Assembly (NCBI GenBank): GCA_025965695.1
Contig: JAOPWM010000122.1
Location: forward strand, 1 to 33,658
From: Blastococcus sp.
GTDB taxonomy: Bacteria; Actinomycetota; Actinomycetes; Mycobacteriales; Geodermatophilaceae
DNA length: 33,658 bases
Direction: 5' to 3'
Of the stretch, positions 1 to 33,658 are shown one piece after another. Made by a program: the position numbers and the translations under genes. A model generated the notes under the pieces. It worked only from the letters and a program-made list of their open reading frames with translations. It did no database searches and was not told the origin of the DNA. Numbering within the stretch: the first letter of the stretch is position 1; the number at the start of each line of letters is the position of its first letter.

Positions 1-372
1 TTCACCGCCGGGGCGTCGGACGCCTGGCTGACCCCGATCCTGATGAAGAAGGGCCGGCCCGCGCACATGCTGTCGGTGCTGTGCCGCGCCGCCGCGGTGG
101 CCGACGTCCAGGCGGCGGTGTTCGCCACGACCTCCACCATCGGCCTGCGGATCGTCCCGGTCGGAAAGGTCGCGATCGAGCGGGACCAGACGTCGGTGGA
201 GGTACTCGGCGGCCGGGTCGGTGTGAAGGCCGCGGTCGACGGCGGGCGGGTGGTCAACGTCAGCGTGGAGTTCGAGGACGTCGCCGCGCTGGCCGACGAG
301 CTCGGCCTCCCGGTCAAGGAGGTGCTGCGGGCCGCCACCGCCGCGGCCGAGGACGCCTACCCCGCCGGCTGA
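1..372 (+). CDS. larC: LarC, nickel-pincer cofactor biosynthesis protein (3' end only)
   Basis: The reading frame is open from the first base, so only the C-terminal 123 residues are present. LarC (DUF111 family) inserts nickel into the pyridinium-dithiocarboxylate mononucleotide to finish the pincer cofactor of lactate racemase and related enzymes. The visible part starts with the family's conserved stretch (DAWLTPILMKKGRPA, about residues 8-22 of the fragment), followed by a beta-rich section and an alanine-rich C-terminal helix ending DAYPAG. The lysine pair and the GRPA motif are typical of the C-terminal domain. Its stop codon abuts the stop of the convergent MocR gene with no gap. Upstream larB/larE partners would lie outside the window. 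Family assignment is confident; whether the host makes the cofactor cannot be judged here. Confidence 0.85.
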   Translation, partial: FTAGASDAWLTPILMKKGRPAHMLSVLCRAAAVADVQAAVFATTSTIGLRIVPVGKVAIERDQTSVEVLGGRVGVKAAVDGGRVVNVSVEFEDVAALADELGLPVKEVLRAATAAAEDAYPAG

Positions 373-1809
373 TCAGACCACCGGATCCGACGGCGCACGA
401 CCGACCTCGTCCGCCCCGGCGCCGCGCTCCACGTCCGCATCGGCCCGGGCGAGCAGGGCCACCGCCGTGCGCAGCAGCTCAGGAGGATGCGTGTAGGGCA
501 GCCGCAGCCGGTTGTCCAGGGCATGGCCGGTGCCGAACAACGGCCCCGTCGCCAGCCGCAGCCCGTGCCGCTCAGCCGCGGCGACCAGCGCTCGGGACCG
601 CGACGACGGCAGTCCGCACCACAGCACGAGCCCGCCTGCCGGTTCCGGTACCCGCCAGGTCGGCAGCCGCGACCGCAGCTCCCCGGTCAACACCGCCCGA
701 CGTTCGCGCAGTTGCTGCCGCAGCTGGGCGAGGGCCGCGTCGGCGCCGTCCAGGAGGGCGCACGCAGCAAGCTGCTCCACGACCGGGCCGGCCATCGTCG
801 ACCGGACGGCGACCGCCGTCAGGTGTCGCACCATCTCGGCCTCGGCCCGCACCCAGCCGATCCGCAGCCCGCCCCACGACGTCTTGCTCAGGCTGCCGAC
901 GGAGACGTGCCCCTCACCGAACCCGGCCAGCGGGGGCGGCGCGGGAGCATCCAGCCACAACTCGGCGAATGTCTCGTCGACAACGGCGGTCGTGCCCGCC
1001 CGCCGCAGTGCCGCGGCAAGACGTTCGCGGCCGGCGGTGTCGACCAGCCGGCCGGTCGGGTTGTGGAAGTCCGGCATGAGGTAGGCCGCGGACGGTCGGA
1101 CCGTGCGAAGCGCCCGCTCGGCCGCGTCGAGCCACGCCTCGGGCTCGTCCGGGTCGAGCGCGGTCGGCAGGAGGCGGACGCCGAGGGCCCGCGCCGCGTC
1201 GAGCGCATTCGGATAGGTCGGCTGCTCGGTCAGCAGCCGCTGGCCGCGGCGCAGCAGGGTCTGGAACGCCGTCGCGACGCCGTGCAGCGCTCCGGCCGTC
1301 ACCAGGACCTGCTCCGGCGTCGTCGGCAGCCCCCGCGCGGTGTACCGCTCGGCGATCCGGGCGCGCAGGTCGGGGAGCCCGGCCGGGTGGTAGCCGTGCT
1401 GCGGCAGGTAACGCGGCAGTTCGGCAAGGGCGGCGGCGAAGGCGGCCGGAACCGACGACGGCGCCGACGGCGCGGCATGTGCCATGTCGATGGTCCCGTC
1501 GTCCACCGGGCCGGGCACCCAGGCACCGCGGTGCGGACCGGGGGGCAGGGCCGCGAAGGTGCCCGAGCCCTGGCGGGCGGTGGCCCAGCCGTCGTCCCGC
1601 AGCCGGGCGTACGCCGCGGTCACGGTCGCCCGGCTCAGCGTCAGCGCGGCGGCGAGCTCGCGCTCCGCCGGCAGGCGCGTGCCGAGCGGCACCCGGCCGT
1701 CGGCCACCAGCATGCGCACGCGCTGGGCGAGGGCGGCGTAGCGGGGTGGGCGTTCGCCGTCGAGGTCGCCGACCAGCTCCGCCAGCCGGCGGGCCGATGT
1801 CGTCTCCAC
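373..1809 (-). CDS. MocR/PdxR-type regulator (GntR HTH fused to class I aminotransferase fold)
   Basis: A 478-residue protein with an N-terminal GntR-type winged helix (about residues 20-90, containing GTRLPAERELAAAL and the recognition helix LSRATVTAAYARLRDDG) and a C-terminal fold-type I aminotransferase domain (about 110-455). The PLP-binding lysine is in SLSKTSWGGLRIGW, and the HNPTG motif that contacts PLP is present. MocR proteins use PLP or an amino-PLP adduct as effector rather than for catalysis. The GTG start at 1809 is preceded by a strong GGAGGG Shine-Dalgarno (complement of 1817-1822). It is divergent from a yczE-type membrane gene with a perfect palindrome between them, an arrangement well known for a MocR subgroup, so yczE and the gene itself are the likely targets. 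The effector is unknown. Confidence 0.9.
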   Translation of the reverse strand: METTSARRLAELVGDLDGERPPRYAALAQRVRMLVADGRVPLGTRLPAERELAAALTLSRATVTAAYARLRDDGWATARQGSGTFAALPPGPHRGAWVPGPVDDGTIDMAHAAPSAPSSVPAAFAAALAELPRYLPQHGYHPAGLPDLRARIAERYTARGLPTTPEQVLVTAGALHGVATAFQTLLRRGQRLLTEQPTYPNALDAARALGVRLLPTALDPDEPEAWLDAAERALRTVRPSAAYLMPDFHNPTGRLVDTAGRERLAAALRRAGTTAVVDETFAELWLDAPAPPPLAGFGEGHVSVGSLSKTSWGGLRIGWVRAEAEMVRHLTAVAVRSTMAGPVVEQLAACALLDGADAALAQLRQQLRERRAVLTGELRSRLPTWRVPEPAGGLVLWCGLPSSRSRALVAAAERHGLRLATGPLFGTGHALDNRLRLPYTHPPELLRTAVALLARADADVERGAGADEVGRAPSDPVV

Positions 1810-1822
1810 GCCACTACCCTCC

Positions 1823-1849
1823 GATTGGCCTGTGGTTCACAGGCCAATC
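1823..1849. promoter_or_regulatory. Operator-like perfect inverted repeat between mocR and yczE
   Basis: GATTGGCCTGTG (1823-1834) and CACAGGCCAATC (1838-1849) are perfect 12-base inverted arms with a 3-base spacer (GTT). The palindrome lies just upstream of the mocR ribosome-binding site and a few bases upstream of the putative yczE -10 (CATGCT, 1856-1861), so a dimer bound here could affect both promoters. That MocR is the binder is inferred from position. Confidence 0.7.
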
Positions 1850-1867
1850 ATGAGCCATGCTGGCCGG

Positions 1868-2536
1868 GTGCTCCAGTCCCCGCGCCGGTCCGTCCCCTCG
1901 CTCCGTGGCCACCGGCTCCCGCGCCGGCTGAGCCAGCTCTACGCCGGGCTGGCGCTCTACGGCATCTCGATGGCGCTCATCATCCGTTCGACGCTGGGCA
2001 ACATGCCCTGGGACGTGCTGCACCAGGGGCTCGCCGGCCGGATGGGCTGGTCGATCGGTGCCGTGTCCATGCTCGTCGGCGCCCTCGTGCTGCTGGGCTG
2101 GATCCCGCTGCGTCAGCGGCCGGGGCTCGGCACGGTCAGCAACGTCGTCGTGCTGGGTCTGGCCGTCGACGCCACGCTCACCCTCGTTCCCGCGCCGGCG
2201 TCCCTCCCGCTCCGGGTCGGGCTCCTCCTGGGCGGCGTGCTGCTGAACGCCGTCGCCACCGCGGCCTACATCGGGGTCCACCTCGGCCCCGGGCCGCGGG
2301 ACGGGCTGATGACCGGCCTGGTCCGCCGCACCGGCCGGTCCGTCCGGCTGGTGCGGACGTCGATCGAGGTCGCCGTCGTGGCCAGCGGCTGGTTGCTCGG
2401 CGGCACGCTCGGCGTGGGCACCGTCCTCTACGCGGTCGCGATCGGTCCGCTGGTCCAGGTCCTGCTGCCCCGACTGTCCCTCAGCCCTCCGTCGACGCCC
2501 ACTCGGACAGCCGGCGCTCCGACTCCTCCGGACTGA
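1868..2536 (+). CDS. YczE/YitT-type integral membrane protein
   Basis: A polytopic membrane protein with about five hydrophobic segments. The first carries LYGISMALIIRSTLGNMPWDVLHQGLA, the hallmark of the YczE family (small residues then LG..PWDVL), and GPRDGLMTGL later in the chain is also characteristic. The transport substrate of the family is not established. I prefer GTG 1868 because CATGCT lies six bases before it, matching the leaderless pattern seen at many starts here; ATG 1850 (in frame, six codons earlier) is an alternative, and GTG 1832 would lie inside the palindrome. With 1868 the product is 222 residues. The 3' end overlaps the convergent VOC gene by 56 bases, adding a hydrophilic Pro/Thr-rich tail of about 15 residues. 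Partner and likely target of the divergent MocR. Confidence 0.75.
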   Translation: MLQSPRRSVPSLRGHRLPRRLSQLYAGLALYGISMALIIRSTLGNMPWDVLHQGLAGRMGWSIGAVSMLVGALVLLGWIPLRQRPGLGTVSNVVVLGLAVDATLTLVPAPASLPLRVGLLLGGVLLNAVATAAYIGVHLGPGPRDGLMTGLVRRTGRSVRLVRTSIEVAVVASGWLLGGTLGVGTVLYAVAIGPLVQVLLPRLSLSPPSTPTRTAGAPTPPD

Positions 2537-2954
2537 CGTCCTCGACCCGGGTCATGACCGCCCAGCGGTGCCCGAAGGGGTCGTAGATCGAGGCGAAGCG
2601 GTCGCCGGTGACGAAGGTGGCCGGCTTCTCGCGCACGGTCGCCCCACGCTCCACCGCCTTGTCGAAGACGGCGTCCACATCGGAGACGTAGATGCAGGTC
2701 GAGCCGCTGACCGTGTCGCCGTCCCGGGCCGGGACGACGAGTCCGTACGCCTCGTTGGGGTCGCTGAGCTGCAGCCGGCCGTCGCCGAGGTCGAGCTCGG
2801 CGTGCATCACGGTGCCGTCGGGGCCGTCCATGCGGCCGACGACGGTCGCCCCGAACACCTCCTCGTAGAAGGTGATCGCGTCTCGGGCGGGCGAGCAGAC
2901 GAGGAACGGGGTCACGGTGGTGTAGCCCTCGGGCTTTCCGTCGGTGATCGTCAT
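2481..2954 (-). CDS. VOC-superfamily (glyoxalase/PhnB-like) protein
   Basis: A 157-residue protein with two beta-alpha-beta-beta-beta modules. It opens with TVTPFLVCSPARDAITFYEEVFGA, as in PhnB/YdcJ-type VOC proteins, and ends its second module with YDPFGHRWAVMTRVEDV, again typical. The acidic C-terminal tail (SPEESERR) often follows this subgroup. Members include metal-dependent lyases, antibiotic-binding proteins and many of unknown function; the substrate cannot be told. ATG 2954 is chosen because a -10-like CACAGT on the minus strand sits seven bases before it, giving a leaderless start. Divergent from the AraC-type regulator with only 27 bases between start codons, so co-regulation is plausible. 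Confidence 0.85.
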   Translation of the reverse strand: MTITDGKPEGYTTVTPFLVCSPARDAITFYEEVFGATVVGRMDGPDGTVMHAELDLGDGRLQLSDPNEAYGLVVPARDGDTVSGSTCIYVSDVDAVFDKAVERGATVREKPATFVTGDRFASIYDPFGHRWAVMTRVEDVSPEESERRLSEWASTEG

Positions 2955-2961
2955 GTCCCCG

Positions 2962-2975
2962 ACTGTGCCTAGGCT
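2962..2975. promoter_or_regulatory. Back-to-back -10 elements for two leaderless divergent genes
   Basis: On the minus strand CACAGT (2967-2962) ends seven bases before the ATG of the VOC gene. On the plus strand TAGGCT (2970-2975) ends six bases before the GTG of the AraC-type gene. Both transcripts would start at or within a base or two of the initiation codon, and both polymerases would compete for the same 30 bases. No Shine-Dalgarno is seen for either gene. Confidence 0.55.
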
Positions 2976-2981
2976 GCGGCC

Positions 2982-3848
2982 GTGGCGTCTTGGAAGAACG
3001 CGACAGGTGCGCTCGACCGCGGTGCGACGCTGCGCGGCATCCTGCGCCCCGCGGAGGTCGCCGAGCAGGCGAACCTGCGCCGCGATGCCCGGGTGGCCGA
3101 GCCGTTGCGGCCCTTCGTGGAGCGGTACTGGTCGGTGCGGTGGCACCTCACCGGGCAGCCCCCCTTCCGCTCCGAGGTGCTCAGCCATCCGAGCGTGAAC
3201 GTCTCCGTGGAGCAGGGCACGCACCCCCGCTTCGGCCACGAGCTGCCCGCGGTCCTGCTGCACGGCGTCGTGACCCGGCGTTTCAGCGTCGACCTCGTCG
3301 GTGCGGGACGGGTGACCGCAGCGAAGTTCCGGCCGGGCGGCTTCGCTGCGTTGACCGGCGTCCTCCCCGGCCGGGACAGCGTGGACCCCCTGGGCCGCCA
3401 GCTCGGGCTGTCGGCCGGCGAGCTGCTGTCCGCCGTCCTGTCGGCGGAGGACGACGACGACCGCGCCGCCGTCCTGGACGCGGCCCTGGCGCCCACGGCG
3501 TCCGAACCGCCCGGCGCCTACCTCGACCTGCTCGGGCTGGTCGGCGCGATGATCGACGACCGCGACCTCGTGCGGGTCGACCAGGTGGCCGCGCTCGGGG
3601 CGATGAGCGTCCGATCGCTGCAGCGGCTGTTCGCGACGTACGTCGGGGTGAGCCCGAAGGCGGTCCTGGCCCGGTACCGGTTGCAGGACGCCGCCGCGGC
3701 CATCGACGCGGGCGAGGTCCACGACCTGGCCGGGCTGGCCGCCTCGCTGGGCTGGTTCGACCAGGCGCACTTCAGCCGGGACTTCCGATCCGTCGTCGGC
3801 ACGACCCCGTCGGCCTACCTGCAGCGGGCCAGGGAGTCGCTCGGCTAG
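2982..3848 (+). CDS. AraC-family transcriptional regulator with DUF6597-type sensor domain
   Basis: A 288-residue protein. The N-terminal half (about 20-150) has the pattern of the DUF6597 domain found before AraC HTHs (LRPFVERYWSVRWHL, then KFRPGGFAAL). The C-terminal third (about 185-285) is an AraC DNA-binding domain with two helix-turn-helices: VDQVAALGAMSVRSLQRLF and DLAGLAASLGWFDQAHFSRDF, ending GTTPSAYLQR. GTG 2982 fits the leaderless promoter TAGGCT-N6-GTG. Its TAG stop overlaps the stop of the convergent MFS gene in the palindrome CTAG. The closest candidate target is the divergent VOC gene, by position only; the ligand is unknown. Confidence 0.88.
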   Translation: MASWKNATGALDRGATLRGILRPAEVAEQANLRRDARVAEPLRPFVERYWSVRWHLTGQPPFRSEVLSHPSVNVSVEQGTHPRFGHELPAVLLHGVVTRRFSVDLVGAGRVTAAKFRPGGFAALTGVLPGRDSVDPLGRQLGLSAGELLSAVLSAEDDDDRAAVLDAALAPTASEPPGAYLDLLGLVGAMIDDRDLVRVDQVAALGAMSVRSLQRLFATYVGVSPKAVLARYRLQDAAAAIDAGEVHDLAGLAASLGWFDQAHFSRDFRSVVGTTPSAYLQRARESLG

Positions 3849-4966
3849 CCGGTCTCCCGGGTCCGCAGTCCGGCCCGGACGACGGGGACGACCGCCAGGA
3901 CGAGGACGGCGACCGCGACCGGACCGCCGATCGCCCAGGCGGTGAACACCAACAGCGACGCCATCTCGACGCCCAGGCCGGCGACCGAGGTGATCGTCGC
4001 CCGGCGCGCGCCGGCGATCCGGGCCTGCAGCCGCGCCTCGGCGACGACGAGCACCGCGAGGTAGAGCGCGTAGAAGGCCGCGACGACGGCGAGCGCGGCG
4101 GGGCGCGCCCAGACCGCGGCTCCGGCGAGGCAGCCCGCCGCTGCGACGAGGAACGCGAGCAGCGTGCCTGCGCGCAGCCGGTCGGCCCGGCCACCCAGTG
4201 CGGCACCGGCGGCCCCGGCGAGCGCGATGACGAGCACCGCGACCGGGACGGCGGGCGTCGCCACTCCCCAGTCGCCGGCGAGGACGGGGAAGTACTCCTC
4301 GATCGCGTCCAGGCCGCCGATCAGCGCCACGGCGAGCACGAGGACGCGCAGCGGCGGGTTGCGCAGCGCCTCGCCGAGGCCCTGCCGGAGGGTGACCCCG
4401 AGCGAGTCGTCGTCCTCGGCTGTCCGTGGCGCCTCGGGGAACCGCAGCGCCAGGGCGGCGGCGGCCAGGCAGGTCGCGACGCTGACCCACCCGACGAGCG
4501 CATAGCCGCCGACGGCGTACAGCGCACCAGCGGCGAACGCCGTCGGAACCTGGACCAGCAGCTCGGCGGAGACCATCCAGCCGTTGACCCCGACGTAGCA
4601 GTCCGCGGCACCGACCGCGGCCAGCGCGTCGTAGACCAGGGCCTCGCTCGCGCCGGACACCAGTGCGCCCGAGATGCCCCACACCACGAAGCCGACGGCG
4701 AAGGCCCACGCCTGCGGCGCCGCCGTCCAGACCACGAAGGCGGCAGCCTGGAGAAAGCCGGCCAGGACCACGACCCCGCGCCGGGACCACCGGTCCGCGA
4801 GGGCGCCCGAGGGCACCTCGGTGACGAACCCGGTCACCGCCCAGATCGCGAAGAGCGCCGAGATCTGGGCGTCGGAGAGGCCGGTGTCGAGGAAGAGCAG
4901 CGCATAGAGCGGGTAGTACGGAACCAGCTCGGACAGCGCGGCCCAAGCCACCGCGAGCCGGGCCAC
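3845..4966 (-). CDS. Major facilitator superfamily transporter
   Basis: A 373-residue protein with about 12 hydrophobic helices. After the second helix it carries EVPSGALADRWSRRGVV, matching the MFS loop 2-3 signature (G-x-x-x-D-R-x-x-R-R), so this is a confident MFS call, drug/metabolite efflux-like in appearance; substrate unknown. The only usable start that gives an uninterrupted frame is GTG 4966, which lacks a Shine-Dalgarno. Fifty-four bases upstream there is a well-formed leaderless start (TAGCGT-N6-ATG 5020) in the same frame, but it meets TGA after four codons. The gene may therefore carry a 5' nonsense mutation or be translated by reinitiation. Stop overlaps the AraC gene stop by four bases. 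Confidence 0.82.
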   Translation of the reverse strand: MARLAVAWAALSELVPYYPLYALLFLDTGLSDAQISALFAIWAVTGFVTEVPSGALADRWSRRGVVVLAGFLQAAAFVVWTAAPQAWAFAVGFVVWGISGALVSGASEALVYDALAAVGAADCYVGVNGWMVSAELLVQVPTAFAAGALYAVGGYALVGWVSVATCLAAAALALRFPEAPRTAEDDDSLGVTLRQGLGEALRNPPLRVLVLAVALIGGLDAIEEYFPVLAGDWGVATPAVPVAVLVIALAGAAGAALGGRADRLRAGTLLAFLVAAAGCLAGAAVWARPAALAVVAAFYALYLAVLVVAEARLQARIAGARRATITSVAGLGVEMASLLVFTAWAIGGPVAVAVLVLAVVPVVRAGLRTRETG

Positions 4967-5005
4967 CGACCGGGCGGCGGGCGGAAGTGCGTTCGGAGAC
5001 GGGCG

Positions 5006-5032
5006 TCAACGGAACGGCATGGGCGGACGCTA
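5006..5032 (-). promoter_or_regulatory. Leaderless start and four-codon leader in frame with the MFS gene
   Basis: On the minus strand TAGCGT (5032-5027) is followed six bases later by ATG 5020, then codons for Met-Pro-Phe-Arg and TGA (5008-5006). Past the stop the frame stays open for 13 codons to the GTG at 4966. It is either a natural mini-ORF or the original start broken by one base change. Confidence 0.45.
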
Positions 5033-5078
5033 GCGCCGTCCTCGGCCCTGCGCACCCGATGTGCCCGTGACTGTCGGC

Positions 5079-5194
5079 TACTCTTGCTGACGAAGGGGAG
5101 TAGCCCCCCGTCCGCTGGTCGACATGCTGGCGCGCCTTCACCGGCCGCCCGGTCAGTGGGTCCACGTCCCTGACGTGGATGGGCGAGACCTTCG
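5079..5194 (+). ncRNA. yybP-ykoY manganese riboswitch, with -10 element
   Basis: The leader begins CGAAGG (5091-5096), which pairs perfectly with CCTTCG (5189-5194) to close the P1 helix. Just inside are the two invariant strands of the yybP-ykoY class: GGGGAGTAG (5095-5103) on the 5' side and GGGCGAGACC (5181-5190) on the 3' side. Between them GTCCACGTCCCTGACGTGGAT forms a hairpin and other helices. In studied members the two loops dock to form a Mn2+ site and Mn2+ turns expression on. A -10-like TACTCT (5079-5084) sits seven bases before P1. The aptamer ends about 70 bases before the UPF0016 start; the expression platform is not obvious, and control could be at translation. Confidence 0.88.
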
Positions 5195-5267
5195 ACTGAT
5201 GCAGCCTGCGCTGCCGGTCGGAGGCTGCCTGCATCCGCCCGGCACTGCCGAGTGGAAGAGGAATTCT

Positions 5268-5867
5268 GTGGTCCTGTCGGTCATCGCGGCCGCGTTCATC
5301 CTGGTGCTGCCCGTGGAGCTGCCGGACAAGACGCTGTTCGCCACTCTCGTCCTGGCCACCCGGTTCCGGCCGTTGCCGGTGTTCGTCGGTGTCGGGGTGG
5401 CGTTCGCCGTCCAGTCGCTGATCGCGGTGGCTGCCGGCAGCCTGCTCACACTGCTGCCCGACGCCGTGGTGAGCGGCGTCGTGGCGCTGTTGTTCCTGGT
5501 CGGTGCGCTGATCCTGTGGCGCAGCGTCCGCAGCGGCGCCGAGGAGGAAGAGGACCTCGTCGACGCGCCCGCACACCCGTCGTTCCTCAAAGCCGCCGCG
5601 ATCTCGTTCGGGGTGCTCTTCGCCGCGGAGTGGGGCGACCTCTCCCAGTTGGCCACCGCCGGTCTCGCCGCCCGCTACGACGACCCGGTGTCGGTGTTCA
5701 TCGGCTCCTGGGCAGCGCTGCTCGTGGTGTCCGCGCTCGCCGTGTTCCTCGGCAAGAAGCTGGCCGACAAGCTGCCGATCCGGCTCATCCGCCTCGTCGC
5801 GGCGATCCTGTTCTCGGTGTTCGCCGTCATCGCGGTGATCGAGACGATCCGCCTCCTCACATCCTGA
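5268..5867 (+). CDS. UPF0016/TMEM165-GDT1 family cation (Mn2+) exporter
   Basis: A 199-residue membrane protein with two homologous three-helix halves, each carrying the family's acidic motif: PVELPDKTLFATL near the N-terminus (E-x-P-D-K-T) and FAAEWGDLSQLATA in the second half (E-W-G-D-L-S). These motifs form the cation site in the GDT1 family, which exports Mn2+ in bacteria and moves Mn2+/Ca2+ in eukaryotes. A hydrophilic acidic linker (GAEEEEDLVD) separates the halves. GTG 5268 is preceded by AGAGGAA (5257-5263) at suitable spacing; longer frames would run back through the riboswitch. Control by the upstream manganese riboswitch independently supports the Mn2+ role. Confidence 0.9.
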   Translation: MVLSVIAAAFILVLPVELPDKTLFATLVLATRFRPLPVFVGVGVAFAVQSLIAVAAGSLLTLLPDAVVSGVVALLFLVGALILWRSVRSGAEEEEDLVDAPAHPSFLKAAAISFGVLFAAEWGDLSQLATAGLAARYDDPVSVFIGSWAALLVVSALAVFLGKKLADKLPIRLIRLVAAILFSVFAVIAVIETIRLLTS

Positions 5868-5877
5868 AAAATAGCGC

Positions 5878-5908
5878 TTGACCCTGACGCCGCGTCAGGC
5901 TGCAGGCT
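5878..5908 (+). promoter_or_regulatory. MerR-type promoter with 19-base spacer and central palindrome
   Basis: TTGACC (-35, 5878-5883) and CAGGCT (-10, 5903-5908) are separated by 19 bases, the long spacer that needs MerR twisting. Inside is the perfect inverted repeat CCTGACG-CCG-CGTCAGG (5883-5899). It lies 30 bases before the TipA-type MerR gene, so autoregulation is expected. Confidence 0.85.
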
Positions 5909-5937
5909 CCTCCTCGTCACGAGAAGGGAGGAACGCG

Positions 5938-6690
5938 ATGAACGTGGGTGAGGTCGCGGCGCTGGCCGGCGTCACGGTGCGCACGCTGCACCACTACGAC
6001 CGCATCGGCCTGCTGTCGCCGTCCGGGCGGACGGCGGCCGGCTACCGGCAGTACTCGGCGGCCGATCTGGACCGGCTGCACCAGGTGTTGCTCTACCGCG
6101 AGCTCGGGTTCTCCCTCGAGGACGTCGCGACGCTCCTGGACGCGCCCGACGCCGATCCCGAGGCGCACCTGCGCCGCCAGCACCGGCTGCTGCGGGACCG
6201 ACTCGAGCGCACCCGGGCCATGGTCGCGGCCGTCGAGAAGGAGATGGAGGCACGCAGCATGGGGATCTCACTGACCCCGGAGGAGCGGTTCGAGGTGTTC
6301 GGCGACTGGTTGCCCGAGGAGTACGAAGCCGAGGCCGAGGAGAAGTGGGGCGACACCGACGCGTGGGCGCAGTCCCAACGGCGGACGCGCAGCTACTCGA
6401 AGAACGACTGGGTGCGGATCAAGGCCGAGGGCGACGACATCGAGCGCCGCTTCGCCGCCGCACTGCAGTCCGGCGCCGCCCCTGACTCGGCCGAGGCGAT
6501 GGACCTGGCGGAGGAGCACCGGCAGCAGATCACCCGGAACTTCTACGACTGCCCACCCGCGATGCACGCCGGTCTCGGTCGGATGTACGTCGAGGACGAG
6601 CGGTTCACTGCCCACTACGAGCAGATCGCGCCCGGCCTGGCGCAGTACGTGAGCACCGCGGTCCAGGCCAACGCCGCCCGCCAGGGATGA
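5938..6690 (+). CDS. TipA-type MerR-family regulator with TipAS antibiotic-recognition domain
   Basis: A 250-residue protein. Residues 1-70 are a MerR winged helix (VGEVAALAGVTVRTLHHYDRIGLL, then GYRQYSAADLDRL). Residues about 75-107 form a coiled-coil dimerisation helix. Residues 108-250 match the TipAS domain (LTPEERFEVFGDWLPEEYEAEAEEKWGDTDAW), which in Streptomyces TipA binds thiopeptides. ATG 5938 follows GAAGGGAGG at good spacing; a longer frame from 5878 would start inside the promoter and is rejected. The gene follows its own MerR-type promoter. A second in-frame ATG at codon 108 with a perfect GGAGG may yield the ligand-binding domain alone, as known for tipA. Ligands other than thiopeptides are possible. 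Confidence 0.92.
   Translation: MNVGEVAALAGVTVRTLHHYDRIGLLSPSGRTAAGYRQYSAADLDRLHQVLLYRELGFSLEDVATLLDAPDADPEAHLRRQHRLLRDRLERTRAMVAAVEKEMEARSMGISLTPEERFEVFGDWLPEEYEAEAEEKWGDTDAWAQSQRRTRSYSKNDWVRIKAEGDDIERRFAAALQSGAAPDSAEAMDLAEEHRQQITRNFYDCPPAMHAGLGRMYVEDERFTAHYEQIAPGLAQYVSTAVQANAARQG
6246..6261 (+). promoter_or_regulatory. Internal ribosome-binding site and start for a TipAS-like short form
   Basis: GGAGG (6246-6250), eight bases, then ATG at 6259-6261, which is codon 108 of the MerR gene and the first residue of the ligand domain. The product would have 143 residues. Streptomyces tipA makes a 144-residue short form from an internal start at the equivalent place. Confidence 0.65.
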
Positions 6691-6700
6691 CGCCGCCCGG

Positions 6701-6760
6701 ACGAGATCTGCACACTGGCCCTCATCAGCGGCTTGATGGGGGCGAGTGTGCAGATCTCGC
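6701..6760. repeat. Palindromic intergenic repeat, copy 1 (convergent gene ends)
   Basis: Perfect 15-base arms CGAGATCTGCACACT (6702-6716) and AGTGTGCAGATCTCG (6745-6759), with the stem continuing inward (CCCTCATCA against TGATGGGGG, one G-T pair) to a six-base loop. It fills the gap between the MerR gene and the convergent methyltransferase. A second copy of the same length lies at 11081-11140. There is no T-tract, so terminator activity is uncertain. Confidence 0.85.
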
Positions 6761-6764
6761 CGGG

Positions 6765-7559
6765 TCAGACGCGGATGAGCAGCTCCCCGTGGAGCATGCC
6801 GAGCCAGCCGTCGTCGGCGTCGCGCCAGCTCAGCCAGGCGGCCGCGATCTCCTCCAACTCCGCCTCCGACGCCAGCCCGTAGGCCACCGCCTGCTCGGCG
6901 AACGCTGACGCGGTCGCCCGGCCGGCCCACGAGTTCCCCCACCACTCGCGCTCGGCCGGCGTCCCCCAGCACCAGGAGGTCGTCGTCGCCACGGTGTCCC
7001 GAAGCCCCGCCGCGTGCGCCCACGACAACAGCCGTCGGCCGGCGTCGGGCTCGCCCTCGTTGCGCCGGGCCACCCGGTAGTACAGGTCGAGCCAGCGATC
7101 GAGGCCGTCGTCGGCGGGGAACCACGAGACCGCGCCGTAGTCGACGTCCCGCACCGCGACCACGCCGCCCGGCCGGCACACCCGCGCCATCTCCCGCAGC
7201 GCGGCCACCGGGTCGGTCAGGTGCTGAAGCACCTGGTGGGCGTGGACGACGTCGAAGGTGTCGTCGGCCGCCTCGAGCGCGTAGACGTCGCCGACCTCGA
7301 ACGAGACAGGGATCCCGGCGCGATCGGCCGCGGCCCGCGCCTCGGCCAGCGGGTCCGCGGAGACGTCCAGCCCGACCACCCGGCCCGGCGCGACGCGGGC
7401 GGCGAGGTCCACGGTGATCGTCCCGGGACCGCATCCGACGTCGAGGAGGTCGAGGCCCGGCCGCAGCACGGGCAGGAGGTAACCGGCGGAGTTCTCGGCG
7501 GTCCGCCAGCGGTGCGACTGGAGCACCGGCTCGGCATGGCCGTGGGTGTACGTATCCAC
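6765..7559 (-). CDS. Class I SAM-dependent methyltransferase (UbiE/COQ5-like)
   Basis: A 264-residue protein with a Rossmann methyltransferase core: motif I LLDVGCGPGTITVDLA (about residues 35-50), the acidic end of strand 2 (VVGLDVS), GDVYALEAADDTFDVVHAHQVLQHL around motifs II-III, and ALREMARVCRPGGVVAVRDVDYG as the post-III region. The C-terminal third, with the tryptophan-rich TTTSWCWGTPAEREWWGNSWAGR, probably covers the substrate pocket. Similar proteins act on small molecules or quinones; the substrate is unknown. GTG 7559 is selected because AAGACT lies six bases upstream on the minus strand (leaderless pattern) and the product then starts as homologues do (VDTYTHGHAEPVLQSH). Stand-alone gene, convergent with the MerR gene. 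Confidence 0.88.
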   Translation of the reverse strand: MDTYTHGHAEPVLQSHRWRTAENSAGYLLPVLRPGLDLLDVGCGPGTITVDLAARVAPGRVVGLDVSADPLAEARAAADRAGIPVSFEVGDVYALEAADDTFDVVHAHQVLQHLTDPVAALREMARVCRPGGVVAVRDVDYGAVSWFPADDGLDRWLDLYYRVARRNEGEPDAGRRLLSWAHAAGLRDTVATTTSWCWGTPAEREWWGNSWAGRATASAFAEQAVAYGLASEAELEEIAAAWLSWRDADDGWLGMLHGELLIRV

Positions 7560-7598
7560 GGGGACAGTCTTAACGCATCGTCCCGCAGAATGGAACGG

Positions 7599-7619
7599 TC
7601 GTCTCATACCGTGAGACGA
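7599..7619. promoter_or_regulatory. Inverted repeat upstream of the methyltransferase
   Basis: TCGTCTCA (7599-7606) and TGAGACGA (7612-7619) are perfect 8-base arms with a five-base spacer, about 40 bases upstream of the methyltransferase start and just outside its likely -35 region. The size suits a dimeric regulator site; the binder is unknown. Confidence 0.4.
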
Positions 7620-7640
7620 GGTCGTGCGGCCGAGCCGTCC

Positions 7641-7726
7641 TCGGCCACCCACCACCCCGGACTTTCCGCACCGAAAGTTCGGGGTGACGGCCGGACTTTC
7701 GGCGCCGAAAGTCCGGTGGTGGGCCG
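7641..7726. repeat. 86-base compound inverted repeat (two tandem palindromes in outer arms)
   Basis: The element contains a 30-base near-palindrome (7655-7684, 12 of 14 arm positions match) and a perfect 26-base palindrome (7691-7716; arms CCGGACTTTCGGC and its complement). The two share the core ACTTTC-N-G...C-N-GAAAGT. Outer arms TCGGCC(ACC)CACCACC (7641-7656) and GGTGGTGGGCCGA (7714-7726) also pair, with a three-base bulge. It could fold as a cruciform, a single long hairpin or two hairpins. It lies in the 290-base non-coding gap 7560-7850, where nothing else but the 7599 repeat is seen. Confidence 0.8.
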
Positions 7727-7850
7727 ACGGGGCGACGCCTTCTGCAACAGGCTCGCCGCCCCCGAGGTGGTCGCCCGCCTCACACCCACCACTGCCGGCT
7801 GTCAGCCCACCATCAACGAACCGACCCGGCCATGCTCACAGTCAGTACGT

Positions 7851-9365
7851 TTAGAACTCCTCGGCCAGCACCCGTTCGGCGACCGCCACCGCGCGGGCGC
7901 GATCCACCGGCACCAGGCCGATCCGGGTCCGGCGGTCCAGCAGGTCGGCAACGGTCCGCGCGCCCTCGTGGCGGACGGCGAACCGCAACTCCCCCACCGT
8001 CTCCATCCGGCCGGCCATGACCGCGGCGGACCCCAGCGCCTCGACGACCGGGGCCTCCGTGCCGTAGCGGGCCACCAGCCGGGACGCCGCGCCCACCCGC
8101 TCCAGCACCGCCCTCGGCGCAGCACCCACCAGCGGCAGCCGCCCGGTCAGCGAGCGGGCGGCGCCGCGGCCGAGGCGGCCCACCACGGCGTCCACGGTCT
8201 GCTCGGCCATCGCCCGGTAGGTCGTCAGCTTGCCGCCCACCACGGTCAGAACCGGTCCGTCCCACTGCAACAGGTGCGTGCGGGAGAGGTCCGCGGTCGC
8301 GTCGCCGGGGCCGGTGCCGGCCGGCAGCACCAGCGGCCGCAGCCCGGCGTAGGCCCCGACCAGGTCGGCCCGCGTCAGCGGTTCGGCCAGCACCTGGTTG
8401 ACCGTGTCCAGCAACTGCTGCACCTCGGCGTCGCTCGGTACCGGATCGGAGTCGGGCACCGGCCCGTCGACCGGCTCGTCGGTCAGCCCGAGGTAGACCA
8501 GCCCATCGGCCTGCGGCAGCGCGAACACATAGCGGGACCGCGAGCCCGGCAGCGGCACGGTCAGTGCCGCAGACGGCGCACCGAGCCGGCTCCCGCGCAC
8601 GACGAGGTGGGACCCGCGTGACGGCCGCAGCCGGATATCGGGTGCCAGCCGCTGCGCCCACACCCCCGTGGCGTTGACCACCACGCGGGTCCGGACGGTC
8701 ACTGCCTCGGAATTGTCGACAATGGCGTGCACGTCGGACCCGTCGACGGCGGTCACCGTCGCCCCGGTCAGGATGCGCGCGCCGTACGCCGCCGCCGTAC
8801 GGGCGATCGCCACCACGAGCCGGGCGTCGTCCACCAGTTGCCCGTCCCAGAAGACGACGCCGCCGCGGCCGGGCCGGACCCCGGGCACCAGCCGCGCGAC
8901 GTCGTCCGGGCCCACCCGCTGGGTCGACGGCAGCGAACCGCGCCCACCGGGCACCGACAACCGGACGGCGTCACCGAGGCGCGCACCGGCAGCAGCGAGC
9001 GCCGTCACGTCCCGGCCCGCCTCGTCGGGCACGAGGAAGGGCAGCTTCCGGACCAGGTGCGGCGCCGTCGAGCCCATGAGGACGGCGCGCTCGCGGGCGC
9101 TCTCCCGCGCCAGCCCGATCTCCCCGTGCGCCAGGTACCGCAAGCCGCCGTGGACGAGCTTCGAGGACCACCGGCTGGTGCCGGCGGCGAGGTCCGCGCG
9201 CTCCAGCAGCACCACCGACAGGCCCCGGCTGGCCGCATCGAGCGCGACGCCGGCGCCGGTCACCCCGCCACCCACGACCACGACGTCCACGTCGGCCCCG
9301 GCAACTGCGGCCAGGTCGGCAGCACGTCGTCCCGGGGAGAGCGTCCCGGGAAGGGAGGCGGTCAC
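7851..9365 (-). CDS. glpD: FAD-dependent glycerol-3-phosphate dehydrogenase
   Basis: A 504-residue flavoprotein that oxidises sn-glycerol 3-phosphate to dihydroxyacetone phosphate at the membrane, passing electrons to quinone. The dinucleotide-binding motif VVVVGGGVTGAGVALDAASRG (about residues 28-48) is followed by the GlpD signature GTSRWSSKLVHGGLRYLAHGE, then a DAO domain with KLTTYRAMAEQTVDAV and a C-terminal DAO_C helical domain ending LLDRRTRIGLVPVDRARAV. GTG 9365 has GGAG eight bases upstream. A leaderless eight-codon mini-ORF (9388-9362) ends in TGA overlapping this GTG. The AGPS-like gene is divergent and the -10 boxes overlap. The same neighbourhood (glpD1 near an AGPS-like flavoprotein) is known in mycobacteria. 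Confidence 0.93.
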   Translation of the reverse strand: MTASLPGTLSPGRRAADLAAVAGADVDVVVVGGGVTGAGVALDAASRGLSVVLLERADLAAGTSRWSSKLVHGGLRYLAHGEIGLARESARERAVLMGSTAPHLVRKLPFLVPDEAGRDVTALAAAGARLGDAVRLSVPGGRGSLPSTQRVGPDDVARLVPGVRPGRGGVVFWDGQLVDDARLVVAIARTAAAYGARILTGATVTAVDGSDVHAIVDNSEAVTVRTRVVVNATGVWAQRLAPDIRLRPSRGSHLVVRGSRLGAPSAALTVPLPGSRSRYVFALPQADGLVYLGLTDEPVDGPVPDSDPVPSDAEVQQLLDTVNQVLAEPLTRADLVGAYAGLRPLVLPAGTGPGDATADLSRTHLLQWDGPVLTVVGGKLTTYRAMAEQTVDAVVGRLGRGAARSLTGRLPLVGAAPRAVLERVGAASRLVARYGTEAPVVEALGSAAVMAGRMETVGELRFAVRHEGARTVADLLDRRTRIGLVPVDRARAVAVAERVLAEEF

Positions 9366-9400
9366 CGTGGTCGCTCCGACGGAGGCACCGGCAGACTGTA
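9362..9400. promoter_or_regulatory. Overlapping divergent promoter of glpD and the AGPS-like gene, with mini-ORF
   Basis: CAGACT (9392-9397, plus) is six bases before GTG 9404 of the AGPS-like gene. TACAGT (9400-9395, minus) is six bases before a GTG at 9388 that opens an eight-codon frame ending in TGA at 9364-9362, which overlaps the glpD GTG as GTGA. The two -10 hexamers share three base pairs, so the promoters should exclude each other. Confidence 0.5.
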
Positions 9401-9403
9401 GCG

Positions 9404-11077
9404 GTGCCCGAGCAGCCGGAACTGACGATCCAGGGCTGGGGCCCGGCCGGCCCCAGCACCACCACCGCCACCTCGCCCGCGCCCGACGGGGACCTCAGCA
9501 GCGCGCTGCCGAAGGCCGCCCGCCGCTACCTGGCCAAGGAGCTTGGCTGGTCCCCCCGGCCGACCCCGCCGGTCGCCGTCGCCGACATCTCGGTGGCGCC
9601 GTCCCGGCTGCCGGAGGAGGCCCGGGCCCGCTTCGTGGAGCTGCTCGGCGAGGAGAACGTCCGCACCGACCGGGAGTCGCGGCTGCGCCGGGCCGGCGGC
9701 AAGAGCTACCTGGACCTGCTGCGCCGGCGCGAGGGCGACGCCTCCGACGCCCCGGACGCCGTCGTCCTGCCCGGCACCACCGAGGAGACCGCCGCCCTGC
9801 TGACCGCCTGCAGCGAGCTCGGCGTCGTCGTCGTCCCGTTCGGCGGTGGGACGAGCGTCGTCGGCGGCCTCGCCGGCGTGGACCCCGACGACCGGCCCTC
9901 GGTCGCGCTCGACCTCGGCCGGATGTCATCGCTGCGGTCGCTCGACATCCCGTCGTCGCTGGTCACCGTGGGCCCCGGCATGCGCGGCCCGGCGCTGGAG
10001 GAGGAGCTCTCCCGTGAGGGGCTGACCTTCGGTCACCTGCCGCAGAGCTGGGAGTTCGCGACGATCGGCGGGTACGCCGCGACGCGCTCGGCCGGGCAGA
10101 ACTCCACCGGCGTCGGCCGGTTCGACGAACTCGTCGCCGGCCTGACCCTCGCCACGCCGGCCGGAGTGCTGGAGCTGGGCCATCCGCCCGCGACCGCCGC
10201 CGGCCCCGACCTGCTGGGCCTGGCCCTCGGCTCGGAGGGCACCCTCGGGGTGATCACCGAGGTGACGCTGCGAATCCGCCCCAAGCCCACCAGCTGCTCC
10301 TACGAGGGGTGGTCGTTCCGCTCCTGGCCGGCCGGGCTCGCGGCGATGCAGCACCTGGCGCGGCACGGCCTGCTGCCCGACATCGTGCGGCTCTCCGACA
10401 CCGACGAGACCCGCGCCAACCTGCTCATGGCTTCCGGCACCGGCGCCCGTGCGCTGCGCAGCACCCTGAAGACCCGGGGTCACGGGGAGGGGTGCCTGCT
10501 CGTGCTGGGCTGGGAGGGCGTGCCGGCCCTCGTCCGGGCCCGGATGAAGGCCGCTGCCTCGCTGCTGCGGGACGGCGGGGCGATCCGGTTGGGCCGCCGG
10601 GTCGGGGAGTCGTGGAAGAGCCACCGGTTCGCCGCCCCCTACCTGCGGGACACGCTGATGGACGCCGGCCTGCTGGTGGAGACGCTGGAGACGGCGGCCA
10701 CCTGGTCGAAGCTGCCCACCGTCTACGACGCCGTCCGCCGGGCCCTGCGCGAGTCGCTGACCCGCGACGGACGGCGGCCGCTGATCATGAGCCACGTCTC
10801 GCACGGCTACGCGACGGGCGCCTCGCTGTACGTGACGGTGCTCGCCGACCGCGACGACGCCCTGCCCATCCAGCAGTGGCTGACGGCCAAGCGGGCGGCG
10901 ACGGACGCGCTCCTGGCCGCCGGCGGGACGCTCACCCACCACCACGCCGTCGGCGCCGACCACCGCCCCTGGATGGAGCGGGAGGTCGGGCCGCTGGGCG
11001 TCGAGGTGCTGCGCGCGGTCAAGGAGCGGCTGGACCCGAAGGGCGTCTGCAACCCCGGCGTCCTGCTGCCGGACTGA
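9404..11077 (+). CDS. AGPS-like FAD-binding oxidase (alkyldihydroxyacetonephosphate synthase family)
   Basis: A 557-residue flavoprotein of the VAO/FAD_binding_4 plus FAD-oxidase_C type. The FAD domain (about 110-300) shows VVLPGTTEETAALL, PFGGGTSVVGGLAG, GHLPQSWEFATIGGYAATRSAGQNS and GLALGSEGTLGVITEVTLRI. The C-terminal domain has SHVSHGYATGASLYVT and GGTLTHHHAVGADHRPW; the triple histidine matches the active-site histidines of alkyl-DHAP synthase, which swaps the acyl chain of acyl-DHAP for a fatty alcohol in ether-lipid synthesis. Mycobacterial homologues are annotated only as flavoproteins. Pairing with divergent glpD, which makes DHAP, fits the role. GTG 9404 follows the leaderless pattern. 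Ether-lipid synthesis is an inference; a D-lactate or glycolate-type oxidase is less likely because of the HHH motif. Confidence 0.85.
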   Translation: MPEQPELTIQGWGPAGPSTTTATSPAPDGDLSSALPKAARRYLAKELGWSPRPTPPVAVADISVAPSRLPEEARARFVELLGEENVRTDRESRLRRAGGKSYLDLLRRREGDASDAPDAVVLPGTTEETAALLTACSELGVVVVPFGGGTSVVGGLAGVDPDDRPSVALDLGRMSSLRSLDIPSSLVTVGPGMRGPALEEELSREGLTFGHLPQSWEFATIGGYAATRSAGQNSTGVGRFDELVAGLTLATPAGVLELGHPPATAAGPDLLGLALGSEGTLGVITEVTLRIRPKPTSCSYEGWSFRSWPAGLAAMQHLARHGLLPDIVRLSDTDETRANLLMASGTGARALRSTLKTRGHGEGCLLVLGWEGVPALVRARMKAAASLLRDGGAIRLGRRVGESWKSHRFAAPYLRDTLMDAGLLVETLETAATWSKLPTVYDAVRRALRESLTRDGRRPLIMSHVSHGYATGASLYVTVLADRDDALPIQQWLTAKRAATDALLAAGGTLTHHHAVGADHRPWMEREVGPLGVEVLRAVKERLDPKGVCNPGVLLPD

Positions 11078-11080
11078 GCG

Positions 11081-11140
11081 ACGAGATCTGCACATTCGCC
11101 CCCTTCCGGGGCCTGATGAGGGCGAGTGTGCAGATCTCGT
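11081..11140. repeat. Palindromic intergenic repeat, copy 2 (convergent gene ends)
   Basis: Perfect arms ACGAGATCTGCACA (11081-11094) and TGTGCAGATCTCGT (11127-11140), extended by TTCGCCC against GGGCGAG. The last 26 bases of the unit (11114-11139) differ from copy 1 (6734-6759) at only one position. It separates the convergent AGPS-like and berberine-bridge-type genes, the same context as copy 1. Confidence 0.85.
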
Positions 11141-11153
11141 CAGGGGGGAGTCG

Positions 11154-12620
11154 TCAGATCGCGTGCCCGAAGGAGAAGACGCCCGCCGGGTCCACGGCCG
11201 CCTTCACCTCGCGCAGCCGCTGGATCGCGGGCCCGTAGGCGGCGGCGACCTCCTCCGGCCCCGAGACGTCACCCAGGAAGTTGATCATCGACTCCGGCGC
11301 CTTCCACGGCCCGAGCGCACCGAGCACCCCCTTGCCGACCGCCCGCACGACCTGCGCCATCTCCGGGATGCCGGGGCCGAGCACCAGCACCGCGAAGGCG
11401 CCGCTGCGACCGGGGACGGCGTTGGGCACCTTCGCCGGCCGGGCCAGGGCTCCGCCCATGAGGCGGACCTCGGCCATGATCAGCGGGATGTCGAGCTGCG
11501 GGCCGGCAGTGGCCAGCAGCGCGTCGACCGTCTCCTCGGTCAGGTCGGTGAGCAGCATCCCCTTCTCCCACGCCGGCATGGGGTCGACGGGGTCCATGTG
11601 GATGCCGTCCATCTCATCGGTCCGCATCGGGCCCACGAAGCCGAGCAGGATCGTCCCGGCGACCTTCATCGGCGAGAGCAGGCGCTCGGCCTCGGCGTGG
11701 TCGTTCCCGGCGTACGCGTACCGCAGGTGGACGACGGTCTGCCCGCGCAGTGGCGGCGGCAGCTGCTCCATGGGCGGCATCCGCATGATCGCGATCGATG
11801 TGCTGACCTCCTCCGGAAGGGTCGGGGCCCATTCGCGGAAGCGGTGCAGGAGCGCGTGGGCGTCGTCGGCGGCGAAGAAGATGCCGCCGCCGAGCAGCGA
11901 GGACACCGGGATCAGCTCGATCTCCAGCGCGGTGACGATGCCGAAGTTGCCCTTGCCGCCTCGGACGGCCCAGAACAGCTCCGGCTCGGAGTCGGCGCAG
12001 ATCCGGTGCAGCCGGCCGTCGGCGGTGACCATCTCGACGGCCTCGACGTGGTCTGCGGCGAACCCGTGCTTGCGGCCCAGAGAGCCCATCCCGCCGCCGA
12101 GGGTGTAGCCCACGACGCCGACGTCGGACGACGAGCCGCACAGCCCGGCCAGCCCGAACTCGGCGGCGGCCTCCATCACGCGGACCCACGTGACGCCGGC
12201 CTGGACGCGGGCGATGCGCCGGTCAGGGTCGATGCTCAGGCCCTGCATGCGGCGGGTGGTGATCATCAGGGAGCCGGCGGCGTTGCGGACCGGGCCGTGG
12301 CCGGTGGCCTGGACGGCGACCCGCAGGTCGTGCGCGACCGCCCACGCGACCGCGGCGGCGACGTCGGCCGCGCAGGTGGCGCCGACCGCGATCGCCGGAG
12401 TGTGCTGGACCGCGACGTTCCAGGTGGCCACCTCGGCGGCCAGCCCGTCGTCGCCGGCGGCGTAGACAGGGCCGTGGACGACGCTGCGCAGCTCGTCGAC
12501 GTCACCCGCAGGGAAGGCCGGCGCCAGCGTGTCGAGGACTGCCGGGTCGATCAGGACCGGGTCGATGAGGGCAGGAACGGTGGCGGACTCGGGCTCGCGG
12601 GGGAGCTCGGAGATACCCAT
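11154..12620 (-). CDS. Berberine-bridge-type FAD-linked oxidase
   Basis: A 488-residue protein with a PCMH-type FAD domain (about 65-260) and a C-terminal BBE segment ([13 protein letters not shown] at the end, the usual DP.gvF...I pattern). The FAD domain shows [10 protein letters not shown], whose histidine is at the place of covalent 8-alpha-histidyl FAD attachment, then [28 protein letters not shown] and [22 protein letters not shown] cysteine precedes the GSSSDVGV motif but does not line up with the second attachment site of bicovalent members. The family oxidises alcohols, sugars and amines, making H2O2; the substrate is unknown. ATG 12620 follows AGGAAA about nine bases upstream. Convergent with the AGPS-like gene. 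Confidence 0.88.
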
Positions 12621-12693
12621 CAGGCGGGTTTCCTCTCGGTGGCCGCGGTGGCACGCCGCGGGGTGAACCGGACGGGAGAAAGAGCGGCCGTCA

Positions 12694-12713
12694 CCCTTGG
12701 CGGATACAAGGGG
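12694..12713. promoter_or_regulatory. Inverted repeat upstream of the BBE-type oxidase
   Basis: CCCTTG (12694-12699) and CAAGGG (12708-12713) face each other across eight bases, about 75 bases upstream of the oxidase start, flanked by TCA and TCAC. It could be an operator. The rest of 12621-12795 shows nothing I can name. Confidence 0.25.
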
Positions 12714-12795
12714 TCACGACCGACGTCCGGCCCGAGATGCTCACAGGTCAGCACCGCGTGTGGGACCCGCCTCGGCGCACGTTCCTGTTCCATGT

Positions 12796-12818
12796 GCGGC
12801 CGGCACCACGCCGGCCGC
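12796..12818. terminator. Hairpin downstream of the SDR gene
   Basis: Perfect 9-base arms GCGGCCGGC (12796-12804) and GCCGGCCGC (12810-12818) with a five-base loop, six bases past the SDR stop on the minus strand. No T-tract, as usual for actinobacterial hairpin terminators. Confidence 0.55.
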
Positions 12819-12823
12819 CGCTC

Positions 12824-13591
12824 TCAGCGCGTGGTCGCGATCCCGCCGTCCACGGCGATGACCGAGCCGGTCACGTAGGACCCTGCCCGGCTGGACAGGA
12901 AGACGACGACGCCGGCCATGTCGTCGGGGCGGCCGATCCGGCCCAGCGGCGACCGGGCCGCGATCTCCTTGCCGAACGCCTCGAGCGTGCTGTGCATCAT
13001 CTTCGACTCGAACGGTCCCGGGGCGACGGCGTTGACCGTGATGTGGCGGGGGCCGAGCTGCTTCGCCAGCACCCGCGTGAGGTGGTGCAGCGCCGCCTTG
13101 CTCGCCGAGTACGAATAGGTGCTCATCGGCGGCACGTGCAGCCCGTCGATGCTGCCCACGTTGACGATCCGCGCCGGGTCGTCCTGGGTCCCGGCCTCCT
13201 CCAGCAGCGGGAGGAACGCGCGGGTGAGGAAGAACGGCGACTTCAGGTTGAGGTCGAGCACCTTGTCCCAGGCCGACTCGGGGAACGTCTCGAGCGGCTC
13301 GCCCCACGTGGCACCGGCGTTGTTGACCAGGATGTGCACCTCGTCCTCGCGCTCGCCGACCACGGACGCGAGACGGCGGCACTCCTCCTCGCGGGAGAGG
13401 TCGGCCGGTACCGAGACCACCTTGCCGAAGCCGGACAGCTCCGCGACCGCCGCATCCCCCGCCTCGGCCTTGCGCGAACTGATGTAGACGCGGGCTCCCG
13501 CCTGGAGCAGCCCGCGGGCCATCATGAGGCCGATCCCGCGGGTCCCGCCGGTGACCACGGCCACCTTGCCGGTCAGGTCGAACAGGTCCAC
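12824..13591 (-). CDS. Short-chain dehydrogenase/reductase (3-oxoacyl-ACP reductase-like)
   Basis: A 255-residue classical SDR. The NADP-binding motif TGGTRGIG is at residues 14-21, NNAG at 90-93, and the catalytic tetrad N115, S147, Y161 and K165 (YSASK) is complete. SSRK after strand 2 suggests NADP(H) preference. The C-terminal GSVIAVDGG is the usual SDR ending. The start region ([37 protein letters not shown]) resembles RhlG-like and 3-oxoacyl reductases, but the substrate cannot be fixed. GTG 13591 has GGAGG six to seven bases upstream. It stands alone between the BBE-type oxidase and the divergent arcA gene. Confidence 0.9.
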
Positions 13592-13705
13592 GGGGTACCT
13601 CCGGTGACGAAGGGCCGCCTCGCTGCGGGCCGCCGTCGGCAGAGTATCCAGCGGACACGGGGCACTGGCGGGCGCGGGAGCCGATCCCTGTGCCAGCCTC
13701 TGCCC

Positions 13706-14941
13706 ATGATCCCGCCCCCGACCGAGGCCCCGGTGATGGGCGCCACCAGCGAGGTCGGCCGGCTGCGCACCGTGATGCTGCACCGCCCCGGGTCCGAGCT
13801 GCGCCGCCTCACGCCGCGCAACAACGACCAGCTGCTCTTCGACGGCGTGCCCTGGGTGGCGCGCGCGCAGGAGGAGCACGACGCGTTCGCCGACGCCCTG
13901 ACCGAGCGCGGCGTCGAGGTGCTGTACCTCGACCGGCTGCTGACCGAGATCCTTTCCTTCCCGTCCGCGCGGGCCGAGCTGATCGGCGCGGCGGTCGACG
14001 ACCCCCGGCTGGGCGCCACCCTCCAGCGGGCGGCCACCACCCACCTCGCCTGGCTCTCCCCCGAGGACCTCGCGGCCACCCTCATCGCCGGACTCGCCCA
14101 CGACGAGCTGCGCGGCGGACGCGGCCTGGCCTACGAGGTGATGCAGCGCGGCGACTTCGTCGTTCCCCCGTTGCCGAACCTCCTCTTCACCCGCGACTCA
14201 TCGGTCTGGGTGGGCGACGAGGTCGCGGTGACCTCACTGGCCATGCCCGCCCGGCACCGCGAGAGCACGATCACCGCGGCGGTCTACACCCACCACCCGC
14301 GCTTCGCCGGCGTCGAGCAGCTCTACGGCGCCCACCTGGAGCATCTCGAGGGCGGCGACGTCCTGCTGCTGGCCGCCGGTGTGGTGGCGGTCGGAGTCGG
14401 CGAACGGACGACGCCCGGCGGGGCGGAGCGGCTCGCGCGGCGGCTGTTCGCCCGCGGGCTGGCCCACACGGTGCTCGTCGTCCCCATCGCACAGCAGCGG
14501 GCGACCATGCACCTGGACACCATCGCCACCATGGTCGACGTCGACGCGATGGTCATGTACCCGGCGGTCGCGGACTCGCTGATGGCCTGGACCGTCACCG
14601 CCCCCGAGGGCGTGGCCGACGACGCCGACACCGTCGAGCTGACCGTGTCCGGACCGCAGCCCTTCGTGGTCGCTGCCGCCGCGGCCATGGGCATCGACCG
14701 GCTCCGGGTGATCGACACCGGCCTGGACCCGGTGACCGCCGAACGCGAGCAGTGGGACGACGGCAACAACACCCTCGCCCTGGCCCCGCGGTTGGCGGTG
14801 GCCTACGAGCGGAACACCGTCACCAACGAGGCCCTGGAGGCCGCCGGCATCGAGGTCGTGCGCATCGCCGGCTCCGAGCTGGGCAGCGGCCGCGGTGGTC
14901 CGCGGTGCATGTCCTGCCCGATCACCCGCGAGCCCCTCTGA
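13706..14941 (+). CDS. arcA: Arginine deiminase
   Basis: A 411-residue protein that hydrolyses L-arginine to citrulline and ammonia. Family motifs run the full length: [15 protein letters not shown] at the start, [52 protein letters not shown] with the catalytic histidine, [12 protein letters not shown], and [14 protein letters not shown] with the nucleophile Cys401. Every catalytic element is in place. ATG 13706 has CAGCCT six bases upstream (leaderless pattern). Ornithine carbamoyltransferase and carbamate kinase, the usual partners for ATP production, are absent from the window, so it may serve nitrogen supply or acid response; that is inference. Confidence 0.95.
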
Positions 14942-14943
14942 CG

Positions 14944-14971
14944 GGCGGCCGAAATGGCCGTGTTGGCCGCC
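14944..14971. terminator. Bidirectional hairpin between arcA and the DUF5926 gene
   Basis: GGCGGCC (14944-14950) pairs with GGCCGCC (14965-14971), and an alternative inner GGCC-GAAAT-GGCC stem overlaps the left arm. It fills the short gap between two convergent stop codons. Confidence 0.5.
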
Positions 14972-14978
14972 GATCGGC

Positions 14979-15908
14979 TCAGCGCAGCGTGATCTGCCGG
15001 GAGAGCAGGCCGGCCCGCGCGCGGCGCTCGTCGGAGGTGAGCGGCTCGGTCGCCGCGAGGGCCTGCTCCAGCCTGGTCTGGAACTCACGAGCCGGCCCGT
15101 TCCAGTCCTCCGCCGGGGTGTCGGCAGGCAGGTCCCACACCGGGACGACGAGGCCGAGGGCGCGGAAGGCCCCGGCGTAGCGGGTGCCCTCGCCGAGCGT
15201 CAGCTGCTCGGCGGCCGACAGGCGGGCCATCGCGTCGAGCAGTTTCTCCTCGGGCTCGTGGCGCACCCAGCGCAGGTGCGCGCGCTCGTTACCCGGCCGC
15301 ACCCAGTACGCGGCGTCGAGGCCGGCCAGCCGCACGGTCGGCAGGATCGCCTCGCTGGCGTGCTCGAGCCCGGCCAGGGCGGCCGCCCCCGGGTCGGTGC
15401 CCTCCAGCCAGAAGCCGAAGTCGTCATGGACGACGACCTCGAACGGCGCACTCAGGTCGAGCTGTTCCTGCAGCCGGGGGCCGGCCGAGCCGGCCGCGCC
15501 GATGGGACCCGGGTCGACCGGCGCGCCCGCGGGCGACTCCAGTGCCGCGGCCAGCGCCGTCCCGATGTCGCGGCTGACGTCGTCGGAGGAGGTCTGCATC
15601 TGGACGCCGAGCAGAATCTCGCCGTTGGCGCGGACCAGCGCGGGGGTGCCGCCGGGCAGCACGCTGGCCAGGGTCACCTCGCGGCCGTCCGTCGTCCGGA
15701 GCGTGGCGGTGGCCGAGGGCACCAGCTCACGCATGGCAACCCAGTCGGCCTCGCCCGGGAGGCCCTCGAAGGGGCGGGCCACCGGGGGCGCGTAACCCGA
15801 GCCGTGGCAGTGCCTGTAGCGGCGTCCGGAGCCGCAGGGGCACGGGGCCTTCGGGTTGATCCCCTCCGGCGCGGCGGCGGGGGCGGAGGAGCGCTTGCGG
15901 GAGGCCAT
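14979..15908 (-). CDS. DUF5926 family protein with N-terminal SEC-C zinc motif
   Basis: A 309-residue actinobacterial protein of unknown function. Near the N-terminus NPKAPCPCGSGRRYRHCHG is a SEC-C motif (C-x-C-x8-C-H), the zinc-binding element at the SecA C-terminus that occurs on many unrelated proteins. The N-terminus itself is basic (MASRKRSS). The remaining 260 residues match what I recall of DUF5926, with PFEGLPGEADWVAMRELVPSATATL just after the motif, and show no signal peptide or membrane segment. ATG 15908 is fixed by TACGCT seven bases upstream on the minus strand. Divergent from the P450 with 58 bases between starts. No role can be assigned. Confidence 0.82.
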   Translation of the reverse strand: MASRKRSSAPAAAPEGINPKAPCPCGSGRRYRHCHGSGYAPPVARPFEGLPGEADWVAMRELVPSATATLRTTDGREVTLASVLPGGTPALVRANGEILLGVQMQTSSDDVSRDIGTALAAALESPAGAPVDPGPIGAAGSAGPRLQEQLDLSAPFEVVVHDDFGFWLEGTDPGAAALAGLEHASEAILPTVRLAGLDAAYWVRPGNERAHLRWVRHEPEEKLLDAMARLSAAEQLTLGEGTRYAGAFRALGLVVPVWDLPADTPAEDWNGPAREFQTRLEQALAATEPLTSDERRARAGLLSRQITLR

Positions 15909-15915
15909 GCCCAGC

Positions 15916-15959
15916 AGCGTATGTGGGGCGGCGGAACGCCCCGTCGCGGCACCTAGGCT
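15916..15959. promoter_or_regulatory. Divergent leaderless promoters for DUF5926 and P450 genes
   Basis: Minus strand: TACGCT (15921-15916), then seven bases, then ATG 15908. Plus strand: TAGGCT (15954-15959), then seven bases, then GTG 15967. The plus-strand box is part of CCTAGGCT, also present at the AraC gene (2968-2975). Confidence 0.6.
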
Positions 15960-15966
15960 CGCCGGC

Positions 15967-17190
15967 GTGACCTCGGCCTCCGCCCTACTCGACCTCACCG
16001 ATCCCGCCGTCGTCGCCGACCCCTACCCCTCGTTCGCCCGCGCCCGCGCCGTCGCGCCGGTGCAGTGGCACGAAGGATCGGGTCTCTGGCTGGCCTTCAC
16101 CCACACCGAGTCCAACGCCGTCCTGCGTGACCGGCGGCTGGGCCGGATCTGGAAGGACAAGGAGCCGGAGAGCCGGTTCGAGAGCTTCAACCTCATCCAC
16201 CGCAACGCGATCCTGGAGATGGAGCCGCCGCACCACACCCGGCTGCGGCGGCTGATCAGCACCGCGTTCGCCCGCGGGCACGTCGAGCGGCTGCGTCCGT
16301 GGGTCGAGGACCTCGCCGGCCGGCTGGTCGACGGTCTGGTGGAACGGTCGGCCGGGTCCGAGCCGGTCGACCTCCTCACCGGTGTGGCCGAGCAGCTGCC
16401 GGTCGCCGTCATCGCCGAGCTGCTGGGGGTGCCCGACGTGGACCGCCCGCTGCTGCGGCCGTGGTCCAACGCGATCGTGAAGATGTACGAGTACGACCGC
16501 ACGCGCCAGCGCGAGGAGGACGCCGAGCGGGCCGCCGACGAGTTCGTCGCCTACCTGCGCGACCTCGCCGCCGAGCGCCGGAAGAAGCCGGGCGAGGACC
16601 TGGTCAGCCACCTGGTCACCGTCCGGGACGACTCCGTGACCGACCAGGGCGGCGCCACGCTCACCGAGGACGAGCTGGTCACCACCTGCATCCTGCTGCT
16701 CAACGCCGGCCACGAGGCGACGGTCAACGTCACGGGCAACGGCACGCTCGCCCTGCTCCGCAACCCCGACCAGCTGCAGCGGCTGCGCGAGGACCGCTCC
16801 CTGCTGCCGACGGCGATCGAGGAGCTCATGCGGTTCGACTCCCCGCTGCAGCTGTTCGAGCGCACGGCCACCGAGGACGTCGAGATCGGCGGCGTGACCG
16901 TGACCGAGGGCCAGAAGATCGCGGCGCTGCTCGGCTCGGCCAATCACGACCCCGCCGTGTTCGAGGCTCCGGAGACCCTCGACGTGGGCCGCAGCGAGAA
17001 CCCACACATCTCCTTCGGCGCCGGCGTCCACTTCTGCATCGGGGCGCCCCTGGCCCGGGTCGAGCTGCAGGCCACGTTCGGAGCCCTGCTCGACCGGACG
17101 TCGTCGCTGGCGCTCGGCGGCGAGCCGGTGCGCCGTCCGGAGTTCGTGATGCGCGGCCTCGCCGACCTGCCCGTCGTCCTCACCCGCTGA
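15967..17190 (+). CDS. Cytochrome P450 (soluble, bacterial class)
   Basis: A 407-residue P450. The I-helix oxygen-binding motif is LLLNAGHEATVN, the K-helix E-x-x-R is E286-R289 (EELMR), and the heme loop FGAGVHFCIGAPLAR places the cysteine ligand at about residue 357. The C-helix has HHTRLRRLISTAF, usual for actinobacterial P450s such as CYP107-like forms, but a family name needs alignment. GTG 15967 follows TAGGCT-N7. No ferredoxin or reductase gene is adjacent, so electrons must come from partners elsewhere. A short GC hairpin follows the stop. Substrate unknown. Confidence 0.92.
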   Translation: MTSASALLDLTDPAVVADPYPSFARARAVAPVQWHEGSGLWLAFTHTESNAVLRDRRLGRIWKDKEPESRFESFNLIHRNAILEMEPPHHTRLRRLISTAFARGHVERLRPWVEDLAGRLVDGLVERSAGSEPVDLLTGVAEQLPVAVIAELLGVPDVDRPLLRPWSNAIVKMYEYDRTRQREEDAERAADEFVAYLRDLAAERRKKPGEDLVSHLVTVRDDSVTDQGGATLTEDELVTTCILLLNAGHEATVNVTGNGTLALLRNPDQLQRLREDRSLLPTAIEELMRFDSPLQLFERTATEDVEIGGVTVTEGQKIAALLGSANHDPAVFEAPETLDVGRSENPHISFGAGVHFCIGAPLARVELQATFGALLDRTSSLALGGEPVRRPEFVMRGLADLPVVLTR

Positions 17191-17205
17191 CCCGGCCCAG
17201 CCGGG
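17191..17205 (+). terminator. Short GC hairpin after the P450
   Basis: CCCGGC-CCA-GCCGGG directly after the stop codon; only a three-base loop and no T-tract, so weak support. Confidence 0.3.
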
Positions 17206-17284
17206 AGTTACGGGACGCGGTCGGTCAATAATGCCTCCGGTGCTGCCGAGAACTCGGCTGACGGTCGGCTGAGCAGGAGGCGGC

Positions 17285-18163
17285 ATGCGCGAGAAGGACG
17301 ACGAGCCCGGACTCTTCGGCCTCGACGGCGAGCGAGATCCGGTCGACCTGCCCGATGCCACGGAACCGCAGCCCGGACGACGGCGGCGGTGGGTCCTGAT
17401 CGGCCTCGGACTGGGCGCGGCCGCCGTGGCGGTCGCGGTCGCGGTCTCCGCCGCGACGGCTTCCACGCCCGGCCCCGCACAGGGCGCAACGGTCACGTCG
17501 CCGGCACCCGCCGCTCCCCGGTCCACGACAAGTTCTCCGACGCGGACCGTGCAGCCCGCCTCTGCAACGCCCACGGTGCCGGCGGACGTGGCCGCCCGGG
17601 AACGAGCGGAACTCGCGGAGGCAGCCGCCCTGCTCGACACCCCCGTGACGCTGAGCTCCCCGGCCCAGTGGGATCGGTGGCTCCCCGCCGGCAAGCCCTA
17701 TCCGGGCGCGAGCACCGAGGAGGACGTCGCCACCTGCCCCCGTCTCGCCGCCGGACTGAGCGCCGCCCTCGGCGTACAGATGAGCTACTGGACCGGCACG
17801 CTGCCCAACGGACCGAGCGGGTGCAACTGGGCCACCGTCCCGCTCTCCTACGACGGGCCGTACGACTACGCGTACGTCCTGTCGGTCGGATATCTCGCCG
17901 ACGGCACCACGACCGAGGACTGGCGCCACCACTTCTACGAGCACCAGGGCGCCACCTGCCCGGACGTCGACGTGCCGGCGGTCGCCCCGGGAGCCGTCCT
18001 GGTCCGCTGCGAGGACGAGGCGACCAGCTACGCCCTGGTCCTCCCCGACCAGCGGCGGGCCGGCGTCTGGTTCCTCGCGGCGGACACCCGGAGCTTCGCC
18101 GCACATCCGGCGTCCTACGCGCTGACCGCGCTCATCGACGGCGTGGTCGCCGCCTACGGCTGA
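17285..18163 (+). CDS. Membrane-anchored extracytoplasmic protein with four cysteines, function unknown
   Basis: A 292-residue protein with a cytoplasmic N-terminus of about 35 residues (acidic, then PGRRRR), one membrane helix (WVLIGLGLGAAAVAVAVAVSAA), a Ser/Thr/Pro/Ala-rich wall-spanning linker, a short Ala/Glu-rich helix (DVAARERAELAEAAALL) and a globular outer domain. The outer domain has four cysteines (in TCPRL, SGCNWA, TCPDV and VRCED), enough for two disulfides, and a layout recalling DUF3558-like mycobacterial proteins, but I do not recognise a family with confidence. ATG 17285 follows GCAGGAGG (17273-17280). It lies between the P450 and acyl-CoA synthetase genes on the same strand, with spacing too wide to prove an operon. 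Confidence 0.75.
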   Translation: MREKDDEPGLFGLDGERDPVDLPDATEPQPGRRRRWVLIGLGLGAAAVAVAVAVSAATASTPGPAQGATVTSPAPAAPRSTTSSPTRTVQPASATPTVPADVAARERAELAEAAALLDTPVTLSSPAQWDRWLPAGKPYPGASTEEDVATCPRLAAGLSAALGVQMSYWTGTLPNGPSGCNWATVPLSYDGPYDYAYVLSVGYLADGTTTEDWRHHFYEHQGATCPDVDVPAVAPGAVLVRCEDEATSYALVLPDQRRAGVWFLAADTRSFAAHPASYALTALIDGVVAAYG

Positions 18164-18204
18164 CCCGGGTGGTTCGTGAGCCCGGTCACTGGCACGATGC
18201 GGCC

Positions 18205-19818
18205 ATGCGCGGCCTGATGCAGGACTACCCCCTCACCGTCGATGCGATCTTCCGGCACGTCGAGCAGCACTACGGCGACGGCACGATCGCGACCAACACC
18301 CCTAACGGCGTCACGCGGATGACCTACGCGGAGTGGGCACAACGCACCCGCAAGCTGGCGGGGGTGCTCGACACCCTGGACATCAGCGCGGACGGCCGGG
18401 TCGGCACCTTCGCCTGGAACTCGGCGCGCCACCTGGAGCTGTATTTCGCGGCGCCGTCCACCGGCCGGGTGCTGCACACGCTCAACATCCGGCTGTTCCC
18501 CGAGCAGCTGACCTACATCGCCAACCATGCCGAGGACGAGGTCATCTTCGTCGACCGGACGGTGCTGCCCCTGCTGTGGCCGCTCATCGACACGATGAAG
18601 ACCGTGCGACACGTCGTGATCATGGACGACGGCGGCGACAACGGGATCCCCGACGACCCGCGTGTGCTGGACTACGAGGCGCTGCTGGCCGACGCCGAGG
18701 CCCAGGACTTCCACGTCGACGACGAGAACTCAGCGGCGTCCATGTGTTACACGAGCGGCACCACCGGCAACCCCAAGGGCGTCGTCTACTCGCACCGCTC
18801 GACGTTCCTGCACACGATGGGCGTGATGGCGCCGAACGCATTCGGGCTGGGCATCCGCGACATCGCGATGCCGGTCGTCCCGATGTTCCACGCCAACGCC
18901 TGGGGCATCGCGCAGGCAGCCCCCGCAGCCGGCGCCTCGCTGGTCATGCCGGGCTCGATGATGGCGCCGAAGGCGCTGGCCGACATCATCGTCGACGAGG
19001 GCGTCACCTTCACTGCCGGCGTACCGACCATCTGGCAGGGCGTGCTGCCCCACCTGGCCGGCCGTCCGCACAAGCTGCGCGACATCGGCTGCGGTGGCTC
19101 CGCCGTCCCGAAGGCGCTGTCGGAGGCCTACCGCGAACAGGTCGGGCTGCCGATCCTGCAGGCCTGGGGCATGACCGAGACCCACCCGGTCGCGTCCTCC
19201 GGCGTGCTGCCGAAGCGCTACGAGGACGCCGACGACGCGACGAAGGCCGCCCAACGGGCACGCGCCGGCATCCCGTTCCTCGGCGTCGAGGCACGGATCG
19301 TCGACGCCGACACCCTCGAGCCGCAGGCGTGGGACGACAAGGCCACCGGCGAGCTGCAGGTGCGCGGGCCCTGGTGCGCGCAGGACTACTACAACCCCGA
19401 CGCCGGCGTGCAGCTCACGACCGATGACGGGTGGATGCGGACCGGCGACGTCGCGGCCATGGACGAGTTCGGCTCGATCCGCATCGCCGACCGCACCAAG
19501 GACCTGATCAAGTCCGGCGGCGAGTGGATCAGCTCGGTCGACCTGGAGAACGCGATCATGAGCCACCCAGCGGTGAAGGAGGCCGCGGTCATCGGCATCC
19601 CGCATCCGAAGTGGGACGAGCGTCCGCTGGCGGCCGTCGTCCTCAAGGAGGGCGAGACCGCGACCGCGGAGGACATCCTCGAGCACATCAGGCCGCTGGT
19701 CGCCAAGTGGTGGATGCCCGAGGCGGTCGAGTTCATCGACGAGGTGCCCAAGACCAGCGTCGGCAAGTTCTCGAAGAAGGACCTGCGCGCCCAGTTCGCC
19801 GAGTACGAGCTGAAGTAG
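18205..19818 (+). CDS. Fatty acyl-CoA synthetase (AMP-forming, FadD-type)
   Basis: A 537-residue adenylate-forming ligase that activates a fatty acid to acyl-AMP and then acyl-CoA. The P-loop YTSGTTGNPKG is at about residue 181, GWGMTE-type motif appears as QAWGMTETHP, the hinge region is GWMRTGDVAAMDEFGSIRIADRTKDLIKSGGEWIS, and the C-terminal catalytic lysine is in VPKTSVGKFSKKDLR. The length and the DEGVTFTAGVPTIWQ stretch place it with medium/long-chain FadD enzymes; the chain length preferred is not readable. ATG 18205 has CACGAT six bases upstream. A long GC-rich hairpin follows the stop. Its neighbours give no pathway. Confidence 0.9.
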   Translation: MRGLMQDYPLTVDAIFRHVEQHYGDGTIATNTPNGVTRMTYAEWAQRTRKLAGVLDTLDISADGRVGTFAWNSARHLELYFAAPSTGRVLHTLNIRLFPEQLTYIANHAEDEVIFVDRTVLPLLWPLIDTMKTVRHVVIMDDGGDNGIPDDPRVLDYEALLADAEAQDFHVDDENSAASMCYTSGTTGNPKGVVYSHRSTFLHTMGVMAPNAFGLGIRDIAMPVVPMFHANAWGIAQAAPAAGASLVMPGSMMAPKALADIIVDEGVTFTAGVPTIWQGVLPHLAGRPHKLRDIGCGGSAVPKALSEAYREQVGLPILQAWGMTETHPVASSGVLPKRYEDADDATKAAQRARAGIPFLGVEARIVDADTLEPQAWDDKATGELQVRGPWCAQDYYNPDAGVQLTTDDGWMRTGDVAAMDEFGSIRIADRTKDLIKSGGEWISSVDLENAIMSHPAVKEAAVIGIPHPKWDERPLAAVVLKEGETATAEDILEHIRPLVAKWWMPEAVEFIDEVPKTSVGKFSKKDLRAQFAEYELK

Positions 19819-19820
19819 AA

Positions 19821-19874
19821 GGACCCCGTCCTCCTCATCCCTCGCAGGCTCGGGATGAGCCTCTGGACGGGGCC
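19821..19874. terminator. Strong hairpin between convergent acyl-CoA synthetase and rhodanese genes
   Basis: GGACCCCGTCC (19821-19831) with GGACGGGGCC (19865-19874), and inside CTCATCCC (19834-19841) with GGGATGAG (19852-19859) around a ten-base loop. It begins two bases after the synthetase stop. The hairpin at 23729-23784, read from the symporter side, has the same opening (AAGGACCCC) and closing (GGGGCC). Confidence 0.75.
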
Positions 19875-19884
19875 AAGACGGGCC

Positions 19885-20214
19885 CTAACGCACGAAGGGG
19901 GGCTCGCCGGTCTCGCTCACCATGGGACGGCCGGCGGCCTCCCACTCACCCATGCCACCGCCGACGTTGACCGCGTCGTAGCCGTTCTGGTTGAGCCAGG
20001 CGGCCACCCGCGCCGACCGGCCGCCACCGCGGCAGGTCACGTACAGCGGGTCGCCCTCGGGGAGGTCCTCGAGGCGGGCCGGCACGTCACCCATCGGGAT
20101 GTGGACGGCGCCGTCGATGTGGCCGTGCACCCATTCGTCGTCCTCACGGACGTCGAGGACGACGGCGTCCTGGGGCAGTTCGGCGGCGGGGACGGTAGGA
20201 ACCTGCTGCGGCAT
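19885..20214 (-). CDS. Single-domain rhodanese-like protein
   Basis: A 109-residue cytoplasmic protein forming one rhodanese domain. LDVREDDEWVHGHIDGAVHIPMGDV is the first conserved block, and the active-site loop CRGGGRSARVA holds the persulfide-forming Cys61, followed by WLNQNGYDAVNVGGGMGEWEAAGRP. Such proteins carry sulfane sulfur or act in sulfide detoxification; the acceptor is unknown. ATG 20214 has GGAG six bases upstream; ATG 20226, four codons earlier, is possible but lacks a good site. It is convergent with the acyl-CoA synthetase and divergent from the bPH2 operon, with 48 bases between starts. Confidence 0.88.
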   Translation of the reverse strand: MPQQVPTVPAAELPQDAVVLDVREDDEWVHGHIDGAVHIPMGDVPARLEDLPEGDPLYVTCRGGGRSARVAAWLNQNGYDAVNVGGGMGEWEAAGRPMVSETGEPPFVR

Positions 20215-20262
20215 CACGTGCTCCATCGTGGCACGCGCGCGCGGACTGCGAGACTGGCGCCG

Positions 20263-20775
20263 ATGACCACCGCCCCGCCGCCCGTGCGAGAACCGGCCTG
20301 GTCGCTGTCCCGCTCCGCGATCAGCCTCTGGGTGACCGAGGGGGTCATCGGGTCGCTGGTGCTCGGGGTCGGCGCGGCACTGTTCGCGGTCTTCGTGCCC
20401 GGCGATCTGGGCTTTCCGTTCCCGGTGCTGCGCCGGCTGGTCCCGATCGCGGCCGCCCTCTACGCGGTCGTGACCATCGGGGTGCGACCCTGGTTCCGCT
20501 TCCGGGTGCACCGCTGGGAGGTCACCGCCGACGCGGTCTACACGCTCACCGGCTGGCTCACCCGCACCTGGACGCTGGTGCCGATCTCCCGCATCCAGAC
20601 CGTCGACGTCACCCGCGGCGTCCTGCAGCAGCTGTTCGGCCTCTCCACGGTCGCGGTGTTGACCGCGTCGTCGCAGGGCACCGTGCGGGTCTGGCACCTC
20701 GAAGCCGATGTCGCCCAGCGGGTGGCCGACGACCTCGCGCACCGCGCGGAGCAGGTCCGCGACCAGGCGACGTGA
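20263..20775 (+). CDS. bPH2-domain membrane protein, YdbS-like
   Basis: A 170-residue protein with two membrane helices (about residues 25-75) and then one bacterial PH (bPH2, DUF304) domain: VHRWEVTADAVYTLTGWLTRTWTLVPISRIQTVDVTRGVLQQLFGLSTVAVLTAS, with the family's characteristic P.sRIQ.vdv..g.l...fGl. ATG 20263 fits the leaderless pattern (GAGACT-N7). Its TGA overlaps the GTG of the next gene as GTGA, so the two are translationally coupled. The pair matches Bacillus ydbS-ydbT, linked there to bacteriocin resistance; the biochemical role is open. Confidence 0.88.
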   Translation: MTTAPPPVREPAWSLSRSAISLWVTEGVIGSLVLGVGAALFAVFVPGDLGFPFPVLRRLVPIAAALYAVVTIGVRPWFRFRVHRWEVTADAVYTLTGWLTRTWTLVPISRIQTVDVTRGVLQQLFGLSTVAVLTASSQGTVRVWHLEADVAQRVADDLAHRAEQVRDQAT

Positions 20776-22259
20776 GAGAGCGCATCGAGCAGAGCGACGT
20801 CAGCGAGCCCGTGGCGCGCCGGGCCTCGCCACTCGTCGTCCTGCTCCACACGGTCACCTTCCGTCAGGCCCGGCAGTTCGTCCCCGCCGTCATCCCGATC
20901 GTCGCGGCCACCGGTTTCGGTGGCGGGCGGACGACGGTCATCGCGCTGGTCGTCGGCGTGACGCTGCTGTCGCTCGGCACCGCCGCGCTGTCGTGGTGGC
21001 GGTTCACCTACGCGGACGGCCCGAGCTCCGTCGTCGTCACGCGGGGGCTGCTGTCCCGTTCGGTGCGCACCGTCCCCAACGACCGGATCCGGGGGGTCGA
21101 GGTGGAGACGTCGGTGCTGCACCGGCTGTTCGGCCTGGTTCGGGTCCGCATCGATGCGGCCGCCGGGGCGGTCGCCGGCAAGGAGGAGGAACTGGTCGTC
21201 GACGGCGTCACCCGCGCCGAGGGTGACCGGCTGCGGGCCGCCGTCCTCACCCACCGCCAGGCGCCGGACCGAGCGGACGGCGGCACCGAGGCCGCGCCCG
21301 CCGAGGAGGAGTTCGGCCGGTTCGACAACCGCTGGCTGCTCTACGCGCCCCTGGTCGGCAGCTACCTCGCCCTCCCCCTGGCCGCCGTCGGTGCGCTCTT
21401 CCGATTGGCCCAGGAACTGCCCGAGAACGTGCGGCCGAACCTGGGCGAGGCGGCGCTGGCCAGCGTGCGGGCGCTCGGCATCACTGTCGGCGGCGCGCTG
21501 GTGGTGCTCGTCGCCGGCTCGGTGGTGGGCGCCGCCATCGTGAACTGGGGCTTCCGTCTCGTGCGCCGCGGCGGGTCGCTGATCGCCGTCCGGGGCCTGA
21601 TCACCCGGCGGCACACCGAGCTGGAGGTCGACCGGATCCGTGGCGCCACGGTCGCCGAGGGCGCCGGCATGCGATTGGTCCATGCGGCCCGCGTGAACGC
21701 GCTGGTCACCGGCCTGGGCGACGCCACCCGGCGTGGCCAGCTGCTGCCGCTGGGCCCGCGCTCCGAGGCCTGGACGCTCGCCCGGCGGCTCGTCGAGGAC
21801 CCCGGCCCACTCGTCGCACACCCCCCGGCGGCACGGCGCCGGCGGCTCGTCAGGGCGACCTTCGCCGGACTGATGGTCACCGTGGCAGGCATGCTCGCGA
21901 CGGTGCTCGCCGGCTGGTGGTGGGTCGTGCTCGTCGGGCTGGCGCTGACCGTTCTGGGCATCCCGCTCGGCCGGGGCCGCTACGCGGCGCTCGGCCACGC
22001 GACCGGGCCGCGCTCGTTCAGCGTCCGCAGCGGCTGGCTGGTGCGCGAGCAGGTGCTCCTGCAGCACCGGGCCGTCGTCGGCTGGCAGGTGCGGCAGTCG
22101 TTCTTCCAGCGGCAGGCCGGGCTCGCCACGGTGCTGGCCTGCGTCGGGGCCGGCCGCGGCGGTTACGCGGCGATCGACATGGCCGCCGGTGACATCGCGG
22201 GGTTCGCCCTGGCTGCGTCGGAGCCGTGGGCCGCGACGTTCAGCCGGCCAGCCCCCTGA
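20772..22259 (+). CDS. bPH2-domain membrane protein, YdbT-like
   Basis: A 495-residue protein with three bPH2 domains, each following a pair of membrane helices. Domain 1 (about 75-160) has LLSRSVRTVPNDRIRGVEVETSVLHRLFGLVRV; domain 2 (about 258-335) has LITRRHTELEVDRIRGATVAEG; domain 3 (about 410-485) has WLVREQVLLQHRAVVGWQVRQSFFQRQAGLATV. A charged insert (RADGGTEAAPAEEEFG) sits between domain 1 and the next helix pair. GTG 20772 overlaps the stop of the YdbS-like gene by four bases. Together they probably form one membrane complex, inferred from coupling and from the Bacillus pair. Convergent with the reductase gene and its downstream remnant. Confidence 0.88.
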   Translation: MRERIEQSDVSEPVARRASPLVVLLHTVTFRQARQFVPAVIPIVAATGFGGGRTTVIALVVGVTLLSLGTAALSWWRFTYADGPSSVVVTRGLLSRSVRTVPNDRIRGVEVETSVLHRLFGLVRVRIDAAAGAVAGKEEELVVDGVTRAEGDRLRAAVLTHRQAPDRADGGTEAAPAEEEFGRFDNRWLLYAPLVGSYLALPLAAVGALFRLAQELPENVRPNLGEAALASVRALGITVGGALVVLVAGSVVGAAIVNWGFRLVRRGGSLIAVRGLITRRHTELEVDRIRGATVAEGAGMRLVHAARVNALVTGLGDATRRGQLLPLGPRSEAWTLARRLVEDPGPLVAHPPAARRRRLVRATFAGLMVTVAGMLATVLAGWWWVVLVGLALTVLGIPLGRGRYAALGHATGPRSFSVRSGWLVREQVLLQHRAVVGWQVRQSFFQRQAGLATVLACVGAGRGGYAAIDMAAGDIAGFALAASEPWAATFSRPAP

Positions 22260-22277
22260 GCAGACCGGCCGCGCCTG

Positions 22278-22364
22278 CGCGGTGCCGAGCAGCGAACACG
22301 TGAGAACGTCGCCCCGGGCCGCCGTCGTGTACGTCGAACCGATGTCGACGCAGACGGCGTTCAC
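22278..22364 (-). pseudogene. 5' remnant of a GlmL/MutL-like (ASKHA-fold) gene
   Basis: GTG 22364 overlaps the TGA of the reductase gene as GTGA, exactly as the second gene of an operon would. The 29 codons from it read VNAVCVDIGSTYTTAARGDV then a few variable residues and LLGTAQA. DIGST-Y-T and LLGTA are the opening phosphate-binding strand-turn and next strand of the GlmL/MutL family (a protein accompanying B12-dependent glutamate mutase). After about 29 codons the resemblance stops, and the frame runs antisense into the YdbT-like gene. The rest of a roughly 400-600-residue gene is missing. In the usual TYTKA the lysine is replaced here by threonine. Family recognition rests on a short stretch, so it is probable, not certain. 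Confidence 0.6.
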
Positions 22365-23461
22365 GAACGCACGAGGCCGGCCTCGGCTGCGCCGGCGGTG
22401 AGCTCGTCGAGACCGAACGCCTGGACCGGCCCCAGCGTCCCGGTACCCCGCACCCCACTGTCGGCCGCCCGGGTCGCGCCCCAGGCGAGCATGTCGGCGG
22501 TGAACCCGTAGGCCTCCGGTCCGCTCAGCTGCACCCGGCTGACCAGCTCACCGGTGGCGTCGCGCACCTCCGCCACGGTGTGCGTGCGGGCGCGCTCGAG
22601 GGTCGCCTGCGACGGCGCCTCGCCGACGCGGCCACCGATGAAGCCGGCCAGCCGCTGGGCAGCCCGCTGCGCGCCGGGCAGGCGGCCGGTCAGCCCGGAC
22701 AGCGGCGCCAGTCGGTGGGCCCACGGCGTCAGCGGGCCGAACCAGTCGAGGTGCACGCCGATCTCCCGCAGCGACGGCGCAAGGCCGGGCATGGTCAGGT
22801 GCTCCGAGCCACCCACCGACAGCCCCCGCCGTGCCCGGCCGTTCGCCTCGAACCGCCACATCCGGCGGCCGGCGGCCTCGGGCACCAGCCGGCCGCCGGC
22901 GAAGGCGAAGCCCGGCTCGAACAGCACGCCCATCAGCGAGACCAGCGTCCCCCGGGAGAACGCCTGCCCCGAGGAGCCGTCGATCGCGTAGCCCACGTCG
23001 AGGCGGTGCGCGCGCTTCCCGGCCTCGGTCAGGGCGAGCGCGGCGGCGAGGTTGCCCGGCACGTAGTCCAGGCCGAACGCCGGCACCAGCGCCGCGCCCG
23101 TCGCGGCCGCGCGGACGGCGTCGTGCTCGAAGAGCCGGCGGACGAACGGCGGCTCACCGGTGGAGTCGAGATAGACGGCCCCCTCCGCGACGGTGGCATC
23201 CACCGCCGTCTGCCCGAGCTGCATGAACGGGCCGACCGTGGTGACCAGCACGTCGCCGTGCCCGAGCAGCCCACGCACCGAGCCTGGGTCGGTGACGTCG
23301 GCGCGGGCGGTCTCCACGCCGCCGAGCCGGTCAGCCAGCCGGGCCAGCCGGGAGGGATCGCGGCCGGCGAGCACCGGGCGGGCGCCTCGGGCCACGAGGG
23401 CTTCGGCGGTGCGGGCCCCGGTGTAGCCGGTCGCGCCGAACAGGACGATGCGGGCAGTCAC
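22361..23461 (-). CDS. Saccharopine-dehydrogenase-like NAD(P)-binding reductase (trans-acting enoyl reductase type)
   Basis: A 366-residue protein. It starts with a Rossmann motif VLFGATGYTGARTAEALVARGARPVLAGRD (G-A-T-G-Y-T-G), followed by the family block GDVLVTTVGPFMQLGQTAVDATVAEGAVYLDSTGEPPFVRRLFE and the second conserved region VPAFGLDYVPGNLAAALAL. This set is typical of the saccharopine-dehydrogenase NADP-binding family that includes the mycobacterial trans-acting enoyl reductase and Rv2449c-like proteins; lysine metabolism is unlikely. GTG 23461 fits TAGGGT-N7 on the minus strand (23474-23469). A truncated glmL-like frame is coupled to its stop codon, so the locus formerly had at least one more gene. 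Substrate unknown. Confidence 0.85.
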   Translation of the reverse strand: MTARIVLFGATGYTGARTAEALVARGARPVLAGRDPSRLARLADRLGGVETARADVTDPGSVRGLLGHGDVLVTTVGPFMQLGQTAVDATVAEGAVYLDSTGEPPFVRRLFEHDAVRAAATGAALVPAFGLDYVPGNLAAALALTEAGKRAHRLDVGYAIDGSSGQAFSRGTLVSLMGVLFEPGFAFAGGRLVPEAAGRRMWRFEANGRARRGLSVGGSEHLTMPGLAPSLREIGVHLDWFGPLTPWAHRLAPLSGLTGRLPGAQRAAQRLAGFIGGRVGEAPSQATLERARTHTVAEVRDATGELVSRVQLSGPEAYGFTADMLAWGATRAADSGVRGTGTLGPVQAFGLDELTAGAAEAGLVRS

Positions 23462-23728
23462 CCGGCGGACCCTATCGATCGGCAGATCTGGCCCCCGCGG
23501 GCCACCGGAAGGCCCGACCGGTCCGCATCGGCCGGGCAGGGAACCTGTGCCCGCTCCCATCGCCCGTGCGAGGTCGCCGTGTACCTGTCCACGACCGAAG
23601 CGGCCCTGCTGCCGACCACCCTGCCGACGGGCGGAGGCGCAGCAGCGGCCCCCGCCCGGTCCGTGCCCGGCCGGGGCAGGCGGCTGTGGCCGCTCCTGGG
23701 CCCGGCGAGGGACGCGCGCCTCGGCAGT
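23462..23728. other. Intergenic stretch without a recognised gene
   Basis: Apart from the reductase promoter at its left edge (ACCCTA, complement of TAGGGT, 23469-23474), I see no conserved protein, RNA motif or strong repeat. Short frames here have no family resemblance and no start signal. Confidence 0.5.
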
Positions 23729-23784
23729 GGCCCCTGTGCAGGGTCCCGCCGCGAGCGTGCGAGCGGTGGGGGGCACGGGGGTCC
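23729..23784. terminator. Imperfect hairpin downstream of the acetate symporter
   Basis: GGCCCCTGTGC (23729-23739) against GCACGGGGGTCC (23773-23784), with inner CCCGCCGC against GCGGTGGG. Located just past the symporter stop; read on that strand it starts AAGGACCCCC, like the hairpin at 19821. Confidence 0.6.
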
Positions 23785-23788
23785 TTGT

Positions 23789-25429
23789 TCAGTGCTGGAC
23801 GGCCTTCTCCGCCCCGATCCCGGTGAACGCGCGCACCTCGAGCTCGGCGGACTTGAGCTCGTCCGGCTGCTCCTTGGACAGCTTCGTGCCGAGCCAGCCC
23901 AGGAAGAACGAGAGCGGGATCGACACCAGACCCGGGTTGTTCAGCGGGAACCAGTGGAAGTCCACGTTCTGGAACAGCGACGGGCTCACCCCCGTCGTCG
24001 GGTTCTTCGGCGCCCCGGAGACGACCGGCGAGAAGATGATCAGCCCGACGCAGGCGATCAGCCCGCCGTAGATCGACCACAGCGCGCCCTGGGTCGTGAA
24101 CCGCCTCCAGAAGAGCGTGTAGAGGATCGTCGGCAGGTTCGCCGAGGCGGCGATGGCGAACGCGAGCGCCACCAGGAAGGCGATGTTGATGCCCGCCTGC
24201 AGGGCCAGGATGCCCAGCGCGATGGAGAGGGCACCGATCACCACAGCGGTGACCCGGGCGACCCGCACCTCGCCGTTCGGCGGCACGTTGCCCTTCTTGA
24301 TCACCGACGCGTACACGTCGTGCGCGAAGGACGCCGACGCGGTGATCGTGAGCCCGGCGACCACCGCGAGAATCGTCGCGAAGGCGACCCCCGAGATGAT
24401 GCCCAGGAGAGCGGTGCCGCCCAGTTCGAATGCGAGGAGCGGGGCGGCGGCGTTGACCGCTCCGGGCGCCTTGAGGATCCGGTCGGCACCGACGAGGGCT
24501 CCGGCGCCGTAGCCGATCACCAGGCTGAACAGGTAGAAGATGCCGATCAGCCAGATGGCCCAGACCACCGAGCGGCGGGCGTCCTTCGCCGTGGGCACGG
24601 TGTAGAAGCGCATCAGCACGTGCGGCAGCCCTGCCGTCCCCAGGACGAGCGCGAGGCCGAGCGAGACGAAGTCGAGCTTCGACGTGCCCGTGGCGCCGTA
24701 CTGCGCGCCCGGGGCGAGGACGTTGACGCCCGCCCTCGCGTTGTCCTGCGCCCCGCCGAGCAGCGACGACAGGTTGAACCCGTACTTGCCGAGCACCCAC
24801 ACGGTCATCACGAACGCACCGATGATCAGCAGCGAGGCCTTGATCACCTGTACGTACGTGGTGCCGCGCATGCCGCCGACGAGCACGTAGAAGATCATCA
24901 GCGCACCGACGATGGTCACGACCACGGCCTGCGCCGCGTCACCGCTCACCCCGAGCAGCAGGGTGACCAGCCCGCCCGCGCCGGCCATCTGCGCCAGCAG
25001 GTAGAACAGCGAGACGACCAGGGTCGAGATCGCCGCCGCCATCCGCACCGGGGCCTGGCGCATCCGGAAGGCGAGGACGTCGGCCATCGTGAACCGCGCC
25101 GTGTTGCGCATCAGCTCGGCGACCAGCAGCAGCGCGACGAGCCACGCCACCAGGAACCCGATCGAGTACAGGAAGCCGTCGTAGCCATAGACGGCGATGG
25201 CGCCGGCGATGCCCAGGAACGAGGCAGCAGACAGGTAGTCACCCGCGATGGCCAGGCCGTTCTGGGTGGGGCTGATGTTGCGGCCGGCCGCGTAGTAGTC
25301 GGCGGCGCTCTTGTTGTTGCGGCTGGCCCGGAAGGTGATGACCAGCGTGATGAGGACGAAGACGCCGAAGATCGAGATGTTGATCGCCGGCTCACCGATG
25401 CTGCCCTCGGCAGCGAGCAGCTCAGGCAC
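23789..25429 (-). CDS. actP: Sodium:solute symporter, acetate/monocarboxylate type (ActP/MctC-like)
   Basis: A 546-residue membrane protein of the SSS family with about 13 helices. Typical ActP/MctC segments are RNNKSAADYYAAGRNISPTQNGLAIAGDYLSAASFLGIAGAI near the N-terminus (the SSS signature with the Na+-site helix), GLPHVLMRFYTVPTAKDARRSVVWA, and ITASASFAHDVYASVIKKG. It brings in acetate, and in MctC also pyruvate and propionate, driven by a cation gradient. GTG 25429 overlaps the end of the DUF485 gene by eight bases, so translation is coupled. The pair corresponds to yjcH-actP of E. coli; acetyl-CoA synthetase is not in the window. A hairpin follows the stop. Confidence 0.92.
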   Translation of the reverse strand: MPELLAAEGSIGEPAINISIFGVFVLITLVITFRASRNNKSAADYYAAGRNISPTQNGLAIAGDYLSAASFLGIAGAIAVYGYDGFLYSIGFLVAWLVALLLVAELMRNTARFTMADVLAFRMRQAPVRMAAAISTLVVSLFYLLAQMAGAGGLVTLLLGVSGDAAQAVVVTIVGALMIFYVLVGGMRGTTYVQVIKASLLIIGAFVMTVWVLGKYGFNLSSLLGGAQDNARAGVNVLAPGAQYGATGTSKLDFVSLGLALVLGTAGLPHVLMRFYTVPTAKDARRSVVWAIWLIGIFYLFSLVIGYGAGALVGADRILKAPGAVNAAAPLLAFELGGTALLGIISGVAFATILAVVAGLTITASASFAHDVYASVIKKGNVPPNGEVRVARVTAVVIGALSIALGILALQAGINIAFLVALAFAIAASANLPTILYTLFWRRFTTQGALWSIYGGLIACVGLIIFSPVVSGAPKNPTTGVSPSLFQNVDFHWFPLNNPGLVSIPLSFFLGWLGTKLSKEQPDELKSAELEVRAFTGIGAEKAVQH

Positions 25430-25808
25430 GGGAGGCCCCTTCGGTCGTACCGGTGCCGTCGCCGCGCGCGAACTCGTGGTGCTCGAGGCGGTTGCGCATC
25501 TCATCGGCGATCGGGTCGGTGTTCCGGTTCGCGTGCGACACGTAGAGGTGCGTGATCGCGAACGTCGAGACGAACTGCAGCAGGCCGAAGATCAGGCCCA
25601 CGTTGATGGTGCCGATGACATCGGTCGACATGAAGTCGTGCGCATAGGTCGAGAGCAGGACGAACAGCAGATACCAGACCAGGAAGGCGACCGTCATCGG
25701 GAAGGCGAACCGCCGGAACCGGCGCTTCAGCTCGACGAACTCCGCCGAGTTCTGCGCCGCCAGGTACTCCTCCGGCGACAGCAGTCGGCGTTCGTTGGGT
25801 TCACTCAC
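25422..25808 (-). CDS. DUF485 membrane protein, YjcH-like partner of ActP
   Basis: A 128-residue protein with two central membrane helices (FAFPMTVAFLVWYLLFVLLSTYA and GTINVGLIFGLLQFVSTFAITHLYVSHANR), the DUF485 arrangement. The N-terminal EEYLAAQNSAEFVELKRRFRRF precedes the first helix as in the family. Its C-terminal tail is charged and cytoplasmic. DUF485 proteins almost always accompany ActP-type symporters and are thought to assist them. GTG 25808 is chosen because GGAGAG lies about seven bases upstream and the product then has normal family length; a longer open frame upstream has no family features. First gene of the operon. Confidence 0.9.
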   Translation of the reverse strand: MSEPNERRLLSPEEYLAAQNSAEFVELKRRFRRFAFPMTVAFLVWYLLFVLLSTYAHDFMSTDVIGTINVGLIFGLLQFVSTFAITHLYVSHANRNTDPIADEMRNRLEHHEFARGDGTGTTEGASRA

Positions 25809-25856
25809 AGAGCACTCTCCAGTCCAGGACACCTGCGCGGGACTTCGGGCTTTAAA

Positions 25857-25872
25857 TGTGGCGTCGGTCACT
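25857..25872. promoter_or_regulatory. Possible CRP/GlxR-type site upstream of the yjcH-actP operon
   Basis: TGTGG-CGTCGG-TCACT matches the CRP/GlxR consensus (TGTGA-N6-TCACA) at eight of ten arm positions, about 50-65 bases upstream of the DUF485 start. Acetate uptake genes are common cAMP-regulator targets. The surrounding gap 25809-25976 holds no gene. Confidence 0.3.
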
Positions 25873-25976
25873 GTAAGGGCTACTCGCAGCTTCCTCAGGT
25901 CACAACTGGAACAAGGCGTTGCACAAACGCTCAATCGGCGTAACCGGCTCCTCATGCGGCTGCGCTGCAATTGCTC

Positions 25977-27311
25977 ATGGCAACGCACACGTCAGCGACC
26001 GCTCCGATGACGACGGGCTGGTACCCGGTGGTCCGGGCCGCCGAGGTGGGGACGACGCCGGTGCCGGTGGGCGCCGGTGGGCAGGCGTACGTGGTCGTCC
26101 GGTTGCGGTCCGGCGGCGAGGTGAGCGCCTTCCCGTCCCGATGCCCGCACCGCCTCGTACCGCTGGCCGCCGCCTCGGTGGTCGACGGCCGGCTGCAGTG
26201 CCCGGCACACGGCTGGCGGTTCGACGCGGAGGGCCGCTGCGTGGACATCCCGTCGCTGGGTCCGCACGGCACCCCGCCACCGCGCGCCGACCTGCCGACG
26301 CCGTGGGCGGTCGAGGAGCGGCACGGCTGGGTCTGGCTGGCACCGGAGCGGACGTCGACCCCGGTACCGGCCACGGCCTCGGTGGCGCCCGAGCGCGCGG
26401 CGGCACCGCCCGATCCGGGCGGATCGGCCTTCGACAACCTCGACCCGTCCCTCGAGCACGCCTGGCACCCGGTGGCGCTCTCGCGGGAACTGCGGCCGGG
26501 CGGCTGGCTGCAGGTGCGGCTCCTGGGTCGGAACTGGACGCTCCGCCGGGCCGGCCGGGACGAGGGCGGGGCCCTGACCGCCGATCCACCCGCGTTCGGC
26601 GTCCGCGAGCGTCTCGGCGTCCTCTGGCTGGCTCCGGCCGAACCGGCCGACGTCCCGCTGGACGTGCCCGAGGCCGCCGACCGCACCTTCGTGATCAGCT
26701 GGCTGCCCCCCGCGCGCTCACCCGGCCCGGCCGGTCCGCTGGCCGACACGTTCCTCGACGCGACGCACGGCCCGTTCGTCCACGCGTCCACGATCGGTGC
26801 GCCGGACCAGGCGGAGGTCGCCCCGGCGCCGGTCGCGACCGAACCGGGCGGCTTCCGAAGCGTCCAGGAGCAGTGGTGCGACAACCCGGTGGACCCGGAG
26901 GTCGCCACCGGAGGGCGGCCGCTCCGCCAGCGAAGGCGCACGACGTACACCTACCGGGCGCCGTTCCAGCTGCGCCTTCGCCAGGAGTTCCTGGACTCCG
27001 GCGCGACGACGACGATCCTGTACCTGTTGCAGCCCGAGGACATTGACTCGACGCGAATCTTCGTCTGCCTGTTGCTCTCCTCCGGCCCGGGGCTGCCGCT
27101 GCCCGCCCCCGCCGACGTGGCCGAACAGGTGGCGCTGCAGCACCGGATCCTCGAGGAGGACGTCCGGTCGCAGGCGGCGCTCGCCGTGACCGGCCTGCCC
27201 CTGGACCTGCGCGACGAGGTGCACGTGCCCGCCGACCGGCTCGGTGTGGCGCTCCGGCAGGCCCTGTGCGGCTTCATGGCGGTCGGCCGCCGGCAGCAGG
27301 CGGTCGCCTAG
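25977..27311 (+). CDS. Rieske-type oxygenase alpha subunit with a second, degenerate Rieske-like segment
   Basis: A 444-residue protein. Residues about 12-122 form a Rieske domain with [2Fe-2S] ligands C56-x-H58 and C75-x2-H78 (CPHR and CPAHGW), ending PWAVEERHGWVWLAP. Residues about 160-222 look like the same fold again (HAWHPVALSRELRPG-GWLQVRLLGRNWTLRR, then AFGVRERLGVLWLAP) but lack all four ligands and the part between. A catalytic domain follows with D261-x2-H264-x4-H269 (DATHGPFVH), the mononuclear-iron motif of VanA/dicamba-type oxygenases. The conserved asparagine before it is replaced. No reductase or ferredoxin gene is adjacent. ATG 25977 is the first good start; no Shine-Dalgarno is evident. 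Substrate unknown. Confidence 0.85.
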   Translation: MATHTSATAPMTTGWYPVVRAAEVGTTPVPVGAGGQAYVVVRLRSGGEVSAFPSRCPHRLVPLAAASVVDGRLQCPAHGWRFDAEGRCVDIPSLGPHGTPPPRADLPTPWAVEERHGWVWLAPERTSTPVPATASVAPERAAAPPDPGGSAFDNLDPSLEHAWHPVALSRELRPGGWLQVRLLGRNWTLRRAGRDEGGALTADPPAFGVRERLGVLWLAPAEPADVPLDVPEAADRTFVISWLPPARSPGPAGPLADTFLDATHGPFVHASTIGAPDQAEVAPAPVATEPGGFRSVQEQWCDNPVDPEVATGGRPLRQRRRTTYTYRAPFQLRLRQEFLDSGATTTILYLLQPEDIDSTRIFVCLLLSSGPGLPLPAPADVAEQVALQHRILEEDVRSQAALAVTGLPLDLRDEVHVPADRLGVALRQALCGFMAVGRRQQAVA

Positions 27312-27312
27312 G

Positions 27313-27501
27313 TCAGTCGTCGGGCAGGTCCGCGCCGCAGGCCGGGCAGCGGGTCGGCGGGTTCTCGTCGGCCAGCCGTCCGCACGCCGGGCAGACCCGG
27401 CGCACCCAGCACGCCGGGTCCCCGCCCTCCTCGTCGGGCAACGAGGGCAGTCGCTCGGGACCGGTCACGGGGCCAGCGTCCCACCACGGTCTGATCTGCA
27501 T
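27313..27501 (-). CDS. Small zinc-ribbon protein
   Basis: A 62-residue protein with a C-terminal zinc ribbon: C37-P-A-C40 and C52-P-A-C55 (VCPACG ... RCPACGADL), plus an extra cysteine at 31. The N-terminal half (MQIRPWWDAGP, then an acidic LPDEEGGDP) is soluble. ATG 27501 has GGAGG close upstream (three-base gap, tighter than usual). It is convergent with the Rieske gene, one base separating the stops. Such short zinc ribbons are common in actinobacteria and mostly uncharacterised. That it is a real gene is supported by the two well-spaced CPAC knuckles. Confidence 0.65.
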   Translation of the reverse strand: MQIRPWWDAGPVTGPERLPSLPDEEGGDPACWVRRVCPACGRLADENPPTRCPACGADLPDD

Positions 27502-27552
27502 GTCCCTCCGGGGGACGACGAGATCTCCGGCCGATCTGCCAGGGTCGACGCA

Positions 27553-28353
27553 ATGGAGAGGTCCCCGGCTGTCGACCGCGTCGGGCAGTGGGCCCGTGCG
27601 CACCCGTTCGCCGTAGACCGCTGGCTGGCCGCTGCCGTCGTGTTCTGCACCGTGCTCCTGCCGGCCCCCGGCTACTGGGAGGCGCCGGCCTACTCGTTGC
27701 TGCTCGGGCTGCTGCTGACCGTTCCGGTGGCCTGGCGCCGCCGCGCCCCGGTGGCCGCCGCCGCTGCGGTCGTCGCCGCCGGGCTGATCCAGCTCGTCAC
27801 CCTGAACTCATTCCTCGCCGCCGACGTCGCCGCGCTGTTCATGATCTACGCCCTCGCCGCGTACGCCCCCCGGTGGGCGTCCCGCGGCGGTCTCGCCCTC
27901 GGCCTGTTCGGTGCGCTCCTCGCCGCCCTGCGCTACTTCTCCACGAGCTTCTCCGCTCAGCTCCTCCCGACAACGGGCGCGATCGCCGTCGCGGTGGTGG
28001 CCTCGTGGGCACTGGGCGACCTGCGCCGGGCCCAGCTGCAGCGGTTCGACTCACTGGAGGAACGCGCCCGTCTGCTGGAGGTCGAGCGGGACCAGGAGAT
28101 GCGGCTGACCGCCACCGCCGAGCGCACCCGGATCGCCCGCGAGCTGCACGATGTGGCTCGCCCGCTCCGGGCGCTCGGGCTCGCCCGTGGGCAGCTGCAC
28201 GGGCTCCTGGGCTGGGAGGCGGTTCTCGTCGCGGGCGTCGCGGCCCTCCTCGGGGTGCTGCTCGGCGGCGCCTACGGGTTGATCGGGGCGGCGTCGGTGC
28301 TGCCGGCCCGCCGGGCGGCACGGACCTCTTCCGTGGCCGCAATCGCCGCCTGA
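27553..28353 (+). pseudogene. Chimeric remnant: sensor histidine kinase 5' part fused in frame to FtsX-type permease 3' part
   Basis: The 266-codon frame joins pieces of different proteins. Residues 1-200 are the membrane sensor half of an actinobacterial LuxR-type histidine kinase: several helices, a coiled coil (LEERARLLEVERDQE) and the start of HisKA_3, ERTRIARELHDV with the phospho-acceptor His199. The normal continuation and the whole ATPase domain are absent. From residue about 203, RALGLARGQLHGLLGWEAVLVAGVAALLGVLLGGAYG is the C-terminal region of an FtsX/MacB-type ABC permease, and after a second skip VLPARRAARTSSVAAIAA is its very end. Deletions thus seem to have removed the kinase 3' end, probably genes between, and most of a permease. 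ATG 27553 still has CAGGGT seven bases upstream, so it may be transcribed. Confidence 0.8.
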
Positions 28354-28426
28354 CTGCCGCGAGCCCCCGGTGTGACGTTGCCCGGGTTGGCTCGGGACGC
28401 ACAGCATCGGCTGGGACACTGGAACC

Positions 28427-29641
28427 GTGCCGTCCCGCTCAGCTCTCCGCAGTGCCACCCTCACCGCCGCCGTGCTCGCCTGGCCGGTGGGCTTCGTCAC
28501 CCGCGCCGCCTGGGGTCTGCCCACCGCCCTCGGTGCGCACCGCCGCCGGCTGCGCCCGGTCGTGGCCGGCTCCCCGCACTTCTCCGACGGCACGTTCCAC
28601 AACACCCTCGAGACCCCCGCCCTGGCCCCGGCGAACACCCGCGACGGGCTGCTGCGGCAGTGGCACGACGAGCGGTACGTCGGCCTGCCCGGTGGGCCCA
28701 TCCCCCTGGCGACGACGGACTTCCCCGCAGAGGCCGCGGAGCTGGCGGTCACCTGGCTCGGTCACGCCAGCGCGTTGCTCGAGATCGACGGTCAGCGCGT
28801 GCTCCTCGACCCCGTCTGGGGCTATCGCGTCTCGCCGTCACCGGTGTTCGGGCCCACCCGCCTGCACCCGGCGCCCGTCCCGCTGGAGGATCTTCCGCAG
28901 GTCGACGCCGTCCTGATCTCGCACGACCACTACGACCACTTGGACCTGCCGACGGTGCGGGAGCTGCTGAGGACGCAGTCCGCGCCGTTCGTCGTCCCCC
29001 TCGGCATCGGCCAGCACCTGCGCAAGTGGCACGTGCCCGAGGACCGCATCGTCGAGCTCGACTGGGACGGCGAACACACGGTGGGCGGGCTGACGTTCAT
29101 CTGCACCGAGGCACGGCACTTCTCGGGGCGCTACTTCTACCGCAACACCACGCTGTGGGCCTCGTGGGCGATCGCCGGCCCGCGGCACCGGGTCTTCTTC
29201 GGCGGCGACACCGGCTACACCCCCGCGTTCGCCGGCATCGGCGCGCGCCTGGGCCCCTTCGACCTGACCCTGCTGCCGATCGGCGCCTACAACGACGCCT
29301 GGCACGCCATCCACATGGACCCGGAGGAGGCGGTCCGCGCCCACGGCGACCTCGGGGGTCGCGTGCTCCTGCCGATCCACTGGGCCACGTTCAACCTGGC
29401 CTTCCACCGCTGGGCCGAGCCGGTGCAGCGGCTGCTGGCCGCCGCCGGGCGGGTGCGCGCGCAGATCGTCGTCCCCCTGCCCGGTCAGCGGATCGACGTG
29501 CTCGACCCGCCGGAGCTCGACGACTGGTGGACGGCGGTCGACTCCTCGACGGACCGCCCGGAGCACCGCCGCGACGCCGGCGTGGGCAGCGCGGTGCTGT
29601 CCCGCACGTTCTCCCGGATCCTGGCCCTGCTCCCCGACTGA
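28427..29641 (+). CDS. Metallo-beta-lactamase-fold hydrolase, NAPE-PLD/UlaG-like
   Basis: A 404-residue protein. After an N-terminal hydrophobic stretch it shows FSDGTFHNTLE and then the metal-binding fold: VTWLGHASALLEIDGQRVLLDPVWG, the H-x-H-x-D-H motif in ISHDHYDHLDLPTV, EARHFSGR, FFGGDTGYTPAF, and PIGAYNDAWHAIHMDPEEAV followed by PIHWATFNLAFH. This order is that of the N-acyl-phosphatidylethanolamine phospholipase D-like branch, although many bacterial members have unknown substrates. The N-terminal 30 residues may tether it to the membrane. GTG 28427 fits GACACT-N6. A 32-base gap leads to codA on the same strand, so read-through is possible, but codA has its own -10-like box. Confidence 0.88.
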   Translation: MPSRSALRSATLTAAVLAWPVGFVTRAAWGLPTALGAHRRRLRPVVAGSPHFSDGTFHNTLETPALAPANTRDGLLRQWHDERYVGLPGGPIPLATTDFPAEAAELAVTWLGHASALLEIDGQRVLLDPVWGYRVSPSPVFGPTRLHPAPVPLEDLPQVDAVLISHDHYDHLDLPTVRELLRTQSAPFVVPLGIGQHLRKWHVPEDRIVELDWDGEHTVGGLTFICTEARHFSGRYFYRNTTLWASWAIAGPRHRVFFGGDTGYTPAFAGIGARLGPFDLTLLPIGAYNDAWHAIHMDPEEAVRAHGDLGGRVLLPIHWATFNLAFHRWAEPVQRLLAAAGRVRAQIVVPLPGQRIDVLDPPELDDWWTAVDSSTDRPEHRRDAGVGSAVLSRTFSRILALLPD

Positions 29642-29673
29642 CCGACGGGCCGCCGTCACACCAGGGTGCCAGG

Positions 29674-30945
29674 GTGGACAGCGTGATCGATCTGTTGCTG
29701 CGCAACGCCGTCCTGCCCCGGACCACCACCCCGGTCGACCTCGCGATCGACGGGGGCGTGCTCGTGACCGCCGAGGGTCAGGAGGCCCGCGAGAGCCTCG
29801 ATCTCGGCGGGCGGCTGGTCACCCCGCCGCTGGTCGAGCCGCACATCCACCTCGACGCCGTCCTCACCGTCGGCCAGCCGCGGCCGAACGTCAGCGGCTC
29901 GCTGTTCGAGGGGATCGCCGTGTGGGCCGACCGGGTCGCAGACCTCACCGTCGACGACGTGAAGGACCGCGTCCGGAAGGTCCTGCGCTGGCAGGTCGCG
30001 AACGGCGTCCAGACGGTCCGCAGCCACGTCGACGTATGCAATCCCCAGCTGACGGCGCTGCGTGCGCTGGTCGAGCTGCGCGACGAGGTGAAGGACATGG
30101 TCGGCCTGCAGTTGGTCGCGTTCCCGCAGCAGGGCATCCTCGGTTTCCCCGACGGCAAGAAGCTCATGGAGAAGGCCGTCGACCTCGGCGCGGACGTCGT
30201 CGGCGGCATCCCGCACTACGAGCTCACCCGCGAGGACGGCGTGGCGTCGGTGGAGTTCCTCATGGCCCTGGCCGACGACCGCGGGCTGCTCGTCGACGTG
30301 CACTGCGACGAGACCGACGACGAGCACTCGCGGTTCGTCGAGGTCATGGCCGCCGAGACGATCCGCCGCGGGATGGCCGGCCGGGTCACCGCCTCGCACA
30401 CGACCGCGATGCACTCCTACAACGCCGCCTACGCGTATCGGCTGATCAACAACATCAAGCGGGCCGGTATGCACATGGTCACCAACCCGCTGGACAACGC
30501 CGTCCTGCAGGGCCGCTTCGACACCGGGCCGATCCGGCGTGGGCACACCCGGGTCAAGCAGCTGCAGGCTGCTGGCGTGACCGTGTGCATCGGCCACGAC
30601 TCGGTGATGGACCCCTGGTACCCGCTGGGCTACGGCGACCCGCTGCAAGCGGCGTTCGTGCTGGCCCACCTCGGGCACATGAGCGGGTCGGAGGAGCTGC
30701 CGCGGCTGATCGACATGATCACCACGGACGCCGCCCGGACGCTCGTCCTGCCCGAGAATCTGCTGCGTCCCGGCGACCCGGCTGACCTGGTGGTCTTCGA
30801 TGCGCCCACGGACGTCGACGCCCTCCGCCTCGTAGCGCGCCGCACGCTGGTCCTGCGCGGGGGCCGGGTGCTCGCCCGGTCCGAGCCCGCCCGCACGACG
30901 GTGCTGTGGGACGGCGTGGAGGAGGACGTGAGTTTCCTCCGCTGA
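29674..30945 (+). CDS. codA: Cytosine deaminase-family amidohydrolase
   Basis: A 423-residue amidohydrolase aligning along its whole length with E. coli CodA: HIHLD metal ligands near the N-terminus, SGSLFEGIAVWADR, TVRSHVDVCNPQLTALRAL, LVAFPQQGIL (the substrate-amide glutamine), VHCDETDDEHSRF with the metal histidine and catalytic glutamate, TASHTTAMHSYN, and GHDSVMDPWYPLG with the metal aspartate. The residue after that aspartate is serine where E. coli CodA has Asp314, a position known to affect substrate choice; isoguanine, creatinine or a related ring is therefore possible. GTG 29674 is set by CAGGGT six bases upstream; GTG 29683 is the alternative. A convergent CodB-like permease lies 13 bases beyond. 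Confidence 0.88.
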   Translation: MDSVIDLLLRNAVLPRTTTPVDLAIDGGVLVTAEGQEARESLDLGGRLVTPPLVEPHIHLDAVLTVGQPRPNVSGSLFEGIAVWADRVADLTVDDVKDRVRKVLRWQVANGVQTVRSHVDVCNPQLTALRALVELRDEVKDMVGLQLVAFPQQGILGFPDGKKLMEKAVDLGADVVGGIPHYELTREDGVASVEFLMALADDRGLLVDVHCDETDDEHSRFVEVMAAETIRRGMAGRVTASHTTAMHSYNAAYAYRLINNIKRAGMHMVTNPLDNAVLQGRFDTGPIRRGHTRVKQLQAAGVTVCIGHDSVMDPWYPLGYGDPLQAAFVLAHLGHMSGSEELPRLIDMITTDAARTLVLPENLLRPGDPADLVVFDAPTDVDALRLVARRTLVLRGGRVLARSEPARTTVLWDGVEEDVSFLR

Positions 30946-30958
30946 CCCCCCGCCGTTC

Positions 30959-32413
30959 TCACGCGCGGGTGGAGACATCCCCCTCGGCGACGCCGGGGAG
31001 CACCAGCACGGCGTCCTCCGGCTCCGCGCCGCGCTGCGTGCGGAAGAGGATCAGGTACAGCCCGCCGGCGATGAGGAACCCGACGAAGAAGGCGATGTCC
31101 CCGAACTCGGGCACGGCCTTGGGCACCAGCCCCGTGTACAGGGTCTGGTCGGCGAACAGCCAGACCGAGATCACGATGCCCACGAGCATCGAGACCCAGC
31201 CCGCGTAGGGGCGGTGCTGCCGGTCGAAGAGGAAGCCGTCCACCCGGTGTCCCCGCCGCACATACCAGTCGGCGAAGACCACCCCGAGCCACGGGCCGAT
31301 CCAGTAGCTGATGACCAGCAGGAAGTTCTCGTAGGACTGGACGTCCTTCAGCCCGAGGAGCGCCACGATCAGGCCCAGCACGCCGAAGGCGACAGCCGTG
31401 ATCGCGCGGGCGGCCTTGAGCGGGAGATGGAAGCCCATCGCGGTGAACGACAGCGCGCCCGAGTAGACGTTGATGGCGTTGGCCGCGACGGCGCCGAGGG
31501 CGATCGCCAGCAGCGTGAGGTCACCGACGACCGTGCCGAGGTGCGAGGTGAAGGCGGTCGTCGGGTTCAACCCGGCGTCGGTGGCGATGCTCGTCGAGGC
31601 CGCACCGGCCAGCTCGAGGATCGTGCAGGAGAGGAAGACGCCGAGCCCGGCGGACAGTCCCGTCTTCTTCTTCGCCGTGTCGGGCGGAAGGTACCGGGTG
31701 TAGTCCGCCGCGTAGGGGTTCCAGCCGGCGGCGTAGCCGAAGGTCGCGCCGACGATGATCAGGAAGCCGCCGATCCCGGCGCCGGTACCGGCCGCGGAGT
31801 AGTCGGCCTTCAGGAAGGTCACGACGCAGGCGATCGCGAAGATGATCCCGAGCACCGGCGCCGCGTACCGCTCGAAGGCCTGGACCAGGTTGTGCCCGAA
31901 GAAGGCGATCACGATCTGCAGGGCGACGACGACGAGCAGGCACAGCCACGAGGGCAGGTCGGTGAGCGAGTTCAGCGCCAGCGCCCCGCTGACGCTGTTC
32001 ACGGCGAACCAGCCGATTCCCGCGACCACGGCGTTCAGCCCAGCCGGCAGGGCGTTGCCGAACCAGCCGAACGGGATGCGGGACAGCACCATCTGCGGCA
32101 CGCCGTACTCCGGACCACGGGAGGAGAGGACGCCGTGGGTGAAGGCGCCGAGCCCCGTGCCGAGCAGGATCGCCAGGGCCGCCTGCCAGAACGAGAGCCC
32201 GATGATGCCCGTGGCCAGGACCCCGAGGAACACGGTGGCGAACTCGAGGTTGGGCGACAACCACGTCCAGAGGAGCTGGATCGGCTTGCCGTGCCGTTCG
32301 TGGAGAGGCACGAACTCAGCACCGCCGGGCTCGACGGCGATGACCTTCGTGCCGTACTCACCTGGTCGGACGTCGGCGACGACGGTCTCTGACTGTGCTG
32401 CGGTGGTGTCCAT
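30959..32413 (-). CDS. NCS1-family nucleobase permease, CodB-like
   Basis: A 484-residue membrane protein with about 12 helices. The family start is clear (YGTKVIAVEPGGAEFVPLHERHGKPIQLLWTWLSPNLEFATVFLGVLA), as are PQMVLSRIPFGWFGNALPAGLNAVVAGIGWFAVNS in helix 3, GYAAGWNPYAADYTRYLP in helix 6 and YWIGPWLGVVFADWYVRR in helix 10. NCS1 carriers import cytosine, purines, allantoin or hydantoins with a cation. Its convergent placement beside codA favours the same substrate as that enzyme. ATG 32413 has GGAG six bases upstream; ATG 32425, four codons earlier, has its GGAG directly adjacent, too close to work. A 78-base gap separates it from the HAD gene upstream. Confidence 0.9.
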   Translation of the reverse strand: MDTTAAQSETVVADVRPGEYGTKVIAVEPGGAEFVPLHERHGKPIQLLWTWLSPNLEFATVFLGVLATGIIGLSFWQAALAILLGTGLGAFTHGVLSSRGPEYGVPQMVLSRIPFGWFGNALPAGLNAVVAGIGWFAVNSVSGALALNSLTDLPSWLCLLVVVALQIVIAFFGHNLVQAFERYAAPVLGIIFAIACVVTFLKADYSAAGTGAGIGGFLIIVGATFGYAAGWNPYAADYTRYLPPDTAKKKTGLSAGLGVFLSCTILELAGAASTSIATDAGLNPTTAFTSHLGTVVGDLTLLAIALGAVAANAINVYSGALSFTAMGFHLPLKAARAITAVAFGVLGLIVALLGLKDVQSYENFLLVISYWIGPWLGVVFADWYVRRGHRVDGFLFDRQHRPYAGWVSMLVGIVISVWLFADQTLYTGLVPKAVPEFGDIAFFVGFLIAGGLYLILFRTQRGAEPEDAVLVLPGVAEGDVSTRA

Positions 32414-32491
32414 CGACCACTCCATCTCCCGGGCGCATGCTGCGCGCGGCAAAGGTAGAACCTCCGACGGCCTGGTGAGGTATCGAGCCGG

Positions 32492-33178
32492 TTACGAACT
32501 GCCGCGTTCCTGTGCACTGTCGAGCGCCGACAGCAGGTGGGACAGGTCCGGCACCTCGCGCTCAGGCGCGGGCGCTGACGGGTCGAGCCGGTGCCCCGGC
32601 CGCTGCAGGTGGATCACGTCGATCCCCGCCTCGAGGGCCCCGCGGACGTCGCGCGCCGACGTCGCCACGTGCACGAGTGCTCCGCCGGCCCGCTCCCTCG
32701 CCCGACGGTAGATCTCGGGGCCCGGCTTGTAGGCCTGGAGTCGCTCCGACGTGAGGACGGCGTCGTCGACGACGAACCGCGCCACCTGGGTGCGGGCGAA
32801 GACGTCGTCGTCCACGTTCGACAGCACGCCCACCCGGTACCGGGCCGCGAGCCTCGGCAGTTCCTCGGCGACGTCGGGCCACAGCGGCCAGTCACCGACC
32901 GAGCGCAGCAGGACGACGACGTCGGCGTCGGCGTCCCCCGTCAGGTGCAGCTCGGCGTAGGCGCCGGCCAGGGCGCGGCGGCAGTGCTCGGCGAACGGCA
33001 CCCAGGAGGCGAGCTCGCGCTGCGAGATCTTGTTCCGCGCGTCCCACACGTCGTAGAGGACGCCACCGTCGACCGGCCAGCCGCGGGCGCGGGCCAGACC
33101 GTCGAGCACCGCGGACGCGCCCATGCGGGAGTCGATCAGCGCGCTGAACAGGTCGAAGGTGACCAGCCGGCGGCTCAC
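32492..33178 (-). CDS. HAD-superfamily hydrolase (haloacid dehalogenase type II-like)
   Basis: A 228-residue cytoplasmic hydrolase. Motif I is VTFDLFSALIDS with the nucleophile aspartate at about residue 8; motif II is VLSNVDD, motif III the lysine in QAYKPGPEIY, and motif IV appears as HVATSARDVRGALEAGI, where the usual GDS/D pair is altered to ATSARD. The cap between motifs I and II is helical. Type II dehalogenases and phosphatases share this layout, so the reaction is undetermined. GTG 33178 overlaps the TGA of the upstream glycosylase gene by four bases (GTGA), so the two are translationally coupled, although a functional link is not evident. Confidence 0.85.
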   Translation of the reverse strand: MSRRLVTFDLFSALIDSRMGASAVLDGLARARGWPVDGGVLYDVWDARNKISQRELASWVPFAEHCRRALAGAYAELHLTGDADADVVVLLRSVGDWPLWPDVAEELPRLAARYRVGVLSNVDDDVFARTQVARFVVDDAVLTSERLQAYKPGPEIYRRARERAGGALVHVATSARDVRGALEAGIDVIHLQRPGHRLDPSAPAPEREVPDLSHLLSALDSAQERGSS

Positions 33179-33658
33179 CGCAGCAGCTTGGACATCCGCC
33201 GGTCGGCCAACGGCTTGCCTCCGGTCTGACACGTCGGGCAGTACTGCAGCGAGGTGTCGGCGAAGGAGACCTCGCGGACCGTGTCGCCGCAGACCGGGCA
33301 CGGCAGGCCGGTGCGCGCGTGCACTGTCAGCCCGGATCGCTTCTCGCCCTTGAGCGTCGCCGCCTTCTGGCCGACCTGGCGCTCCAGGGCGTCGGTCAGC
33401 GTGGCGCGCATCGCGTCGAAGAGACGGACCAGGTCGTCCTCGGACAGCTTGTCGGCCATCTTGAACGGCGAGAGCCGGGCCGCGTGCAGGATCTCGTCGG
33501 AGTAGGCGTTGCCGATGCCGGAGATCACGGTCTGGTCGGTGAGCGCGCCCTTGACCTGACCGCTGCGGCCGCCCATCAGCGCGGCGAACTGCTCACGGTC
33601 GACCTGCAGCGCGTCGGGTCCGAGCCGCGCGATGCCGGGGACCTCGGACGGGTTCCGG
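33175..33658 (-). CDS. Fpg/Nei-family DNA glycosylase (C-terminal part)
   Basis: The gene runs off the right edge; 160 codons are visible. The H2TH DNA-binding element is seen in TVISGIGNAYSDEILHAARLSPF, followed by a helical stretch and the C-terminal zinc finger C-x2-C-x16-C-x2-C (LPCPVCGDTVREVSF ... YCPTCQTGG). These enzymes excise oxidised bases (formamidopyrimidine, 8-oxoguanine or oxidised pyrimidines) and nick the strand. The N-terminal catalytic proline and domain are outside the window, so Fpg and Nei cannot be separated here. First gene of a coupled pair with the HAD hydrolase. Confidence 0.9.
   Translation of the reverse strand, partial: RNPSEVPGIARLGPDALQVDREQFAALMGGRSGQVKGALTDQTVISGIGNAYSDEILHAARLSPFKMADKLSEDDLVRLFDAMRATLTDALERQVGQKAATLKGEKRSGLTVHARTGLPCPVCGDTVREVSFADTSLQYCPTCQTGGKPLADRRMSKLLR

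Follow-up and report, generated by a model that had tools for sequence, protein, structure and literature searches.

The open frame at 27553–28353 (plus strand) of the window, the whole 33,658-nucleotide stretch of Blastococcus sp. DNA analysed here, is very probably a deletion remnant, or pseudogene, of a locus that encoded a histidine kinase, a response regulator, an ABC ATPase and an FtsX-type permease, with the frame left open by chance. Sensor-kinase/ABC-transporter loci of this kind are common in actinobacteria. Most likely, internal deletions fused the start of the first gene to the end of the last, and the result is a decaying remnant rather than a new protein. An intact ancestor is found at the syntenic place in a relative, and the middle of the cluster is missing from the source DNA, which is the pattern that marks a deletion-derived pseudogene. 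As a counterpoint, no stop codon or frameshift lies inside the frame.

Composition of the open frame

The frame comprises 266 stop-free codons encoding 266 amino acids, and its two halves (residues 1–201 and 205–266) match separate genes, which bears out the proposal in the initial annotation of an in-frame kinase–permease chimera. The first half (27553–28155, plus strand) comes from the 5' end of a gene for a DUF7134/HisKA_3 histidine kinase. The membrane sensor domain is present, as shown by a DUF7134 match at residues 12–160 (Pfam, E 7.5e-38, above cut-off). The HisKA_3 dimerisation domain is incomplete, being represented at residues 190–201 by profile positions 1–12 of 68 only; this stub stops two residues past the phospho-acceptor histidine of the RELHDV motif, which is residue 199, as first described. 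Pfam finds no HATPase_c catalytic domain in the frame, whereas the kinase of Blastococcus sp. CT_GayMR16 (G007) has one. The second half (28165–28353, plus strand) is the 3' tail of an FtsX-type permease with its own stop codon, and corresponds by tblastn to residues 727–820 of the G007 permease minus 32. Here the Pfam signal is weak and below cut-off (residues 205–242; E 0.019 for the whole protein and 0.0092 for the tail alone) and covers profile positions 33–70 of 120, with the full FtsX domain or domains and the permease body missing. Direct homology, obtained by searching the halves separately, is far stronger: residues 1–201 reach 79% identity to kinases (79% to that of G007 and 75% to that of a second relative, G014), and residues 205–250 reach 89% identity to permease C-termini over 46 residues. 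By hydropathy, the sensor piece is predicted to have about four hydrophobic helices and the permease piece one hydrophobic stretch.

Both the start and the stop codon are the ancestral ones, the ATG aligning with an ATG in the closest relatives. Of the promoter-like box and start reported earlier, the start holds; for the box, a scan limited to promoters of the sigma-70-like type, and so blind to other actinobacterial types, found none in 27300–28500. A small zinc-ribbon open reading frame on the minus strand (27313–27603, weak Pfam hits, start approximate) overlaps the 5' end of the kinase piece. Judged by its domains, the 266-residue product would be unable to work as a kinase, being without the ATPase domain and the rest of HisKA_3, or as a transporter, being without the ATPase and the permease body.

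The intact cluster and the deletion junctions

The intact cluster stands at the syntenic place in the draft genome of CT_GayMR16 (loci L069 and L064), where DNA identity to the source is about 87%. The order there is Rieske – histidine kinase – NarL-type regulator – MacB-like ATPase – FtsX permease – metallo-beta-lactamase, with proteins of 413 (kinase; DUF7134, HisKA_3 and HATPase_c), 229 (regulator), about 260 (ATPase) and 820 residues (permease; two FtsX stretches, ADOP-like, below cut-off). Domain scans run on the G014 copy identify the regulator as Response_reg plus GerE and the ABC ATPase as MacB/LolD-like by NCBIfam, below the equivalog cut-offs. G014, which a tree of the flanking genes places as the sister lineage to the source genome, has the kinase, regulator and ATPase intact at the edge of a 4.8-kb contig. 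The same two flanking genes are present in the window, namely a Rieske/VanA_C oxygenase gene on the left (25971–27311, plus strand, Pfam) and a gene for a metallo-beta-lactamase-fold protein on the right (28427–29641, plus strand, Pfam), both syntenic in relatives. Compared with the intact clusters of Geodermatophilaceae (DUF7134 kinase, NarL/LuxR-type regulator, MacB-like ATPase, FtsX permease), the frame has the same flanks, order, start, stop and retained sequence, but of roughly 1,700 codons only about 263 remain, and no full kinase, regulator, ATPase or permease. The origin of both pieces in one ancestral two-component/ABC locus, at first put forward as an inference, is supported by this intact syntenic cluster and by the clean deletions in the source. 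Farther to the right, 29641–32452 carries two genes that CT_GayMR16 does not have at the matching place: one for cytosine deaminase (NCBIfam PRK09230, above cut-off) and, facing it, one for an NCS1-type nucleobase transporter.

By blastn, the source DNA is colinear with the CT_GayMR16 locus save for three gaps, of about 5.26 kb, 96 bp and about 55 bp. In the reverse complement of L069, source positions 24007–28168 correspond to 1383–5530, 28164–28301 to 10785–10922, 28290–28362 to 11007–11080, and 28364 onward to 11135 onward. The first junction (J1, 28153–28166, plus strand; 5530 to 10785 on L069) marks the loss of everything between kinase codon 201 and permease codon 727, namely the remainder of the kinase, the response regulator, the ABC ATPase and most of the permease; in the junction alignments the two ends may share a few bases at most. 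The second (J2, 28290–28301, plus strand; blastn, tblastn and junction alignment) is an in-frame deletion of 96 bp at a 9-base direct repeat (TCGGTGCTC in G007, copies 96 bases apart), and it leaves the permease with little of its last hydrophobic helix. A second internal skip had been noticed in the initial annotation and is real, although its size is 32 residues and not roughly 35. The third difference (J3, 28354–28372, plus strand; blastn and junction alignment) is a stretch of about 55 bp, an imperfect palindrome and possible terminator, which in G007 follows the permease stop and which the source DNA does not have.

In bacterial deletion-derived fusion pseudogenes, illegitimate deletion brings truncated genes together where homology is short or lacking. 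The remnant here is joined likewise; what sets it apart is its open frame, an outcome that chance alone should produce fairly often. The large loss at J1 may have occurred by illegitimate end joining with little homology, which is possible because the source genome encodes Ku, and the small loss at J2 probably by slippage or annealing between the short repeats. The frame would have survived both losses by chance, at 1/3 per junction and 1/9 for the two.

Selection, chance and competing explanations

An alternative raised at the outset would have the cell keep and express the chimera as a small membrane protein; a decoy sensor anchor would be one conceivable role. Both of its junctions are in frame, the ancestral start and stop are kept with no stop codon between them, and a codon model rejects omega = 1 over the whole source branch. 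Against this, chance alone would leave the frame intact one time in nine. Random substitutions yield a stop 2.3% of the time in this frame, and a divergence of 0.05 neutral substitutions per site should give about 0.9 stops, with a probability of no stop of 0.40, so that the absence of stops is unremarkable. Another, non-coding frame here is equally open, over 265 codons, and the openness of the chimeric frame therefore says little. The rejection of omega = 1 covers a branch that includes the time before the deletion, and is to be expected if the deletion fell part-way along it; if the kinase piece is now neutral, the loss must therefore be recent. Thus, the open frame and the two in-frame junctions need no selection to explain them, and in GC-rich DNA a chimeric frame that happens to be open is no evidence of a new fusion protein.

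Substitution rates in the kinase piece point the same way, albeit mildly. From three-way pairwise estimates, branch dN is about 0.11 for the source versus 0.03 for G007 and 0.05 for G014, whereas branch dS is similar (0.21, 0.25 and 0.21, respectively). In the codon model, omega is 0.169 on the source branch versus 0.086 in the background, a borderline difference (2dlnL 3.56), and the flanking genes show no comparable rise on this branch. Relative-rate tests are significant with some outgroups only, and at family-invariant columns the source departs at 3 of 40, making it no outlier among 39 sequences. We do not take dN/dS as proof either of neutrality or of selection, the data being underpowered and borderline; the faster evolution of the kinase piece fits, without proving, a recent loss of constraint. 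It is in any case an acceleration and not the extra conservation that would favor a retained protein, the last helix of the permease is mostly cut away, the same fusion was seen in none of the relatives searched, and where the locus left remnants independently, these have lost the frame or contain a stop. We therefore regard retention as improbable. More doubtful still is the specific notion that a new in-frame membrane protein is expressed and kept, where it might titrate a sensor ligand or interfere with a paralogous DUF7134 kinase on contig C262. This paralog (36% identity) is paired with a regulator (54%) in the same genome (G000:C262:24175–25982; L002, L084).

It is similarly improbable that the operon is intact and that misassembly brought two distant parts of it together. 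The source assembly is a draft of 317 contigs and 81.5% completeness, and the junction is known from one genome and from the assembly sequence alone. But J1 has no long repeat to mislead an assembler, the same remnant carries the separate 96-bp loss, and the locus has suffered losses in other genomes as well. Moreover, the missing cluster genes were not found anywhere else in the source draft (from which about 18% of the genome is absent), where the best regulator match is only 54% identical. A second, intact copy was considered and rejected, as none was found, including of the permease, in the draft.

Collapse of the locus across Geodermatophilaceae

None of the 98 relatives searched, nor any fetched locus, was seen to have the same kinase–permease fusion. 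A widespread fused family is accordingly rejected: the halves match separate genes, and in fetched loci holding both, some 5 kb usually separates the kinase from the permease tail, the two exceptions being collapsed. Two long matches that might have been fusions (G007, query 1–254; G014, query 1–250) proved to be intact kinases; the remaining long matches were assessed through their separate permease match rather than read individually. A literature search returned no paper whose title or abstract deals with this kinase/FtsX fusion or pseudogene, and one on Blastococcus gene loss likewise returned none.

The kinase is strongly matched (E below 1e-40) in 37 of the 57 other family genomes searched (hand count). 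Other members of the family have collapsed the kinase/ABC locus separately and with different breakpoints. In Blastococcus atacamensis P6 (L048), as in our frame, a kinase N-terminus is joined to a permease C-terminus at the same locus; in contrast, the breakpoints are kinase 172 and permease 689, the join is out of frame, and the Rieske gene is truncated too. In G051, a kinase with an internal stop is followed by the permease from about residue 427. Finally, in five Blastococcus genomes (G001, G002, G006, G009 and G015), little DNA separates the Rieske gene from the lactamase gene, and it contains no kinase or permease match.

Two of these intervals have features of their own. That of G006 (L107, contig C89) holds, at about 1530–2250, a frame-broken fragment resembling the source cytosine deaminase (NVSGSLFEGIAV). 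In G009, a single-contig genome, the interval is about 1.4 kb (L106, about 1820–3200) and one frame in it resembles a small lipoprotein; the G009 Rieske gene itself aligns in two frames. In Modestobacter (L039, L040, L042, L043, L045, L047 and L049, about 6001–7120), two DUF7134-type matches stand in tandem with a spacing of about 0.5 kb, which would fit a duplication of the sensor domain within or beside the kinase.

Taken by itself, the remnant is ordinary gene decay; what gives it some modest value is that an intact operon, collapsed intermediates and complete absences line up at one place in one family. The collapsed loci of B. atacamensis and G051, together with the absence in five genomes, indicate that the locus is dispensable and has collapsed more than once. 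This line-up in Geodermatophilaceae shows a signalling and transport locus that the family can do without and that internal deletion has repeatedly collapsed.
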